A model generated the notes under the pieces. That model worked only from the letters and a program-made list of their open reading frames with translations, was not told the DNA's origin and searched no databases. From positions 20,754 to 84,753 of the forward strand of contig JAFUTW010000010.1 of NCBI GenBank assembly GCA_017484085.1: a DNA stretch of 64,000 bases, read 5' to 3'. A program made the translations under genes and the position numbers. The stretch is from Clostridia bacterium (GTDB lineage: Bacteria > Bacillota > Clostridia > Christensenellales > Aristaeellaceae). Below are positions 1 to 64,000 of this stretch, piece by piece; position 1 is the first letter of the stretch; the number at the start of each line of letters is the position of its first letter.

Positions 1-213
1 CCTTACCGGATCCCCTGTCCCGCGCTGCTCATCTGCGGGGAGAAAGACCATGCGGGCTCCTGCATCCGGTATAACCGGGCATGGCACAGGAAGACCGGGA
101 TCCCGATCGAATGGATCAGAGGAGCCGGCCACAATTCCAATACAGATGCGCCGGAGCAGGTAAACCGCCTGATCGAAAACTTTGTGATCAGTCTGCAGAC
201 CGGCGGGGTGTGA
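1..213 (+). CDS. alpha/beta hydrolase, C-terminal part only
   Basis: The frame is open from base 1 to a TGA at 211-213, giving the last 70 residues of a protein whose start lies outside the window. The visible part reads LLICGEKDHAG and later IRGAGHNSNTDAP. This is the usual end of an alpha/beta hydrolase: a beta strand leading to the acid residue (Asp in GEKD), then the catalytic His in GAGHN, then a short helix ending in a region like the family's QVNRLIENF. The nucleophile Ser is off the window, so the substrate cannot be stated. It ends 23 bases before the next gene on the same strand, so the two may share a transcript. Confidence 0.75.
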   Translation, partial: PYRIPCPALLICGEKDHAGSCIRYNRAWHRKTGIPIEWIRGAGHNSNTDAPEQVNRLIENFVISLQTGGV

Positions 214-236
214 CGGATAAACAGGGAGGCAGTAAG

Positions 237-908
237 ATGAACCTGAAGCTGTTTGTGCGGGCGATGGCGGGCTTCTTTTGCGGCCTTGTGCTGACGGGGC
301 TTCTGCTTTTCCTGCCGGCGGGCACGTTTGCTTACCCGCAGGCCTGGCTGCTGATGGGGATCCTGTTCATCCCCATGTTCGTCGCGGGGCTGGTGATGAT
401 GAAAAAGAACCCCGGCTTGCTGAAAAAGAGGCTGAGCGTGAAAGAAGAACAGCCGGAACAGAAGGCGGTCATCGCCCTGAGCGGGGTGATGTTCTGCGCG
501 GCATTCATCGCCGCGGGCCTCAGTTTCCGGTTTAGACGGTTCCTGCTGCCCGCCGGAGTGTCTGTGGCTGCCGCAGCAGTCTTTCTGGCCGGCTATGCGC
601 TGTATGCGGAAGTGCTGAGGGAGAACGCTTATCTGTCGAGAACGATAGAGGTGCAGGAGGGGCAGAAGGTCATCGACACAGGGCTGTACGGGATCGTCCG
701 GCATCCGATGTATCTCAGCACGCTCCTCCTCTTCCTGGCGATGCCGCTGGTGCTGGGGTCGCTCGTCGCCTTTGCGGTCATGCTTTTGTACATTCCGATC
801 ATCGGCATGCGCATCAGGGGCGAGGAGCGCGTGCTGGAGGAGGGGCTGGACGGCTATGTCGGGTATAAAAAACGGGTCCGCTATAAAGTGATCCCCTTTA
901 TCTGGTGA
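237..908 (+). CDS. isoprenylcysteine carboxyl methyltransferase (ICMT/PEMT-like) family membrane protein
   Basis: A 223-residue membrane protein with about five hydrophobic segments. The C-terminal third carries the family hallmark: GLYGIVRHPMY (RHPMY at residues 155-159), a hydrophobic helix, then RIRGEERVLEE with paired Glu near 196-197. Together these form the S-adenosylmethionine and lipid headgroup site in ICMT and phospholipid N-methyltransferase relatives. The bacterial substrate is normally unknown. The ATG at 237 follows GGGAGG with 7-base spacing. The frame stays open upstream to about 81, but that stretch overlaps the preceding hydrolase and lacks hydrophobic character, so it is not used. 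A strong terminator follows. Confidence 0.8.
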   Translation: MNLKLFVRAMAGFFCGLVLTGLLLFLPAGTFAYPQAWLLMGILFIPMFVAGLVMMKKNPGLLKKRLSVKEEQPEQKAVIALSGVMFCAAFIAAGLSFRFRRFLLPAGVSVAAAAVFLAGYALYAEVLRENAYLSRTIEVQEGQKVIDTGLYGIVRHPMYLSTLLLFLAMPLVLGSLVAFAVMLLYIPIIGMRIRGEERVLEEGLDGYVGYKKRVRYKVIPFIW

Positions 909-947
909 AGAGGAGGGACGGCGGGCCTGCCATCCCGTTCGCATCAT

Positions 948-995
948 AAAAAGCTTCCGGAACCCTGCCGCATGGGCAGGCTCCGGAAGCTTTTT
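948..995. terminator. bidirectional rho-independent terminator
   Basis: Stem arms AAAAAGCTTCCGG and CCGGAAGCTTTTT flank an inner CCTGCC/GGGCAGG hairpin. A or T runs on both sides mean it can end transcription from both converging genes (237-908 and 1008-2165). Confidence 0.85.
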
Positions 996-1007
996 CACAT
1001 TTCGATT

Positions 1008-2165
1008 TCAACTGCAGATGCTCTCCAGGAAGGCCCTGGCCTCCGGAGCGCCGCCGCAGGCACGGAAGCTGTCCGATATGCGGGCAGCGTTTTCCTTATA
1101 GGCCGGTTCGTCCAGGACGCGGCGTACGGCGGCAAGGATATCGTCCTCCGAGGCGGAGGAAAGCCGGATGCCGGCGCCCAGTTCCTGCGTCCTACGGGCT
1201 ACCGCTCCCTGCTCCGGCGTCTGCGGGAATAAAACGAGCGGGACCTGGAAATACAGCCCTTCGGAGGCGGAATTCATGCCGCAGTGCGTGATGAACGCGT
1301 CGGCTATGGACAGCACGGCCATCTGATCCACAAAGTCGCAGATCCGGACGTTGTCCGGAACGGAATCGAACGGCTCCGTGTTGTGCCCCAGGGAGAGAAT
1401 GACCTGCCAGGGCGTCTTTCCCAGGGCGCGGATGCAGCTGCGGTAAAACTCGCGGTTGCGGTTGACGGTGCCCATGGAGACGTAAACGGTCTTTTCCGCC
1501 GTCTTTTGGACGGGCTGCGCAACGGGCCGGATCGAGGGACCGATGAAATGATAACGGTCGGAGAAGGTCTCGGCGCAGGGCTGAAAGAGCTTTGAGGTGT
1601 ATACGATGGTCCGGGTATCGTTGTCGTTCTGTACGATGTCCAGGATCCCCTTCACCGGGTAGCCGCTGTCCTGCAGGCGCCTGATCTGGCGGCTTATGCG
1701 CGGCATGGCCAGAAGCATCTTTACGATATCCAAAGGGCCTTCTTTCATGTAGCGCGCCGAGTAGCGGTTAAAGGCGAAGGTGGTGGTGGAGGACACGTAG
1801 GGGATCCCGTGCTTCAGGGCTGCCAGCTTTCCCCAGTAGGCGACGGAGTCCGAAACGATCACATCCGGCCGGATCTCCTCTATCTTTCGGGTGACCATCT
1901 CATCCAGCGCCAAGGTGGAGGAAACCAGGAGTTCCACCGCAAAGGCTTTGTCCTTGCCCACGCGGTCGGCGTTCTCCTTGTCCTCCATATCGAAATCATA
2001 GCCGTCGCAGCTGATGAACTGTGCGCCGGCCTTCTCGATCTTCTCCCGGAACATCTCAAAGGAGAAGTAATACACCTCATGACCGGCCGCGGTCAGCTCC
2101 CTGACCAGCCCCAGCGTCGGATTGGTGTGGCCGTGAGCAGGAATGCAGAACCAGGCGATTTTCAT
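1008..2165 (-). CDS. MGT-type glycosyltransferase (UDP-glycosyltransferase family GT1)
   Basis: A 385-residue GT-B-fold glycosyltransferase, probably transferring a sugar from a UDP-sugar to a small hydrophobic acceptor. The N-terminus MKIAWFCIPAHGHTNPTL holds the acceptor-side HGHxNP motif. The C-terminal half has a GTVNRN strand start, and HCGMNSASEGLYFQVPLVLFP followed by Gln, the bacterial version of the nucleotide-sugar box seen in macrolide glycosyltransferases. The ATG at 2165 starts exactly at the conserved first beta strand; the frame runs 30 codons further upstream without family similarity. It is the last gene of the minus-strand cluster and has no macrolide genes nearby, so the acceptor is unknown. 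Confidence 0.85.
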   Translation of the reverse strand: MKIAWFCIPAHGHTNPTLGLVRELTAAGHEVYYFSFEMFREKIEKAGAQFISCDGYDFDMEDKENADRVGKDKAFAVELLVSSTLALDEMVTRKIEEIRPDVIVSDSVAYWGKLAALKHGIPYVSSTTTFAFNRYSARYMKEGPLDIVKMLLAMPRISRQIRRLQDSGYPVKGILDIVQNDNDTRTIVYTSKLFQPCAETFSDRYHFIGPSIRPVAQPVQKTAEKTVYVSMGTVNRNREFYRSCIRALGKTPWQVILSLGHNTEPFDSVPDNVRICDFVDQMAVLSIADAFITHCGMNSASEGLYFQVPLVLFPQTPEQGAVARRTQELGAGIRLSSASEDDILAAVRRVLDEPAYKENAARISDSFRACGGAPEARAFLESICS

Positions 2166-2264
2166 TGCGCTTGTCACCGTCCTTCCATGCGCTCCGGAAC
2201 CGGCGTTGCCGTCGGATTCCCATGGAATTATAGCATCTGCGCCGGGCAGAGACAACCGGGTTGC

Positions 2265-4166
2265 TTACGGCTTTACGCCCATCACGTCGAGCGTCGCCCG
2301 GCCGTATCCCCGGAGTTCCCCGGCCCCCGGTATCGATCCGATGACATTCGAGACCAGATAATCCATTTCCATGATCTCCTGCGGAGAGAGCTGTTCCCCC
2401 TGCCTGCCGGGAATCCGGCCGTCCTGACAGGTGAAAGGATAGGCGAAGGGATCGCAGCTGCCGTCCGCGATCGCTTTGCGGATGTATGATACCAGCTTCC
2501 GGACGCCGTCCGGCAGGGAAGCGGAGCAGCGTACGTCCACGACGCCGGAAGAAAGCCCCCAGTAATAGTTGATGGCCTTCGGGCTGCTTTCGTATTCCTC
2601 CCGGGAGCTTCCGTCCAGGATGCGCCCGATGATCTTTTCATAATACACGTCCCATTTCCACTCCGGGGAAGCGAGGACCCTCGTCTCTCCGCCTTCGGCG
2701 AGCGCTACGCCGTTCACGCCGAAGCTTCCGTCCGGCTGGCGGGAGAGGTGCTGGGAGGAGTACAGCCGGATCCCGCGGGCGGTCAGCTTTTCTTTGGCGC
2801 GGGCGTGTCCTTCCGCATCCGACCAGACAAGGACGATCCTGACCTTTGGGTTTACCATCTGCGCGCCGAGAGCAAAGGCATTGATTCCTGCGATCTCTCC
2901 ATAGATGGGATAGTCGCAGATATATTCGATCTCTTCGCCGTCTGCAATTGCGCCCGCCACCGCCCCCAGGATGAACCTGGCCTCATGGATCCGCGGGTAG
3001 TAGGTACGGATATAGCGGTGGGACTGATTGAGGGAACAGTTGAAAACCATTACCTCCGGATGGCTGACTGCGGTCTGCAGGCTTGCCGGCAAAAGCCTTG
3101 GGGAGGTGGTGAAAAGCACGGAGTTCCCTTCCTGCACGGCGGCCTCCATGATCCCGCGCGCATCGGCGCCCATCAGGCCTTTGTAAACCGATGTTTCGAT
3201 CCGGCCCTCAAAGGCCTGCTGTACGGACAGGCGTCCTTTTTCGTGGTTGTTTGCCCATTCGGAGATCTCCGGATCCCGGTCGTAGAAAAAAGCAATCCGC
3301 AGGGGCTTGGAAGCGAGGCGCGGCAGGGCAAAGGCATGTTTTTTCTCTTCTTCTGGCGCGGCCTTCACCTCGATCGTGGGCTTTTCCTGAAGGAGCTTCA
3401 ACTCCTCCCACATGCCGGTGATGGCTTTTTTCAGCTCATCCGTACCCATACCGGAAAGCGAGGCGGCATCGTGGATTTCCAGGAAGGCGAGGAAAGCGTC
3501 GCCGGTCGTCACATGTAGTTTTGCGCCGCCGGCCGCCTCAAAGGCGCTGCGGAATGTGTAGTAGGCTGAGGAGAGACGGCACCGCTCTTCTTCCGTCCAC
3601 GGTTCATCCGGGGTCTTGCCGAGCTTTGTGAGGAAGCGTGCATAGCTTTCTTTCTTCGTGAACTCGATGAACCCGATGCCGGTGAGACTGCTCATGCGCA
3701 CGAATTCCAAATACCGCTGCACCTCCGGCGTATCGCTCTCCGCCGGCATCACACGGATCACCTGCGCGGCGATCTGCACGGCGCCGAAGTATTTCAGCAC
3801 ACTGACCCGCTTGTTGCCTTCCTCGACATAGAACCGGTTCAGGTATTCATAGACCTTGACGGGGTCGCGGATCCCTTCTTCCAGATGGGACTGGCAGAGC
3901 CGCTCCCATTTGACAGCGAATTCGCTGGCAGGTGACAGCAGAGGCATATAGTTTCTGGCAAAGGCATTGGTACGCCCTCGCGTTTTGGTGCCGGCAATGA
4001 ATTCCGCCGGGATGGAAACGAGCCCGAGATCCTTTCCGGCGGCGGATTGCTCCGATGGGATGAAATCGTCCAGTGCAGGCAGATAGGGGAAAATCCCTGC
4101 TGCGATACAGGCGCGGTATTCCCGCTGTCCCAGCCTTTGGGCGTCTCTGTAATGGAGTTCAGGCAT
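2265..4166 (-). CDS. cytoplasmic ParB-like / BMP (PnrA-like) ligand-binding fusion protein
   Basis: A 633-residue protein with no signal peptide or membrane segment. Residues 1 to about 130 contain VEEGNKRVSVLKYFGA, a ParB/sulfiredoxin-type GNxR motif. From about residue 288 (KPLRIAFFYDRDPEISEWANNHEKG) to the end it matches the basic membrane protein (BMP) family, whose usual members are lipoproteins that bind nucleosides for ABC importers. Here the ligand-binding fold sits in the cytoplasm, so sensing rather than import is likely (inference). The ATG at 4166 has AAGGAGA upstream with 8-base spacing. It lies 45 bases after a secreted GH32 gene and is probably co-transcribed with it. No permease of the BMP type is adjacent. 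Confidence 0.75.
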   Translation of the reverse strand: MPELHYRDAQRLGQREYRACIAAGIFPYLPALDDFIPSEQSAAGKDLGLVSIPAEFIAGTKTRGRTNAFARNYMPLLSPASEFAVKWERLCQSHLEEGIRDPVKVYEYLNRFYVEEGNKRVSVLKYFGAVQIAAQVIRVMPAESDTPEVQRYLEFVRMSSLTGIGFIEFTKKESYARFLTKLGKTPDEPWTEEERCRLSSAYYTFRSAFEAAGGAKLHVTTGDAFLAFLEIHDAASLSGMGTDELKKAITGMWEELKLLQEKPTIEVKAAPEEEKKHAFALPRLASKPLRIAFFYDRDPEISEWANNHEKGRLSVQQAFEGRIETSVYKGLMGADARGIMEAAVQEGNSVLFTTSPRLLPASLQTAVSHPEVMVFNCSLNQSHRYIRTYYPRIHEARFILGAVAGAIADGEEIEYICDYPIYGEIAGINAFALGAQMVNPKVRIVLVWSDAEGHARAKEKLTARGIRLYSSQHLSRQPDGSFGVNGVALAEGGETRVLASPEWKWDVYYEKIIGRILDGSSREEYESSPKAINYYWGLSSGVVDVRCSASLPDGVRKLVSYIRKAIADGSCDPFAYPFTCQDGRIPGRQGEQLSPQEIMEMDYLVSNVIGSIPGAGELRGYGRATLDVMGVKP

Positions 4167-4211
4167 CTCATCAGTCTCCTTCGTCTCTCACCTTTACCCG
4201 TTGATCGTCCT

Positions 4212-5738
4212 TTATTCCGGGACCTTCATCGTAATATTGCTGAATGCGGCGCTGCAGCCCTCGGAGAATACGCCGATATGCGCGCCTCCCGTTGAATGGC
4301 TGATCCGGGAGCTGAGCGCCTTTTCATCGTCGATGTACAGTACGACGATTTCATTCTCACACACCAGCGTCACATGATGAAGCCCGCGATCCGAAAAGTC
4401 GAACCGGGTGACCGCCATCGGCTCGTAGGCCGAAAGCTCTGTCAGCTCATATCCCTCATAGTGTAGCATATTTCTCGCGGAATCCAGACACAGCGCGGTG
4501 TAGGCTTCGTCCGCTTCGCTGCCGCCGAAGGCAAACCCGGCGCAGCCGTCCGGATCCAGCGTGACATCGCACTCCAGCATCATCGTCGGGGCGCGTACGC
4601 CCAGATCCGCCAGCGCGATTTCGCCGTCCTGCGCCTGCAGGACAACGGAGTCTTCTTCAATATCCGCCGGCCCTTCGACGCGCGTCGCCTCATAGTCCAG
4701 CTTCTGCGTAAAATACGTTTCAAAGGCTTCCGGAGCCGTCACGCCCAGCGTCCTGTCCCCGTGCTGGACCAACTGGTGGTTGAGGACGTTGCCCGCCCAC
4801 TGATAGATGCCGGAATCCGCGGTGAGTCCGGCCCTGCCCAGCCAGCCGCAGAGGTAGGTCTTTCCGTCCCATTCGGCGGTCTTGGCCGCATAGAAGACGA
4901 ATCCGTTCCCCTCCATCAGTCCCTTTCCGTCCAGTATGTTGTCCTCCGGTGCGGCAAACGGGCCGTTCATCGATTCGCCGATTGCGTAGTAGGTGACGCA
5001 ATCCCAGCTGTAGGTGAGATACCAGGTGTCGCCCATGCGGAACAGATCCGGGCACTCCAGCATGTACTGCGACTGCGGCGCATAAAGCGGGCCTTCGAAC
5101 GTCCATTCCCTGAGATCGGGAGAAGTGTACTTCGCAATCACGCCGCCCAGGGTGTCCTCCCGGGCCGCGACGAGCATCCAGTAGCGCTGCTCTTCCTCGG
5201 CCCAGAATACCTCCGGATCCCGGAAATCATCCTTTGAATAATGATCCGGGCTGAAAAAGGTATCCCCAGGCTGTTTTTCCCAGGAAACCCGGTCCGTGCT
5301 CGTCGCATGCATGACACATTCCCTGCCCATGCCGCCGTTTCCGGTATCGTTGTGACCGGTATAAAAGAGGTGGTACAGGCCTTCCTGATCCCGCAGCACG
5401 GAGCCGGTTCCCAGGGCCGGGTCCGGTTCCGACATCAGGCCGTACTGGAGCGCCATTCCGCCGTCCTCGTATCCGCACAGATCGTCCGTCGAATACTTGT
5501 AAATCGGATGATACCCCTGGCCGTTGTGATCCGTGTCGTACAGGTAATACAGCTCCAGTGTCCCTTCCTCCGTGACAAAGGGCATCGTGTCGCCCACGTA
5601 TCCGCCCTCCGGCGCGGGATACAGGCGGTATTCCACAGGCGTCCAGGCCTCGCCCATCCCGCCTGCCGGGGCGCACAGGGCGGCAGTCAAAAACAGGGCC
5701 GTCACCCAGGCAGCCGTGACAAACAGCCTTCTCGTCAT
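4212..5738 (-). CDS. exported GH32-family glycoside hydrolase (fructan/sucrose-active type)
   Basis: A 508-residue protein with an N-terminal signal or anchor (MTRRLFVTAAWVTALFLTAA). The five-bladed propeller motifs of clan GH-J are visible: VGDTMPF with the nucleophile candidate Asp50 (in place of the classical WMNDPNG), FRDP at 172-175, and ECPD with acid/base Glu228. The C-terminal part is a beta-sandwich with VVLYIDDEKALSSRISHS, as in GH32 enzymes. The divergent nucleophile box suggests specificity other than plain sucrose; levan or inulin oligomers are possible. ATG 5738 follows AGGAGGG. The frame upstream to 5831 is non-homologous. It probably works outside the cell, feeding sugars to the importer encoded at 9651-13238. 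Confidence 0.8.
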   Translation of the reverse strand: MTRRLFVTAAWVTALFLTAALCAPAGGMGEAWTPVEYRLYPAPEGGYVGDTMPFVTEEGTLELYYLYDTDHNGQGYHPIYKYSTDDLCGYEDGGMALQYGLMSEPDPALGTGSVLRDQEGLYHLFYTGHNDTGNGGMGRECVMHATSTDRVSWEKQPGDTFFSPDHYSKDDFRDPEVFWAEEEQRYWMLVAAREDTLGGVIAKYTSPDLREWTFEGPLYAPQSQYMLECPDLFRMGDTWYLTYSWDCVTYYAIGESMNGPFAAPEDNILDGKGLMEGNGFVFYAAKTAEWDGKTYLCGWLGRAGLTADSGIYQWAGNVLNHQLVQHGDRTLGVTAPEAFETYFTQKLDYEATRVEGPADIEEDSVVLQAQDGEIALADLGVRAPTMMLECDVTLDPDGCAGFAFGGSEADEAYTALCLDSARNMLHYEGYELTELSAYEPMAVTRFDFSDRGLHHVTLVCENEIVVLYIDDEKALSSRISHSTGGAHIGVFSEGCSAAFSNITMKVPE

Positions 5739-5767
5739 ACTCTCTCCCTCCTGAAGTTCCAACGGAT

Positions 5768-5807
5768 AGAGAAAGGACTGGAAGCCGGGGTTTCCGGCGT
5801 CCAGTCC
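5768..5807 (-). terminator. rho-independent terminator after the amino-acid-type binding protein gene
   Basis: On the minus strand GGACTGGA and TCCAGTCC pair around an inner GCCGG/CCGGC hairpin, followed by TTTCTCT. It lies between the genes ending at 5832 and starting at 5738, so the secreted GH32 gene needs read-through or its own promoter. Confidence 0.7.
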
Positions 5808-5831
5808 CGGTCGCATGGAATCAGAATCCAC

Positions 5832-6578
5832 TTATTGTTCACTCAGGTACCTGGCCAGGATCTCGTCATACGCGCCGCTGGCCTTGATGTTGGCCAGGCC
5901 CGCATTGAACTTGTCCACCAGATCCTGCTTGTCGGGGCTGAAGACGGCGAAGCCGTAATCGTTCCCCTCGTTGGCGGTATCGGCCAACAGCTGCAGGAAC
6001 ACACCGCCGCTGCGGATATAGTCCTCGATAACCGGGGTGTCTTCGAAGCAGGCCGCACACTGGCCGCCGGTGACTGCCATGAACACGGCGAGCGTCGACC
6101 CGAACGTTTCCACCTTGAAGCCGTACTGCTCCGCCAGGCTGTTGGCGTACCCCTCGCTGAGCGTTCCGCCCTTCACGGCCACGCTGTGGTCTTTCAGGTC
6201 ATCAAAGCCCTTGACGGACGCGCCCTCGGCCACGGCCATGGACTGGGTGCCGGTGAAGTAGCCGTCGGAGAAGATCCAGCCTTCTGCCTTGCGCTCCTCG
6301 GTGATGGACGCGGCGGCGATCATGCCGTCCTTCTGTCCGGCCCGGCAGGCGGCGATGGAGCCATCCCAGCCCAGCGTCTCAATGGTGTAAGTGAAGCCCT
6401 GATCTGCAGCAATTGCGGCTAAAATCTCGACGTCGATGCCAACCAGGGCGCCGGTCTCATCCGTATACTCAAAAGGACGGAAAGCGGTGTCGGTGGCAAT
6501 CGCATAGTCCTCAGCCATCACAGCGCCCGTGCACAGCAGCATTGCGAAGCACAGTATCAAGGCAAGGTTTTTCTTCAT
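5832..6578 (-). CDS. amino-acid-type ABC transporter substrate-binding protein (SBP_bac_3)
   Basis: A 248-residue exported protein. The signal peptide MKKNLALILCFAMLLCTGAVMA is followed by the typical family-3 start (DYAIATDTAFRPFEYTDETG). Other hallmarks are GIDVEILAAIA, a WDGSIAACRAGQKDGMIAAASIT segment in the usual ligand loop, SVAVKGGT and a C-terminal DKFNAGLANIKASGAYDEI. Relatives bind polar amino acids or similar small ligands and deliver them to a His/Gln-type permease. None is encoded nearby, so the transporter partner is elsewhere or the protein serves sensing. It sits 91 bases after the MsmK-type ATPase gene and is closed by its own terminator. Confidence 0.85.
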   Translation of the reverse strand: MKKNLALILCFAMLLCTGAVMAEDYAIATDTAFRPFEYTDETGALVGIDVEILAAIAADQGFTYTIETLGWDGSIAACRAGQKDGMIAAASITEERKAEGWIFSDGYFTGTQSMAVAEGASVKGFDDLKDHSVAVKGGTLSEGYANSLAEQYGFKVETFGSTLAVFMAVTGGQCAACFEDTPVIEDYIRSGGVFLQLLADTANEGNDYGFAVFSPDKQDLVDKFNAGLANIKASGAYDEILARYLSEQ

Positions 6579-6669
6579 GGTATCTGCCTCCTCGATGTTT
6601 TCCGATAGTTCCCGGGAACGGATCTCTGCCAGGCCATTATCCGGGCCTCAAAGCGTCAGGCCTCTGAGG

Positions 6670-7824
6670 TCAGAAATGGTATTCCTTGCACATCGGAGCA
6701 TTGTTCTTGGCGGACACCTCGTCGTACCAGATCAGGTTGTTGCCGGTGGCCTTGTCGAACAGCTGGATCAGCCTGGGCTGCGTGGTGAAGTTGATCGTCT
6801 TGCCCATGGAAACGTCGACGTCCAGATCGACGGTCGGGATGACCATGACAACTTCGTCGTTGTTGGAGCGGGTATGCAGATTGACCTCGGTGCCCAGCAT
6901 CTCGGAGACCTCGATCAGCGCAGTCAGCTCGCCCTGTCCCACGGTGATGTGCTGCGGACGGATGCCGGCCACGATGTCGCAGGGCTTCTGGTTGTTCTGC
7001 TGCAGGGCCTTCTGCTGGAACGGATCGAGTTCGAACCGTACGCCGCGGATCTCTGCGAAATAGGTGCCGTTCTCAAGCAGCAGCTTGCAGCCGTCGAAGA
7101 AGTTCATGACAGGCATGCCGATGAAGCCGGCCACGAACAGGTTGACGGGCTTGCCGAAGACCTCGGTCGGCGTGCCGATCTGGTTGACGTAGCCGTCCTT
7201 CATGATAACGATCCGGTCGCCCAGGGTCATGGCTTCCGTCTGATCGTGCGTGACGTACATGAAGGTCGTGTTGATGCGCTGGCGCAACTTGATGATCTCC
7301 GCGCGCATCTGGTTGCGCAGCTTCGCGTCCAGGTTGGAGAGCGGCTCGTCCATCAGGAAGACCTTGGGGTCGCGCACCATGGCGCGGCCGATGGCGACGC
7401 GCTGGCGCTGGCCGCCGGACAGAGCCTTGGGCTTGCGCTCCAGGTACTGGGTGATGTCCAGAATCTGCGCAACCTCGCGCACCTTCTTGTCGATGACGTT
7501 CTTGGGCGTCTTCTTCAGTTTCAGCGCGAAAGCCATGTTGTCATACACCGAAAGGTGCGGATACAGCGCGTAGCTCTGGAAGACCATAGCGATGTCGCGG
7601 TCCTTGGGGGCCACGTCGTTGCACAGCCTGCCGTCGATGTAAAGCTCGCCGTCGGAGATGTCCTCCAGGCCCGCCACCATGCGCAGGGTGGTTGACTTGC
7701 CGCAGCCGGAGGGGCCGACCAGAACGATAAACTCCTTGTCGGCGATCTCCAGGTTCACGTCGTGAACCGCCACGACGTTGCCGTCATAAACTTTCTTGAT
7801 ATCCTTCAACAGAACAGTAGACAT
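6670..7824 (-). CDS. msmK: sugar ABC transporter ATP-binding protein, MsmK/UgpC/MalK type
   Basis: A 384-residue ATPase. Walker A GPSGCGKST is at 37-45, followed by ALSGGQRQRVAIGRAM, Walker B FLMDEPLSNLD and the switch His in THDQTEAM. The C-terminal third is the TOBE/regulatory domain typical of MalK-like proteins of about 370 residues. In Firmicutes such an ATPase often energises several sugar importers, so it is the likely motor for the two permeases at 11354-13238, which lack their own. ATG 7824 is chosen because family similarity starts at STVLLKDIKKVYDG. Its ribosome site is weak (AGGG), and an upstream GTG at 7908 cannot be ruled out. The 229-base gap to the previous gene contains a perfect 14-base palindrome at 7918-7931. 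Confidence 0.88.
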   Translation of the reverse strand: MSTVLLKDIKKVYDGNVVAVHDVNLEIADKEFIVLVGPSGCGKSTTLRMVAGLEDISDGELYIDGRLCNDVAPKDRDIAMVFQSYALYPHLSVYDNMAFALKLKKTPKNVIDKKVREVAQILDITQYLERKPKALSGGQRQRVAIGRAMVRDPKVFLMDEPLSNLDAKLRNQMRAEIIKLRQRINTTFMYVTHDQTEAMTLGDRIVIMKDGYVNQIGTPTEVFGKPVNLFVAGFIGMPVMNFFDGCKLLLENGTYFAEIRGVRFELDPFQQKALQQNNQKPCDIVAGIRPQHITVGQGELTALIEVSEMLGTEVNLHTRSNNDEVVMVIPTVDLDVDVSMGKTINFTTQPRLIQLFDKATGNNLIWYDEVSAKNNAPMCKEYHF

Positions 7825-8053
7825 AACGATTGCCCTGGCAGCCGGGGAACCTCCCGTACTGCCTCGCGTCATTCCCATAGAATGAACCGCATTACGGCAG
7901 GTCTCCACACTGCCGCACCGCAGGCCTGCGGAACTTTTCCTCCTTCTTGAATGTACGGAAAACCATTAAGTGGAGTGGTTCTCCGCCATTTAATGGGGTT
8001 GTCGGTTGATGTCGCTGCAGTCGGATTGTTGCCAAATCGTTCGCCGGTTTGGC

Positions 8054-9550
8054 TTACTCATCTTTCTCGTCAAAGGTGATTTCGTACTTGTCCACATCCA
8101 TCAGCACCTCGCCCTCGGCCTCGAAGCTGATGACGTCCGCCTCTGCGGGGGTGTACATCACGAAGCTCGCGGCCTGTTCGCCGTCGTTGACGAACAGCTC
8201 CAGGCTCTGCTTATCCAGGATGACCCGCAGCTTGATGCAGCCGTGGCGGGAGTAGACCGGGAACTCACGCACATGCACGATATCGAAGGGATATCCGCAG
8301 CGGGAGCGGTCCACCCTCATGATGCTGTGATCCGGCTTATAGCGGATTGTGGTCACGTGTTCGCCGTCCTTGGCCAGATTCAGCTTGAAGGAATGGTACA
8401 TCTGGCTTCCGTCGACAGGCCGCACGTTGACCGTCATATCGAGCGTGCGCCCCTTGATGCCGGTGAGGAACGTCTCGGTGGATAGCGGTACATTTTTATA
8501 GCTGATTTTCTCGCCGTAATAGTTGGAAAGCTCGCGTACCGGCGTCTGGATCAGCCTTCCGTCCCGCACGCTCAGTTCCCTCGGCAGGGTCATCTGGCCG
8601 CAGAGGCGGTCCTTTGCCAGATGGCTGCGCGCGGTGTCCCAGTTCTGCATCCAGGCGATCATGATTCTGCGTCCGTCGGGCGCCAGCAGCGTCTGCGGAG
8701 CGTAAAAATCAATGCCGTAATCGATGGCGTGGACGTTTTCCCGGATTAAGTGCTTCTTCTCGTCCGCCTCTCCGATCATGCACACGGTCCCGTTGCCCGC
8801 GTGGAATTCCAGCCCGATGGGGCTCATCTCCTGCGGGCTGACTAGCAGCACGTCCTTGCCGTCCAGCTTAAAATAGTCCGGGCACTCCCACATCATGCCG
8901 TACTGGCGGTGGTTCGAGGCTACGCGGCCCTTGTACGTCCAGTGAAAAGCGTCCGGGCTGTGAAACAGCAGGATGGAACCGCTCCCGTCTGCGGGGCGGT
9001 TGCCCGCAATCGCCCAGTAGCCGTCCGCTTCCTTCCAGATCTTCGGGTCGCGGGAATCGGCCTCGCTGCCGCCCTTGGGCAAATCCTTTGCGGTCAGCAC
9101 GGGGTTCGCGTCGATTTTTTCGTAGTCGACGCCGTCCCCCACCGCCAGGCACTGGGTCTGGTAGGGCTTGATGGAGCCGTCCTCCTGCCACTCCTCGCGC
9201 ACGCCGGTATACATCAGCAGCTGACGGCCGTCCGGCAGTTCGATGGCGCTCCCGGAGAAGCATCCGTCCTTGTCATACGGCATGTCCGGCGCAAGCGCCA
9301 CGGGCAGCCGTTCCCACCGGATGAAATCCCGCGTCTTCACGTGACCCCAGTGCATCGGGCCCCATACGGTTTTATACGGATGGTATTGAAAGAACAGATG
9401 GACCTCGCCCTTGTAGAGGGAAAAACCGTTGGGATCGTTGATCCAGCCGATCGCCCCCGTAACATGGAACATCGGCCGCGTGTTTTCCGGAACGTAGGGG
9501 CTGTACTGTTTTTCAAACTCCCGGGCCTTTTGCAGTGCTTCACTGATCAT
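8054..9550 (-). CDS. scrB: intracellular GH32 beta-fructofuranosidase (sucrose or sucrose-6-phosphate hydrolase type)
   Basis: A 498-residue enzyme with no signal peptide, hydrolysing terminal fructosides. All GH32 motifs are intact: WINDPNG with nucleophile Asp39, SRDP with Asp168, and WECPD with acid/base Glu222. The C-terminal beta-sandwich is present (LELFVNDGEQAASFVMYTP). Start ATG 9550 has AAGGAAA at good spacing. It follows the binding-protein gene of the LplA-type importer, so imported fructo-oligosaccharides or sucrose are probably cleaved here. No phosphotransferase genes are nearby, which favours an unphosphorylated substrate; the symbol is given by family only. Confidence 0.88.
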   Translation of the reverse strand: MISEALQKAREFEKQYSPYVPENTRPMFHVTGAIGWINDPNGFSLYKGEVHLFFQYHPYKTVWGPMHWGHVKTRDFIRWERLPVALAPDMPYDKDGCFSGSAIELPDGRQLLMYTGVREEWQEDGSIKPYQTQCLAVGDGVDYEKIDANPVLTAKDLPKGGSEADSRDPKIWKEADGYWAIAGNRPADGSGSILLFHSPDAFHWTYKGRVASNHRQYGMMWECPDYFKLDGKDVLLVSPQEMSPIGLEFHAGNGTVCMIGEADEKKHLIRENVHAIDYGIDFYAPQTLLAPDGRRIMIAWMQNWDTARSHLAKDRLCGQMTLPRELSVRDGRLIQTPVRELSNYYGEKISYKNVPLSTETFLTGIKGRTLDMTVNVRPVDGSQMYHSFKLNLAKDGEHVTTIRYKPDHSIMRVDRSRCGYPFDIVHVREFPVYSRHGCIKLRVILDKQSLELFVNDGEQAASFVMYTPAEADVISFEAEGEVLMDVDKYEITFDEKDE

Positions 9551-9597
9551 ATGCGCGTTTCCTTACTGATGTATTTTTTAGTGAACAGGGAGGCTGT

Positions 9598-9631
9598 CCT
9601 CCCCCCGCGAAGGCTCTCCGAAGGGGGAGGA
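9598..9631 (-). terminator. intercistronic stem-loop between binding-protein gene and GH32 gene
   Basis: TCCTCCCCC and GGGGGAGGA pair around a 16-base loop. There is no long T run on the minus strand, so it probably acts as an mRNA-stabilising or partial-termination hairpin, keeping binding protein above downstream enzyme. Confidence 0.55.
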
Positions 9632-9650
9632 TAACCGGTCGGATCGTAAA

Positions 9651-11285
9651 TTAGTTGGCGAAATAGGCGTCCAGATACTTCTGATGGATCTCCAGATACT
9701 TCTCCAGGCCGTAAGCCTTCAGGTCGTTCTGGAGCTGATCCCAGTCGGCATCGGTAAAGCCGTTCATCACCCAGTCGGACTTGGCGGTGTTGATCCGCTT
9801 GGTCAGGTCGGCCTCCAGGTTGGAAACCTCTTTGATGTCCGCTTCGCTCATGAACACGTTCGGATACACGTAATCGTTGTTCATGTCGGGGGTGTAGATA
9901 TCCTTGATCCAGTTGAGGCGGTAGGCCGCATCGTCGGGCAGGGTGACGTACTTGCCGTAGTAGCTGTCCAGGATGGCCAGCGGGCCGTTTACGCTCTCGG
10001 CCTCGCGGACCTCGACGGGAGAAGCGTCGCCCAGCCAGGCATGCTTCAGCATGGGCTCGCCGTCGGCGTTCTCGCCCATCTCGAAGATATCGAAGTCGTC
10101 ATCTTCGCCGTAGGTGCCCCAGTTGTTCTGCGGGGACTGCATGGGCGCATACATCTGGTCGATCCAGGCGCAGACCAGCTCGGGGTTCTTGCAGGTGGCG
10201 GTCACGACGCAGCGGCCGCGATCGAAGCCGGAGGTGTAGGAGCCGTTCTGCGGGGTGATGTTGCGCACGTCAGCCGTCAGCGCGGGCAGCGGCACCCAGT
10301 TCTTGCCGGCGATCAGATCGTCCATGCTGACCTGGGCGATGTTGGCCACGTCCCAGGAGAACAGGACGCCGTAGCGGCCGGACTTGCCCTTGGCGACGTA
10401 GGTGGACCACTCCTGGGTGAAGGCTTCGGGGTCGATCAGGCCTTCGGCGTACAGCTCGTGCAGCCAGGCGATGCCCTTCTTGAAGCCTTCGGTGGTTGCG
10501 ACGCTGATGACCTTCTTGTCGTTGGTCACGGCGATATGGCGGCCGCGGTCCGGATCGCCATAGCCTTCGCCGAAGCCGTTGATCAGGATAGCGGGATCCT
10601 GGTCGCCGTCATTCATGATGCAGGACATGGGAATGATGGAGCCTTCGATGCCGAACTGCGTCTTCAGGGCGTCAGCGTTGTCGCGGAAGGCGATCAGAAC
10701 CGCCTTGAACTCGTCGACGGTGGTGGGCATCTCGAGGCCCAGGAACTCCAGCCACGCCAGGTTGATGAAGCTCATGTCGCCGATGGTCTGGATGGCGGTC
10801 TTCTCATAGCCCAACTGCTCGATCCACGGGAAGGCCCAGATGTGGCCGTTCTCGTCGGTGCACATCACGCGGTACTCGGGAGCCTGCTCGAAAACCTTCT
10901 GCAGATTGGGCATGCAGGAATCGATGTATTTCTCCAGCGGGATGATGGCGCCCTGCTTGGCATACTTGAGAAGGGCGTTGCTGTCAAAGCCGGCGTTGAA
11001 CACCAGGCCGGGCAGCGTCTTGGGGTTGGACATCTCAAGGGTGATCTTGTCGCCCCACTGATCGCTCTGGATCGTGCGCCACTCGACGTGGACGTTGGTG
11101 GCTTCTTCGAGGCGCTTGAAGATGGTGCGGTTGTTGGGGTTGGCCTCGGTGCCCACGGGATAGTTGGTCAGGGCGGTAAAGGACTCTGTCTTCTCAAGGG
11201 GGAAGGTGTACTCAGCCTGGGCGATAGCGCTCATCGCCATGATCAGGCACAGGCTCAGGACCAAGATCTTGGAAATCTTACGCAT
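9651..11285 (-). CDS. extracellular solute-binding protein, LplA-like (oligosaccharide ABC importer)
   Basis: A 544-residue exported binding protein. The signal peptide MRKISKILVLSLCLIMAMSAIAQA lacks a clear lipobox. The mature part starts YTFPLEKTESFTALTNYP and continues FKRLEEATNVHVEWRTIQSDQWGDKITLEM, the typical first lobe of large family-1 binding proteins from LplA/YtcQ-type systems. Start ATG 11285 has AAGGAGA 8 bases upstream; the open frame beyond overlaps the preceding permease gene and is not coding. With the permeases at 12297 and 11354 it forms a complete importer except for the ATPase. Context with two GH32 enzymes suggests fructan fragments or sucrose as ligand (inference). Confidence 0.85.
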   Translation of the reverse strand: MRKISKILVLSLCLIMAMSAIAQAEYTFPLEKTESFTALTNYPVGTEANPNNRTIFKRLEEATNVHVEWRTIQSDQWGDKITLEMSNPKTLPGLVFNAGFDSNALLKYAKQGAIIPLEKYIDSCMPNLQKVFEQAPEYRVMCTDENGHIWAFPWIEQLGYEKTAIQTIGDMSFINLAWLEFLGLEMPTTVDEFKAVLIAFRDNADALKTQFGIEGSIIPMSCIMNDGDQDPAILINGFGEGYGDPDRGRHIAVTNDKKVISVATTEGFKKGIAWLHELYAEGLIDPEAFTQEWSTYVAKGKSGRYGVLFSWDVANIAQVSMDDLIAGKNWVPLPALTADVRNITPQNGSYTSGFDRGRCVVTATCKNPELVCAWIDQMYAPMQSPQNNWGTYGEDDDFDIFEMGENADGEPMLKHAWLGDASPVEVREAESVNGPLAILDSYYGKYVTLPDDAAYRLNWIKDIYTPDMNNDYVYPNVFMSEADIKEVSNLEADLTKRINTAKSDWVMNGFTDADWDQLQNDLKAYGLEKYLEIHQKYLDAYFAN

Positions 11286-11353
11286 GGTTCTATCTCCTTT
11301 TCTCTTATTGTACAGGCTTGGAGCCTGCAAGTGAAAGGTTTGGTCCGTCCGGC

Positions 11354-12280
11354 TCAGCCCTTTACGGCGCCGGCCATGATGCCGCTGTCGAAGTACTTCT
11401 GGAAGAAAGGATACATGATGAGAAGCGGCAAGCTGGAGATGATGATGGTGGCGTACTTCAGCAGCTCGGCCAGCTGGGCGCGTGCGGCAGTGGACTGCAT
11501 ATCGGAAACCATGCCGGGTTCCGGCTGGCTCTGAATCAGTATGCCGCGCAGCACCAGCTGAAGGGGCTGCTTGGAGACGTCGTTCAGGTAAATCATGGCA
11601 TCGAAGTAGCTGTTCCACATGCCGACGAACTGCCACATGCAGATGGTGGCGATAATCGGCGTGCAGACCGGCAGCAGGATCTTGAAGAAGTAGACCATCT
11701 CGTTCGCGCCGTCGATGGAAGCCGCCTCTTCAAGGTCGTGCGGAACGCCCTGATAATAGGTGCGCGCGATGATCATATTCCAGACGCTGAACGCGCCGGG
11801 CAGCAGGATCGCCCAGATGGTATTGAGCATTCCCAGATCGCTGATGAGCAGGTACGTGGGAATCAGGCCGCCGCCGAAGAACATGGTAATCACGTAGATC
11901 GTGTTAAAGAAGCGCTTGAACCGGAAATCCGACCGTGACATCGGATACGCCGCCAGCAGCGTGATGATCACGGAGATGATGGTGAACAACACCGAGTAGA
12001 TCAGCGCGTTTTTGAAGCCCACCCAGATCTGGCTGTTCGTCAGAACGCGCTCGTAGGCTGTGGTCGTCCACTTGCTGAAGTCGAAGGTCACGCCCCGGTT
12101 CTGCAGCGTAATGGGATCGATGAAGGAGGCCAGTATGATGTACACCACCGGAAGGATGATCGCAGCCAGGAAGAGGCCCAGGATCACGTAGGCGATAATC
12201 AGTATCGTCTTGTCGCCTGTGGGGTACTTGGCAAACTCGCTCTTTTTCTTCTTTTTCGCCGTTGCGTTTACAACACTCAT
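11354..12280 (-). CDS. carbohydrate ABC transporter permease, LplC/YtcP type
   Basis: A 308-residue inner-membrane permease with six predicted transmembrane helices. The lysine-rich N-terminus is cytoplasmic. The EAA loop that contacts the ATPase is clear: LEEAASIDGANEMVYFFKI. The phrases MFFGGGLIPTYLLI and MWNSYFDAMIYLNDVSKQPL are characteristic of the LplC branch of the MalG family. It lies 16 bases after the other permease gene and 68 bases before the binding-protein gene, in the order permease-permease-binding protein typical of Lpl/Ytc systems. Confidence 0.9.
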   Translation of the reverse strand: MSVVNATAKKKKKSEFAKYPTGDKTILIIAYVILGLFLAAIILPVVYIILASFIDPITLQNRGVTFDFSKWTTTAYERVLTNSQIWVGFKNALIYSVLFTIISVIITLLAAYPMSRSDFRFKRFFNTIYVITMFFGGGLIPTYLLISDLGMLNTIWAILLPGAFSVWNMIIARTYYQGVPHDLEEAASIDGANEMVYFFKILLPVCTPIIATICMWQFVGMWNSYFDAMIYLNDVSKQPLQLVLRGILIQSQPEPGMVSDMQSTAARAQLAELLKYATIIISSLPLLIMYPFFQKYFDSGIMAGAVKG

Positions 12281-12296
12281 TTGCTCTCCCCCTTCC

Positions 12297-13238
12297 TTAA
12301 ATGCCCTTGCCTTCGTTCATCTTCTTGACAATGGAATTCATGGAAATCAGCAGAATAATGTTGATGACGGTGTTGAACAGGCCGACCGCGGTCGAGAAGC
12401 CGTAGTCGCCGTCCAGAAGACCCTTCTTGTACACGTAGGTGGAGATGATTTCGGACGCGCCCATGTTCAGGTCGGTCTGCAGCGCGTAGGCCTTTTCAAA
12501 GCCAACGCTCATGATGTTGCCGACCGCCATGATGAACTGAATGAGAACGGTGTCCTTGATCGCCGGCCACTCGACCGTCTTGATCTGCTGGATCAGGTTC
12601 GCGCCGTCGATGACGGCCGCTTCCTTCAAATCCTTGCTGGCGTTGGACAGCGCCGCCGTGTAAATGATGGAGGACCAGCCAGCACCCTGCCAAATACCGC
12701 TGGCGATATAGATCGTGCGGAACGCCTGAGGCATTGTCATGAAATTGTAATTCGTCCCAAGGAATGCGTTGATCATCCCGGTCGGCGACAGAAGAATGCG
12801 GACGATACCGCAAAGCACGATAACCGAGATGAAGTTGGGCATATACAGCACCAGCTGAACCTTCTGCTTGATCTTGGAACTGAGGATGCGGTTAAGCAGG
12901 AACGCCAGCAGAATCGGTGCCGGGAATCCCCACAGAAGGCCGAACACGCTCAATTTCAAGGTGTTCATCAGGTATCTCATGAAGTCAGGCGAAGACAGGA
13001 AACGGTTGAAATGCGCGAATCCCACCCATTCGCTGTGCCACAGCCCGCGGAACGGGTTGTAGTCCATGAAGGCGATCATGATGCCGCCCATCGGAATGTA
13101 GCGGAAGATGATCGTCAGCACAAACGCCGGCAACATGAAGATCAGGTAGAGCTGCCAGTGCTGCCGCAGGTACACAAGAGTGTTGTGCCGTCTTTGTTTA
13201 AGGGGCACTTTTTCCTTGGCAGGCAAGGGCTTGTTCAT
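12297..13238 (-). CDS. carbohydrate ABC transporter permease, LplB/YteP type
   Basis: A 313-residue permease, first gene of the import operon. After a basic N-terminus come six transmembrane helices. The family sequence YIPMGGIMIAFMDYNPFRG lies after the first helix and the EAA loop is LKEAAVIDGANLIQQIKTV. The ATG at 13238 has AGGAGG upstream. It starts about 90 bases downstream of a good minus-strand promoter and lies divergent to the LacI gene across a region packed with operator-like half-sites, so sugar-dependent derepression is expected. Confidence 0.9.
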   Translation of the reverse strand: MNKPLPAKEKVPLKQRRHNTLVYLRQHWQLYLIFMLPAFVLTIIFRYIPMGGIMIAFMDYNPFRGLWHSEWVGFAHFNRFLSSPDFMRYLMNTLKLSVFGLLWGFPAPILLAFLLNRILSSKIKQKVQLVLYMPNFISVIVLCGIVRILLSPTGMINAFLGTNYNFMTMPQAFRTIYIASGIWQGAGWSSIIYTAALSNASKDLKEAAVIDGANLIQQIKTVEWPAIKDTVLIQFIMAVGNIMSVGFEKAYALQTDLNMGASEIISTYVYKKGLLDGDYGFSTAVGLFNTVINIILLISMNSIVKKMNEGKGI

Positions 13239-13275
13239 TATACTCCTCCTTTTTCTTTTTCTCCTTTAATGTGCG

Positions 13276-13484
13276 TGCATTTGCATTGGCAGGTTGCAAT
13301 TGCACATCCCAATTAAAGGTTTCAGCCATACTCTACCATCGTAGCCGGCCTGTGTTAATAGAAAATGATGCATTTGCACTGATTAATTCATTTGCGCCCT
13401 CAGTCGGCGCACCGGATCTGGAGACAGTCGGGTGCAAACGCATTATTTGCACAAATTGCACATTTTTGCATTGACGTTTGCACC
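13276..13484. promoter_or_regulatory. cluster of TTTGCA/TGCAAA operator half-sites for the LacI regulator
   Basis: Repeated half-sites occur at 13276-13305 (TGCATTTGCA, then TTGCAATTGCAC), 13369-13379 (TGCATTTGCAC), 13432-13452 (GTGCAAA, 7 bases, TTTGCAC), 13456-13461, 13464-13470 and 13475-13484 (CGTTTGCACC). GTGCAAACG and CGTTTGCAC are the two halves of a classical LacI-family palindrome. The sites overlap both promoters, which predicts repression of the import operon and self-repression. Confidence 0.7.
13330..13358 (-). promoter_or_regulatory. sigma-A promoter of the sugar import operon
   Basis: Read on the minus strand: -35 TTAACA (13358-13353), 17-base spacer, -10 TAGAGT (13335-13330). 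Operator-like half-sites lie just downstream (13276-13305) and upstream (13369-13379). Confidence 0.55.
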
Positions 13485-13499
13485 ATTCTATGTTACAAT
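13471..13499 (+). promoter_or_regulatory. sigma-A promoter of the LacI-family regulator gene
   Basis: -35 TTGACG (13471-13476), 17-base spacer, -10 TACAAT (13494-13499). A CGTTTGCACC half-site lies inside the -35/spacer, so the regulator should repress itself. Confidence 0.75.
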
Positions 13500-13525
13500 A
13501 CCCTTGGATCAGTAAGGAGGATTAA

Positions 13526-14551
13526 ATGAAAAAGGTTACTATACAGGATATCGCAGACGAACTGGGAGTTTCCCGCAACACCGTTTCAAAGGCTATCAAC
13601 AACGCCGAAGGCCTGGCAGACGCGACCCGTGAGCGGATTTTGCAAAAAGCCGTCGAGATGGGCTATAAACAGTTTTCTTATATAAAGGCCCAGACCCTGA
13701 CGGGGGCGGAGCAGGAACCCAAGCGCGAAGGAGAAATCGCGCTGCTGCTGGGAAACGCCATAGACCTCTCCCACTTCGCGTCCCTGATGCTGGACAAATT
13801 AAAGAAAGAACTGTCTCAATGGGGTTACACGTTGAACCCGCACCGGGTGGAACGGGACAATTTCCTGTGCCGTTCCCTGCCGGTCACCTTTGTTCCCGAA
13901 CGGGCCAGCGCCGTCATCTGTATCGAGATGTTTGACCGCGCATATGACGAAATGATCTGCTCCCTGGGGCTGCCCGTCCTCTTCGTCGACGGCCCGCATA
14001 AGCGCGACGGCGACGATCTGCCCGCCGACCAGCTCTATATGGAAAACACCACCGCCATCACCCGCTTCGTCAACGACATGCTGGTCAGGGGGAAGCGGAG
14101 AATCGGCTTCATCGGGGATTACGAGCACTGTCAGTCCTTCTTTGAACGCTACACCGCGTTCCGGTGCGCTATGCTGCTGGCGAATGTTCCCGTTGAAGAG
14201 CGGTTCTGCATCAAAACCTGCGATCAGGCGCGTCTGGAAGAAGCCCTGACGGCCCTGGCGGAACTGCCCGATGTTTTTATCTGCGCCAACGACTTCGTCG
14301 CAGACGACGCCATCTACGCTCTGCGGAAGCTGGGCAAGTCGGTGCCCGGAGATGTACTCTTCTGCGGTTTTGACGACGCGCCCAATTCCCGCATCATGAC
14401 GCCTTCCCTGACCACCGTGCACATCCATACCCAGGTCATGGCGGTCATGGCTGTGCAGCTGCTGATCACCCGCATCGATCAGCCCAATCTGGACTACCGC
14501 ACCGTGCATACTGAGACGGAACTGATCTATCGGGACTCCACCAGGTTATGA
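13526..14551 (+). CDS. LacI-family transcriptional regulator of the adjacent sugar cluster
   Basis: A 341-residue regulator. The N-terminal helix-turn-helix is canonical (VTIQDIADELGVSRNTVSKAINN, residues 4-26), followed by the hinge helix region TRERILQKAVEMGYKQ. The rest is a periplasmic-binding-like effector domain, with DVFICANDFVADDAIYALRKLGKSVPGDVLFCGFDD near residue 250 and the closing LTTVHIHTQVM segment. Start ATG 13526 follows AAGGAGG. It is divergent from the permease operon and shares the operator-rich intergenic region. A sugar, perhaps sucrose or a fructo-oligosaccharide, is the likely inducer (inference). Confidence 0.9.
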   Translation: MKKVTIQDIADELGVSRNTVSKAINNAEGLADATRERILQKAVEMGYKQFSYIKAQTLTGAEQEPKREGEIALLLGNAIDLSHFASLMLDKLKKELSQWGYTLNPHRVERDNFLCRSLPVTFVPERASAVICIEMFDRAYDEMICSLGLPVLFVDGPHKRDGDDLPADQLYMENTTAITRFVNDMLVRGKRRIGFIGDYEHCQSFFERYTAFRCAMLLANVPVEERFCIKTCDQARLEEALTALAELPDVFICANDFVADDAIYALRKLGKSVPGDVLFCGFDDAPNSRIMTPSLTTVHIHTQVMAVMAVQLLITRIDQPNLDYRTVHTETELIYRDSTRL

Positions 14552-14648
14552 GGATTTCCTACGGGATCTTTCGGTCCTCCGGCGGGTTGTTCGTCAACCG
14601 CGAATGTAACACCACATCATCGCCCTGCTGCAATCGGGAGGTAAGGCA

Positions 14649-15326
14649 ATGCGGTTCTTTTCCTATGACAGCAAGTTCGGCCAGCTCTTCATCAAGCTCA
14701 GCTACGGTTGCTGTCTGAACATCCTGTGGCTGGTCTGTTCCCTGCCCATCATCACCATCGGGGCCTCCACGACGGCGCTGTACTACACCTCCTTCAAAAT
14801 CGCCAAGGACGAGGGCAGCTTCATCACGACCATGTTCTTCCGCTCCTTCAGGCAGAATTTCAAGCAGGCGACCGTCATCTGGCTGATCATGCTGGCCACG
14901 GGAGTGGTCATCGTCGCGGACGCCGTCCTGCTCGGCCAGCTGCGCGCCACTTCCACCGGCACGGCGGCCGTGATCTGGACGCTGCTGCTGGCGGCCATCT
15001 TCGCCTGCATGATCGTCTACGTCATCGTGCTGGCCTACATATTCCCGCTTCTGTCCATCGCCAGCAACACGACCGCCAATATGTTCAAGAATGCCTTTCT
15101 CATCGGCACCCACTACCTGTTCGTCACGATTCTGGTGGTTCTCATCCACTATGTCATGTTCTTCCTGGTGGTCAACGTCTTCACGCCGCTCATCATCTTC
15201 GGCGAGGGTCTGTGCGCGGTCATCAGCGCCCACCTGCTGCTGAGGGTTTTCCGTCCCATGCTCTACGATCCCAATGAGAATAAGGAAGACCGTTTCGCGG
15301 AATCCGGAGAGGGGACCGAATCGTGA
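14649..15326 (+). CDS. DUF624 (YesL-like) membrane protein
   Basis: A 225-residue integral membrane protein with about five helices. The N-terminal YDSKFGQLFIKLSYGCCLNILWLVCSLPIITIGASTTALYY is the characteristic start of the DUF624/YesL family. YesL-like genes often lie in Firmicute oligosaccharide import clusters next to LplB/LplC permeases, as here. The biochemical role is unknown. The gene has GGGAGG before ATG 14649 and overlaps the next gene by four bases, so the two are translationally coupled. Confidence 0.85.
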   Translation: MRFFSYDSKFGQLFIKLSYGCCLNILWLVCSLPIITIGASTTALYYTSFKIAKDEGSFITTMFFRSFRQNFKQATVIWLIMLATGVVIVADAVLLGQLRATSTGTAAVIWTLLLAAIFACMIVYVIVLAYIFPLLSIASNTTANMFKNAFLIGTHYLFVTILVVLIHYVMFFLVVNVFTPLIIFGEGLCAVISAHLLLRVFRPMLYDPNENKEDRFAESGEGTES

Positions 15327-16054
15327 ACCTGACCGAGCGGGAGCGGGCGGAAAACCGGGAAGCGATCGCCGCCATGACCCTGCTGCAGAAGCTGGAGTAT
15401 ATCTTTGAATACTACAAGTTTCCGCTGGTTCTGGCGCTCATCGCAGCGGTGGCGCTGGGCAGCGTGCTGTACTACCGGCTTACCCGGAAGGACGCGCTGC
15501 TCTACGTCGCCTACGCAAACATCTCCGTGGGCGACACCCTGGCTTCCGAGCTGGAGGAAGGCTTCGTGCGTTTTGCTGGCGCAAATCCCGGCAAAGCCGA
15601 GGTCAGGACCTACCGCAACCTGTACCTGAGCCGGGATGCTTCCGTGCAGAACCACGAGTACGCCTATGCTTCACAGCTCAAGGTCATGGCCTCCATGGCC
15701 AACGGACAGCTGGACCTGCTGCTGATGAACCGCGAGGCTTACGATATCCTGTCCGCCGGGGGCTATCTCTTGCCGCTGGAAGGTTTTCTGGGTGACAGCC
15801 TCTGCGGCAGGCTGTCCGGACGGATCGTTGAGAACACCGTCATCCTTGAGGACAACGACATCGAACACCGCCTGGACGAGCGCATCCCTTATCACGCTGT
15901 GACGGAGGAGGTTCCCAACGGTATCCTGATTTCCGCAGTTCCCCTGTTTGAGAATGCGGGCTTTTCAGGAGATGTGGTCCTCGGCGTGGTTGGAAACAGC
16001 GCCCGATTGGATACGGTGCTGCAGTATATCGATTATCTGATATCCTCGCCATAA
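15323..16054 (+). CDS. membrane-anchored protein of unknown function, coupled to the YesL-like gene
   Basis: A 243-residue protein starting with GTG at 15323, overlapping the DUF624 stop by GTGA. It has a 30-residue charged cytoplasmic start (EREREN-like), one transmembrane segment at about residues 33-50 (FPLVLALIAAVALGSVLYY) and an extracellular domain of about 190 residues. That domain includes GQLDLLLMNREAYDILSAGGYLLPLEGFL, wording that resembles family-1 solute-binding proteins, where a residue-rich loop reports ligand occupancy. It may be a tethered binding-protein-like partner of the DUF624 protein (inference). No closer assignment is possible. Confidence 0.7.
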   Translation: MNLTERERAENREAIAAMTLLQKLEYIFEYYKFPLVLALIAAVALGSVLYYRLTRKDALLYVAYANISVGDTLASELEEGFVRFAGANPGKAEVRTYRNLYLSRDASVQNHEYAYASQLKVMASMANGQLDLLLMNREAYDILSAGGYLLPLEGFLGDSLCGRLSGRIVENTVILEDNDIEHRLDERIPYHAVTEEVPNGILISAVPLFENAGFSGDVVLGVVGNSARLDTVLQYIDYLISSP

Positions 16055-16136
16055 AGCGACGCGAAGAACGACAGCCCGCCGGAGAAAGAGGAAAAGCTGA
16101 GGATGCAGGATATGCTTCAACAGGTATACGGATACA

Positions 16137-16181
16137 AAACAGGCCCAGACGCCGAAAGACGCCTGGGCCTGTTTGATTTTT
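16137..16181. terminator. bidirectional rho-independent terminator
   Basis: AAACAGGCCCAG and CTGGGCCTGTTT pair around a 14-base loop, followed by GATTTTTATTTT. It separates the plus-strand pair ending at 16054 from the minus-strand cstA-like gene. Confidence 0.85.
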
Positions 16182-16210
16182 ATTTTGATTAAGCTGCGGA
16201 GGGAAGACGC

Positions 16211-17625
16211 TCAGCCGTTTCTCTGACGGCGCTTCGCAAGCACGGCATATACGCCGAAGAGCGCTGCGGCAAAGCACAGCCCTGCCGGGTAGGCGATCCC
16301 GGCGGAAAGCCCGAAGCCCTCCTCCGCCATCAGGATGTAGGTCAGGCTGACGGCGGACATGAACGCCGCCGGCAGCGCCGTCATCAGCGAGCCGAAGCGC
16401 ATCCGGCCCTCCCTGACCAGGTAAGCCGTCGCCACCCACAGGGAAATCATCGCCAGCGTCTGGTTGCTCCAGGAGAAGTAGCGCCACAGAACGTTGAAAT
16501 CCAGCCGGGTCAGCACCGCCCCGATGCCAAGCAGCGGCAGGGTGATGATCAGCCGGTTCCGGATGCTCTTCTGGTCCAGCCGGGTGATCTCCGCCAGGAT
16601 GAGCCGGGCGCTGCGGAAGGCCGTATCGCCCGAGGTGACGGGGCAGATCACGACGCCGACGACGGCGAGAACACCGCCGGCCCCGCCGAGCAGCGTGCGG
16701 GAGATCTCGTAAACCGTGCCGGACTGTCCCAGGGAGGAGAGGGCGCCGTTCAGCAGCTCGGTTGATCCGTAGAAGGCGACGCCCGCTGCAGCCCAGATCA
16801 GCGCGATCACCGATTCGGCGATCATCGCGCCGTAGAAGACGGCCCGCCCCTGTTTCTCGCCGGTGATGCACTTGGCGATCATGGGCGACTGGGTGGCGTG
16901 GAAACCGGAAATCGCGCTGCAGGCCACCGTGATGAACATGAAAGGCCAGACCGGCAGCCCCTCCGGGTGAAGGTCCTTCAGGGTGAGTTCCGGGATCGTA
17001 TAGCCGCCGAAGACGGTGCCGCCCAGCACGCTGGCCGCCATCACGATGAGGATCACGCCGAACAGCGGATACAGCCTGCCGATCAGCTTGTCGATGGGCA
17101 GCAGGGTGGCCAGCACATAGTACAGCAGGATAACGACGATCCAGAAGCTCTCGCTGAGGGCGGGCGGGGTCAGGCGGGCGATCAGCGCCGCTGGCTGTTG
17201 ACGAAGACCGTGCCGGTCAGCACCAGCAGGACCACCGAGAACACGCGCATGATCCATTTGGCCGCATTCCCCAGGTAGATGCCGGACAGTTCGGCTATGG
17301 AGCTGCCGCCATGCCGGCAGGAGATCATGCCCGACATGTAGTCGTGCACCGCGCCGCCCAGGATCGACCCGAAGACGATCCACAAAAAGACCACCGGGCC
17401 GAAGCACGCGCCCATCAGCGCGCCGAAGATCGGCCCGGTGCCCGCGATGTTGAGGAGCTGTATGAGAAACGCCTTCCAGAGGGGCATGGGCACGCAGTCC
17501 ACGCCGTCGTTAATGGCGACGGCAGGGGTCTGTCTGCCGTCCGGGGCAAACACCTTTTCTGTCAGGCGGCCGTATACGGCAAAGCCGGCAAGCAGCACGC
17601 CCAGGGAGAGGATCAGGGATATCAT
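16211..17625 (-). pseudogene. cstA: CstA-family carbon starvation / peptide or pyruvate transporter, interrupted by a frameshift
   Basis: Two overlapping frames together make one CstA-type protein of about 470 residues. The N-terminal piece (17625 down to 17182) reads MISLILSLGVLLAGFAVYGRLTEKVF through LLVLTGTVFVNSQRR and stops. The C-terminal piece continues in another frame from about 17200 as PAALIARLTPPALSESFWIVVILLYY to KRRQRNG. Family members read straight across this point, so one base appears missing near 17191-17200. With it restored the protein has the expected helices, GTGPIFGALMG and SGFHATQSPMIAKC motifs. Either a sequencing or assembly error or a true inactivating mutation is possible; the intact remainder of both parts favours error or a very recent event. 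Confidence 0.85.
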
Positions 17626-17697
17626 TGTCTCAACGCCTTCATTTCATTCGGTTGCGCCTGCGCTGAAGCGCAGGAAATCCTTTGATGTTTTTATAAA

Positions 17698-17749
17698 CGT
17701 TATATCATGCATATATCCGCATATCAATATAAATCTAATCGTTATATCA
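17698..17749. repeat. direct repeat CGTTATATCA in the cstA promoter region
   Basis: CGTTATATCA occurs at 17698-17707 and 17740-17749, start to start 42 bases, four helical turns. It overlaps the -10 and lies upstream of the -35 of the predicted cstA promoter, so a regulator bound to the same face of the DNA is plausible. Confidence 0.5.
17699..17727 (-). promoter_or_regulatory. sigma-A promoter of the cstA-like gene
   Basis: Read on the minus strand: -35 TTGATA (17727-17722), 17-base spacer, -10 TATAAC (17704-17699). Confidence 0.65.
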
Positions 17750-17881
17750 ATTCTTACGAAGGACGGGGACAATCCGGATCACGGCGTTACAAATCGCACC
17801 GGGCATCTGTCTGTAATTTTGTTTTTATGATCGCTTTTACAAAGAGGGGATGAAACGAATCCTGTAACTGCTGCATTTTGC

Positions 17882-17910
17882 TTGTTGATCAGCAATAAAA
17901 AAACTATAAT
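17882..17910 (+). promoter_or_regulatory. sigma-A promoter of the binding protein / phosphatase pair
   Basis: -35 TTGTTG (17882-17887), 17-base spacer, perfect -10 TATAAT (17905-17910). It is the only good plus-strand promoter in the 420-base gap 17626-18045. The transcript would have a leader of about 130 bases in which no known RNA element was recognised. Confidence 0.55.
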
Positions 17911-18045
17911 ATATAAAATTACTTAATTCAAAAGATAATCGGACCCTTATGCAGGCGTAAGACTGCAGAACCGTTTAAAGCCGGATGTATGGCCCGGACA
18001 TCAGTAACCGCATCCTGTAAGGAAGCCAGTGAGAGGTGAGTTGCT

Positions 18046-19803
18046 TTGAAGAGAATCCTGCCGTTGATCCTGTCAGCAGTCCTTGGCTTGCTTTTAATGG
18101 GCCCTGCCTTAGCGGAAGACCGCCCTGTCCTCACGATCGGCGATTCTACGACCCGCACGGGCAGTACCTTTCATCCTGAGTTGGGTATGTGGCAGTATGT
18201 GGCGGAGCAGGCGGGTGTTGAGATCCGGTATACTTATATGACACCGGAGGAATACGCTTCCGCGATGACCAGCGGCAACCTGCCGGACATCGTCGCCACC
18301 CAGAACAATCTCGCCACGATCCTTGAAAACGGTGTGGCGCTGAATGCGGCTCCCTATCTGGAGGAATACGCCCCGAATCTGCTGCGGGGCGATGTCCGGC
18401 TGACCAGCGATGTGCTGAAGCGGCTGAGCGATACGGGGGATGCGTTTTACTTCTTTCCCGCCAGAATCGGATACAACGGAGTGGGATTTGACACCGTGAC
18501 CAGCCAGCGCGGCTATATCGTCCGCTGGGATTATTACAAGGAGCTGGGATACCCGCCGATCCGGAACGAGGATGACTATCTGAACGTGCTGCTGCAGATG
18601 CACGCGAACCATCCCTATACGGAAGAGGGTTATCCCATTTATCTGTACGGATCAGACAACTTTACAGGCTATGATACCGCGTTCCGCGCCGAGCTCAGCC
18701 TGGATTACTGGGTGGCGTACAAATACCAGAACAATATCTTCACCAATGAGATCTATGACGGCTACACAGATCCGAAGCATTCCATGTGGTGGGCGAGCAA
18801 AGCGTTCTACAACAGGCTTTTCCGGGCCGGGGCAGCGGACGGCTCCTTTGATATCGACCTCTTCACCCAGACCAGGGAGCAATATTACGCGAAATGCGCC
18901 CGCGGGCAGTATTTGGGGCTGCACAGCACCAGAGATGAACTGTACAACGAAAGCGTGAAAACGAACCCGGAAACCCTTTCCGGATACGTCACGGTCCCGA
19001 CGGCCGCCGCCAATTACTACACCAATGTCTATCAGCTGCTGGGCAACGGCTCCGGCTATATGTGGTTCATATCGGCCAACACCAGGAACCTGGAAGCGGC
19101 ACTGAGGCTTTTTAACTGCATGGCGGATCCAGATATCGTGCGGGTGATGACCCTGGGCGAGCAGGGCGTGACCTGGGACTATGACACAGGCGGCGTCCCC
19201 CGGATGACCGAATACGGCCAGGAGCAGATGGACGCCTATAAGACGGGAAGTGCAGCTCCGGACAACTATTTTGTCCGTTGGGGCAGCTTCGACAGGTTCC
19301 CGAGCAACTGGCCGGTCCTGCGCGACAACCTGAAGCATCCCGACGGTTATCCGATCGATTTTGCCACGATCTCACGGGAGTACAAAGCAGCCACCCTGAC
19401 CAACCCCATCTACCTGGATCTGTGCGAGCATTATGGAGTGGAACTGCCGACAGATGCTTTCTACCGGGACGGCGGGCTGGATTTCCGCAACGACTGCGGC
19501 GAGGCGATCACCTCCTGCATGAGCAGCATGAACCGTGAACAGCTGCAAATCTTATCTGAAGCGGAAGCGATTTTTGAAAACATACAGGTGGATCTGATCC
19601 TGGCCGGAACGGATGAGGAATTTGAGGCGATCCGGGACGAAGCGATCCGTGAGATCATAAGCCTGGGCGAGCCGGAGGTTTTCCGGGCCTATCAGGAAAA
19701 ATGGAACGCCGCGGCGGACGTCATCGTTCCGCTGGTCCGGGAAGCGCAGAGAGCCAACGGCATGGAGCTTTATACGCCGGAACAATACGAAAGATATCCC
19801 TGA
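18046..19803 (+). CDS. large extracellular solute-binding protein (family 1), probable sensor partner
   Basis: A 585-residue exported protein starting with TTG at 18046 after GAGGTGAG. The signal peptide MKRILPLILSAVLGLLLMGPALA precedes a family-1 type lobe: EDRPVLTIGDSTTRTG, then VAEQAGVEIRYTYMTPEEYASAMTSG and LPDIVATQNN. Mid-protein NTRNLEAALRLFNCMADPDIV and VTWDYDTGG are typical of LplA/YtcQ relatives. No permease is encoded nearby. Instead it lies 22 bases before a membrane phosphatase with an extracellular sensor domain. That pairing suggests the binding protein reports an extracellular sugar or similar ligand to the phosphatase rather than feeding an importer (inference). Confidence 0.8.
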   Translation: MKRILPLILSAVLGLLLMGPALAEDRPVLTIGDSTTRTGSTFHPELGMWQYVAEQAGVEIRYTYMTPEEYASAMTSGNLPDIVATQNNLATILENGVALNAAPYLEEYAPNLLRGDVRLTSDVLKRLSDTGDAFYFFPARIGYNGVGFDTVTSQRGYIVRWDYYKELGYPPIRNEDDYLNVLLQMHANHPYTEEGYPIYLYGSDNFTGYDTAFRAELSLDYWVAYKYQNNIFTNEIYDGYTDPKHSMWWASKAFYNRLFRAGAADGSFDIDLFTQTREQYYAKCARGQYLGLHSTRDELYNESVKTNPETLSGYVTVPTAAANYYTNVYQLLGNGSGYMWFISANTRNLEAALRLFNCMADPDIVRVMTLGEQGVTWDYDTGGVPRMTEYGQEQMDAYKTGSAAPDNYFVRWGSFDRFPSNWPVLRDNLKHPDGYPIDFATISREYKAATLTNPIYLDLCEHYGVELPTDAFYRDGGLDFRNDCGEAITSCMSSMNREQLQILSEAEAIFENIQVDLILAGTDEEFEAIRDEAIREIISLGEPEVFRAYQEKWNAAADVIVPLVREAQRANGMELYTPEQYERYP

Positions 19804-19825
19804 GCAGGGACGGGGGGATACTGCC

Positions 19826-21760
19826 ATGAAGCAAAAGCTGATGTCTCTTCGGGTCCGCATACTGCTGCCGGTGATCGCCATGACCCTGTTTGTGGTGATC
19901 CTGCTGACCATATTGTTTTCCCGCGCGTTCATCTCCATGATACTCCGGCAGCAGAATGAAGTGAATGCCGTCGGCTTTGATACGGTCATCCAGACCATCC
20001 CGCCGCTCATCCGGACATCCATCAGCGAGGTCCGGCACATGATGGCGGACGAACGGGTGGCCTCCTACGCGAGGTTTGATTACGATTCCCTGGCAGAGAT
20101 GCTCCACGGCAGAAAGGATTGCCGGGATTACCTGCGCTCGGAGATCATGCGGTATGACAGCATTTACGGCGTGCTGGTCATGCGGACGGACGGGAGCCTT
20201 TTCGGCGTGCTCCCGGACGGCAACCTCTTTTATGACAGGCCGGAGGAAAACCCGCTCCCCGAGGATATGAAAACGCAGATCCTGAACGCGCCGCACGGGC
20301 AGACGGTCTGGGCAGGACCGCTTGAAGGATCGGTCATCTACGGATTCGAAAACGAGAAGATGCCCAGGAGCCTTATGATCGCCGCGTGGAAGAGCGTCAG
20401 CGTGAACTACGGCGAGTGCTATGCGATGATGCTGATGGATGAGGCTGTCTTCGACGGCCTGTTTGCCGCCCTGCAGGACGAGCAGAGCAGCTGGCATCTG
20501 TTTACCGCCGACCGGACGGAGATTTATCATACGGGTGGGAATGCGTGCGGGAACGCGGAGCAGCTGATCAGCGGGAGCAACAGCGGGACGGTTTTCCGCG
20601 ACGAAGACGGCCTGCCCGTCTGCACGTTTTCCGTGAAGATGGATTCGCCCTCGTGGACGGTTGTCCGGAAGGTTTCCATGGAGAGCTATGAGAAGGTAGT
20701 GAGCAGCGTCAGGGGGACGGTCGCCGTCTTCGGCGCAGCCGTCCTGCTCTTCACGCTGGCCGCCTATCTCCTGTGGCTGAAGCGGTTCATGCGCCAGTAC
20801 GATTCTCTGCAGAACGGGATCATCCGCATCGGGCAGGGCGACCTGGAATCCGAAACGTTTGAGCCCACATCCATTGCCGAATTCAAACAGATGCAGCGGG
20901 AGATCAACCGGACCCGGCTGGCTCTGACCGAGCAGATGGATACGATCCGCCGGATGGAACGCGAACAGGCGGAACAGGAGCACCGGAAAAAAGAGCAGGA
21001 GCGGATCGCCCAGGAGCTGAGTATGGCGAGGGAGATCCAGGCCAATACGCTGCCGTCGATTTTCCCGCCCTTCCCGGATAGGAAGGCGTTTTCACTGTAT
21101 GCTTCGATGACGCCGGCCAAAGAAGTCGGCGGGGATTTCTACGATTTCTTCCTGATCGATAATGATCATCTTGCACTGGTGATCGCGGATGTATCCGGCA
21201 AGGGTATCCCGGCCGCCCTGTTCATGATGGTATCGAAGACCCTCATCCAGAACCAGCTGATGACCGGATGTGACCCGGCCACGGCCCTGGAGCGGGTCAA
21301 CCGGCAGCTGTGCGAGCGGAATTCCTCGCAGATGTTTGTTACGGTCTGGGTCGCCGTGCTGGATCTCATCACCGGCAAAGCGCTGGTCTGCAATGCCGGC
21401 CACGAGCACCCGGCGGTGCGGCGCGCAGGCGGGGATTTTGAACTGCTGAAGTACAAACACGGGATCCTCGTCGGTATCTCCAAAAAGGCGAAGTATCAGA
21501 ACCGCGAGTTCGAGCTTCACCCCGGCGACTGCCTGTTCGTCTATACGGACGGTGTCCCGGAGGCAAACGACGGAAACATGGCGATGTTCGGCGAGGAACG
21601 CCTGCTGGCCGCCCTGAACGCTTGTCCGGACGGCAGCCCTGAGGAAATTTTACGGAAGGTGAAAAACGCTGTGGATACCTTTGTCGGCGATGCCGAGCAG
21701 TTTGACGACCTGACGATGATGTGCCTGCAATACCGGGGAGCACAGGCAGAAAACAGCTGA
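19826..21760 (+). CDS. membrane sensor SpoIIE/RsbU-type PP2C protein phosphatase
   Basis: A 644-residue two-helix membrane sensor. The first transmembrane segment is near 12-33 and the second near 292-313. The roughly 260 residues between form an extracellular Cache-like domain. Next come a HAMP-like linker and a Glu/Gln-rich coiled coil (about 365-398). The C-terminal PP2C domain has EVGGDFYDFF, ADVSGKGIPAALFM, NAGHEHP and QFDDLTMMCL, which supply the metal-binding Asp residues. RsbU/SpoIIE phosphatases act on anti-sigma-factor antagonists, starting partner-switching cascades. No kinase, antagonist or sigma factor gene is in the window. It shares a transcript with the upstream binding-protein gene. 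Confidence 0.9.
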   Translation: MKQKLMSLRVRILLPVIAMTLFVVILLTILFSRAFISMILRQQNEVNAVGFDTVIQTIPPLIRTSISEVRHMMADERVASYARFDYDSLAEMLHGRKDCRDYLRSEIMRYDSIYGVLVMRTDGSLFGVLPDGNLFYDRPEENPLPEDMKTQILNAPHGQTVWAGPLEGSVIYGFENEKMPRSLMIAAWKSVSVNYGECYAMMLMDEAVFDGLFAALQDEQSSWHLFTADRTEIYHTGGNACGNAEQLISGSNSGTVFRDEDGLPVCTFSVKMDSPSWTVVRKVSMESYEKVVSSVRGTVAVFGAAVLLFTLAAYLLWLKRFMRQYDSLQNGIIRIGQGDLESETFEPTSIAEFKQMQREINRTRLALTEQMDTIRRMEREQAEQEHRKKEQERIAQELSMAREIQANTLPSIFPPFPDRKAFSLYASMTPAKEVGGDFYDFFLIDNDHLALVIADVSGKGIPAALFMMVSKTLIQNQLMTGCDPATALERVNRQLCERNSSQMFVTVWVAVLDLITGKALVCNAGHEHPAVRRAGGDFELLKYKHGILVGISKKAKYQNREFELHPGDCLFVYTDGVPEANDGNMAMFGEERLLAALNACPDGSPEEILRKVKNAVDTFVGDAEQFDDLTMMCLQYRGAQAENS

Positions 21761-21775
21761 AGACGAAAACCTGAC

Positions 21776-21826
21776 ATAAAGAAACCCTCCGGCCTGTGAG
21801 CGCTCTTGGCTCACAGGCCGGAGGGT
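21776..21826 (-). terminator. rho-independent terminator, GMP synthase side
   Basis: A perfect 18-base-pair stem (21784-21801 with 21809-21826) is followed on the minus strand by TTTCTTT. It lies between converging genes and may also block the phosphatase transcript, though its plus-strand tail lacks T residues. Confidence 0.8.
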
Positions 21827-21835
21827 CAAGTCATC

Positions 21836-22819
21836 TCATTCCCACTCGATCGTTCCCGTGGGCTTGGGCGTGAGGTCGTACAGCACGCGGTTGACGCCGG
21901 GGACCTCATGAGTGATGCGGTCGGTGATGCGCCGGAGCACCGGCCACGGGACCTCTTCCACAGTGGCGCTCATCGCGTCGCGGGTGTTGACGGCGCGCAG
22001 GACGACGGGCCACTCAAAGGAGCGCTTGCCTTCTTTGATGCCGGTGGATTTGAAATCGGGCACGATGGTGAAGTACTGCCAGACCTTGCCGGCCAGACCG
22101 GCTTTGGCGAACTCCTCGCGCAGGATGGCATCCGACTCGCGGACGGCGCTCAGTCTGTCGCGGGTGATCGCGCCGACGCAGCGCACGCCCAGGCCGGGGC
22201 CGGGGAAGGGCTGACGGTTGACCATGTCCTCGGGCAGGCCGAGCGCACGGCCGACGACGCGGACTTCGTCCTTGAAGAGCAGGCGGACGGGCTCCACCAG
22301 CTCGAAGTGGACGTCTTCGGGCAGGCCGCCGACATTGTGGTGCGCCTTGATGCCGTCGCTCTCCAGAATGTCGGGGTAGATGGTGCCCTGGGCCAGGAAG
22401 GAGATCCCGGTCAGCTTCGCGGATTCTTCTTCGAACACGCGGATGAATTCCGCGCCGATGATCTTGCGCTTGGTTTCCGGATCGGATACGCCCGCCAGCT
22501 TGTCCAGGAAGCGGTCGGTCGCGTCGATGTAGATGAGGTTGGCGCCCAGCTGACGCTGGAAGACCTCGATCACCTGCTCGCTCTCGCCCTTGCGCATGAG
22601 GCCGTGGTTGACGTGGATGCAGGTGAGCTGCTGACCGACTGCGCGGATGAGCAGCGCGGCCACGACGGAGGAATCGACGCCGCCGGAGAGGGCCAGCAGC
22701 ACCTTGCCGTCCTTGATCTGGGCACGCAGGGCTTCCACCTGTTCGGCGATGAACGCTTCCGCCTGGGCGGGGGTTTCAATGCGCGCCATATCCGCGGGGC
22801 GCAGGTTCGGATTGTTCAT
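21836..22819 (-). CDS. guaA: GMP synthase ATP-pyrophosphatase subunit/domain without glutaminase domain
   Basis: A 327-residue protein covering only the XMP-amidating half of GuaA. The ATP-PPase P-loop LALSGGVDSSVVAALLI is near residues 40-56, followed by HVNHGLMRKGE, QGTIYPDILES and AHHNVGGLPEDV. The dimerisation domain ends in the invariant PKPTGTIEWE. Usual bacterial GuaA is about 510 residues with an N-terminal class I glutaminase (Cys-His-Glu), which is absent here. ATG 22819 has GGGAGA upstream. Because the frame upstream has no glutaminase sequence, this is a real short form, not a wrong start. It must use free ammonia or a separate glutaminase subunit, as in archaea. Confidence 0.9.
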   Translation of the reverse strand: MNNPNLRPADMARIETPAQAEAFIAEQVEALRAQIKDGKVLLALSGGVDSSVVAALLIRAVGQQLTCIHVNHGLMRKGESEQVIEVFQRQLGANLIYIDATDRFLDKLAGVSDPETKRKIIGAEFIRVFEEESAKLTGISFLAQGTIYPDILESDGIKAHHNVGGLPEDVHFELVEPVRLLFKDEVRVVGRALGLPEDMVNRQPFPGPGLGVRCVGAITRDRLSAVRESDAILREEFAKAGLAGKVWQYFTIVPDFKSTGIKEGKRSFEWPVVLRAVNTRDAMSATVEEVPWPVLRRITDRITHEVPGVNRVLYDLTPKPTGTIEWE

Positions 22820-22930
22820 ATCAGAATCTCCCTTCCCAAATTTCAAAAATGCGCGGATAGTATACCATAGCTTTGCGGTTTGCAAAAGAGGAAATCCGCA
22901 CACAGACGGGCCATTAAAAACCGGAAATGG

Positions 22931-22959
22931 TTGCAAATCCCGCCCGAAAGGGGTATTGT
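22931..22959 (+). promoter_or_regulatory. sigma-A promoter of ridA
   Basis: -35 TTGCAA (22931-22936), 17-base spacer, -10 TATTGT (22954-22959), 31 bases before the ridA start. Confidence 0.55.
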
Positions 22960-22990
22960 TAGCAAAAAGAACAGACAGGAGGGAAAACCC

Positions 22991-23362
22991 ATGAAGGTCA
23001 TCGAAACGAACAAGGCGCCCGGCGCGATCGGGCCTTACTCTCAGGGCTACTGCGCAAACGGGCTGGTTTTCACATCCGGACAGATCCCGGTGATCCCGGA
23101 GACCGGCGCGATCCCGGAGGGCATCAGCGCGCAGGCGGAGCAGAGCTGCAAAAACGTCGGCGCCATCCTGGAGGCGGCGGGCACCGGCTACGGGAAGGTC
23201 ATCAAAACCACCTGTTTCCTGGCGGATATGAAGGATTTTGCCGCCTTCAACGAGGTGTACGCGAAGTTCTTCACCTCCAAGCCGGCCAGAAGCTGCGTCG
23301 CCGTGCGCGATCTGCCCAAGGGCGTGCTGTGTGAGGTGGAGGCCATCGCCCTGGCCGAGTAA
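22991..23362 (+). CDS. ridA: RidA-family reactive enamine/imine deaminase
   Basis: A 123-residue YjgF/YER057c/UK114 family member. It hydrolyses 2-aminoacrylate and other imines released by PLP enzymes, yielding ammonia and 2-ketoacids, and works as a trimer in the cytoplasm. Motifs are IGPYSQGYCANGLVFTSGQIP at the start, a catalytic-site Arg in PARSCVAVRDLPKG near residue 105, and EVEAIA at the end. ATG 22991 follows GGAGGG. It is monocistronic between its own promoter and a terminator. Branched-chain amino acid enzymes, frequent RidA beneficiaries, are encoded further along at 50798-55822. Confidence 0.95.
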   Translation: MKVIETNKAPGAIGPYSQGYCANGLVFTSGQIPVIPETGAIPEGISAQAEQSCKNVGAILEAAGTGYGKVIKTTCFLADMKDFAAFNEVYAKFFTSKPARSCVAVRDLPKGVLCEVEAIALAE

Positions 23363-23384
23363 AGCATTTGCCGCAAAAGCATGA

Positions 23385-23419
23385 GGCCCGGCGCTGCAGA
23401 GCGCCGGGCCGTCTCTTTT
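23385..23419 (+). terminator. rho-independent terminator of ridA
   Basis: GGCCCGGCGCT and AGCGCCGGGCC pair around GCAG, followed by GTCTCTTTT. Confidence 0.85.
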
Positions 23420-23425
23420 GGGTGA

Positions 23426-24628
23426 TTACAGCAGTAAACAAAGCAATTGATAGTATACCGCCATCAGCGCGCAGAAGCTGAGCGCGACGGGCAGCGTGCG
23501 CCGGATGAGGCTGCCCAGCGAGATGTGGAAGGACTCCGCCGCGACGGCCAGACAGACATGGATCGGGGACAGCTGGCAGGCGGCGTGGGTGATGCACATA
23601 AGGAAGACCGCCAGCGGGATGCCCCCGGGCAGGGCGGCGAAGGCCAGCGGCGTGCCCAGGGCGATGGCGGAGGTCGTGCCGCCGATGAGGGTGGCCAGGA
23701 AGAAGAGGACAGCAAAGACGAGCCACCCCGGCAGGGGCAGGACACTCATTGCCTGCGGCAGCGTCTCCAGCACGCCCGTCACCGTGATGAACTCCTTGAG
23801 GACCAGGACGAGGTAGGTGGACAGCAGGATCTTCCACTCGAAGGAACTGCGGAACATGGGTTTCAGCTCCTGCGCGTTGAGATGCAGGAAGAGCGAAGCG
23901 CAGACGATCGAGGCGAGGACCGCGAGGCTGACGTCCATCCCGAAGGCCAGGATGAGCACGAGGATGAGCAGCAGGGGCCACAGGTGCCGAAACAGCGCGG
24001 CGACATACGGGGACCGCGGCAGCTTTTGCGCGCTGCCGGTGTGTCCCGGCACCTTGCGCAGAACAAACAGGAACCCGAGCAGCGCGAGGGCGCAGACAGG
24101 GGGGATCATGGAGACCATGAAGGGGCCTGCGGGAAGGCCAGTGAGGCTGAGCATCAGGATGACACCGGTGTAGGTGGGCAGGATGCTCTCCGGGATGTGC
24201 CGGAACCAGCTGGCGGTAAAGGCCTGCTCCTCCGGCGACAGATACCCGTCGGTCGCGTCCCGGACGATGTCCGCGCACAGGATCATCGCTGCGGCGCTGG
24301 GCAGCAGCCCGATGAAGACCGGCGCGCCGGAGGCGTTGATGCGGCGGTTGTGAAACAGCGCGTCCAGGTCCTGCTGTGCGCCGCGGAGCATCCCCCGCGT
24401 TTCCAGCACGCGCTGGAGGAAGGAGATCAGGTAGACCACGAGGATGACGGACAGGGAGGACCAGCCGGCAAGCGGACTGAGAAAGAGCCGCGCGCCGTCC
24501 GCCGGGGCGATCCGAAAGAGGGCCCAAAGGAGGGCGAGGCCGCCCAGCAGCGCCTGCCACAGCGGGCGGCGCAGGGCCAGCAGGACGATGATCGCGAGAA
24601 AGACGAGAGCGAGAAACAGGATTTGCAT
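23426..24628 (-). CDS. DUF401 family integral membrane protein, permease-like
   Basis: A 400-residue protein with about ten hydrophobic segments. It has features of the DUF401 family, distant relatives of ion/organic-acid permeases: INASGAPVFIGLLPSAAAM, ILPTYTGVILMLSLTGLP and a re-entrant-like LIGGTTSAIALGTPLAFA followed by CQLSPIHVCLAVAAE. The substrate is unknown. The ATG at 24628 has GGAGG. It lies 14 bases downstream of the LysR-type gene on the same strand, so regulator and permease are probably co-transcribed, and the pathway operon is divergent from them. An organic acid substrate is conceivable (inference). Confidence 0.8.
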   Translation of the reverse strand: MQILFLALVFLAIIVLLALRRPLWQALLGGLALLWALFRIAPADGARLFLSPLAGWSSLSVILVVYLISFLQRVLETRGMLRGAQQDLDALFHNRRINASGAPVFIGLLPSAAAMILCADIVRDATDGYLSPEEQAFTASWFRHIPESILPTYTGVILMLSLTGLPAGPFMVSMIPPVCALALLGFLFVLRKVPGHTGSAQKLPRSPYVAALFRHLWPLLLILVLILAFGMDVSLAVLASIVCASLFLHLNAQELKPMFRSSFEWKILLSTYLVLVLKEFITVTGVLETLPQAMSVLPLPGWLVFAVLFFLATLIGGTTSAIALGTPLAFAALPGGIPLAVFLMCITHAACQLSPIHVCLAVAAESFHISLGSLIRRTLPVALSFCALMAVYYQLLCLLL

Positions 24629-24642
24629 AATGCCTCCGCAGA

Positions 24643-25644
24643 TCAGATGGAATGGTTTTCTTTCTGCCGTCGCAGGTGCTCCACAAACTTGGCGTGATCC
24701 GCGTAGATGCTCCGGATCATGCCGATGCTGTCCTCCAGGGGCTTTGTAAGGTATTTCTGCCTGTGGTAGAGCAGGACGGTCTGCCGGTTGTTGCGGTATT
24801 CCCGTATGGGGAACACATTGAGAGTGGAAAAGCTTTTCCTGCTTGTGGCATAGAGATGCTGCAGCAGCATGGGGGTGCTGAAAAAGATGCCGTATCCGTC
24901 GGCGCAGAGCGGGACCAGGGAGCTGGTCAGCGAGGTGCGGATGCGGATGAAAGGAGGCGTGCCGTGCAGCGTCAGCTTTTCCACGATGTTCTCATGCAGA
25001 TGGCTGGAAGCGGGGTGCAGAAACATCGGCAGACGGGCGAAATCGAAAAGGGAGACGCCGGAAAGGAAGGCGGTTTTGCACGCCGGATACTGATCCGGGA
25101 AGGCTTCCTGCAGCATGCTGTCCGAGATGACGACGTAGAGGCTTTCGGTTTCCAGCGGGATGACGCAGAAGATTTCCGGGTCATACCGTCCAGTATACTC
25201 CGATTGAAGCGGAAGAGCCAGATCGATTTCGTTGCGTTTGACTGCCGAAGAAAGCTTGGAGGAGGTCCTTTCATCCAGCCTCAGGCTCATGTTGGGATAG
25301 GCTGCGGAGAACAGGGGAAAAAAGGCGTTGACGAAAGCCGTGGAGCGGTTCGGCGGCAGGCCGATGGAGATTTCCCCTTCAAACTGTTCGCGGGAATTGC
25401 TGATCTCGCTGACAAGCCGGTTCTCCCGGTTGATGATGTCCCGGGCGGCATCGATCAGACGGTAACCGGCTGGGGTGAGGCGCAGGGATGGATGCCGCTC
25501 GAAGAGGCGCACGCCGTAGGTCTCCTCCAGATGCTTGACGTGCAGGCTGACGGCCTGCTGAGTGACGAAGAGGGCCTCCGCCGCCTTGGAGAAGCTCATG
25601 AGTTCCGCGACCTTGAGAAAGTACTCGATATCGGTCATATTCAT
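24643..25644 (-). CDS. LysR-family transcriptional regulator
   Basis: A 333-residue regulator. The N-terminal winged helix-turn-helix is typical (MTDIEYFLKVAELMSFSKAA, then LFVTQQAVSLHVKHLEETYGVRLFER). The C-terminal LysR substrate domain starts near residue 90 (GEISIGLPPNRSTAFVNAF). ATG 25644 is preferred over the ATG six bases downstream because AGGAGA lies seven bases before it. It is divergent from the RraA-TctCBA-hydro-lyase operon, the standard layout for a LysR activator of the facing operon. The inducer is probably the transported organic acid or a product of it (inference). Confidence 0.92.
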   Translation of the reverse strand: MNMTDIEYFLKVAELMSFSKAAEALFVTQQAVSLHVKHLEETYGVRLFERHPSLRLTPAGYRLIDAARDIINRENRLVSEISNSREQFEGEISIGLPPNRSTAFVNAFFPLFSAAYPNMSLRLDERTSSKLSSAVKRNEIDLALPLQSEYTGRYDPEIFCVIPLETESLYVVISDSMLQEAFPDQYPACKTAFLSGVSLFDFARLPMFLHPASSHLHENIVEKLTLHGTPPFIRIRTSLTSSLVPLCADGYGIFFSTPMLLQHLYATSRKSFSTLNVFPIREYRNNRQTVLLYHRQKYLTKPLEDSIGMIRSIYADHAKFVEHLRRQKENHSI

Positions 25645-25832
25645 AGGCAGGTCTCCTAAAAAAGAATATAAAAGGATGGAAAAGGAAACGGCTGAAAAAA
25701 AGACAGAGAAAAAACGGCCGTCTGTTATGGCAATATCATGAAACGGCCATAAGAACGCGGAAAGCGGTGAAATACGAAGGCGGTTTGTCAATATTCACAC
25801 AAACAGATTCTCCATTCGGCTCCTCTTGCACA

Positions 25833-25860
25833 ATTATACAAGTTTTTCATTGTAAGTCAA
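25833..25860 (-). promoter_or_regulatory. sigma-A promoter of the LysR gene
   Basis: Read on the minus strand: -35 TTGACT (25860-25855), 16-base spacer, -10 TATAAT (25838-25833). It leaves a leader of about 180 bases before the LysR start, in which nothing was recognised. Confidence 0.65.
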
Positions 25861-25886
25861 ACAAATAAATACAATATTTTCTTAAA

Positions 25887-25915
25887 GGATGGCCTCCGAT
25901 ATAATGAGGCCATCC
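25887..25915 (+). promoter_or_regulatory. perfect inverted repeat overlapping the -10 of the RraA/Tct operon
   Basis: GGATGGCCTC (25887-25896) and GAGGCCATCC (25906-25915) flank a 9-base spacer that contains TATAAT (25899-25904). No good -35 lies at the right distance (ATTTTC), as expected of an activator-dependent promoter. Candidate LysR-type or other regulator site, or a 5-prime hairpin in the mRNA. Confidence 0.5.
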
Positions 25916-25983
25916 AAAGAAACACCAGGGGCGCTGACCGGACAGCCGGCGCTGCAACCACCGAGAAAGAGGAGAGAAGTACT

Positions 25984-26685
25984 ATGGATTATGATTACAG
26001 ACCGCTTCCCGAGCAGATCCCCGAGGAGCTCATCGCCCGCGCATCCCGCCTGAGCACCCCGAACCTTTGCGACGGCTTCGCAAAGCTGAAGCTGAACCCC
26101 GTCCACTACACCCTGGACGCGCGGATCAAGCCCATCAACGACCAGATGAAGATCGTCGCCACCGCTTCCACGGTCGACACCAAGGACGGCGACAACCTGC
26201 CGATCCACGTGGCGATCTACTCCTGCAAGCCGGGGTACTGCCTGGTGGTCGCCGGCAAAGCCGCTGAAGAGCGCGCCTATATGGGCGACCTGATGGGCAG
26301 CGCGGCGGACGCGATCGGCGTCTGTGGCATCATCGTGGACGGGTACATTCGTGACAAGCTCGGGCTTAACGAGATCGGCATGCCGATGTTCAGCCGCGGA
26401 TACAAGCCCACCAGCCCCGCCAAGGTGGGCCCGGGCGCCATCAACACCGAGGTGGAGTGCGGCGGCGTGAAGGTGCAGCCCGGAGACCTCATCATGGCGG
26501 ACTGCGACGGCATCGTCTGTGTCCCGCGGGACATGATCGAGGACGTCCTTGCGAAAGCCGAGGAGAAGGTGGCTTACGAAGGCGGGCGCGTGAACGCCAT
26601 CGCCAATTACAGAAAGTGCAAGGCAGAGGGGAAGGAGCTCCCCGACCTGACCCCGGGCTGGGTCAAAGAGATGCTAGGCAGGTAA
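25984..26685 (+). CDS. RraA-family protein (HMG/CHA aldolase-like)
   Basis: A 233-residue member of the RraA / 4-hydroxy-4-methyl-2-oxoglutarate aldolase family. These class II, divalent-metal enzymes cleave 4-carboxy-4-hydroxy-2-oxoacids to pyruvate plus an oxoacid, or decarboxylate oxaloacetate. Visible signature parts are GDLMGSAADAIGVCGIIVDGYIRD (Arg-Asp at the active site), MPMFSRGYKPTSP and VQPGDLIMADCDGIVCVP. It is the first gene of an operon with a dehydrogenase, a tripartite tricarboxylate transporter and a two-subunit hydro-lyase. A catabolic aldolase or decarboxylase role fits better than RNase E regulation, since the latter is gamma-proteobacterial. Confidence 0.85.
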   Translation: MDYDYRPLPEQIPEELIARASRLSTPNLCDGFAKLKLNPVHYTLDARIKPINDQMKIVATASTVDTKDGDNLPIHVAIYSCKPGYCLVVAGKAAEERAYMGDLMGSAADAIGVCGIIVDGYIRDKLGLNEIGMPMFSRGYKPTSPAKVGPGAINTEVECGGVKVQPGDLIMADCDGIVCVPRDMIEDVLAKAEEKVAYEGGRVNAIANYRKCKAEGKELPDLTPGWVKEMLGR

Positions 26686-26713
26686 GCCGGACAAGACAGA
26701 GGAGGAAAAGACG

Positions 26714-27583
26714 ATGACGGTTGGATTTGTCGGTTTCGGTGAGGCGGCCTCTTCCATCGCGGCCGGTCTGCATGAGGAAGGCGTTGCCCGCATCCTTTGC
26801 TTTGATGTGATGCAGGAGGATCCCCGTTTCAAAGAGGGATTTGACAAAAAAGTAGCCGCCTGCGCGGGCGAGAAGGCGCAGGATGCCCCGGCGGCCTGCC
26901 GCGAGGCGGACATCGTGTTCTCCGCGGCGCCGTCCACCTACGCGGTCGCCGCAGCGGAAGGCGCTGTCGCCGGCGTGCACGACGGACTGATCTTCGTGGA
27001 CGTCTCCACCGCCACTCCCGCGGAAAAGAAGAAGATCGCCGCGATGGTAGAGGAGAAGGGCGCGAAGTTCGTGGATGCGGCGATGATGGGCGCGCTGCTC
27101 AAGGACAGACATCAGGTGCCCATGCTGCTGAGCGGCAGCGGCGCGAAGGCCATGATGGAGATGATGGAGCCGTACCACATGCGCCTGGAGTATGTGGAGG
27201 GCGCGCCGGGCACAGCGACCTCCATCAAGTTCATCCGCTCCATCACGGCCAAGGGCCTCAGCTGCCTTTTGATCGAGTCCCTGCAGGCGGCGCAGCACTT
27301 CGGGGTGGAGGACACGATCGTGGATTCCTTCATCGACAGCTTCGGCCCCAAGTTCAAGGGCATCATCGACGGGTATGTCTCCGGCGCCATCATCCACGCG
27401 GCGCGGCGCGAGCACGAGCTGCAGAACGTTGTGGACTTCCTGAAGAGCGAGGATCTGCCCTTCACCATGGCGGAAGCGACGCGGCAGAAGCTCGGCTGGC
27501 TGGATGAAAACGACGTGAAGGGCCGCTTCGAAGGCGGCGTGCCCAGGGACTGGAAGAAGGTCCTGGAGGGCTGGAAACTCTGA
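26714..27583 (+). CDS. 6-phosphogluconate dehydrogenase-like NAD(P)-dependent oxidoreductase
   Basis: A 289-residue beta-hydroxyacid dehydrogenase-type protein. The N-terminal Rossmann fold starts VGFVGFGEAASSIAAGL (GxGxxA) and continues to the SAAPSTYAVAAAEGAV strand. The C-terminal all-alpha domain has SIKFIRSITAKGLSCLLIESLQAAQ, where a Lys occupies the catalytic position of the family, and resembles the DUF1932 group. Members oxidise 3-hydroxyacids. It lies 28 bases after the RraA gene, so it likely oxidises a hydroxy-acid intermediate for the aldolase step (inference). Confidence 0.82.
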   Translation: MTVGFVGFGEAASSIAAGLHEEGVARILCFDVMQEDPRFKEGFDKKVAACAGEKAQDAPAACREADIVFSAAPSTYAVAAAEGAVAGVHDGLIFVDVSTATPAEKKKIAAMVEEKGAKFVDAAMMGALLKDRHQVPMLLSGSGAKAMMEMMEPYHMRLEYVEGAPGTATSIKFIRSITAKGLSCLLIESLQAAQHFGVEDTIVDSFIDSFGPKFKGIIDGYVSGAIIHAARREHELQNVVDFLKSEDLPFTMAEATRQKLGWLDENDVKGRFEGGVPRDWKKVLEGWKL

Positions 27584-27597
27584 TACGCAACGCAGAT

Positions 27598-27621
27598 ATA
27601 CTGTTCGGCGAATAACAGTAT
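27598..27621 (+). other. intercistronic stem-loop before tctC
   Basis: ATACTGTT and AACAGTAT pair perfectly around an 8-base loop with no T tract. It probably protects or processes the tctC part of the transcript. Confidence 0.5.
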
Positions 27622-27652
27622 GCAATAAACAACCATGAAAAGGAGTAAGACA

Positions 27653-28618
27653 ATGAAGAAGAATTTCGTGGCTATCCTGGTTGCCCTGCTCGTGCTCGCT
27701 CTGGCGGGCGGCGCTCTGGCGGAGCGCGCGTATCCCTCCCGCACCATCGAGTTCGTCGTGCCCTTCGGCGCGGGCGGATCGGCTGACATCTTCGCCCGCA
27801 GCTTTGCGGACCTTCTGAGCGCCAAGCTGGGCGTCAACATCAACACCGTCAACAAGCCCGGCGCGGGCGGCGTGACCGGCCTCACCTACGTGGAGGATCA
27901 GGAGGCGGACGGCTACACCCTGTGCCTGGTGACCCCTTCCATGGCCATTGCGGAAGCCAAGGGCCTGTATGATTTCCGCGGCAAGTTCCAGCCTGTCGCC
28001 CTGATGGAGCAGGACATCTACGTCATCTCCGTCCTGGACAGCAACCCTTACTTCACCGATTGGGACGGCTTCGTGGCCTATGCCCGCGAGAATCCGGGCT
28101 ACGTCACCACCGGCGGCTCCTCTGCCGGCGGCCTGGATGAGTACGAGGCGCTGCAGCTGGGCGAGCACATCGGCGCGGAGCTCACCTATGTTCCGTATGA
28201 CGGATACGGCGAGTACAAGGCGGCTTTCCTGGGCGGCGAAGTGGATCTGTACATCGACAAGCTCTCTTCCTTCACCCAGATGGCGCAGTACAGCGAGATC
28301 AAGCCCATGGCGGTCGTAAATCCCACCGGCATCTCTGCTGCGGGTCTGGAAGGCGTGCCCAGCACCGTGGAGCTCGGCATCGACTTCACCACCGGCTCCT
28401 GGCGCGGCATCGTCGTGAAGAAGGGCACCCCGGACGAGGTCGTTACCCTGCTGCGCGAGACGGCCAAAGAGATCTATGATTCCCCCGAATTCCAGGCCGT
28501 TCTGGAAAAGGACAATGCCAATCTTGTCAATGCCTATCGCGACGCGGAAGAGTTCCAGCAGCTGATCGACAGCGAGACGGAAAAGTACACGGATATCGTG
28601 GCGCGCTACAGCAAGTGA
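27653..28618 (+). CDS. tctC: tripartite tricarboxylate transporter substrate-binding protein (TctC/Bug)
   Basis: A 321-residue exported binding protein. Signal peptide MKKNFVAILVALLVLALAGGALA is followed by the Bug-family start YPSRTIEFVVPFGAGGSADIFARSFADLL and NKPGAGGVTGLTYV, which form the carboxylate-binding water-bridged pocket. ATG 27653 has AAAGGAG seven bases upstream, better than the ATG six codons earlier. Bug proteins bind citrate, tartrate, aconitate, glutamate or nicotinate. With tctB and tctA following it is a complete secondary importer. Two hairpins after it likely keep its mRNA more abundant than that of the membrane parts. Confidence 0.93.
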   Translation: MKKNFVAILVALLVLALAGGALAERAYPSRTIEFVVPFGAGGSADIFARSFADLLSAKLGVNINTVNKPGAGGVTGLTYVEDQEADGYTLCLVTPSMAIAEAKGLYDFRGKFQPVALMEQDIYVISVLDSNPYFTDWDGFVAYARENPGYVTTGGSSAGGLDEYEALQLGEHIGAELTYVPYDGYGEYKAAFLGGEVDLYIDKLSSFTQMAQYSEIKPMAVVNPTGISAAGLEGVPSTVELGIDFTTGSWRGIVVKKGTPDEVVTLLRETAKEIYDSPEFQAVLEKDNANLVNAYRDAEEFQQLIDSETEKYTDIVARYSK

Positions 28619-28644
28619 TCCCCATAACCGGTCTATCCCGAATT

Positions 28645-28729
28645 CCCCGGCCGTGCACTGCGGCCGGGGGTTTCCGGATAAATGGGGAGTTGTTAAGGAA
28701 TTCACGGGGCGGTAAAGTTTCTTTACCGC
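28645..28729 (+). other. two intercistronic hairpins between tctC and tctB
   Basis: First hairpin: CCCCGGCCG (28645-28653) with CGGCCGGGG (28661-28669), followed by only GTTTCC, so a partial terminator. Second: GCGGTAAAG (28709-28717), TTT loop, CTTTACCGC (28721-28729), ending 12 bases before the tctB ribosome site. They fit differential expression of binding protein over permease. Confidence 0.6.
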
Positions 28730-28751
28730 AGGACAGAAAGGGAACGACGAC

Positions 28752-29240
28752 ATGCTTGAAATGGTATTTAACGGCGTGCTGGCGGCGATCTTCCTCTTCT
28801 TTATCATCGGCGGCACGCAGATCCCCCGCTTATCCCGCCCGGCGGACATCGTGGAAGCGGGCGGCTTCCCCATCGTCTTCGGCGCGATCGGCCTCATCCT
28901 GCTGATCTTTGAGATCATCAGCCAGGCAAAGAAACTCCGCAAGGGGGAGCGCGAGACGGAAGAAGCGCCGCTCTATCCGGCGGGCGCGGCGAAGCTGGCG
29001 GTCATCCTCGCCATGACCATCGCATACATCCTGCTGGTGAAAACCGCGGGCTTTGCTATCCTCACCGTCTGCTACACGTTCGCGGCGCTTTTCCTGCTCG
29101 GCTCCAAAAAGCCTTTGTTCAACGCGGTCTTTGCGGTGCTGGCGACGCTGGTGCTGGTGCTGATCTTCGGACGGTTCTTCGGCATCACGCTGCCGCGCGG
29201 CGTCGGCGTCATCAAGGACCTCAGTTTCTATCTGTACTGA
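28752..29240 (+). CDS. tctB: tripartite tricarboxylate transporter small membrane subunit TctB
   Basis: A 162-residue protein with four hydrophobic helices and a charged loop (about residues 57-75, KKLRKGERETEE) between the second and third, the standard TctB layout. Its position between tctC and tctA and its length match the family, which is poorly conserved in sequence. ATG 28752 has AAGGGA upstream. It forms the integral membrane complex with TctA. Confidence 0.85.
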   Translation: MLEMVFNGVLAAIFLFFIIGGTQIPRLSRPADIVEAGGFPIVFGAIGLILLIFEIISQAKKLRKGERETEEAPLYPAGAAKLAVILAMTIAYILLVKTAGFAILTVCYTFAALFLLGSKKPLFNAVFAVLATLVLVLIFGRFFGITLPRGVGVIKDLSFYLY

Positions 29241-29255
29241 GAGGAGGGAGAGACA

Positions 29256-30743
29256 ATGCTACAGGGTTTGCTGAATTTTGCCAACTTCCAGACGCTGCTC
29301 TTCCTCGTCGTGGGCACCGCGTGGGGCATGCTGGCCGGCGCGCTGCCGGGCATCTCCGCCTCCCTGGCGGTCATCCTCATCATGCCGTTTACCTACTCCA
29401 TGGGCGCGGTGCAGAGCATCATCGCCCTGGTGGCGGTATATGTGGGCGGCATGTGCGGCGGTTCCATTTCCGCCATCCTGCTGCGCACGCCGGGCACGCC
29501 CAGCGCGGTCGTCACCGTGTTCGACGGCTACCCGATGGCCAAGAACGGACAGGCGGGCAAGGCGCTGGGCCTGGCCATCGCGGCCTCCGCGGTGGGCGGC
29601 ATCATCTCCGGCATCGCAATGGTCATCTTTGCGCCGCTGCTCTCCCAGGTCGCCATGAAGTTTCAGAGCGGCGAGTTCTTTGCGCTCGGTCTCCTTGGGC
29701 TGTCCTGCACGGCGAGCATGGCCACCAAGAACTGGAAAAAGGCGCTGATCTCCGGCTGCTTCGGCGTGCTCATCTCCACCATCGGGCTGGACTACATGTC
29801 CGGCGCAAACCGCTTTACATTCGGCACGACCTGGCTGGCGGACGGCATCGACTTCGTGCCCGTCATGATCGGCGCGTACGCTTTTGCGGAGGTATACCGC
29901 AATGTGCTGAAAAAGCCGGATCCGGACGCTCCGAAGGCGGAGGTTTCCAATGGGGATATGGAGTTCATCGGGCCTGCACACATCCTGAAGGAGTGGGTGA
30001 CTTACCTCAAGTCCTCCATCATCGGCACGGTCGTGGGCATCATCCCTGCGGCGGGCGGCTCCATCGCCTCCTTCATCAGCTATGGCGAGGCGGTGCGCTC
30101 CTCCAAGCACCCGGAGACCTTCGGCAAGGGCGAGGAACTGGGCATCGTCGCCAGCGAGGCGGCCAACAACGCCGCTGTGGGCGGATCCCTCGTGCCCACC
30201 ATCTGCCTGGGTATCCCGGGCGGCACGGTCACGGCGATCATGCTTTCCGCTTTCACCATGCACGGCCTGGTGGCCGGCCCCACGCTGATCCGCAATCAGC
30301 CGGACCTGCTCTTCTCCATCCTGTGGGCGATCGTGTTCGCCTCCCTGCTGCTGTACGTCATCGGCAAGATTCTGGCCAAGCAGTTCGCCAAGGTTTCACA
30401 GCTCGACTACAGCCTGGTCGGAGCGATGATGCTGGTGCTGGGCATCGTAGGTTCTTACACGCTGAAGGGCAATGTCCGTGAAGTGGCTATCATGCTGGTC
30501 TTCAGCCTCATCGGCCTGGTGATGGAACACTACGGCTACTCCGTGGCGACGATGATCCTGGGCCTGGTGCTGGGGCCGATCACCGAGAAGGGCTTCCGCA
30601 AGCAGCTCATCATCTCCCGCGGGGACTGGACGATCTTCTTCCGCAAGCCGATCTGCCTCATCATCCTGATCGTGGCGGTCATCAGCTTTGCGATGCCCTT
30701 TATCCGCAGCGCGCGCAAGAAGAAAGCGGAGGGAAGCAAATGA
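29256..30743 (+). CDS. tctA: tripartite tricarboxylate transporter large permease TctA
   Basis: A 495-residue permease with about 11-12 helices. The family's conserved stretch is present near the start (GTAWGMLAGALPGISASLAVILIMPFTYSM) and repeated as an internal half (IGTVVGIIPAAGGSIASFISYG, then NNAAVGGSLVPTICLGIPGG). It takes up the carboxylate delivered by TctC using the ion gradient. AGAGGAGG lies before ATG 29256. The stop overlaps the start of the next gene by four bases, tying transport directly to the hydro-lyase. Confidence 0.95.
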   Translation: MLQGLLNFANFQTLLFLVVGTAWGMLAGALPGISASLAVILIMPFTYSMGAVQSIIALVAVYVGGMCGGSISAILLRTPGTPSAVVTVFDGYPMAKNGQAGKALGLAIAASAVGGIISGIAMVIFAPLLSQVAMKFQSGEFFALGLLGLSCTASMATKNWKKALISGCFGVLISTIGLDYMSGANRFTFGTTWLADGIDFVPVMIGAYAFAEVYRNVLKKPDPDAPKAEVSNGDMEFIGPAHILKEWVTYLKSSIIGTVVGIIPAAGGSIASFISYGEAVRSSKHPETFGKGEELGIVASEAANNAAVGGSLVPTICLGIPGGTVTAIMLSAFTMHGLVAGPTLIRNQPDLLFSILWAIVFASLLLYVIGKILAKQFAKVSQLDYSLVGAMMLVLGIVGSYTLKGNVREVAIMLVFSLIGLVMEHYGYSVATMILGLVLGPITEKGFRKQLIISRGDWTIFFRKPICLIILIVAVISFAMPFIRSARKKKAEGSK

Positions 30744-31252
30744 ACGTAAAAAAGATCAACGTGCCGTACAAGGGAGAGGCGCTGGACCTGAAGGCCGGAG
30801 ACCTTGTTGAACTGAACGGCGTCATCTACTGCGGGCGGGACGCGGTCCTGCCGCATATCGTTGCGATGGCCAAGGAGGGAACGCTTTCCGAGCATGAGAT
30901 CGACATCAAAGGCGCGGTGATCTTCCACACTGCGGTGAGCTGCGCCGGCATCGCGCCGACGACCACAAGCAAGCCGGAGATCGAAGGCTCCATCGTTCCG
31001 CTGTCCGAGGCGGGCGCCAAATTCCATCTTGGCAAAGGCCGCATCAGCCCCGAAACGGTCGAGGGCCTGAAGCAAAACGGCGCGTATTTCCTGATCACGC
31101 CCCCGGTGGCCGCGCTGCTGACGGCACAGATGAGCGAATGCCGCGCCCTGGTGCATCCGGAGTTCGGCATGGAAGCGTTTTATGAAATCAAAGTGACGGA
31201 CTTCCCGGCCATTGTCGCGGTAGCGGACGGCGAAACCATCTTTTCGGACTGA
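30740..31252 (+). CDS. Fe-S hydro-lyase, fumarase/tartrate dehydratase beta-type subunit
   Basis: A 170-residue protein matching the C-terminal (beta) domain of class I fumarases and L-tartrate dehydratase. Typical parts are LKAGDLVELNGVIYCGRDAVLPHI, KGAVIFHTAVSCAG, IAPTTTSKPEIEGSIVPL and AKFHLGKGRISPETVEGLKQNGAYF. This domain completes the active site of the Fe-S alpha subunit encoded immediately downstream. The beta-before-alpha order is unusual. The ATG overlaps the tctA stop (ATGA), showing translational coupling to the transporter. Confidence 0.88.
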   Translation: MNVKKINVPYKGEALDLKAGDLVELNGVIYCGRDAVLPHIVAMAKEGTLSEHEIDIKGAVIFHTAVSCAGIAPTTTSKPEIEGSIVPLSEAGAKFHLGKGRISPETVEGLKQNGAYFLITPPVAALLTAQMSECRALVHPEFGMEAFYEIKVTDFPAIVAVADGETIFSD

Positions 31253-31263
31253 GAGGAGATAAC

Positions 31264-32130
31264 ATGCTTGCATTAGACAAAGTGACTGCCGATGTGGCAA
31301 CGGCGGTCGTCGAAGCCAGCTCCCACTGGCGGGAGGATCAGCTTGCCTGCTGGCGTGCGGCTTGTGAGAGAGAGACGATCCCGCGCGCAAAATGGGCGAT
31401 GGAAAACTTCCTTAAAAACGCAGAAGCCGCGGATCTGCATCATTCAGCGCTGTGCGACGATACCGGAACGCCTCATCCGTTTCTGGAGATCGGGGATGAG
31501 GCCGTGCTGCCGGCCGGATTCCTCCCGGCGATGGAGGCCGGCATCCGCAAAGGGCTGAACGATTTGCCCGCCCGGCCGATGGGCGTGCGGGGCAACGAGC
31601 TGGAGCGCATCTCCCAGTGCAAGGGCCTGTATGATGAGCCCGGCATGCTGATGCCCGCGCCGACGCAGATCCGCCGCATCCCTGGAAAGAAGATCCGCTT
31701 CACGATCCTCATGCTGGGCGGCGGCCCGGAGATCCGCAGCCGCACGCAGCCCATCTTCCACATGCATTCGCTGGAGCACGTCATCGAGGAGATGATCAAC
31801 TGGGCCGTGCCGCAGGTCGCGGCGCTCGGCTGCCAGCCGGTGACGCTGTCCTTCGGCCTCGGCCGCACGGCGGTGGAAGCGTCCTCCCTCTCCCTGGAAG
31901 CCATGAAGGACGGCCGTTACGACGTCCAGAGCGAGATCGAAAAGCGCATCACGGACGAGGTGAACGCGCGCGGCATCGGCCCCATCGGCCTGGGCGGATC
32001 GACTTCCGTGCTGGCAACCTTTATCAAGATCGGCAACATGCGCGGCAGCGGTTTCCGCGTGGTTTCCATGCGGCCCAACTGCTGCATGGAGATCCGCAAG
32101 GCGAGCCGCGAGTGGGAAGCCGGAGTGTAA
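31264..32130 (+). CDS. Fe-S hydro-lyase, fumarase/tartrate dehydratase alpha-type subunit
   Basis: A 288-residue alpha subunit of a class I (4Fe-4S) hydro-lyase. Three cysteines sit where cluster ligands are expected: Cys64 in ALCDDTGTP, Cys190 in ALGCQP and Cys273/274 in RPNCCME. GLGGSTSVLATFIKIGNM near 242 is the usual glycine-rich loop. It adds or removes water on a dicarboxylate such as fumarate/malate or tartrate, or on a substituted analogue. The operon context (TctCBA import, dehydrogenase, RraA-type aldolase) suggests a substrate other than malate, e.g. tartrate or a 4-carbon to 6-carbon hydroxylated acid (inference). Confidence 0.88.
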   Translation: MLALDKVTADVATAVVEASSHWREDQLACWRAACERETIPRAKWAMENFLKNAEAADLHHSALCDDTGTPHPFLEIGDEAVLPAGFLPAMEAGIRKGLNDLPARPMGVRGNELERISQCKGLYDEPGMLMPAPTQIRRIPGKKIRFTILMLGGGPEIRSRTQPIFHMHSLEHVIEEMINWAVPQVAALGCQPVTLSFGLGRTAVEASSLSLEAMKDGRYDVQSEIEKRITDEVNARGIGPIGLGGSTSVLATFIKIGNMRGSGFRVVSMRPNCCMEIRKASREWEAGV

Positions 32131-32210
32131 GAGCCGGATTAATGATTCGGGCTGCATTCGGAACGACAGCGCTGCCGAATATGTAAAATAAGAACCGAAC
32201 AGATGCAGGA

Positions 32211-32236
32211 AGGCCCGTGAAAGCGGGTCTTCTTTG
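32211..32236 (+). terminator. probable terminator of the carboxylate operon
   Basis: AGGCCCG and CGGGTCT pair (one G-U) around TGAAAG, followed by TCTTT. The tail is weak. Confidence 0.55.
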
Positions 32237-32271
32237 CATATTGCAGATACTCCAAAGCTCTGCTTATTGCC

Positions 32272-32300
32272 TTGAAAACAGCCATAGAAACCGTTATAAT
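32272..32300 (+). promoter_or_regulatory. sigma-A promoter of the liv operon
   Basis: -35 TTGAAA (32272-32277), 17-base spacer, perfect -10 TATAAT (32295-32300), about 80 bases before the livH start. Confidence 0.8.
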
Positions 32301-32382
32301 AGAACGCATCAAATGCTTGATCGTCTGCACACCTTTTGTGCAGGCGATTCCGCGCAATTCATGACGACAGGAGGAACGGAAC

Positions 32383-33246
32383 TTGAGCATATTCCTGCAA
32401 GCATGCGTGAACGGCCTGCTGATGGGAGGCTTCTATTCCCTCATGGGCATGGGGCAGAACGTGATTTTCGGCGTAATGAAAATCGTCAACTTCTGCCACG
32501 GCGAAATGCTGATGGTTGGCATGTATCTCACGTATGTGCTCTCCACGACCTTCGGGCTGGACCCCTATCTCTGCGTACCCCTCGTGGCGATCCTCATGTT
32601 CTGCCTGGGCGCGGTGATCCAGCACACGCTGATCACGCCGTCTCTGGGCACCAAGAGCTTTACCAACCTGCTGTTCCTCACGGTGGGCCTGGGGCTGCTG
32701 CTCTCCAACGGGGCGCTGGTGCTCTTCGGCAGCGAGTACCGCACCATCCCCACGACCTACTCGCAGACGTACATCAGCCTGGGGCCTGTCAACCTGGCGC
32801 TGCCCAGGCTCATCAGCTTCGGCGTGCTGATTGTCATCTCGGTCGTGCTGTTTGCCTTCCTCAAATACACGAAGACGGGCAAACAGATCCGCGCGGTCTC
32901 GCAGAATCCTGTCGGCGCTGAGGTGGTCGGCATCAACACGAAGCGCATCTACATCCTCACCTACGGCATCGGCACCGCCCTGGCGGGCGTGGCCGGCGCG
33001 CTGCTGACCGGTTTTTACACCATCTTCCCGACGGCGGGCGCGAGCTTCGGCTTCCGCGCGCTCATCGTGGTCGTGGTGGGCGGCCTGGGCTCTATCCCGG
33101 GCGCGTTCTTCGCCGGCATCTTCCTGGGGCTTCTGGAGACGATGGTGGCGCTGTTCATCAGCCCGTCCTACAGCGATCTCATCGTCTTTATCACGTTCAT
33201 CGTGATTCTGGTCGTCCGTCAGCTTATCATTATCAGGAGGAAGTAA
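32383..33246 (+). CDS. livH: branched-chain amino acid-type ABC transporter permease LivH
   Basis: A 287-residue permease starting with TTG at 32383 after a strong AGGAGG. About eight helices. The signature start NGLLMGGFYSLMGMGQNVIFGVMKIVNFCHGEMLM is typical of LivH, as is GKQIRAVSQNPVGAEVVGINTKRIY in the cytoplasmic loop contacting the ATPase. First gene of a five-gene importer. Family members move leucine, isoleucine, valine and also urea, amides or aromatic compounds, so the ligand cannot be fixed from sequence. Confidence 0.93.
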   Translation: MSIFLQACVNGLLMGGFYSLMGMGQNVIFGVMKIVNFCHGEMLMVGMYLTYVLSTTFGLDPYLCVPLVAILMFCLGAVIQHTLITPSLGTKSFTNLLFLTVGLGLLLSNGALVLFGSEYRTIPTTYSQTYISLGPVNLALPRLISFGVLIVISVVLFAFLKYTKTGKQIRAVSQNPVGAEVVGINTKRIYILTYGIGTALAGVAGALLTGFYTIFPTAGASFGFRALIVVVVGGLGSIPGAFFAGIFLGLLETMVALFISPSYSDLIVFITFIVILVVRQLIIIRRK

Positions 33247-33248
33247 CG

Positions 33249-34313
33249 ATGAACGAGAAGATTCAAGCCGTCCGCGTTTACCGCAGGAACCTCACGATCG
33301 TGCTGGGGCTCATCCTGCTTATCTTCTGCCTGATCCCGGTCTTCGTCAAATCCCCGTACATCCTGAACATCTTCATCCTGGTCTTCTACATGTCCACGCT
33401 CTCCATGGCCTGGAACCTGCTGGGCGGCATGACGGGCCAGAACTCCCTGGGCCACGCGGCGTACATGGGCCTGGGCGCGTACGTCTCCTGCCTGTTTATC
33501 ACCAAGGCGCACGTCAACCCCTGGGTCTCCGCCGTGCTGGGCATGGTGGTGGTCGGCCTGGTGGCGGGCATCATCTTCTTCCCGTGCTTCATCCTGCGCG
33601 GGCCGTACTTCACGCTGGTCTCCATCGCCTTCGGCGAGGCGCTGCGCCAGTTCATCATCAACTCCACCTTTTTCGGGCGGGCCAGCGGCATCGGCCTCCC
33701 GTTCAAGCGGGGCGATTCCTTCCTGGATTTCCGCTTTGCGGGCAAAGAGCCGTACTACTATATCGGGCTGGTCATGGTCATCCTCATCTACCTGCTGATG
33801 AAGAAAATCGAGCGCTCCCGCATGGGCTACGCGCTGCGCACAATCCGCGAGGATGAGGACGCGGCGGCAGCCATCGGCATCAACCCCATCCGCTACAAGA
33901 TCATGGCTGTCGTCGTCTCCGCGATGGTGGCGGCGCTCGTCGGCTTCTTCTACGCGAGCTATACGCGCTACATCGATCCGGAGCTGATGATCCAGGCCAA
34001 ATCCACGGAGTCTGTCCTGCCCGCCGTCGTGGGCGGCGCGGCCTATGTGGAAGGCCCGCTGGTGGGCGGCCTCATCATGATCCCGCTCTCCGAGTTCCTG
34101 AGGGCGAAGTACAGCGCCATCCTGCCGGGCATCAACATGCTGCTCTATGCCGTGGCGCTGCTGGCGGTCATCCGCTTCCGCCCCACGGGCATCCTCGGCT
34201 GGTACATGCACAGCGGGCTGAAGAAGACGATTGACACGAAGATCCTCAAAAAGCCGCCTGTAGAGGTACTGGAAGCGGTAGAGCTGGATAAACGCCGCGG
34301 GAAGGAGGCCTGA
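33249..34313 (+). CDS. livM: branched-chain amino acid-type ABC transporter permease LivM
   Basis: A 354-residue partner of LivH with about nine helices. Signature parts are MAWNLLGGMTGQNSLGHAAYMGLGAY, GPYFTLVSIAFGEALRQFI and the cytoplasmic loop SRMGYALRTIREDEDAAAAIGINPIRYK. The ending VVGGAAYVEGPLVGGLIMIPLSEFLR is also characteristic. It begins two bases after livH with AGGAGG inside the livH end, and the next gene starts two bases later, so the cluster is tightly coupled. Confidence 0.93.
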   Translation: MNEKIQAVRVYRRNLTIVLGLILLIFCLIPVFVKSPYILNIFILVFYMSTLSMAWNLLGGMTGQNSLGHAAYMGLGAYVSCLFITKAHVNPWVSAVLGMVVVGLVAGIIFFPCFILRGPYFTLVSIAFGEALRQFIINSTFFGRASGIGLPFKRGDSFLDFRFAGKEPYYYIGLVMVILIYLLMKKIERSRMGYALRTIREDEDAAAAIGINPIRYKIMAVVVSAMVAALVGFFYASYTRYIDPELMIQAKSTESVLPAVVGGAAYVEGPLVGGLIMIPLSEFLRAKYSAILPGINMLLYAVALLAVIRFRPTGILGWYMHSGLKKTIDTKILKKPPVEVLEAVELDKRRGKEA

Positions 34314-34315
34314 AC

Positions 34316-35062
34316 ATGGAGAAGACACCCATCATTGAGGTACAGCACATCACCAAACGCTTTAAGGGCCTGACGGCCGTCAAGGACGTCTCCTTCTCCA
34401 TCCGGGAGGGGGCCATCACCGGCATGATCGGCCCCAACGGCGCGGGCAAGTCCACCACCTTCAACATGATCTGCGGATATTATCCGCCGACAGAGGGTAA
34501 GATCTTCTTCCGCGGGCAGGACATCACGGACAAGAAGGCCTATGAATACACGAAGATGAAGATCGCCCGCACCTTCCAGATCATGAAGCCGCTGAAGAAC
34601 CTGAGCGTGCTGGAAAACGTGGTCGCTTCCTGCTACTTCGGCCACGCCGCCGCAAAGAGCGAGCACGAGGCGCGGGAGCGCGCCATGGACGTGCTGCAGT
34701 TTACCGGCCTTTACGAGAAACGGCACATCCTCTCCAAGGACATGGGCACGCCGGACCAGAAACGGCTGGAGATGGCGCGCGCCCTGGCGACGAAGCCGGA
34801 GATGCTCTTCCTGGATGAGAACATGGCCGGCCTCAACCCCGCGGAGACGGAAGCGGCCATCGAGCTCATCCGCGAGATCAACCGCTCCGGCGTCACCATC
34901 TTCCTCATCGAGCACATCATGCAGGCGGTTGTCAGCCTCTGCGAGGAGGTCATCGTGCTGCACCACGGCGAGAAGATCGCGGAGGGCACGCCCGAGCAGG
35001 TCATGAACGATCCGTACGTCATGGAGGTCTATCTGGGCAAGAAGGAGGGATCTCATGCTTAA
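34316..35062 (+). CDS. livG: branched-chain amino acid-type ABC transporter ATPase LivG
   Basis: A 248-residue ATPase. Walker A is GPNGAGKSTT near residues 39-48. The ABC signature is degenerate: GTPDQKRLEMARAL in place of an LSxGQ-type motif, and Walker B reads MLFLDENMAGLNP with Asn where Pro is usual. The catalytic Glu is kept, as is the switch His in LIEHIMQAV. It probably pairs with the canonical LivF, giving one standard and one altered ATP site, an asymmetry known in other ABC systems (inference). ATG 34316 follows GGGAAGGAGG. Confidence 0.92.
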   Translation: MEKTPIIEVQHITKRFKGLTAVKDVSFSIREGAITGMIGPNGAGKSTTFNMICGYYPPTEGKIFFRGQDITDKKAYEYTKMKIARTFQIMKPLKNLSVLENVVASCYFGHAAAKSEHEARERAMDVLQFTGLYEKRHILSKDMGTPDQKRLEMARALATKPEMLFLDENMAGLNPAETEAAIELIREINRSGVTIFLIEHIMQAVVSLCEEVIVLHHGEKIAEGTPEQVMNDPYVMEVYLGKKEGSHA

Positions 35063-35762
35063 GGTTGAAGGGCTGCGCGCGGGCTACGGCGCGATCAACA
35101 TCCTGTGGGATCTGACCTTTGAAGTGAGGGACGGCGAGATCGTCGCGATCCTGGGTTCCAACGGCGCCGGAAAGACGACGATGGTGCGCACGGTTTGCGG
35201 CATGCTGCGCCCGTCCGCGGGCTCCGTCCTGTTTAACGGGGAGGAGCTGGCCAAAAAGAATTCCCGCGCCGTGCTGGACAGCGGCATCGTGCAGGTGCCG
35301 GAAGGGCGCCAGCTCTTTACGGAGATGACGGTGCTGGAGAACCTGGAGATGGGCGCGTTCAATAAAGAGACGCGCGCGGCCTTCCAGCAGAATCTCCGGA
35401 AGGTGTACCAGTGGTTCCCCAAGCTGGAGGAGCGCGCAAAGCAGTCCGCCGGCACGCTCTCCGGCGGCGAGCAGCAGATGGTCGCCGTCGCACGTGCGCT
35501 GATCGGCATGCCCAAGCTGCTCATCCTGGATGAGCCGTCCCTGGGCCTGGCGCCCAATATCGTGGACGACATCCTGGCGGTGGCCTCTTCCATGGCCCGC
35601 AACGACGGCATCTCCGTCATGCTGGTGGAACAGGACATCACCAAGGCGCTGGCCTGCGCGGACCGCGGCTACGTCATCGAAAACGGGCGCATCGCCCTCA
35701 CCGGCTCCGCGGCGGAGCTGAGCGCGAACGAGCACGTCAAGAAAGCCTATCTCGGCATCTGA
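35055..35762 (+). CDS. livF: branched-chain amino acid-type ABC transporter ATPase LivF
   Basis: A 235-residue ATPase, canonical throughout: Walker A GSNGAGKTTMV, signature LSGGEQQMVAVARAL, Walker B LLILDEPSLGLAPNIV and switch MLVEQDI. The family phrase VQVPEGRQLFTEMTVLENLEMGA is present. Its ATG overlaps the livG end by eight bases and uses AAGGAGG within livG. It should form the heterodimeric motor with LivG. Confidence 0.95.
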   Translation: MLKVEGLRAGYGAINILWDLTFEVRDGEIVAILGSNGAGKTTMVRTVCGMLRPSAGSVLFNGEELAKKNSRAVLDSGIVQVPEGRQLFTEMTVLENLEMGAFNKETRAAFQQNLRKVYQWFPKLEERAKQSAGTLSGGEQQMVAVARALIGMPKLLILDEPSLGLAPNIVDDILAVASSMARNDGISVMLVEQDITKALACADRGYVIENGRIALTGSAAELSANEHVKKAYLGI

Positions 35763-35773
35763 TCCCGGTGATG

Positions 35774-35795
35774 AGCGCCGTGGCAGTTCGGCGCT
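35774..35795 (+). other. intercistronic stem-loop between livF and the binding-protein gene
   Basis: AGCGCCG and CGGCGCT pair around an 8-base loop, with no T tract. It probably stabilises the binding-protein part of the message. Confidence 0.5.
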
Positions 35796-35825
35796 TGATC
35801 ATAAAATCTTAAGGAGGAAATACGC

Positions 35826-37067
35826 ATGAAAAAGATCATCTCCCTTCTGTGCATCGCCCTGGTGATCGCGCTGGCTTCCGCAGCTTTCGCGGATGAGGCG
35901 CCCATCAAGATCGGCACCATCTATGCGATGTCCGGCGGCAACGCGGCCATCGGTGAGAACATCCTGCGCGGCATCGATTTCGCCGTGGCGGAAATCAACG
36001 CCAAGGGCGGCGTGAACGGCCGCATGCTGGAAGTCGTCCGCGGCGACCATGCCGGCGATCCGGCGCAGGGCCGTTCCGAGGCTGAGCGCCTCATCACCCA
36101 GGAGCATGTGGATGTCATGATGGGCTGCCACATGTCCACCGTTACCGAGGTTGTGGCGCAGGTCTGCACGCAGTACGGCGTGCCGATGATCACCGCTATC
36201 TCCACCCTCGACAGGCTGACCGATGCGGACCATGAGGATATGGACTTCTTCTTCCGCCTCTGCCCGCTCAACTCCGTCTATGTCGAAGACATGCTGAAGT
36301 ACCTGAAGGATTCCGCGCAGCAGACCGGCGAAGAGATCAAGACCATCGCGATCTTCACCGACCGCGCGGCGATCGGCCAGGAGCTCATCCGCTGCGTCGA
36401 GCTGTACAAGGACGCTTATGGCTTTGACCTCGTCGCGACGATCGACTACTCCTCCAACGCCACCGACCTGAGCGCCCAGGTGCTGGCCCTCAAGCAGGCC
36501 AACCCCGACGCCATCCTCTGCGACTCCTACATCGGCGACGCGACGCTGTTCGTGCAGACGCTGAAGGCGCAGAACTACATCCCCAAGATGATCGTGGCCA
36601 AGGCCAACGGCTTCACCGATCCGGCCTTCATCACCAACCTGGGCAGCGCCGCCAACGGCGTGGCTTCCGTGGTTGAGTTCAACCCCGACCTCATCAACGG
36701 CAAGGAGATCAACGAGGAGTTCAAGGCGCAGTACGGCGTCAACATGAACGGCCACTCCGCCGAGTCCTACACCGTGGTTTGGATCTTCAAGACCGCTATC
36801 GAAGCTGCCGGCTCCACCGACGGCGAGGCCGTCCGTGACGCCATCGCGGCGCTCGACATCGAGGGCGAGTTCCCCGGCGGACGCAAGATCGTTCTGCCCT
36901 ATGACAAGATCAAGTTCGAGAACTACGAGCTGGCCGGTGCGCCGCACTTCCGCGACAACACCTCCGCTTCCGTCGCTATCGCCCAGGTTCAGGACGGCGA
37001 GTGGAAGACCGTTTGGCCGTTCGACTTCACGGACACCAAGATCCTCTATCCCGCTCCGCTGCAGTAA
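35826..37067 (+). CDS. livJ: branched-chain amino acid-type ABC transporter substrate-binding protein
   Basis: A 413-residue exported protein of the Peripla_BP_6 family. Signal peptide MKKIISLLCIALVIALASAAFA precedes the canonical start APIKIGTIYAMSGGNAAIGENILRGIDFAVAEINAKGG. VVRGDHAGDPAQGRSEAERLITQEHVDVMMG follows, and the Leu/Ile/Val-type hinge SYIGDATLFVQTLKAQNYIPK is near residue 235. Start ATG 35826 has AAGGAGG. Being last in the operon rather than first, it may gain expression from the upstream hairpin. The ligand is an amino acid or similar small molecule. Confidence 0.92.
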   Translation: MKKIISLLCIALVIALASAAFADEAPIKIGTIYAMSGGNAAIGENILRGIDFAVAEINAKGGVNGRMLEVVRGDHAGDPAQGRSEAERLITQEHVDVMMGCHMSTVTEVVAQVCTQYGVPMITAISTLDRLTDADHEDMDFFFRLCPLNSVYVEDMLKYLKDSAQQTGEEIKTIAIFTDRAAIGQELIRCVELYKDAYGFDLVATIDYSSNATDLSAQVLALKQANPDAILCDSYIGDATLFVQTLKAQNYIPKMIVAKANGFTDPAFITNLGSAANGVASVVEFNPDLINGKEINEEFKAQYGVNMNGHSAESYTVVWIFKTAIEAAGSTDGEAVRDAIAALDIEGEFPGGRKIVLPYDKIKFENYELAGAPHFRDNTSASVAIAQVQDGEWKTVWPFDFTDTKILYPAPLQ

Positions 37068-37100
37068 TTTCGCAGCACGTACCCGGTAACTGCCGAGAGA

Positions 37101-37130
37101 AAGGCCGCCCCGCGAAAGCGGGGCGGCCTT
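37101..37130 (+). terminator. rho-independent terminator of the liv operon
   Basis: AAGGCCGCCCCGC, GAAA loop, GCGGGGCGGCCTT: a perfect 13-base-pair stem. The following CAATCTTGGG has few T residues. Confidence 0.8.
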
Positions 37131-37241
37131 CAATCTTGGGTTTGTTCACAATTTCTCCGCATTATCCCTGTTTTTATGCAACATCTTCCTCCTATAATGG
37201 GCTCGTGCAATGGGGAAAGGAGTCCCCGGAGAGGAAAGACC

Positions 37242-37730
37242 ATGTTAAGGAAGGATGTGCGGCATTTTGCCGCTGTGTTGTTTTTGCTTGCAGCCTTGCT
37301 GCCGGTTACTGCATTTGCCGGCGGCAGCGGCGGGCTTTTTTCCGGTGCTGAGACCGTGACATCCCTGTCTGTCACGGCGTCCGGGCGCTGCTTTGTCTAC
37401 AGCAGGAGCGCGGCCGGTATCCGGGTGAACGGCGGGGAAGCGGATGAAGAGGTGTTTATGACGCTGCTGCGCCAGATCGGCAGCGCGCTGCAGGATGAGG
37501 GCGCGGAAGGCGAGCCCTCCGGCGAACCGCTTCTGACGGTGCAGGTCTGTGCGGGAGACGAAAAGCAGACGGTTTCTTTTTATACGGATGAAGCGGACAG
37601 ACGGCGCGTATTTGTGCTCTCCTCCGGGGACGAAGGGAGCGTATCCGGAACGACGGAGGCCTGGCGGGTGGGGACCATCCTGCTGGCCTGCGAAGGAACG
37701 CAGCTCCCCGGCGAAGAAGACGCGCCCTGA
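37242..37730 (+). CDS. small secreted protein of unknown function
   Basis: A 162-residue protein. A signal peptide is clear (MLRKDVRHFAAVLFLLAALLPVTAFA). The mature 136 residues contain two Cys (in SGRCFVYS and VQVCAGDE), a VSFYTDEADRRRVFVLSS strand pair and an acidic tail. The shape suggests a small beta-rich domain but no family was recognised. ATG 37242 has GAGGAAAG upstream; a TATAAT box lies at 37193-37198 with no clear -35. It is monocistronic, bounded by terminators at 37101-37130 and 37758-37785. Confidence 0.65.
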   Translation: MLRKDVRHFAAVLFLLAALLPVTAFAGGSGGLFSGAETVTSLSVTASGRCFVYSRSAAGIRVNGGEADEEVFMTLLRQIGSALQDEGAEGEPSGEPLLTVQVCAGDEKQTVSFYTDEADRRRVFVLSSGDEGSVSGTTEAWRVGTILLACEGTQLPGEEDAP

Positions 37731-37757
37731 CGGGACAGACAGAATCGAAGATCTGGC

Positions 37758-37785
37758 AACCGGCCGCAGCTGGCCGGTTTTTGCT
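37758..37785 (+). terminator. rho-independent terminator of the small secreted protein gene
   Basis: AACCGGCC, loop GCAGCT, GGCCGGTT then TTTGCTTTG. Confidence 0.85.
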
Positions 37786-37890
37786 TTGAGAAGAATTTTG
37801 CGGTTTACCCTCACGCATTGCTTGACAGGAAAGCAAGCCTGTGGCAAAACTATTAGGCAACATCTGCTTAGAAGGAAAGAGGGTAAGCCC

Positions 37891-38820
37891 ATGGCATGGA
37901 CGCTGTTTACGCAGATCGTCGGGCTGTTCTTTATTATGGGACTGGGGTATGCGCTGGTCAGGACAGGCGCGCTGCGTGCGAAAGACAGCCGTACGCTGTC
38001 GGTCATCACCGTCTATATCGTGCAGCCGTGCGTCATCCTGCAGGCGTTTCAGATCGAATTTACCGCCGGGGTGCGGCGGGGCTTTCTGCTGGCGGCCGGC
38101 TGCGCCGCTGCATACTATCTCAGCCTGATTGCGGCGGACGCTCTTTTGCACAAAAGGCTCGGCCTCACGCCGGAGGAGCGGGCATCCGTCATGTACGCCA
38201 ATACGGGCAACATGTTGATCCCGCTCATTTCCTCCATGTTCGGGCCGGAGTCCGTCGTCATTGCCAGCCCTCTCATGGCGGTGCAGCTTTGCTTCATCTG
38301 GACGCAGGGCGTGTTTATGATGCGGGGTCAAAAGGGTCTGAACCTCAGGCAGCTTTTCACCAACACCAACCTCATCGCGATCGCGGCCGGCCTGGTGATG
38401 CTTGCACTGCATATCCGCATCCCGCAGATTCTCTCTGTGCCGATAGGCAGTGTGGCGGGTGTCTTCGGGCCTGTCAGCATGATGATGATGGGGATGATTT
38501 TCGCAGGGACGGACCTTGCGGCGATCCTCCGCAAGCGGCGGATTTACGGCATCACCCTTCTCAGGCTCATCGTGGTCCCGCTGGCGGTGTTGCTTGCGCT
38601 GCGGCTGTCCGGGGTTTCGGGCTTCATGCCGGAGGGAAATCCCGCCCTGTACATCATCTTCCTGTCTTTTACCACGCCGACGGCGATGATGATCACGCAG
38701 CTCGCCCAGTTTTACGGCAGGGATGCGGCCAAGGCGAGCGCCGTCAACGTGGTGACGACGCTTTCCTGCGTCATCACCATGCCGCTGATGACGGCGCTGT
38801 ACACGGCGGTAATGCGGTAA
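37891..38820 (+). CDS. AEC (auxin efflux carrier) family transporter
   Basis: A 309-residue membrane protein with about ten helices in two inverted halves. Typical AEC features are FFIMGLGYALVRTGALRAKDSRTLSVITVYIVQPCVILQAF at the start, YANTGNMLIPLISSMFGPESV in the middle, and TTPTAMMITQLAQFYGRDAAKASAVNVVTTLSCVITMPL at the end. Bacterial members move malate, malonate or other organic acids. ATG 37891 has GAGGG upstream; the frame extends back over a terminator and is not used. No adjacent gene hints at the substrate. Confidence 0.88.
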   Translation: MAWTLFTQIVGLFFIMGLGYALVRTGALRAKDSRTLSVITVYIVQPCVILQAFQIEFTAGVRRGFLLAAGCAAAYYLSLIAADALLHKRLGLTPEERASVMYANTGNMLIPLISSMFGPESVVIASPLMAVQLCFIWTQGVFMMRGQKGLNLRQLFTNTNLIAIAAGLVMLALHIRIPQILSVPIGSVAGVFGPVSMMMMGMIFAGTDLAAILRKRRIYGITLLRLIVVPLAVLLALRLSGVSGFMPEGNPALYIIFLSFTTPTAMMITQLAQFYGRDAAKASAVNVVTTLSCVITMPLMTALYTAVMR

Positions 38821-38859
38821 GCGAACGCGGGCGAACAGGCGCCCGCGTCGCTTGTTTTT
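38821..38859 (+). terminator. rho-independent terminator of the AEC gene
   Basis: GCGA-CGCGGGCG and CGCCCGCG-TCGC pair around AACAGG, followed by TTGTTTTT. The T tract overlaps the next promoter's -35. Confidence 0.85.
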
Positions 38860-38880
38860 CACTGTAAAACATGGTACAAT
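38852..38880 (+). promoter_or_regulatory. sigma-A promoter of rimO-pgsA
   Basis: -35 TTGTTT (38852-38857), 17-base spacer, -10 TACAAT (38875-38880). A perfect hairpin AGGCGCCG-GAAA-CGGCGCCT (38896-38915) stands in the short leader, five bases before the ribosome site. Confidence 0.6.
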
Positions 38881-38934
38881 TCGGGCATCATCGCAAGGCG
38901 CCGGAAACGGCGCCTCAACACGGAGGGAAAAGCA

Positions 38935-40245
38935 TTGGCCATCACTGTCGGCCTCATTTCGCTCGGCTGCAGCAAAAACCGGGTGGACTCGGAACAGATG
39001 CTCGCCGTCCTGCGGGAAAAAGGGTATCAGGTGCTGGCCGATCCGGCCCGCGCGGAGGTCATCATCGTCAACACCTGCGGCTTCATCGAGGCTGCAAAAG
39101 AAGAAGCCATCGCGACGCTGCTGGAGATGGCAGGCTATAAGGAAAACGGCAAATGCCGCCTGCTGGTGGCGACAGGCTGCCTGGCCCAGCGCTACCCGGA
39201 GGCGATCCGCGAGGAGATGCCGGAGGTGGACGCCATCCTGGGCGTCAACGAATACGCCAGGCTGGACGAGGCCATCCAGCGGGCAATGGGCGGCGAGAAG
39301 CCCTGCTACACGGACGACAACGGCACGTTCTTTGAGTTCGGCCGCGTGCTGACGACACCGTCTTACAGCGCTTATGTGCGCATCGGCGAAGGGTGCGACA
39401 ACTACTGCTCGTTCTGCGCGATCCCCCTCATCCGGGGCTTTTACCGCAGCCGTCCGCAGGAGGACATCCTGGAGGAGATCCGGCAGCTGGCCGGGCAGGG
39501 CGTGCGCGAATTCACGCTGATCGCTCAGGACACCACGCGCTACGGCACGGACAGGGGCGGCGTCTCCCGCCTGCCGGAGCTGATGGAAGCGGCGGCCTCC
39601 GTCCCCGGGGTGGAGTGGCTGCGCGTGCTCTACTGCTATCCGGAGCGGATCGACGAGCGGCTGCTGGATGTGATGGACCGGCACCCCAATATCTGCCGGT
39701 ATCTGGATCTGCCGCTGCAGCACATCAGTCCGCGCGTGCTGCGCGACATGAACCGGGATGACACGGCAGAGCACATCCGCGAGGTCATCCGTATGCTGCG
39801 CACGCGCGGTGTGACGATCCGCACGACGCTCATGGTGGGCTTCCCGGGCGAAACGGAAGCGGAGTTTGAGGAACTGCTGGACTTTGTAAAGGAATCGTCG
39901 TTTGACCGCATGGGCGCTTTCACCTACTCTCCGGAGGAGGGGACGGCGGCCGCGGTGATGGAAAACCAGGTCGACGAAGCTGTCAAGGAAGAGCGGTATG
40001 ACCGCCTGATGACCCTGCAGCACGACATCTCCCTGCAGAATAACCGCAGGCGCATCGGCGAGGTGTGCCGCGTTCTGGTGGAGCGACGCAGGGGAGACCG
40101 CTACGTGGGTCGCAGCGCGGCGGAAGCGCCTGAGACCGACGGGAACATCTACTTCGGCTCGGACGTGCCGCTGGAGATCGGATCCTTTGTCCAGGTGCGC
40201 ATCCTGGGCGCAAAAGCCTATGATCTGATGGGGGTGAGGGTATGA
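38935..40245 (+). CDS. rimO: ribosomal protein S12 methylthiotransferase RimO
   Basis: A 436-residue radical-SAM enzyme that methylthiolates the conserved Asp of ribosomal protein S12. The UPF0004 domain has cluster ligands Cys12, Cys48 and Cys82 (LGCSKN, NTCGF, TGCLAQ). The radical-SAM triad is Cys154, Cys158, Cys161 in GCDNYCSFCAIP. A TRAM domain ends the protein (VLVERRRGDRYVGRS onward). TTG at 38935 follows CGGAGGG. It overlaps pgsA by four bases, and recA follows, the usual Firmicute order. Confidence 0.96.
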   Translation: MAITVGLISLGCSKNRVDSEQMLAVLREKGYQVLADPARAEVIIVNTCGFIEAAKEEAIATLLEMAGYKENGKCRLLVATGCLAQRYPEAIREEMPEVDAILGVNEYARLDEAIQRAMGGEKPCYTDDNGTFFEFGRVLTTPSYSAYVRIGEGCDNYCSFCAIPLIRGFYRSRPQEDILEEIRQLAGQGVREFTLIAQDTTRYGTDRGGVSRLPELMEAAASVPGVEWLRVLYCYPERIDERLLDVMDRHPNICRYLDLPLQHISPRVLRDMNRDDTAEHIREVIRMLRTRGVTIRTTLMVGFPGETEAEFEELLDFVKESSFDRMGAFTYSPEEGTAAAVMENQVDEAVKEERYDRLMTLQHDISLQNNRRRIGEVCRVLVERRRGDRYVGRSAAEAPETDGNIYFGSDVPLEIGSFVQVRILGAKAYDLMGVRV

Positions 40246-40865
40246 GCGAGAAAAAGGGCTTCCTGGCCTCGATGAATCTGCCGAACCGGCTGACGCTCGC
40301 GCGGATGCTGCTGGCGCCCGTCTACCTCGTGCTGATGTGGATCTCGACCTTTGCCAGCCCCGTCAGCGTGTGCATGCTCTTCCGGTGGCTCGCGCTGCTC
40401 GTCTTTATCGCGGCGAGCCTCACCGACCTGCTGGACGGACAGATCGCCAGGCGGCGGAACCTCGTCACCAATTTCGGCAAATTCATGGATCCCATCGCGG
40501 ACAAGATCCTGACGCACACCGCGTTCATCCTCTTCACCTGGATGAGAGAGCTTTCCGTGCTCTCCTGCATCATCTTCGTGGCGCGGGAGTTCGTGGTGGC
40601 CGCGCTGAGGGAAATCGCGGCGGAGCGGGGAATCGTCATCGCCGCGGGCATGAGCGGCAAGGTGAAGACGGTGCTGCAGATGGCGCTCATCATCCTCTTG
40701 ACCATCCCCTGGGGCGCAGGCTTCCTGTATCCGGGAGAGCCTTTCCCCGCGTGGATGCAGCTCTGCCAGGGGCTTGAGAGGATCGTGGAGGTCTGCGCCG
40801 TGGTAATGACGCTCTACTCCATGTGTGAATATGTGTGGAAAAACCGTGCAGTCCTCACGGACTGA
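40242..40865 (+). CDS. pgsA: CDP-diacylglycerol-glycerol-3-phosphate 3-phosphatidyltransferase
   Basis: A 207-residue membrane enzyme making phosphatidylglycerol phosphate. The CDP-alcohol phosphatidyltransferase motif is intact ([20 protein letters not shown], then MDPIADK). The start [23 protein letters not shown] matches PgsA. The ATG overlaps the rimO stop; the ribosome site lies inside rimO. A 29-base gap separates it from recA. Confidence 0.95.
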
Positions 40866-40894
40866 GCGGATACGGACGGAGAAAGGAACAGAAT

Positions 40895-41992
<1,098 letters not shown>

Positions 41993-41996
41993 GAAT

Positions 41997-42033
41997 AAAG
42001 CAGTCTTCGCGGCTATGCGGAGACTGCTTTTAT
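41997..42033 (+). terminator. rho-independent terminator of recA
   Basis: AAAGCAGTCT (41997-42006) and AGACTGCTTT (42021-42030) with a 14-base loop and TTAT tail. Confidence 0.8.
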
Positions 42034-42064
42034 GCACTGTGACGGCATGGGCGTCAGGGAAGGA

Positions 42065-42598
42065 TCAGGCGGATGCGAGCTTCTCCCGGATGTACTTCAC
42101 CGTGTCGCTTTGGGAGAGGTGCAGCACACAGGAAAACTCCTCGTGGAGCAGGCGCTCCGCCTCCGCCAGCACGCTCTCGTCGCTGGCGCAGGGCTTGCGG
42201 CCTTCGGCTGTGCGCTGCTCGCCGTGGGTATGGATCTCGGCGATCATGCGGATGATGCGCGCGTAGTCGCCCTCGTGCAGGATGCGGCGGAAGGCTTCCT
42301 TGCGCTGCTTGCTGTCCTCCACCCATACGGGTTCTCCGGAAGCGCTGCGGCGGATGAGCGCATCGATGTCCGCCTCGCTGAGAAGGCGCCGGAGCACGTC
42401 GTTGCCGCGGCTGACGGGCATGTAGACCGTTGAGGAGCTCTTGACCGTGGAAGGCTTGAGGATGTAGTAGAGCTGCTCGGGCGCAGTGCCGAAGCGCATG
42501 GGGCGGATCTCACGCACGGAGCAGACGCCCTCGGAGGCATGCATCACGGTATCTCCCGCAGAGAAAAGCGGTTTGGCGGTATGGGTGGATTCCGGCAT
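42065..42598 (-). CDS. CarD family transcriptional regulator
   Basis: A 177-residue cytoplasmic protein. The N-terminal RNA-polymerase-interacting domain (CarD/TRCF) is visible: LFSAGDTVMHASEGVCSVREIRPMRFG, then QLYYILKPSTVKSSSTVYMPV. The rest is helical, as in CarD-like proteins that contact the -10 region and stabilise open complexes. AGGAGGG precedes ATG 42598. A minus-strand TATAAT box is at 42684-42679 but no clear -35 was found. Confidence 0.88.
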   Translation of the reverse strand: MPESTHTAKPLFSAGDTVMHASEGVCSVREIRPMRFGTAPEQLYYILKPSTVKSSSTVYMPVSRGNDVLRRLLSEADIDALIRRSASGEPVWVEDSKQRKEAFRRILHEGDYARIIRMIAEIHTHGEQRTAEGRKPCASDESVLAEAERLLHEEFSCVLHLSQSDTVKYIREKLASA

Positions 42599-42723
42599 GG
42601 TTTTCCCTCCTCTGAGATGCGCGGTCCCGCAAAAGAATAGAGCGGACGGTAGATTCCGCCGCTTTTAAAGCCTGTTAAATTATAACACGCCCTCTTTTCA
42701 AATGAAAAAGGGCGGTTTTTCTT

Positions 42724-42750
42724 AAAAAAAGCCTGCGCGATGCGCAGGTT
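42724..42750 (-). terminator. rho-independent terminator of the DUF1858 gene
   Basis: Read on the minus strand: AACCTGCGC, ATC, GCGCAGG, CTTTTTTTA. A second hairpin, GCCCTTTTTC with GAAAAGAGGGC (42689-42713), follows. Confidence 0.85.
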
Positions 42751-42766
42751 GCCGAAAAATCGGAGA

Positions 42767-42994
42767 TCAGAGCGCGGGATCGGCCGGGGTATCCTGCTCT
42801 TTGGCGGCAAAGTACTCGTTGAGGGAGACGATGAGCTCATCCGCATTGACGCCGTGCACCTGGCTGGCCTGCGCGATGGATTCGGCGGACGAAACAGGGC
42901 AGTAGAGGCAGTGCATGCCGTAGGAAAGGAAGACGGGAGCGACTTCCGGATCCATGCGCATGACTTCAGCGATGGTCATATCGGGGGTGATCAC
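42767..42994 (-). CDS. DUF1858 domain protein with a CxxC redox motif
   Basis: A 75-residue protein, full length for the family. MITPDMTIAEVMRMDPEVAPVFLSYGMHCLYCPVSSAESIAQASQVHG is the typical DUF1858 fold, with Cys29 and Cys32 in HCLYC as a possible redox or metal pair. DUF1858 domains occur alone or fused to hybrid-cluster proteins and are thought to act in thiol or Fe-S redox chemistry. AAGAAGGATG lies before ATG 42994. Nothing nearby fixes a partner. Confidence 0.88.
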   Translation of the reverse strand: MITPDMTIAEVMRMDPEVAPVFLSYGMHCLYCPVSSAESIAQASQVHGVNADELIVSLNEYFAAKEQDTPADPAL

Positions 42995-43090
42995 GGTACA
43001 TCCTTCTTTCTTTTATACTGATGCGCCCATCATACAGCAAAACAGGGCGGTTGGCAAGGAGAAAGGCGCAGGGAATCCATCATCTGTATG

Positions 43091-43120
43091 TGGACTTCAT
43101 CTGTACATTTATGCTATACT
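43091..43120 (+). promoter_or_regulatory. sigma-A promoter of the alarmone synthetase gene
   Basis: -35 TGGACT (43091-43096), 18-base spacer, -10 TATACT (43115-43120). Confidence 0.5.
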
Positions 43121-43166
43121 TATAAAGACGGGTTATACGATTTTTGGGGCGGAATCAGGTGAAAGT

Positions 43167-43850
43167 ATGAGAAACAACGAGCTTCGCGGGCCGATGGCCA
43201 TCGATACGGACATCATCCCTTATGACAGTGAGCACGTCTTTGAACAGGAGGCGCTCTATCAGGAGGTCATGATGCGGTATCACTGCGCCATTCTGGAGAT
43301 GCGCACGAAGCTGGAGGTTCTCTCCCGCGACATGTCCGTCCGCTACCGGCGCAACCCCATCGAGTTCATCGAGAGCCGCCTCAAGACACCGTCCTCCATC
43401 GCCAGGAAGCTTCGCGGCCTGGGCCAGGAGGTCAGCGTGCAGAGCATGCAGGAGCACCTGTCGGATATCGCGGGCATCCGCGTGCTGTGCGCATACATCG
43501 ACGACATCTACGAGATCGCCCGGATGCTGGCCAGACAGAAGGACGTGCGCATCCTGACGGTCAAGGACTACATCAAGAACCCGAAGACCAACGGCTACCG
43601 CAGCTACCACCTGATCGTGGAGATCCCCGTCAGCTTTTCGGACGCCGTGGTCCCCGTGCGCTGCGAGCTGCAGATCCGCACCATCGCCATGGACTTCTGG
43701 GCGACGCTGGATCACGACATGCAGTATAAAAAGCAGGTGGAGGATTCGGAGGAGATCATGCGCGAGCTGCGGGAATGCGCGGATATCATCCACCAGACGG
43801 ACGAGAAGATGATGCGCCTGCGGGAGCGCATCCACCGTATTGACGAGTGA
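43167..43850 (+). CDS. relQ: small alarmone synthetase (GTP pyrophosphokinase, RelQ/YjbM-type)
   Basis: A 227-residue single-domain RelA/SpoT synthetase that makes (p)ppGpp from GTP or GDP and ATP. Key segments are FIESRLKTPSSIARKL, SDIAGIRVLCAYIDDIYEIA, VKDYIKNPKTNGYRSYHLIVE and VRCELQIRTIAMDFWATLDHDMQYK. It lacks the HD hydrolase, TGS and ACT domains of long RSH enzymes. ATG 43167 has AGGTGA upstream. The symbol is by family. Its own promoter suggests control separate from ribosome-linked RSH. Confidence 0.93.
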   Translation: MRNNELRGPMAIDTDIIPYDSEHVFEQEALYQEVMMRYHCAILEMRTKLEVLSRDMSVRYRRNPIEFIESRLKTPSSIARKLRGLGQEVSVQSMQEHLSDIAGIRVLCAYIDDIYEIARMLARQKDVRILTVKDYIKNPKTNGYRSYHLIVEIPVSFSDAVVPVRCELQIRTIAMDFWATLDHDMQYKKQVEDSEEIMRELRECADIIHQTDEKMMRLRERIHRIDE

Positions 43851-43908
43851 CGCCTTGAAAAAACAGGGCGGGGCTGATATAATGGCGCCCGTGTGAGGAG
43901 GCGATGGC

Positions 43909-44130
43909 ATGCAGGAGCTGCGCGTAGGCGATCTGGTGCAGATGAAGAAGCCGCACCCCTGCGGGAGTCTCCGCTGGCGCATCACAAGGACGGGTGCGGA
44001 TATCAAGATTCGCTGCGAGGGCTGCGGCCGCGTGGTGATGCTGGACCGCGTGGTCTTTTTAAAGCGCCTCAAAAAGATCATCGAACAGGGGCCTGTGCCC
44101 GAAGAGGCGGCAGCGGAACCCCTGGAGTAA
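43909..44130 (+). CDS. DUF951 domain protein
   Basis: A 73-residue protein, full length for DUF951. ELRVGDLVQMKKPHPCGSLRWRITRTGADIKIRCEGCGRVVMLDRVVFLKRLKKI contains Cys18, Cys36 and Cys39 (KKPHPCGS, CEGCGR), a likely zinc or nucleic-acid binding arrangement. Function unknown; it is widespread in Firmicutes. GAGGAGG lies before ATG 43909. It lies 18 bases before lepB and is probably transcribed with it. Confidence 0.92.
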   Translation: MQELRVGDLVQMKKPHPCGSLRWRITRTGADIKIRCEGCGRVVMLDRVVFLKRLKKIIEQGPVPEEAAAEPLE

Positions 44131-44148
44131 TGCCGGTAAAGGAGAACG

Positions 44149-44730
44149 ATGGATATGGCCTTTGGAAAGAAAAAGGACGAGAAGAAAGAGCAGGAGAAGG
44201 TCAAGAAGAGCTTGGGCAGAGAGATTTTTGAGTGGATCATGGTCTTCGTCGTGGCCGGCGCGCTGGCGCTTACCGTGCGCACGCTGATCTTTGAGCCGGT
44301 GCGCGTGGACGGTGAATCCATGATGAATACGCTGCTGGACGGCGAATTCATGATCAGCACGAAGTTTGATTACCTCTTTGCTGATCCGGAGCGGTTTGAC
44401 ATCGTCATCTGCAAGTATCCCAACGCGAGCGACGGCAAATACCGCGTGAAGCGCGTGGTCGCTCTGCCGGGCGAAACGGTGGAGCTGCGCGGTCAGGATC
44501 TCTACATCAACGGAGAGCTGATGGAGCAGCCGTTTGACAAGCGGGAAAACATGAGGGACTTCGGCCCCTTTACCGTACCGGACGGACACTACTTCGTGCT
44601 GGGCGACAACCGCAGCAATTCCCGCGACAGCCGGGACGGCATGGTGGGCCCGCTGCCGAGGACGATGATCAAAGGCCATGTACGCGTAGTGGTCTTCCCC
44701 TTTACCCGCTTCCGGGTGATGGAGTACTGA
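44149..44730 (+). CDS. lepB: signal peptidase I
   Basis: A 193-residue single-pass membrane protease that removes signal peptides of secreted proteins, of which this window has many. A charged N-terminus is followed by one helix (about 29-47). The catalytic dyad is Ser57 in VDGESMMNTLLDG and Lys101 in YRVKRVVALPGETV. The family box GDNRSNSRDSRDG is near residue 150. ATG 44149 is four bases after GGAG and ATG 44155 ten bases after it; either may be used. Confidence 0.95.
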   Translation: MDMAFGKKKDEKKEQEKVKKSLGREIFEWIMVFVVAGALALTVRTLIFEPVRVDGESMMNTLLDGEFMISTKFDYLFADPERFDIVICKYPNASDGKYRVKRVVALPGETVELRGQDLYINGELMEQPFDKRENMRDFGPFTVPDGHYFVLGDNRSNSRDSRDGMVGPLPRTMIKGHVRVVVFPFTRFRVMEY

Positions 44731-44741
44731 GAAGGATACCG

Positions 44742-44809
44742 GGCGGCCTCTTCCGCAGTGCGGGGGAGGCCGTTTGCAAAGAGACAGGTTTCCCGAAAGG
44801 GAAAGCCTG
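44742..44809 (+). other. two hairpins in the lepB-secA intergenic region
   Basis: CGGCCTC and GAGGCCG pair (44742-44777), followed by TTTGC. CAGG-TTTCCC, GAAA, GGGAAA-GCCTG pairs at 44785-44809, 10 bases before the secA ribosome site region. They may form a partial terminator and a translation-control hairpin for secA. Confidence 0.5.
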
Positions 44810-44838
44810 CTGACGACGGAGGCAAAGGAACCAAAGAC

Positions 44839-47601
44839 ATGAGTATTTTCAGCAAGCTGTTTGACCCGACCGCCGGAGAGATGAAGCGCCTCGGGAAACT
44901 GGTGGACAGGATCGATTCCTTCGAGGATGCGCACAAGAAACTGACGGATGCGGAGCTCCGCGCCAAAACGGAGGAGTTCCGCTCGCGCCTTGCAAAGGGC
45001 GAGAAACTGGACGACCTGCTGCCGGAAGCCTTCTCCGTGGTGCGGGAGGCGACAGACCGCGTGATGGGCAAACGCCAGTTCCGCGTGCAGATGATGGGCG
45101 GCATCGTGCTCCACGAGGGGCGCATCGCCGAGATGAAGACCGGTGAAGGCAAGACGCTGACGGCGACGATGCCCGCCTACCTCAACGCGCTGACGGGCAA
45201 GGGCGTACACGTCGTCACCGTCAACGATTATCTGGCGCGCTTCCAGGGCGAGGACATCGGCCGCATTTTCCGCTTCCTGGGGATGAGCGTGGGCGTCATC
45301 GTGCACGATCTGGATCAGGAGCAGCGCCGCGCGGCCTATGCGTGCGACGTCACCTACGGCACCAACAACGAAATGGGCTTCGACTACCTGCGCGACAACA
45401 TGGTGATCTACGAGAGCAGCCGGGTCCAGCGCGGGCACAACTTCGCCATCGTGGACGAGGTGGACTCCATCCTGATCGACGAAGCGCGCACGCCGCTCAT
45501 CATCTCCGGCGCCGGCGAGAAGTCCACCGATCTCTACGAGAAGGCGGACCGGTTCGTCTGCACGCTCACCGAGGGCGTGGAGCCGGAAGAGGACAAGTGG
45601 GCCGAGAATCCTCTTACCGAAGAGGAAAAGGCCGCCATGCGCAAGGATTACGTCAAGGACGAGAAGAAGAAGACCTGCAACCTCTCCGAGGAAGGCGTGC
45701 GCAAGGCGGAGCGCTGGTTCGGCGTGGAGAACCTGTCGGACATCGCCAACTCGGAACTGCTGCACCACATCAACGCGGCCCTGCGTGCGCATGCCATGAT
45801 GAAACGCGACGTGGATTACGTCGTCCAGAACGACCAGGTCATCATCGTGGATGAATTCACCGGCCGCCTGATGCTGGGCAGGCGCTACAGCGACGGCCTG
45901 CACCAGGCGATCGAGGCCAAGGAGCACGTGGGCGTTCAGCGCGAGAGCAAGACGCTGGCGACCATCACCTTCCAGAACTACTTCCGCATGTATGGCAAGC
46001 TCTCGGGCATGACGGGCACCGCGAAGACGGAGGAAGAGGAATTCAAGGGCATCTACAGCCTGGACGTCGTGCAGATCCCGACCAACAAGCCCATGATCCG
46101 CAAGGACATGAACGACCTCGTCTACCGCACCATCAAGGGCAAGTACTCCCAGGTGGTGAACGAGATCGAGCGCCGGCACAAGACCGGGCAGCCCATCCTG
46201 GTTGGCACGGTCAGCGTCGAGGTATCGGAGCTGCTCTCCAAGCTGCTGACCATGCGGGGCATCCAGCATGAGGTGCTGAACGCGAAGTTCCACGCGAAGG
46301 AAGCGGATATCGTCGCTCAGGCCGGACACTACGGCGCGGTGACCATCGCTACCAACATGGCGGGCCGAGGCACGGATATCCTGCTGGGCGGCAACCCGGA
46401 ATATCTGGCGAGGCGCGCTATGCGCCAGAAGGGCTACGAGGATACCGTCATCGACGAGGCGACCGGCTTCAATGAGGACGTCTCCGACGAGATCCGCGAG
46501 GCGCGCACGCTCTACAACCAGCTGTACAGCGACTTCAAGAAGCAGACGGACGCGGAGCATGACCGTGTGGTCGCCGTGGGCGGCCTGCACATCATCGGCA
46601 CGGAGCGCCATGAGTCGAGGCGTATCGACAACCAGCTGCGCGGCCGCAGCGGCCGCCAGGGCGACCCCGGCTCCTCACAGTTCTTCCTCTCCATGCAGGA
46701 CGATCTGATGCGCCTGTTCGGCAGCGACAAGGTCAGCGGACTCATTGAAAGAATGGGTCTGGCGGAGGATGAGCCCATCGAGGCGAAGATGCTGACCGGA
46801 CAGATCGAAAACGCGCAGAAGCGCATCGAGGCCCGCAACTACGAGATCCGTAAGAACGTGCTGCAGTATGACGACGTCATGAACGAGCAGCGCAAGGAGA
46901 TCTACGGCCAGCGCCTGCAGGTGCTGGAAGGGCGCGATATGCACGAGACCATCGTGAAGATGGCCGACGCGCTGATCGACGAGGCCGTGGGCAGCTACTG
47001 CGGCAACGGCGACGCGTACATGGACTGGGACATGGCCGGCCTCGGCGAGTACCTGGAGCGGCTGTGCGTGCGGCGCGGATATTTCGCGGCGCATGAGGAA
47101 GCCTTCAAGACGACCGAGAAGACGGCACTGACGGAGGCGCTGAAGAAGGAAGCGCGGGATTTCTATGCCGTGCGCGAGCAGGATCTGACCGCCCTGCATA
47201 TCGACGTGCGCGAGCTGGAGCGCGTGGTGCTGCTCTCCTGCGTGGATCACCGCTGGATGGATCACATCGACGCGATGGATCAGCTGCGGGATGGCATCGG
47301 CCTGCGCGCCTACGGCAACAAGAATCCCATCACGGAATACCAGATCGAAGGCTACGACATGTTCGACGAGATGGTGCACCTCATCCGCGAGGACACTGTG
47401 CGCCGCATGTACCAGGCCAGGATCAACGTCCAGCAGGAGCGCAAGGAGGCGGCCAAGCCCCAGGAGACCAACCTGGAGCAGGCGAAGGCTGCCGGCGGCC
47501 CCGCAGGCCCGCGCAAGGTCGTGAAAAAGGTCGGCCGCAACGATCCGTGCCCGTGCGGCAGCGGCAAGAAGTACAAGAACTGCTGCGGCAGGGAAGGGTA
47601 A
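44839..47601 (+). CDS. secA: preprotein translocase ATPase SecA
   Basis: A 920-residue motor that drives proteins through SecYEG. Walker A is MKTGEGKTLTA at 99-109. Walker B-like IVDEVDSILIDEARTPLIISG and the second nucleotide fold TNMAGRGTDILLGGNPEYL are intact. The C-terminal SEC-C zinc motif CPCGSGKKYKNCCG ends the protein. ATG 44839 starts MSIFSKLFDPTAG, the family start; the longer frame from 44758 covers a hairpin region. The gene follows lepB, so two protein export functions are adjacent. Confidence 0.98.
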   Translation: MSIFSKLFDPTAGEMKRLGKLVDRIDSFEDAHKKLTDAELRAKTEEFRSRLAKGEKLDDLLPEAFSVVREATDRVMGKRQFRVQMMGGIVLHEGRIAEMKTGEGKTLTATMPAYLNALTGKGVHVVTVNDYLARFQGEDIGRIFRFLGMSVGVIVHDLDQEQRRAAYACDVTYGTNNEMGFDYLRDNMVIYESSRVQRGHNFAIVDEVDSILIDEARTPLIISGAGEKSTDLYEKADRFVCTLTEGVEPEEDKWAENPLTEEEKAAMRKDYVKDEKKKTCNLSEEGVRKAERWFGVENLSDIANSELLHHINAALRAHAMMKRDVDYVVQNDQVIIVDEFTGRLMLGRRYSDGLHQAIEAKEHVGVQRESKTLATITFQNYFRMYGKLSGMTGTAKTEEEEFKGIYSLDVVQIPTNKPMIRKDMNDLVYRTIKGKYSQVVNEIERRHKTGQPILVGTVSVEVSELLSKLLTMRGIQHEVLNAKFHAKEADIVAQAGHYGAVTIATNMAGRGTDILLGGNPEYLARRAMRQKGYEDTVIDEATGFNEDVSDEIREARTLYNQLYSDFKKQTDAEHDRVVAVGGLHIIGTERHESRRIDNQLRGRSGRQGDPGSSQFFLSMQDDLMRLFGSDKVSGLIERMGLAEDEPIEAKMLTGQIENAQKRIEARNYEIRKNVLQYDDVMNEQRKEIYGQRLQVLEGRDMHETIVKMADALIDEAVGSYCGNGDAYMDWDMAGLGEYLERLCVRRGYFAAHEEAFKTTEKTALTEALKKEARDFYAVREQDLTALHIDVRELERVVLLSCVDHRWMDHIDAMDQLRDGIGLRAYGNKNPITEYQIEGYDMFDEMVHLIREDTVRRMYQARINVQQERKEAAKPQETNLEQAKAAGGPAGPRKVVKKVGRNDPCPCGSGKKYKNCCGREG

Positions 47602-47842
47602 GACCTTATCCGTCTTGCTCGCTGCGCCCGGGAAGCATCTTCCGTTAAAGGAGACGAGGGAACCTCATCCGACTTCCTCACTGCGTTCGGAAGCCACCTT
47701 CCCCTAAAGGGGAAGGCAAGAGGAACGAAAGCAACGAAGAAGGCCTTGCCTTCCCCTTCAGGGTAGATCCCGTTCTGAAAGAATGAGGATGCCTCCCGGC
47801 GAGGGGAAGGTGGCACGGCGAAGCCGTGACGGATGAGGTTTG
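47602..47842. repeat. cluster of palindromic intergenic repeats (MITE-like)
   Basis: Three related units. Unit A at 47602-47650 starts ACCTTATCCGTC. Unit B at 47660-47717 has ACCTCATCCG, CACCTTCCCCT and AGGGGAAGGC. Unit C at 47747-47841 is inverted and ends GAGGGGAAGGTGGC-ACGGCGAAGCCGT-GACGGATGAGGTT. CCTCATCCG and CGGATGAGG form inverted ends about 175 bases apart. No protein is encoded. The wording matches a repeat type seen widely between genes of gut Clostridia; mobility is inferred. Confidence 0.75.
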
Positions 47843-47872
47843 ACGCTTCGAAAAAGACAAGCTTTCTTGACC

Positions 47873-47902
47873 GTGACAATTGCGCGAAAGATAGTGTATA
47901 AT
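47873..47902 (+). promoter_or_regulatory. sigma-A promoter of prfB
   Basis: -35 GTGACA (47873-47878), 18-base spacer, perfect -10 TATAAT (47897-47902), about 50 bases before the GTG start. Confidence 0.65.
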
Positions 47903-47950
47903 AATCCGAATGGTTTTACCTGACGACATTGATAAAGGAAGTGAATCAAC

Positions 47951-49052
47951 GTGATCGAACTGGAAGGCTATCGCCAGGAGCTGGCCAAAATCCGCGAAAG
48001 CATCGTTGAGGCAGGTGAGTCACTTTAACATCGCCGGCTTGAAGGAGCAGCTTGCGGAGCTGCACGAGACGATGAACGAGCCGGACTTCTGGAATGACCT
48101 GGAGCGTTCGACCCAGGTTTCCAAGAAAGTGCGCACTGCCGAGAACAAAATCGAACACTATGAGAAGCTGAACAGCCGGGCGGACGACGTCGAAGCGACG
48201 ATGGAACTGGCCCAGGAGATGGAGGATGAGGACCTCGTCGCAGAGGCGGGGGAGGAAATCCGCAAGCTCCAGGCCGATCTGGAGGAAGTGCGGCTGGAGA
48301 GCCTGCTGCGCGGCGACTATGATTCCAACAACTGCTACATCTCCCTGCACGCCGGTGCCGGCGGAACGGAAGCGCAGGACTGGACGCTGATGCTCTACCG
48401 CATGTACACGCGTTACTGTGAGCGCCACGGCTACGGCGTCAAGGTCATCGATCTGCTGGACGGCGACGAGGCCGGCCTCAAGAGCGTCACCATCGAGGTG
48501 ACGGGCGAGAACGCGTACGGCTTTCTGCGCAGCGAGAAGGGCGTCCACCGCCTGGTGCGCATCAGCCCGTTCGACGCTGCGGCGCGCCGCCACACGAGCT
48601 TTTCCTCCGCGGATGTCATGCCCATCATCGAGGACGACGACAACGAGATCGAAATCGACATGAAGGACGTGCGCGTGGATACGTACCACTCCAGCGGTGC
48701 GGGCGGACAGAACGTCAACAAGACGAGTTCCGCCGTGCGTATGACGCACTATCCGACGGGCATCGTGGTTTCCAGCCAGACGAGCCGCGACCAGGTGCAC
48801 AACCGTGAGAACTGTATCCGCATGCTGAAGGCCAGGCTGCTGGAGCTCCGCGAGCGCGAGCGCGAGCAGCAGATGGCCGACATCAAGGGCGAGATGAAGA
48901 AGATCGAATGGGGCAGCCAGATCCGCTCCTACGTCTTCCACCCGTATTCGATGGTCAAGGATCACCGTACGGGGTTTGAGACCAGCGATGTCGCCGGCGT
49001 GATGGACGGCGAGCTGGACGGCTTTATCACGGCCTATCTGCAGATGCAGTGA
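47951..49052 (+). CDS. prfB: peptide chain release factor 2, expressed through a programmed +1 frameshift
   Basis: Reading starts at GTG 47951 and meets TAA at 48026-48028 after 25 codons. The rest of RF2 lies in the +1 frame from AAC 48027 to 49052, giving 366 residues, the normal RF2 length. The site is CTT TAA C (48023-48029), preceded by the Shine-Dalgarno-like AGGTGAG three bases before CTT, the arrangement of the known prfB autoregulatory frameshift. Here the in-frame stop is TAA, not the common TGA. The peptidyl-hydrolysis motif GGQ is at 48702-48710 in SSGAGGQNVNKTSSAVRM. RF2 ends translation at UGA and UAA. Confidence 0.95.
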
Positions 49053-49088
49053 GGACGGCTGCCGCGCCCCAAAGAGAATATACAGATG

Positions 49089-49123
49089 GACCCGCCGCCC
49101 AGCTTTCTGTGCGGCGGGGTTTT
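49089..49123 (+). terminator. rho-independent terminator of prfB
   Basis: CCCGCCGC and GCGGCGGG pair around a 12-base loop, followed by GTTTTC. It ends only 10 bases before tsaD, so tsaD depends on read-through or a promoter inside prfB. Confidence 0.75.
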
Positions 49124-49133
49124 CGGAGGCAAT

Positions 49134-50201
49134 ATGACCTGGTATGAAGATGCACAGCAGCAGACGAAGAAGCTGATGGAAGCGGGGCACGCGACGATCC
49201 TGGCCATCGAATCCAGCTGCGACGAGACGGCGGCTGCCGTAGTGCGGGACGGCAGGGAGGTCATCTCCTCGGTGATCTCCTCGCAGATCGCCCTGCACGC
49301 GCAGTACGGCGGTGTGGTGCCGGAGATCGCCAGCCGCGCCCACATTGAAAACATCTGCCCTGTGGTTCAGGAGGCGCTGGACCGCGCGAACATGACGGCA
49401 TTCGACGTGGACGCCATCGCCGTCACCTGCGGCCCCGGCCTCGTTGGTGCGCTGCTGGTGGGCGTGTGCTACGCCAAGGCGATGGCCTTCGCAGCCGGAA
49501 AGCCCCTGATCCCCGTCAACCATATCGAAGGCCATGTGAGCGCCAATTACATCGCCCATCCTGACCTCACGCCGCCTTTCCTGTGCCTGGTCGTCTCCGG
49601 CGGACATTCGCACATCGTGCGGGTTAATGACTACGGGGAGTATACCCTGCTGGGACAGACGATGGATGACGCCGCGGGCGAGGCTTTTGACAAGGCTGCG
49701 CGCGTGATCGGGCTGCCTTATCCCGGCGGGCCGCTGCTGGACAAGCTGAGCCGCGAAGGGAACCCGCACGCCCTGGAACTGCCGCACGTGCACACCAAGG
49801 GGCGCTACGATTACAGCTTTTCCGGCCTTAAAACGGCGCTGATCAACGCGGTGCACACGGCAAAGCAGCGGGGAGAGGAGATCAACCCCGCGGATGTCGC
49901 GGCTTCCTTCCAGTATGCGGCGGTGGAGCTGCTGAGCAGCAAAGCCATGCTGGCTGCAACCGAGACGGGCGCAAAAACGGTGGCGCTGGCCGGCGGCGTG
50001 GCCAGCAATTCCGGCCTGCGCAACACGATGAACGACAAGTGCCAGCGCGCCCATATCCGGCTGGTCATGCCGCCGCCGGTGCTGTGCACGGACAACGCGG
50101 CGATGATCGGCAGCGCGGCCTTCTACCGGCTGATGCGCGGCGAGATCGCGACCCTGGAGCTGAACGCCATCCCGTCGCTGCAGCTGATCCGGAAGGAGTA
50201 A
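49134..50201 (+). CDS. tsaD: tRNA N6-adenosine threonylcarbamoyltransferase TsaD
   Basis: A 355-residue ASKHA-fold enzyme that transfers threonylcarbamoyl to A37 of ANN-decoding tRNAs. Family signatures are ILAIESSCDETAAAVV, the metal-binding His130 and His134 in NHIEGH, VSGGHSHIV, DDAAGEAFDKAARVIGLPYPGGP and VALAGGVASNSGLR. ATG 49134 follows CGGAGG. A 16-residue N-terminal extension precedes the usual start. TsaB and TsaE are not in this window. Confidence 0.96.
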   Translation: MTWYEDAQQQTKKLMEAGHATILAIESSCDETAAAVVRDGREVISSVISSQIALHAQYGGVVPEIASRAHIENICPVVQEALDRANMTAFDVDAIAVTCGPGLVGALLVGVCYAKAMAFAAGKPLIPVNHIEGHVSANYIAHPDLTPPFLCLVVSGGHSHIVRVNDYGEYTLLGQTMDDAAGEAFDKAARVIGLPYPGGPLLDKLSREGNPHALELPHVHTKGRYDYSFSGLKTALINAVHTAKQRGEEINPADVAASFQYAAVELLSSKAMLAATETGAKTVALAGGVASNSGLRNTMNDKCQRAHIRLVMPPPVLCTDNAAMIGSAAFYRLMRGEIATLELNAIPSLQLIRKE

Positions 50202-50279
50202 AATTTACATCCGGAAACAGGTTTGTTAAGTTTATTAACAATATTAAATCGCTTATTAACTATCGGTTTTCGACAGGGC

Positions 50280-50386
50280 TGTTGATAACTCGATCCTCAA
50301 TTGTTGAAAAGTGTGGATTACCCGGTGATTCAGACTGATTTTTCAAGAATAAAAGAAAAATAAGCTGTGGATAAACCTGGGGATAA
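50280..50386 (+). promoter_or_regulatory. cluster of four DnaA-box-like 9-mers in an AT-rich gap
   Basis: TGTTGATAA (50280-50288), TGTGGATTA (50312-50320), TGTGGATAA (50366-50374, exact consensus) and TGGGGATAA (50378-50386), all in one orientation. They lie in the tsaD-ilvB gap after an AT-rich stretch (50205-50265, including TTTGTTAAGTTTATTAACAA). No gene was found in 50202-50458. Confidence 0.55.
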
Positions 50387-50458
50387 CCGCAGGCGGCCTG
50401 TGCAGAACGGTTGGAAAACCGCGAAACAATTCGTTAACAATTGACGGCAAGAATTTTC

Positions 50459-50487
50459 TTGACACCTGCAGGGCCGCATGGTAAGAT
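50459..50487 (+). promoter_or_regulatory. sigma-A promoter of the ilv T-box operon
   Basis: -35 TTGACA (50459-50464, perfect), 17-base spacer, -10 TAAGAT (50482-50487). Confidence 0.85.
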
Positions 50488-50493
50488 AACGTT

Positions 50494-50771
50494 CAACACC
50501 GAAAAGATAACAGATGATTATCGGCGATGAAGAAGAAAAATTCCGTGAGGAACGCCAAGCGAAGGGGCGATGGTGCGAGGCCCCTGCGGGAGACGCGGAA
50601 GGGTCGCTTCGGAGCACCGGGCCCAAGCCCTGCTAGGGTGTGTAAGTCCGGCGGGTTCGACCGTTACATCGAGTGGATGCTCATAGCATCCGTGAGCGTG
50701 CGAAGCACGGAATTTAGGTGGTACAGCGAAGGCAGCCTTTCGCCCTAAACAGGGGTAAGGCTGCTTTTTTG
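50494..50771 (+). ncRNA. T-box riboswitch leader, probably valine-responsive, controlling ilvBNCD
   Basis: The invariant T-box reads AGGTGGTACAGCG (50716-50728), with UGGU matching a tRNA end of ACCA. Stem I shows the GATGAAGAAGA base motif near 50525 and the apical GATGGTGCGAGG near 50570. The specifier is most likely GTC at 50603-50605 (valine), placed between GAAGG and GCTTCGGAGC. The terminator is GCAGCCTT-CCCT with AGGG-AAGGCTGC then TTTTTT (50732-50771). Uncharged tRNA would favour the antiterminator and turn on the operon. Confidence 0.88.
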
Positions 50772-50797
50772 AATCAAAGAGAAAGCGGGGGATCCCA

Positions 50798-52507
50798 TTG
50801 AAACTCAGCGGAGCGGAGATCCTGATCGAGTGCCTGATCGAGCAGCAGGTGGATACGATTTTCGGTTTTCCGGGCGGCGCGGTGCTGCCCATCTCCGACG
50901 CGCTGTATGCGCGCAGCGACCGCATTCGTCACGTCCTGACGGCGCATGAGCAGCATGCCGGCCACGCGGCGGACGGATATGCGAGGCGCACCGGGCGCAC
51001 GGGCGTCTGCCTGGCGACCAGCGGCCCCGGCGCGACCAACCTGGTGACGGCCATCGCGACGGCTTATATGGATTCCTCGCCCGTCGTGTTCATCACGGGC
51101 AACGTGGCCCAGAGCCTCATGGGGACGGACTCCTTCCAGGAGGCGGACATCAGCGGCATGACGATGCCGGTCACCAAGCACAACTATCTGGTGCACAGCG
51201 TGGAAAAGCTGGCCTCCACCCTGCGGGAAGCGTTCTTCATCGCAAGCTCCGGCCGGCCGGGGCCTGTGCTGGTCGATATCCCCAAGGACGTGCAGGTCGC
51301 GGAGACGGAGTACATTCCCCTTTCCGGGGATGCGCTGATCCCGCCCCTTTCCGCGAAGCATCCGACGGTGCAGCTGCGGCCCTCCGGCGAGGCGTTGGAG
51401 CGCTATAAGACAAAAGCGCAGCCCAGGCTGGAAAAGGCCGCGCAGCTGATCGCGGAGGCGCACCGCCCGCTCATCTACTGCGGCGGCGGCGTCATCCTCT
51501 CCGGCGCCGAGGCCGAGCTGCTGGCGCTGGCGGAGCGTGTGGATGCCCCGGTGGTCTCCTCCCTGATGGGGCTGGGGGCCGTACCGGCGGACAACCCCAG
51601 GATGCTGGGCATGCTGGGCATGCACGGCACGCACGCGGCCAACATCGCCATGCAGCGGTGCGATCTGCTGATCGCCGTCGGTGTGCGCTTTTCGGACAGG
51701 GCGCTGGGCAAGGCGGCGGCCTTCGCGCCGGGCGCGAAGGTGCTGCACATCGATATCGACCGCGCGGAAATCAACAAAAACGTGACGACGACGCTGCACA
51801 TCACGGGCGACGCAAAGCTCGTGCTGGAGCTGCTGCTCTCCCGGGTCAGCCGCAAGCAGCACGAACTGTGGATGCAGCAGGCCTGCGGCATGGCGGAGGA
51901 GTACCTGACGGACAGCCTGTTCGAGCCGCGGAAGATCCTGAAGACCATCGCGGCGACGGCGCCGGATATCACCGTGGCGACGGACGTCGGACAGCACCAG
52001 ATGTGGACGGCGCAGCACTTCCCCTTCATCCATCCGAGGCAGCTGGTCACCAGCGGCGGACTGGGGACGATGGGCTACGGTCTGGGCGCTGCCATGGGCG
52101 CTGCCGCCGGAGACCCGCAGGGCGATCCCGTGGTGCTGGTGACGGGCGACGGCTCCTTCCGCATGAACCTGACGGAGCTGTCCACCATCGCCTATTACGG
52201 CTTCCCCGTCATCGTGGTGATCATGAACAACGGCACGCTGGGCATGGTGCGCCAGTGGCAGACGCTGTTCTACGGCCACCGCTACAGCCAGACGACGCTG
52301 GACCGCGGGCCGGATTTCGTAAAGCTGGCGGATGCTTACGGCATCGGCGGCGTGCGCGTATCGGACCTTTCGGCATTTGCGGAAGCCTTCAAAAAAGCGG
52401 CAGAGGCAAGGCGCCCCTGCATCATCGAGTGCATGCTGGATATCGACGAGATGGTGGCTCCGATGGTGGCGCCGGGTTCGCCCATCGACGCCTTCTGCCT
52501 GAACTGA
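50798..52507 (+). CDS. ilvB: acetolactate synthase large subunit
   Basis: A 569-residue ThDP- and FAD-dependent enzyme that condenses pyruvate to acetolactate, or pyruvate and 2-oxobutyrate to acetohydroxybutyrate. Glu51 in [17 protein letters not shown] activates ThDP. The ThDP-Mg motif is [15 protein letters not shown] to [35 protein letters not shown] and [18 protein letters not shown] are family hallmarks. Start TTG 50798 is 26 bases after the T-box terminator, with a weak GGGGG ribosome site. First gene of ilvB-N-C-D. Confidence 0.95.
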
Positions 52508-52519
52508 GGAGGGATGCGG

Positions 52520-53047
52520 ATGATGATGGATTCGGCCGAGGTACGGCATTACACGGTCGGCGTGCTCGTCGCCAACGAGCCCGGTGTCCTTTCCCGGGTA
52601 TCCGGGCTCTTCTCCCGCAGAGGGTTCAACATTGAAAGCCTGGCCGTCGGCCCGACGCAGGACCGGACGATCTCCCGGATCACGCTGGTCGTCAACGGGG
52701 ACGAAGCGCACATCGAGCAGCTGGTGCAGCAGCTCTACAAGCTGATCAGCGTGCAGAAGGTCCAGGTCTTCTCCAAAGACAGCGCGGTGGAGCGCCAGCT
52801 GGTGATGGTGAAGGTCGCGGCGAACGCCGAGCAGCGCGAGAGCATCATGCGCCTGGCGGATGTGTTCCGGGCGAAGATCCTGGACGTTTCCCGCAGCACG
52901 ATGATCCTGCAGATCACGGGGGACGCGGAGAAGGTATCGGCGCTGCTGGAGCTGCTCTCCGACTACGGCGTGCTGGAAATGGCGCAGACAGGCGCGATCG
53001 CGTTGGAACGCGGCGAGAGCTTCATGAACTCGGAACTGTTTGACTGA
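52520..53047 (+). CDS. ilvN: acetolactate synthase small (regulatory) subunit
   Basis: A 175-residue regulatory subunit, longer than the roughly 95-residue E. coli IlvN and matching IlvH-type. It has an N-terminal ACT domain ([37 protein letters not shown]) that binds valine, and a C-terminal domain with [16 protein letters not shown] and SYRS-like [19 protein letters not shown]. Start 52520 is preferred because AGGAGGG ends at 52513; ATG 52514 is too close, and ATG 52523 or 52526 are alternatives. Confidence 0.93.
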
Positions 53048-53148
53048 CGGCGGAAACCTCTGACGATAAGCCTTTTCGGCAAAGCGACGGAAACTGAGCA
53101 AAATCAGTTCACCATAGAAAAGCAATACTAATTTGGGAGGAATGCAAT

Positions 53149-54153
53149 ATGGCACAGATGTTCTACGAGCGGGACTGCAGCCTCGACTACCTGGCGGGAA
53201 AGAAGATCGCCATCGTCGGCTACGGCTCCCAGGGCCATGCCCACGCACTGAACCTCAAGGATTCCGGCTGTGACGTCGTCGTAGCGCTCTACGAGGGCTC
53301 CAAGAGCTGGAAGAAGGCGGAAGACGCCGGCCTCACCGTCATGACCACGGCGGAAGCCGCGAAGGTCGCCGATCTCATCATGATCCTGATCAACGATGAG
53401 AAGCAGGCGGACATGTACCACAAGGACATCGAGCCGTATCTGCGCCCCGGCATGGTGCTGGCGTTCGCGCACGGCTTCAACATCCACTTCGGCTGCATCA
53501 AGCCCCCGAAGGACGTGGACGTCATCATGATCGCGCCCAAGGGCCCCGGCCACACGGTGCGCAGCCAGTACCTGGAGGGCAAGGGCGTCCCGGACCTCAT
53601 CGCCGTGTATCAGGATGCCTCCGGCAAGGCGCAGGACATCGCCCTGGCCTATGCGCTGGGCATCGGCGGCGCGCGCGCCGGCATCCTCAAGACGACCTTC
53701 CGCGAGGAGACGGAGACCGACCTCTTCGGCGAGCAGTGCGTCCTCTGCGGCGGCGTGACGGCCCTGATGAAGGCCGGCTTCGACACGCTGGTGGAAGCGG
53801 GCTATCAGCCGGAGAACGCTTACTTCGAGTGCATCCACGAGATGAAGCTCATCGTCGACCTCATCTTCTCCCACGGCTTCGCGGGCATGCGCTACTCCAT
53901 CTCCAATACCGCCGAATACGGCGATTACGAGATCGGCAAGCGCCTCATCACCGATGAGACCAAGAAGGAAATGAAGAAGGTGCTGGAGGAGATCCAGGAC
54001 GGCACGTTCGCGCGCAACTGGCTGCTGGAGAACAAGGTCGGCGGCACGCACTTCCTGGCCCGCCGCCGCATCGAGGCGAACAGCCAGCTGGAGCAGGTCG
54101 GCCGCGATCTGCGCAGCAAGTTCAGCTGGGGCGGAAAGACGGAGGAACTGTAA
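53149..54153 (+). CDS. ilvC: ketol-acid reductoisomerase
   Basis: A 334-residue class I enzyme converting acetolactate to dihydroxyisovalerate with NADPH and Mg. The Rossmann start [21 protein letters not shown] is near residues 21-40. [30 protein letters not shown] and the metal-binding [11 protein letters not shown] follow, then the knotted helical domain ([29 protein letters not shown]). GGGAGG precedes ATG 53149. It lies 101 bases after ilvN and one base before ilvD. Confidence 0.97.
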
Positions 54154-54154
54154 G

Positions 54155-55822
<1,668 letters not shown>

Positions 55823-55833
55823 AAGAAGAAAGC

Positions 55834-55866
55834 TGCGCGGCGGTCTTGACACCGCCGCGCATTTTT
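55834..55866 (+). terminator. rho-independent terminator of the ilv operon
   Basis: TGCGCGGCGGT and ACCGCCGCGCA pair around a 6-base loop, followed by TTTTTG. Confidence 0.9.
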
Positions 55867-55869
55867 GAT

Positions 55870-56009
55870 ACGATTTCCGTCAACCGGTTTCCAAGAAACT
55901 GCAGGGGACAGAAGTCCCATACCCAAAATCGTCAACTGCCGAAGGGTGTTTTGAAAAACACAGCAATCACAAAGGACGCTGAAGCGCCCTGCGGGTTGCC
56001 GTGTTTTTC
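55870..56009 (+). ncRNA. structured leader RNA with mutually exclusive hairpins, class not recognised
   Basis: A possible three-way junction: P1 ACGATTT (55870-55876) with AAATCGT (55926-55932); P2 GTTTC-CCA-GAAAC-like arms (55887-55899); P3 GGGAC, AGAA, GTCCC (55905-55918). Downstream, AAAACAC (55955-55961) can pair with GTGTTTT (55946-55952), or GAAAAACAC (55953-55961) can pair perfectly with GTGTTTTTC (56001-56009) as a terminator-like stem. This is the form of a riboswitch or attenuator for the ECF S-component gene. The usual motifs of TPP, FMN, cobalamin, THF and preQ1 elements were not seen. Confidence 0.45.
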
Positions 56010-56046
56010 TTATTTCCTTCGGAAAAGAAAATCGGAGGTATATAAG

Positions 56047-56619
56047 ATGAAAAAGAACCGGAGCCTTTCCCGCATGGTCGTCTCTGCGCTGCTGCTGGCG
56101 CTGGGCATGGTGCTGCCCTTTCTCACCGGACAGATCCAGGTCATCGGCCGGATCATCAGCCCGCTCCACATCCCCGCGCTTATCTGCGGGCTGACCTGCG
56201 GCTGGCAGTGGGGGCTGGCGCTGGGCGTCGTGCTGCCGCTGCTGCGCGGCCTTACGCTGGGCATGCCGCCCTTCCCCGTGGTGGCGCTGCCCATGGCTTT
56301 TGAGCTGGGCGGCTACGGCCTTTTGACGGGCCTGCTCTATCCCTTCCTTTTAAAGAAGCTGAAGGGGAACAGCCACCTGCCCGCCATGCTCTGCGCCCTC
56401 GTGCTCGCCATGATCGGCGGACGCATCATCGGCGGCGCGGGCAAAGCGCTGCTGCTGACCCTCGGCCTCATCGGCAGCAGCTCGCCGTACACCTTTGCCG
56501 TATTTTTCAGCAGCTACTTCGTCTCCACCGCGCCGGGCGCGCTCATCCACCTGGTGCTGGTGCCCGCTGTGGTGACGGCGCTGGAGCGGGCGAAGCTCTC
56601 GCCGCTCGTGGCTAAGTAA
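56047..56619 (+). CDS. ECF transporter S component (substrate-specific vitamin or cofactor uptake subunit)
   Basis: A 190-residue membrane protein with about six helices. SRMVVSALLLALGMVLPFLTGQIQ is the basic start, followed by ISPLHIPALICGLTCGWQWGLALGVVLPLLRGLTLGMPPFPVVALPMAFELGGYGLLTGLLY, typical of ECF_trnsprt S components. The AxxxA-like helix that docks on EcfT is plausible in the first helix. The ligand is not clear; a vitamin or precursor is expected. EcfA/EcfT are not in the window, so it would use a shared energising module. ATCGGAGGT precedes ATG 56047. Preceded by a structured leader. Confidence 0.85.
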   Translation: MKKNRSLSRMVVSALLLALGMVLPFLTGQIQVIGRIISPLHIPALICGLTCGWQWGLALGVVLPLLRGLTLGMPPFPVVALPMAFELGGYGLLTGLLYPFLLKKLKGNSHLPAMLCALVLAMIGGRIIGGAGKALLLTLGLIGSSSPYTFAVFFSSYFVSTAPGALIHLVLVPAVVTALERAKLSPLVAK

Positions 56620-56637
56620 ATCAGCACGATCATTCAT

Positions 56638-56660
56638 AAACAGCCGCCGCGCGGCGGTCG
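56638..56660 (-). terminator. possible terminator of the LacI gene
   Basis: Minus strand reads CCGCC-GCGC-GGCGG followed by CTGTTTATG. The stem is short but GC-only and sits between converging genes. Confidence 0.4.
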
Positions 56661-56665
56661 TCTGC

Positions 56666-57646
56666 TCAGGGCTGGATCAGCCGGCAGGGGCAGATGGTCT
56701 CGCGCGGCGGCTCTTCGCCGTATACGGCGGAGGCGATCATCCTTCCGCCCTGCTTGCCGATGGTCTCGCCCGGCACGTCGATCAGCGAGATGGCGGGGTG
56801 CAGGTGGCGCCCCAGTTCCGGATGGCTGAGGCCGATGGCCAGCAGCGGGAATTCCTCGATGCCCCGCGCATGGCAGGCGGCCGAGAACCCTGCGGCGATG
56901 ATCTCGTTGTCCAGGTAAACACCGTCGGGGCTGCCGGGGAGGGACAGCATCTGCTCCGCTGCGGCAAGACCGCCGGACAGGCTGTTTTCCGTCTTCAGCT
57001 GCGCCGTTTCCGGGCAAAGGATGCCGGCGCCCAGGCAGGCCTGCAGCACCGCCTGCCGGCGGGCGGCCTTGGGCTCCAGAACGACGCGGTCGGAAACGAA
57101 GCCCACCGTGCGGCAGCCCCTGTCCATAAAGAAAGCGGCAGCCAGCCGGCCGATTTCGCCGATGTCCGTGCGGCAGCAGAGGCAGCTTTCCGCGCTGCGG
57201 TTGAGGAGGCAGACGGGCTTGCTGAGGCCGGCGGACTCCAGCAGGGCCTGGTCTTGCGGGCTGAGGGCGCCGATGAGCACGCCGGTGATGCCTTCATCCC
57301 GCAGGTCCGGCAGCATCTCTGCCAGCTTCCCGTTGCGGTAGGGAAGGATGACGAAGTCAAACGGCCGCTGCGGATCGGCTGCGACGGCGGACAGGCCGCG
57401 GACCACGCGCATGAAGAAGGTGGAGCGCTCGTCCAGGACCCAGAGCAGGGCGATGAGCGGGCGCCGCTTGCCGCGCAGTGCGCGGGCGGTGCGGCTGGGC
57501 CGGTAGGAAAGGCTGTGCATGGCTTCTTCCACACGCAGCCGGGTCGCCTCCGGGATGTGCCGCTCCCTGGCATTCCCGTTGAGGATGATGGAGACGGTGG
57601 AGACGGAGACGCCGGCCAGGGCTGCGACGTCGCGGATGGTGGCCAT
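56666..57646 (-). CDS. LacI-family transcriptional regulator
   Basis: A 326-residue regulator. The N-terminal helix-turn-helix is canonical (MATIRDVAALAGVSVSTVSIILNG), followed by the hinge region LSYRPSRTARALRGKRR. The effector domain has GVLIGALSPQDQALLE and DGVYLDNEIIAAGFSAACHARGIEEFPLLAIG. A cysteine-rich SAESCLCCRTD at about residue 155 is unusual. GGAGG lies before ATG 57646. Its gene is divergent from the flavoprotein gene at 57747, the most likely target together with itself. Confidence 0.92.
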   Translation of the reverse strand: MATIRDVAALAGVSVSTVSIILNGNARERHIPEATRLRVEEAMHSLSYRPSRTARALRGKRRPLIALLWVLDERSTFFMRVVRGLSAVAADPQRPFDFVILPYRNGKLAEMLPDLRDEGITGVLIGALSPQDQALLESAGLSKPVCLLNRSAESCLCCRTDIGEIGRLAAAFFMDRGCRTVGFVSDRVVLEPKAARRQAVLQACLGAGILCPETAQLKTENSLSGGLAAAEQMLSLPGSPDGVYLDNEIIAAGFSAACHARGIEEFPLLAIGLSHPELGRHLHPAISLIDVPGETIGKQGGRMIASAVYGEEPPRETICPCRLIQP

Positions 57647-57677
57647 AGGGCACCTCCTTACAAAAAGCTTTACAAGG

Positions 57678-57706
57678 AAGATAAATCATGATACACTTCC
57701 TGTCAA
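57678..57706 (-). promoter_or_regulatory. sigma-A promoter of the LacI gene
   Basis: Read on the minus strand: -35 TTGACA (57706-57701), 17-base spacer, -10 TATCTT (57683-57678). Confidence 0.7.
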
Positions 57707-57710
57707 GTAA

Positions 57711-57727
57711 AACGATATACTCTCGTT
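57711..57727 (+). promoter_or_regulatory. candidate LacI operator overlapping a -10 box
   Basis: AACGA (57711-57715) and TCGTT (57723-57727) flank TATACTC, so an inverted repeat covers the likely -10 TATACT (57716-57721) of the flavoprotein gene. No clear -35 was found at the matching distance. Confidence 0.45.
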
Positions 57728-57746
57728 ATATTAAAGGAGGAGAACC

Positions 57747-59483
57747 ATGAAGAAGATCCTTGCACTGCTTACCGTGCTGTGCCTGCTGTGCTGCGGCGCG
57801 ATGGCCGAAGGCATGCCGGCGGACGGAACCTATGAGGCGGAAGCCCAGGGCTTCGGCGGCCCTGTCAGCGTCAGCCTGACGGTGGAGGGCGGCGCGATCA
57901 CCGCTGTTTCCATCAAGGGCGACGCGGAGACGCCCGGGCTGGGCGGCGTTGCCGTCGAGCAGATGGACGACCAGATCCTTTCTGCGCAGACGCCCAACGT
58001 GGACGGCATCGCGGGCGCGACCGTGACCAGCACGGCCGTCGTCAAGGCTGCGACCGAAGCGCTGACAGCTGCCGGCGCGGACATCGCCGCGATGGATGCG
58101 AACCGCAAGGACACCGCGGCAGACGCGGAGCGCGAGCAGAAGACCCTTGAGACGGACGTCGTCATCGTCGGCGCCGGCGGCGCGGGCATGAGCGCTGCAA
58201 TCACCGTGCATGAGGCGGGCAAGTCCGTCATCATCCTGGAGAAGATGGCGTACGTCGGCGGCAACACAACCAAGGCCACCGGCGGCATGAACGCCGCGGA
58301 GACCCACTACCAGGCGGAATCCGGCATCGAGGACAGCGTCGACCAGTTCGTGGAAGACACGATGAAGGGCGGCAAGAACCTGAACAATCCGGAGCTCGTG
58401 CGCGCGATGGCCGCGAACTCCGCCGCCGCAATCGACTGGCTGGACACCATCGGCGCCCCGCTGCCCAAGGTCTCCTTCTCCGGCGGCGCGACCAACGCCC
58501 GCATCCACGCCCCGGCGGACGGTTCCGGCGTGGGCGGCTACCTCGTGGCGGCCTTCTCCGCGAAGCTCTCCGAGCTGGGCATCGAGCCGATGCTGAACAC
58601 GAAGGCGACCGAGCTGCTGCGTGCCGAGGACGGCACGGTCTGCGGCGTCCGGGCGGAAGCGCCGGACGCGGTGTATGAGATCCACGCGAAGTCTGTCATC
58701 CTTGCCTCCGGCGGCTTCGGCGCCAACGAGGACATGTACTGCCAGTACCGCCCCGACCTGCGCGGCACCGTCACCACCAACGCCCCCGGCGCAACCGGCG
58801 ACGGCATCGTGATGGCGCAGGCGGTCGGCGCGGACCTCGTGGATATCGAGCAGATCCAGCTGCACCCCACCGTGGAGCAGACGACCAGCATGCTGATCAC
58901 CGAGGGCGTGCGCGGCGACGGCGCCATCCTCGTCAACCAGGAAGGCAAGCGCTTCATCAACGAGATGGAGACGCGCGACGTGGTTTCCGCGGCGGAGCTG
59001 CAGCAGGAAGGCTGCTACGCGTACGTCGTGTTCGACCAGCGGCTGCGCGACGGCCTCAAGGCCATTGAGAAGTATGTGAACAACGGCCTCACCGTGCAGG
59101 CGGACACCCCCGAAGAGCTGGCGAAGCTCATCGGCTGCGATCCGGAGACCTTCGCGAAGACCCTTTCCGACTGGAACGGCTATGTTGCCGCGAAGAACGA
59201 TCCCGACTTCGGCCGCGCGACCGGCATGGAGGAGGATCTCTCCGTCCCGCCGTATTACGCGATCAAGATCGCGCCCGGCATCCATCACACGATGGGCGGC
59301 GTGAAGATCGACACCCTCACGCAGGTCATCGATACCGACGGCAACGTCATCCCCAACCTGTACGCCTGCGGCGAGGTCACCGGCGGCGTGCACGGCGGCA
59401 ACCGCATCGGCGGCAACGCGGTGGCGGATATCGTGGTCTTCGGCCGCATCGCGGGACAGCAGGCTGCCGGGAATGCGAAGTAA
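57747..59483 (+). CDS. exported FMN-binding / FAD-dependent fumarate-reductase-like flavoprotein
   Basis: A 578-residue protein. Signal peptide MKKILALLTVLCLLCCGAMA is followed by an FMN-binding domain (about 25-105) with VDGIAGATVTS, the ApbE-type flavinylation motif that carries covalent FMN on Thr. Then comes a fumarate reductase/succinate dehydrogenase-type FAD domain starting DVVIVGAGGAGMSAAI near residue 136. LHPTVEQTTS, ITEGVRGDGAILVN and GKRFINE hold the His and Arg used in hydride and proton transfer. The end, CGEVTGGVHGGNRIGGNAVADIVVFGRIAG, closes the FAD site. Such enzymes use extracellular electron flow to reduce fumarate, urocanate or related enoates. AAAGGAGG precedes ATG 57747. 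Confidence 0.92.
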   Translation: MKKILALLTVLCLLCCGAMAEGMPADGTYEAEAQGFGGPVSVSLTVEGGAITAVSIKGDAETPGLGGVAVEQMDDQILSAQTPNVDGIAGATVTSTAVVKAATEALTAAGADIAAMDANRKDTAADAEREQKTLETDVVIVGAGGAGMSAAITVHEAGKSVIILEKMAYVGGNTTKATGGMNAAETHYQAESGIEDSVDQFVEDTMKGGKNLNNPELVRAMAANSAAAIDWLDTIGAPLPKVSFSGGATNARIHAPADGSGVGGYLVAAFSAKLSELGIEPMLNTKATELLRAEDGTVCGVRAEAPDAVYEIHAKSVILASGGFGANEDMYCQYRPDLRGTVTTNAPGATGDGIVMAQAVGADLVDIEQIQLHPTVEQTTSMLITEGVRGDGAILVNQEGKRFINEMETRDVVSAAELQQEGCYAYVVFDQRLRDGLKAIEKYVNNGLTVQADTPEELAKLIGCDPETFAKTLSDWNGYVAAKNDPDFGRATGMEEDLSVPPYYAIKIAPGIHHTMGGVKIDTLTQVIDTDGNVIPNLYACGEVTGGVHGGNRIGGNAVADIVVFGRIAGQQAAGNAK

Positions 59484-59544
59484 GGCGGCATGCCCCGAAA
59501 AAGACTGAAAGCCTGTTTTTAAATACCGTAATAAAGATTTAATA

Positions 59545-59578
59545 AAAAAGAAAAGGTGTAAAAACACCTTTTCTTTTT
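59545..59578 (+). terminator. rho-independent terminator of the flavoprotein gene
   Basis: AAAAAGAAAAGGTGT, loop AAAA, ACACCTTTTCTTTTT: a perfect 15-base-pair stem. Confidence 0.92.
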
Positions 59579-59755
59579 GCATTTATAAGAGGAAAATTGT
59601 CCCTTTCCGCGTCTGAAATCACGGCTTTTAAACACTGAGAGAACTAGATAAAGCACATTATGATGCGGCCCCACACAATATACGGCATTGTGCGGTAACG
59701 GTAGTGATTTGTGCTGATGACACAAAAAACGAGGTTATGAAAGTTACAAAGGGTA

Positions 59756-59784
59756 TTGATTGTTCATGAGATAAGCTTTATTAT
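59756..59784 (+). promoter_or_regulatory. promoter of the adhesin gene
   Basis: -35 TTGATT (59756-59761), 17-base spacer, -10 TATTAT (59779-59784). An alternative TATAAT is at 59810-59815 with no good -35. The rest of the gap 59579-59755 is AT-rich and no other feature was seen. Confidence 0.5.
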
Positions 59785-59864
59785 ATATGGGATTCAATAT
59801 ATACAAGATTATAATACTCTGATTATCTGTTGCCGTATCAAAACAAACGGAGGGGGATACCCAA

Positions 59865-62800
59865 ATGAAGCGGTCAAAGTCTGTATCCATCATCACCCTG
59901 GTCTTGAGCCTGATGGTGCTGTTTACCTGTGTATTCAGCACATCTGCGCTGGCGGAGGATCCGGCACCGACGCCGACACCGACGCCTCGTCCGCCAGAGA
60001 AGACACTCGACGACAGTAGAAAAGACGGCACATATACAATTGCTTTGAATGTGACCGGCAATGCGGAAAAGAAGCCGACTAATGTCAACGTTATCGTCAT
60101 TGTCGACGTATCTGGATCGATGGGTTCAGCTGCTACCAGCCAGACTACTTATACGAAGAGCAATAATTATAATAATAATATGTATGGCACATGGGAAGAG
60201 AATCCGGACGTGCATTCAGATGATGACTTTTTTGAATTGACAAGGCGCGGGTATAACAACAATTATGTTTATACGTATGCATCATCGGGGAGTACTGCAT
60301 ATGTGCCAACAAACAATAATAATGGTACGCAGTACGGCTTGGTGGATGGAGAATACGTTCAGTTGACGCGTCGTGGTGGCGGTACATACTTTAACCCTTA
60401 CTACTGGACATACGGCAATCAGCAAACAAGGTACGATGGAGTCCGCTATACTAGGCAGAATAATGCGGCTGTATATACTGGGCAGCGTTATACACGAGAC
60501 TCTTCTAATCAAACGCGCCTTGCTGCAACTAAGACGGCCGTAAACAGCCTTGCGGAAAATCTCCTTAGATATAATAAAGAAGAAGGCAATCCTGAGGATA
60601 CCGTCCAGATGGCGCTGGTATCCTTCTCAACCACTGCCGACACCGAATTGGGCCCCACTACCGACTTTGACAGTTTCTCCGGTGCTGTAGATAGCCTTGA
60701 CGACGGCGGCGGTACCAACTGGGAAGCGGCGCTGCAACAGGCGAACAACATCAGTTTTGATGATGATGACGAAACCTTTGTTATCTTCTTCTCCGATGGT
60801 TCTCCCACATTCCATTCCAGCGACGGCGGATATGGCAACTGGAATGGGCGGTACAGTGTTTACGGTTCCGGTCAGGAAGAAGAACCTAACATGGAACGTT
60901 CCTATAACCAGGCAAAGGATGATGCTGCTTCGCTTGCCCACAAGGTAGGAGAAAACAATTTCTATACCATCTTTGCCTATGGTACGTCCGTCGGCGCAGG
61001 GTATATGTCTGACCTTACTGAAGCCGCCGGTGCGCCTAGTGGAAACAATTATTCTGCCGAAAGTACATCAAAACTGCAGGAAGCATTTGACGAGATTCTG
61101 AAAAAAATTGAGATGTCCGGTATTGCTGAGGCAGCTATCAATGATGGAACGACAGCAGTTGTTGAAACCGTAAGCTCCGGCACACAGAATCTGCTGACAG
61201 TCGATCCAAGTTCCTTTAAATACTATCGTGCGGGTGGCACAAACGATGATGGTACCAGCCCTAAATACAGTACAGACGGTTACGGTGCAGAATGGCTTGA
61301 TGCTCCTAAAGCAACTTATGATAAAGATACGGGCGCAGTCGACTGGGATCTCAGCAGCCTGGACGTACTTGAGAATGGTGTAACCTATACTGTCACCTAT
61401 GATTGCTGGCCGAGCCAGACCACACTGGACTATATTGCTGACATCAAGAACGGATTAGGCGATAGCGTGCCTACCGAAGTTAAGCAGTATTTACATGAAG
61501 ACGGTACTCTTGAAACAAACACGACGGCTATACTTTCTTATGATGACACGCGAACCGAGGAGAAGGAAAAACCGTACACGTATGAGAACCCTGATCCTGT
61601 TGCAACATACGCTGTCGAGCAGCTGGCGGTCTCCAAGAAATGGGATAATATTTTGGATGAACAAGTCGGTGAGCCCATCACGCTTACGGTAACCCGCGAC
61701 GGTGAAGACACATATACGATGACCCTCTCCACTGATAACGATTGGACGAGCAGTGTTTTTGTCTCCATCGGTATCATGCGCGGCAGCGGAGATAGCGTTC
61801 AGGTTCTTGAAAAAGGCCACGACTTTACCTTCACCGAGCCTGAGGATCTTGGCTATTACTGGGAGCTTGATGTTCCTACCATTCGTCCGATGCTCATCAA
61901 TGGCCAACTGAAGATGCTAGTCCTTGAGGATGAAAAACACTCGGCACCTGATGGCGCAACTGAGCATACGATCGACGGCAAAAAATACTATGAGGGTGAC
62001 GCTACGGCAACCCTCCAAGCGATAAACCACCGCCGTGCCCGCCTAAACCTGACAAAACTTGTGGATGGCGAAGACGCGAATCCGGAACAGACCTTCCCGT
62101 TCACCCTGAATGTGGTTGACTCCAAGGCATCCGAAGGAAGCGCGGGTGACCTCAATTCCGACTACTATGTTTGGTTCTCCGTATACAATGGCGGTTATGT
62201 CGATGCCGTCGTCTCCGGCGCGGAGAAGGAGTTCAAGGACGGTGCATGGACCGGATACTACTATGCGCAGAGCGGAACGGATATCGTCGTCAATCTGAAG
62301 AAAGACGACAACCTCCGCTTCTTAAACCTGCCTACCGGTTCTACCTATAGATTCACAGAAGGCACAATGCCCGATAATTATTCGCTGACAAGCATAGTAA
62401 TTGGCGAAAAATCTTATGAGGATACAAATATTGCCAGCGGCACAATTACGGCAACTAATACTGAGTATCAGGTGACGTATACAAATACGTACGCCCTCAC
62501 AGACATTGAGATCACCAAAGTTTGGGAGGATAACGACAATCAGGACGGTAAGCGGCCGACGCCTGAGGCCTTCAAGAGTTATCTGATACTTAAAGCTAAT
62601 GGCGAGGATGTCACTGCGGCGAACGCTGACAAACTCACTGTCACGGTTGTTTCTGCTGAGACAACAGACGGAAGTGCCGATGCCGGCGACAATGCGGATG
62701 CGACAGATGCTGCCACGTCAAACAAATACCTTGCCAAGTGGACGGGGCTTGATCGTTACAAAGACGGCAAGGAAATCACGTATACTGTAGAAGAAAAAGA

Positions 62801-64000
62801 GATCCCCGGCTACACCACTACCGGCAGCCCGGCCGAGGACCACGGGACCATCACCAACAAGCACGAACCTGTAAAGACTACGGTCAAGGTCACCAAGGTC
62901 TGGGAAGACGAGGATAATGAATACGAGACCCGCCCTGAAAGCATTTCCGTAACGCTTATGGCTCCGGGCGAAGACGGTGAACTTGCACCTGTCGGAGAAG
63001 CGCAGACCCTGAGCGGTGACACCTGGTCCTATACATGGGAAAATCTCGACGCCTATAAAGATGGAAAAGCGATCGAGTACTCCGTTGATGAAGTTACGGT
63101 CAACAATTATGCGACCACTGTCGGCAAGATAACCGGCACTCCTGAAAACGGTTATGAGATCACCATCACCAACTCCAATGTGACCATACCGACCGATACT
63201 GTTGCTTTCTTTAAGAAGAGTGTCACTAAGGGAACCGATAGTAAAGAGGCTACTTTCAGTTTCCATGTCACAGGTAGCACTCCGATGCCTGAGAAAGATG
63301 AGGGTGCTGTAACATATGCCGCGGGCGAGACTGGTGATAAGGCTATTGACTTTGGAAATATCACATACACTGAAGCGGGAGAATACCAATATGTAATTGC
63401 TGAAGTAGCACCTTTACCTGACGGCTGGAGTGCAATCGGCAGCCCTGCGACGGTCACCGTGACGGTTACCAAGGATGAGGAGACCGGGGAACTCAGCGCC
63501 GAAGTAAGCGGCGGCACCATCATCAATACGTATTCGGCAACTGGCAAAGTTAGCTTCCCGGTAAAGAAGGTGCTGAGTGTTCCGGAAGGATTGGTTGGAC
63601 CGGAAGAATGGAAATACACGTTCAATCTGACGGTGCCGGAAGGTACTCCACAACCGGAGGGCAGTGTTCTTAGTATTAATGTGAATCAGGATGAGGACAT
63701 TGCGACGTTCGGTCCGATCACCTACACAGCGCCTGGCACGTATACATACACTGTAACCGAAAGCGGCACAGTGTCTGGCGTAACGAACGATAGCGCTGAG
63801 GAAACCGGCAAGACGGTAACGGTTACAGTTGTGGACAACGGCGACGGAACGCTGACAGCGACGGCAAGCAGCACGGCAGCGAGCCCGCTGACATTCACGA
63901 ACACGTACAGTGTAGAGCCGACGACGGCGAGCTTCCCGGTAGAGAAGGAAATGGTCATACCGGAAGGGCTGACGGGACCGGAAGAGTGGAGCTACGACAT
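59865..64000 (+). CDS. very large VWA/Cna-B surface adhesin, 3-prime end beyond the window
   Basis: At least 1378 codons, still open at base 64000. Signal peptide ends STSALA, followed by a PTPTPTPRPP stretch. The VWA domain has a full MIDAS: DVSGSMG (Asp81), Thr284 in GGGTNWEAAL, Asp311 in FSDGSPTF. Between Asp81 and the first helix is a roughly 115-residue Asn/Tyr-rich insert with repeated LTRRG and RYTR words. Cna-B-type domains start near 591, 882 (ITKVWEDNDNQDG) and 1007 (VTKVWEDEDNEYETRP). From 1113, pilin-like (FctA/Spy0128-type) repeats follow. These domains usually form isopeptide bonds; a sortase motif would be downstream. GGAGGGGG precedes ATG 59865. Confidence 0.9.
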   Translation, partial: MKRSKSVSIITLVLSLMVLFTCVFSTSALAEDPAPTPTPTPRPPEKTLDDSRKDGTYTIALNVTGNAEKKPTNVNVIVIVDVSGSMGSAATSQTTYTKSNNYNNNMYGTWEENPDVHSDDDFFELTRRGYNNNYVYTYASSGSTAYVPTNNNNGTQYGLVDGEYVQLTRRGGGTYFNPYYWTYGNQQTRYDGVRYTRQNNAAVYTGQRYTRDSSNQTRLAATKTAVNSLAENLLRYNKEEGNPEDTVQMALVSFSTTADTELGPTTDFDSFSGAVDSLDDGGGTNWEAALQQANNISFDDDDETFVIFFSDGSPTFHSSDGGYGNWNGRYSVYGSGQEEEPNMERSYNQAKDDAASLAHKVGENNFYTIFAYGTSVGAGYMSDLTEAAGAPSGNNYSAESTSKLQEAFDEILKKIEMSGIAEAAINDGTTAVVETVSSGTQNLLTVDPSSFKYYRAGGTNDDGTSPKYSTDGYGAEWLDAPKATYDKDTGAVDWDLSSLDVLENGVTYTVTYDCWPSQTTLDYIADIKNGLGDSVPTEVKQYLHEDGTLETNTTAILSYDDTRTEEKEKPYTYENPDPVATYAVEQLAVSKKWDNILDEQVGEPITLTVTRDGEDTYTMTLSTDNDWTSSVFVSIGIMRGSGDSVQVLEKGHDFTFTEPEDLGYYWELDVPTIRPMLINGQLKMLVLEDEKHSAPDGATEHTIDGKKYYEGDATATLQAINHRRARLNLTKLVDGEDANPEQTFPFTLNVVDSKASEGSAGDLNSDYYVWFSVYNGGYVDAVVSGAEKEFKDGAWTGYYYAQSGTDIVVNLKKDDNLRFLNLPTGSTYRFTEGTMPDNYSLTSIVIGEKSYEDTNIASGTITATNTEYQVTYTNTYALTDIEITKVWEDNDNQDGKRPTPEAFKSYLILKANGEDVTAANADKLTVTVVSAETTDGSADAGDNADATDAATSNKYLAKWTGLDRYKDGKEITYTVEEKEIPGYTTTGSPAEDHGTITNKHEPVKTTVKVTKVWEDEDNEYETRPESISVTLMAPGEDGELAPVGEAQTLSGDTWSYTWENLDAYKDGKAIEYSVDEVTVNNYATTVGKITGTPENGYEITITNSNVTIPTDTVAFFKKSVTKGTDSKEATFSFHVTGSTPMPEKDEGAVTYAAGETGDKAIDFGNITYTEAGEYQYVIAEVAPLPDGWSAIGSPATVTVTVTKDEETGELSAEVSGGTIINTYSATGKVSFPVKKVLSVPEGLVGPEEWKYTFNLTVPEGTPQPEGSVLSINVNQDEDIATFGPITYTAPGTYTYTVTESGTVSGVTNDSAEETGKTVTVTVVDNGDGTLTATASSTAASPLTFTNTYSVEPTTASFPVEKEMVIPEGLTGPEEWSYD
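63201..64000 (+). repeat. tandem pilin-like repeats in the adhesin
   Basis: Repeat starts are 63201 (VAFFKKSV), 63549 (VSFPVKKVLSVPEGL) and 63927 (ASFPVEKEMVIPEGL), with units of 116 and 126 residues. VPEGLVGPEEW and IPEGLTGPEEW show the last two copies are closest, and the last is cut by the window end. Confidence 0.85.

Follow-up and report, generated by a model that had tools for sequence, protein, structure and literature searches.

An anaerobe operon joining a TctCBA importer, an RraA-type aldolase, a DUF1932 dehydrogenase and a two-subunit hydro-lyase, with a possible role in gallate-type carboxylate breakdown

The described enzymes closest to those considered here are the HMG/CHA aldolase, known from the lower part of gallate and protocatechuate breakdown, and the class I fumarases. 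According to the available part of PMC5065237, the HMG/CHA aldolase also decarboxylates oxaloacetate, the Pseudomonas putida enzyme loses activity when G144 or T145 is changed, and one of two motifs is mentioned for this aldolase without its letters; class I fumarases, as stated in the part of PMC4682846 at hand, hydrate mesaconate. In the window (the whole stretch of 64,000 nucleotides analysed, from a gut-type anaerobe), relatives of both enzyme types stand in one operon together with a dehydrogenase and a tripartite importer.

The operon and its proteins

Nine window genes were scanned against the Pfam cut-offs (Table 1). The five functional parts, which the first-pass annotation had placed in one tight operon, all lie on the same strand and pass the Pfam cut-offs. 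The coordinates bear out the 4-base overlap of tctA with the HLb gene, and the remaining intergenic gaps are of 28, 51, 133, 15 and 11 bases. Judging from the domain start and the ribosome-binding sequence, the start of the LysR gene is more likely to lie near 25644 and that of tctC near 27653. The Rfam search gave no match within the operon. The window TctC is one of 10 TctC genes in its own genome.

Table 1. Features of the operon (25984-32130) and its divergent neighbours
Feature	Coordinates	Strand	Basis
DUF401	23426..24628	-	Pfam, above cut-off
LysR-type regulator, divergent	24643..25791	-	PF00126 and PF03466
Promoter-like site, divergent intergenic region	25833..25860	-	11/12 consensus bases; consensus match only
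RraA-family class II pyruvate aldolase, candidate 4-hydroxy-2-oxo acid aldolase	25984..26685	+	PF03737, 133 bits vs 24.5
DUF1932 NAD(P)-binding dehydrogenase (NAD_binding_2/DUF1932)	26714..27583	+	PF09130 and PF03446, above cut-off
TctC substrate-binding protein	27635..28618	+	PF03401, 110 bits; relatives in PDB
TctB, small membrane subunit	28752..29240	+	PF07331, 55 bits
TctA, large membrane subunit	29256..30743	+	PF01970, 458 bits
HLb, hydro-lyase beta subunit, Fumerase_C type	30740..31252	+	PF05683, 74.6 bits
HLa, hydro-lyase alpha subunit, Fumerase	31264..32130	+	PF05681, 158.6 bits

The best PDB match of the RraA protein is 3noj, an HMG/CHA aldolase (E 2e-27). Like the GalC-type aldolase of locus L168, it retains D102-X20-R123-D124, and this D-X20-R-D pattern we take to be the metal and catalysis motif of HMG/CHA aldolases. 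The pattern is not common to the RraA rows of L044, L130, L132, L134, L139 and others, and in L138b the match sits at a different place (the own_L171 row, read in the wrong frame, was left out of the comparison). For both NCBIfam models of CHA aldolase the window protein scores too low (127.8 of 179 and 110.8 of 304.5), and S-P takes the place of G144-T145 of the P. putida enzyme. The RraA proteins of L132, L134 and L139 exceed the NF006731 CHA-aldolase cut-off (227, 203 and 199 against 179) and fall below that of TIGR02798 (186-208 of 304.5).

The dehydrogenase was noted correctly; as a small correction, it is a member of the DUF1932 branch. We know of no reaction assigned so far to this family; none is given in the titles of the best PDB matches (4ezb, 3qsg and 1i36), and the open-access literature yielded no match for DUF1932 with dehydrogenase. 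The aligned lysine of the window protein is common to all three structures.

Both domains of the class I fumarase/tartrate dehydratase type are present in the hydro-lyase pair HLa and HLb (together HLab). In the three-row alignment A1 the HLa cysteines C64, C190 and C273/C274 are invariant, the motifs CDD(T/S)G.PH, GGGP.IR and CC.E.R are seen as well, and these three cysteine sites are expected, from their conservation, to be the ligands of a predicted [4Fe-4S] cluster. The NCBIfam scores of both subunits lie under every fumarase/tartrate dehydratase cut-off: HLa narrowly misses the general subfamily model TIGR00722 (92.1 of 100.65) and reaches 101.6 of 276 for NF004885, and HLb reaches 73.6 of 145 (145.15) for TIGR00723 and 66.9 of 238 for NF005310. 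The clade is widespread, 386 relatives having been confirmed in one scan, and a plasmid search with HLa gave identities of at most 31% among the matches listed.

The homology of HLab to the two-subunit fumarase and tartrate dehydratase, together with the near miss of TIGR00722, might suggest tartrate- or malate-type metabolism, in which HLab would dehydrate a tartrate isomer to oxaloacetate, RraA would act as the oxaloacetate decarboxylase (an activity reported for the HMG/CHA aldolase in the available part of PMC5065237) and the dehydrogenase would serve a side step at tartronate semialdehyde or oxaloglycolate; in L133, moreover, no more than 6 kb separates a DUF1932 gene from a malic enzyme and a hydro-lyase of more canonical type. 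However, the tartrate dehydratase equivalogs score far under their cut-offs (alpha 41.6 of 365, beta 45.7 of 264), the canonical CQDTG, GSEN and TTSAR are changed in HLa to CDDTG, GPEIR and TTTSK, and the tree sets the HLa clade apart by a branch drawn as 1.92 + 1.73 changes per column from the two canonical alphas that passed the motif filter, the tree holding no MesA row. We therefore regard this explanation as distinctly improbable.

Recurrence of the gene set

Comparison across genomes, which the first-pass annotation had suggested, showed that the set recurs in distant genomes. The comparison covered 82 hydro-lyase loci, the scan having kept the best 80 of the 386 relatives: eight have both the dehydrogenase and RraA, one has the dehydrogenase without RraA, none has RraA without the dehydrogenase, and 73 lack both. 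The Fisher p for this association (2.5e-10) overstates it, since the relatives are not independent; still, dehydrogenase, RraA and hydro-lyase are found together more often than by chance. The eight loci include Hungatella, Sporomusaceae, Desulfovibrio and Sphaerochaetaceae, and a tct or TRAP importer is present in all nine loci having the dehydrogenase. The order dehydrogenase, RraA, HLb, HLa and then the tct genes is seen in L044, L046, L102 and L105. L038-L041 contain the set as well (the dehydrogenase of L038, readable in two frames, was counted as present), and there a LysR protein 61% identical to that of the window occupies the same divergent place. DUF401, placed correctly behind the LysR gene in the first reading, did not turn up in any of the 82 relative loci and is thus probably a neighbour rather than a part of the module. 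In the HLa tree the group with dehydrogenase and RraA is drawn at three separate positions, of which the well-supported branches force only one origin; L042 was assigned to this group by hand, though its contig lacks RraA.

In locus L042, with an HLa 80% identical to that of the window, the gene order is dehydrogenase (truncated at the contig edge), HLb, HLa, DUF6282, a GalB-type PIG-L gene and a TAXI-TRAP importer; its 9.1-kb contig shows no RraA. Since L042 has both HLab and a GalB-type hydratase, HLab there is not a simple substitute for GalB, and we dropped the sharp form of displacement, in which HLab simply replaces GalB, as a firm claim. DUF6282, considered as a pathway marker, was rejected: in 28 other stretches with DUF6282, a search at E 1e-10 for the dehydrogenase, RraA, PIG-L and HLab gave none of them (0 of 28), and the open-access literature gave no match for it.

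Across the 82 HLab loci a GalB-type gene occurs once, and none of them showed a relative of oxalomesaconate tautomerase or gallate dioxygenase, searched with the L168 queries, or of LigI. The scan of nine window genes gave neither a ring-cleavage dioxygenase nor an oxalomesaconate tautomerase. In the window's own genome, which is 81% complete, the search for GalB and LigI gave no match, an empty answer that proves little.

Other loci of the HLab clade carry genes for methylaspartate ammonia-lyase (10 of 82), CitF (4 of 82) and a citrate-synthase-type lyase (4 of 82), and some have FAD/Fe-S reductase genes. Together with the mesaconate hydration by class I fumarases (PMC4682846, in its available part) and the pairing of DUF1932 with the tricarballylate genes TcuA/TcuB in L206, this is consistent with two short routes sharing one importer, where HLab would be a mesaconate- or aconitate-type hydratase forming a citramalate- or citrate-like acid and RraA would cleave another acid, derived by the DUF1932 enzyme. 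The loci having both dehydrogenase and RraA, however, showed none of these lyase and ammonia-lyase genes, and glutamate-mutase stretches gave only remote HLa relatives (23-29% identical, in 3 of 20 stretches, a search in which more distant mesaconases could be missed), which makes such a division unlikely. For this remoteness HLab was not taken for a mesaconase, although a relative in only 3 of 20 stretches makes this a weak test.

Links of DUF1932 to gallate and protocatechuate genes

RraA was present in five of the 10 regions fetched around the dehydrogenase matches of the phylum search, the other five having none in the stretch examined. Three of the five (L132, L134 and L139) have a GalB-type PIG-L gene adjoining RraA, and the L132 PIG-L protein matches 5cgz, a 4-oxalmesaconate hydratase, at E 6e-54, the next match being at 3e-13. 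Of fourteen DUF1932 plasmid stretches, hand-picked from 30 listed of 144 records, 12 have an RraA or CHA-aldolase gene no further than 8-9 kb away and two have none. The annotations show a gallate cluster in L168, with DUF1932 nearby, protocatechuate-4,5 clusters in L203 and L205, and genes for oxalomesaconate tautomerase, CHA aldolase and PIG-L in L166; LigI-type pyrone-dicarboxylate hydrolases lie in L163 (E 5e-77) and L161 (E 4e-50), adjoining DUF1932 or about 3 kb from it.

A role of DUF1932 as the CHMS dehydrogenase was not adopted. LigC is a Gfo/Idh/MocA-type enzyme, and a separate enzyme of that type is present in the Sphingomonas protocatechuate cluster L205; DUF1932 also occurs near the gallate cluster L168, where no such step is needed.

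In L160, L162 and L208 the dehydrogenase, RraA and a transporter occur with no adjacent annotated hydratase, so that a hydratase may be dispensable for the RraA step. This, like the presence of GalB beside HLab in L042, would agree with HLab acting upstream, on an imported polyhydroxy acid whose dehydration product is oxidised by the dehydrogenase, while RraA uses a hydroxyl already present in the substrate. Against it, no acid-sugar kinase or isomerase is among the window genes scanned, and HLab adjoins RraA and the dehydrogenase in four further loci, as predicted for consecutive steps; we consider an upstream HLab quite unlikely.

Proposed route and comparison with known systems

We propose, with a probability of about 0.45, that TctCBA brings in an acid, HLab (de)hydrates an oxalomesaconate-type bond, the DUF1932 enzyme oxidises and RraA cleaves; we infer the reaction of every enzyme, the order of the reactions and the substrate. 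In favour of this route are the recurring gene order, the D-X20-R-D motif of the window RraA, the gene order of L042 and the linkage of DUF1932 genes to RraA, GalB-type and LigI-type genes in other bacteria. Against it stand the co-occurrence of HLab and GalB in L042, the low CHA-aldolase scores and the S-P pair of the window RraA, the RraA rows that lack D-X20-R-D, the 82 loci with no tautomerase, dioxygenase or LigI relative, the Gfo/Idh/MocA enzyme of L205, and the DUF1932 regions and plasmid stretches with no RraA. The acid taken up by TctCBA would be a di- or tricarboxylate with a hydroxyl group or a double bond, probably an unusual, plant- or lignin-derived one. The dehydrogenase would most likely set the oxidation level, converting the hydroxy acid to the 2-oxo group needed by RraA, and the [4Fe-4S] hydro-lyase would most likely add water to, or remove it from, the 4-oxalomesaconate-type double bond of a CHA/HMG-type skeleton. 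RraA would then perform the retro-aldol cleavage of a 4-hydroxy-2-oxo acid of this type (the candidates being 4-carboxy-4-hydroxy-2-oxoadipate and 4-hydroxy-4-methyl-2-oxoglutarate) to pyruvate and oxaloacetate or a second pyruvate. The operon would thus represent the oxygen-free end of gallate-type chemistry, resembling the final stages of gallate degradation in aerobes.

The first annotation, an uncharacterised pathway that imports, (de)hydrates, oxidises and cleaves a hydroxylated carboxylate, was a fair reading, but the relatives do supply pathway markers. The statement that gallate-type markers are lacking holds for the window alone and fails for relatives with GalB, CHA aldolase and LigI genes. 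Because of these markers, the substrate, which the first reading took to be possibly new, more probably feeds into a known end-reaction than into a wholly new route. The open-access literature listings contained nothing describing a TTT transporter with the RraA set or an Fe-S oxalomesaconate hydratase, and gave no match on Leishmania fumarase residues.

A bolder form, tentative and in our opinion somewhat unlikely, is an O2-free route of strict anaerobes into CHA, in which the HLab clade would be a third, unrelated kind of oxalomesaconate hydratase and DUF1932 the dehydrogenase of the pathway in Bacillota, Proteobacteria and Thermus. Elsewhere the clade would then serve other tricarboxylate-like chemistry, namely in rumen and gut bacteria, within clusters of polysaccharide type, and in a cluster that also has a molybdenum hydroxylase and methylaspartate ammonia-lyase.

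If the proposed route is true, gut and sediment anaerobes could consume acids from the breakdown of lignin and tannin phenols, using an end-reaction usually described for aerobes. It would give the first pathway context both for DUF1932 dehydrogenases and for a widespread unnamed clade of Fe-S hydro-lyases, and its short list of substrates is directly testable in cultured Hungatella strains.

Among known systems, the tripartite tricarboxylate transporter is matched in full, TctA, TctB and TctC of the window all exceeding their Pfam cut-offs. The DUF1932 proteins 4ezb, 3qsg and 1i36 share the domains and the lysine of the window dehydrogenase, while its link to oxalomesaconate and CHA genes derives from the loci read here. 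With the two-subunit class I fumarase/L-tartrate dehydratase HLab has in common both domains and the three cysteine sites, but it forms a separate clade of about 30% identity with changed motifs; the putative mesaconase MesAB of glutamate fermenters is likewise a two-subunit hydratase of the fumarase fold (PMC4682846, in its available part), the HLa relatives near glutamate mutase being as remote as given above. With the lower pathway of gallate and protocatechuate 4,5-cleavage the operon shares an RraA-fold aldolase (there GalC/LigK) and, in HLab, a putative hydratase, and DUF1932 dehydrogenases and acid importers lie near genes of that pathway in several other bacteria, but the operon has no ring-cleavage dioxygenase, tautomerase or LigI. 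HLab shows no homology to GalB (PIG-L) or LigJ (amidohydrolase) and matches only fumarase-type families, and can therefore be at most an analogue of the known 4-oxalomesaconate hydratases, having, in contrast to them, a fumarase fold with predicted [4Fe-4S] cysteines.

The operon and its surroundings

The gene set proposed in the first-pass annotation was borne out: genes for an RraA protein (class II pyruvate aldolase family), a DUF1932 NAD(P)-binding dehydrogenase (hereafter, the dehydrogenase), the components TctC, TctB and TctA of a tripartite tricarboxylate importer, and both subunits of a fumarase-type hydro-lyase (HLa, alpha; HLb, beta; together HLab) are located on the plus strand. The LysR gene is divergent, with the gene of a DUF401 membrane protein behind it, and the predicted four-base overlap is the ATGA common to the TctA and HLb genes. 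All nine genes (the operon, LysR and DUF401) passed the Pfam cut-offs. The putative branched-chain-type ABC transporter directly downstream (permeases, two ATPases and a binding protein) is probably a separate unit, because it has a promoter-like site of its own; similar ABC genes also occur near related loci on plasmids. The source genome, a 2.43-Mb draft with 81% completeness, encodes five RraA proteins and ten TctC proteins. Its contigs 13 and 42 (L169 and L172) harbor two more groups of TctC/TctA and RraA genes; a split transketolase and an aldolase of the DHDPS family are also encoded in the group on contig 42.

Coordinates of features in the window and in one related locus (L038)
Feature	Position	Strand	Remark
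Promoter-like site	25860-25833	minus	within the divergent region
Promoter-like site	32272-32300	plus	ahead of the genes downstream of the operon
Branched-chain-type ABC transporter	32383-37067		name read from translations
malK-I cis-regulatory RNA (RF03069)	7819-7993	minus	110.5 bits; gathering score 60.3
G+C drop	60001-64000		about 0.61 to 0.48-0.52, at window end
Dehydrogenase gene, L038	2949-3816		two frames overlapping by few bases; broken gene or assembly error

The hydro-lyase clade and its gene settings

None of the curated fumarase and tartrate dehydratase models was reached by the window hydro-lyase; HLa narrowly missed the general alpha model (92.1 against the 100.65 needed), and the other models were missed by far. 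HLa retains the three cysteine sites, while the canonical motifs CQDTG, GSEN and TTSAR are represented in it by CDDTG, GPEIR and TTTSK (TSSNK at the last site in its relatives); the additional arginine and histidine would fit a substrate with a further carboxylate. In a quick tree of 85 rows, a long, fully supported branch (SH-aLRT) lies between the 83 clade rows and the two canonical alphas. Matches are present in 161 of 297 genomes of the order and, the source genome aside, only two of the matches listed exceed 40% identity (46-47%), both in other gene settings.

In a scan of a sequence collection, 386 relatives of the enzyme were confirmed; the best 80, together with L036 and L037, gave the 82 loci compared here. 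According to tblastn (E 1e-10), MmgE/PrpD is a neighbor in 46 of them, an unnamed ~300-aa protein in 44, PF15617 lyase in 42, methylaspartate ammonia-lyase in ten, and CitF and a citrate-synthase-type lyase in four each. Since a carbon-carbon lyase of these families or RraA occurs in 59 of the 82 loci, and in 52 lies no more than 5 kb from HLa, the data suggest a beta-hydroxy acid as product or substrate of HLab, to be split subsequently; 23 loci, including seven of the ten with the ammonia-lyase, have no such lyase or RraA. Among 20 glutamate-mutase stretches, an HLa relative was found in only three, at 23-29% identity.

A recurring set, found in L036 and L037 and in roughly half of the loci L057-L117 (L064, L083 and L106 among them), consists of MmgE/PrpD, a reductase (AKR, Ldh2 or 2-hydroxyacid dehydrogenase), a TPP enzyme or ATP-grasp protein, the ~300-aa protein, which has no Pfam matches, PF15617 lyase, HLb and HLa. 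The TPP enzyme is phosphonopyruvate-decarboxylase-like (the L096 copy exceeds the respective cut-off), and some of the loci contain sugar transferase and aminotransferase genes; the set is apparently an uncharacterised polysaccharide-linked pathway of gut and rumen bacteria. In L045, L047-L053, L056 and L082, HLab relatives lie beside methylaspartate ammonia-lyase (above its cut-off in L045) and an amidohydrolase, several with a molybdenum hydroxylase subunit and three with citrate-lyase-type genes; these loci could be N-heterocycle catabolic clusters. In L054, L055, L066, L089, L093 and L114, HLab relatives adjoin FAD_binding_2 and Fe-S subunits, fumarate- or tricarballylate-reductase-like, some together with CitF/CitE or CoA-ligase/citrate-synthase-type lyases.

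The dehydrogenase, RraA and a possible link to oxalomesaconate-type chemistry

Conserved co-occurrence in other genomes, proposed earlier as a check, was indeed found: the dehydrogenase is present in nine of the 82 loci and RraA in eight, both together in eight, and RraA without the dehydrogenase in none. All nine dehydrogenase-bearing loci contain a tct or TRAP importer; the carriers include Hungatella hathewayi (L041), H. effluvii (L040), Desulfovibrio (L046), and MAGs of Sporomusaceae (L044), Clostridiaceae (L102) and Sphaerochaetaceae (L105). The gene order in L044, L046, L102 and L105 is dehydrogenase, RraA, HLb, HLa and then tct genes; in Hungatella and a Lachnoclostridium MAG (L039), a DUF6282 protein (in L040, with a weak PTE match) and a TAXI-type TRAP importer stand at the place of the tct genes of L038. 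These loci occupy three tree positions, yet the well-supported branches require only one origin.

In L042, which belongs to the subclade of the window's HLab, the dehydrogenase, HLb, HLa, DUF6282, a GalB-type PIG-L protein (4-oxalomesaconate hydratase relative) and a TAXI-TRAP importer are encoded consecutively. This locus ties HLab to oxalomesaconate-type chemistry and, as it carries both, HLab and GalB are able to coexist. RraA is absent from the L042 contig, and DUF6282 is not pathway-specific, occurring mostly in other settings (pathway genes in none of 28 further stretches; molybdenum hydroxylase genes nearby in L173, L175, L177, L179 and L180 of the same phylum).

Within the phylum, the dehydrogenase occurs in 11 of 398 genomes, the source genome included. 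RraA accompanies it in five of the ten regions examined (L130, L132, L134, L138, L139) and was not found in the examined stretches of L131, L133, L135, L136 and L137. L132, L134 and L139 also contain DUF6282 and a PIG-L protein, and their RraA proteins score over the NF006731 cut-off for the aldolase of 4-carboxy-4-hydroxy-2-oxoadipate (CHA) and under that of TIGR02798; L130 instead has an aconitase-family pair adjoining the dehydrogenase. For the PIG-L protein of L132, the match to 5cgz, a 4-oxalmesaconate hydratase, has an E of 6e-54, versus 3e-13 for the next family member.

The tblastn search of plasmids with the L132 dehydrogenase gave 144 records. Among the 14 stretches examined, RraA or CHA aldolase is annotated in 12 and neither in L204 and L206; L206 has a TTT importer together with tricarballylate genes. 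The annotation shows L168 to be a gallate cluster flanked by DUF1932 and a dicarboxylate symporter, protocatechuate-4,5 genes in both L203 and L205, and genes for oxalomesaconate tautomerase, CHA aldolase and a PIG-L protein in L166; the amidohydrolases of L163 and L161 match 2-pyrone-4,6-dicarboxylate hydrolase (E 5e-77 and 4e-50). PIG-L is a neighbor in two of the three DUF6282 plasmid matches examined, and at the DUF6282 locus of Thermus oshimai (L164) genes for CHA aldolase and a DUF1932 protein adjoin as well.

Proposed pathway

The window RraA keeps D-X20-R-D; against the reading proposed here, it is below the CHA-aldolase cut-offs and has S-P at the G144-T145 site (numbering of the Pseudomonas putida aldolase of 4-hydroxy-4-methyl-2-oxoglutarate, HMG, and CHA). 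The HMG/CHA aldolase reactions are those described in PMC5065237. Most likely, what TctCBA takes up is an oxalomesaconate/CHA/HMG-type acid or its reduced form. The imported acid would then most likely be oxidised to the 2-oxo level by the DUF1932 enzyme, its double bond and hydroxyl adjusted by HLab, and the resulting 4-hydroxy-2-oxo acid cleaved by RraA to pyruvate and oxaloacetate or pyruvate; we infer each of the reactions assigned to the window enzymes. Our literature search listed no [4Fe-4S] oxalomesaconate hydratase; the kinds known to us are two, PIG-L (GalB) and amidohydrolase (LigJ).
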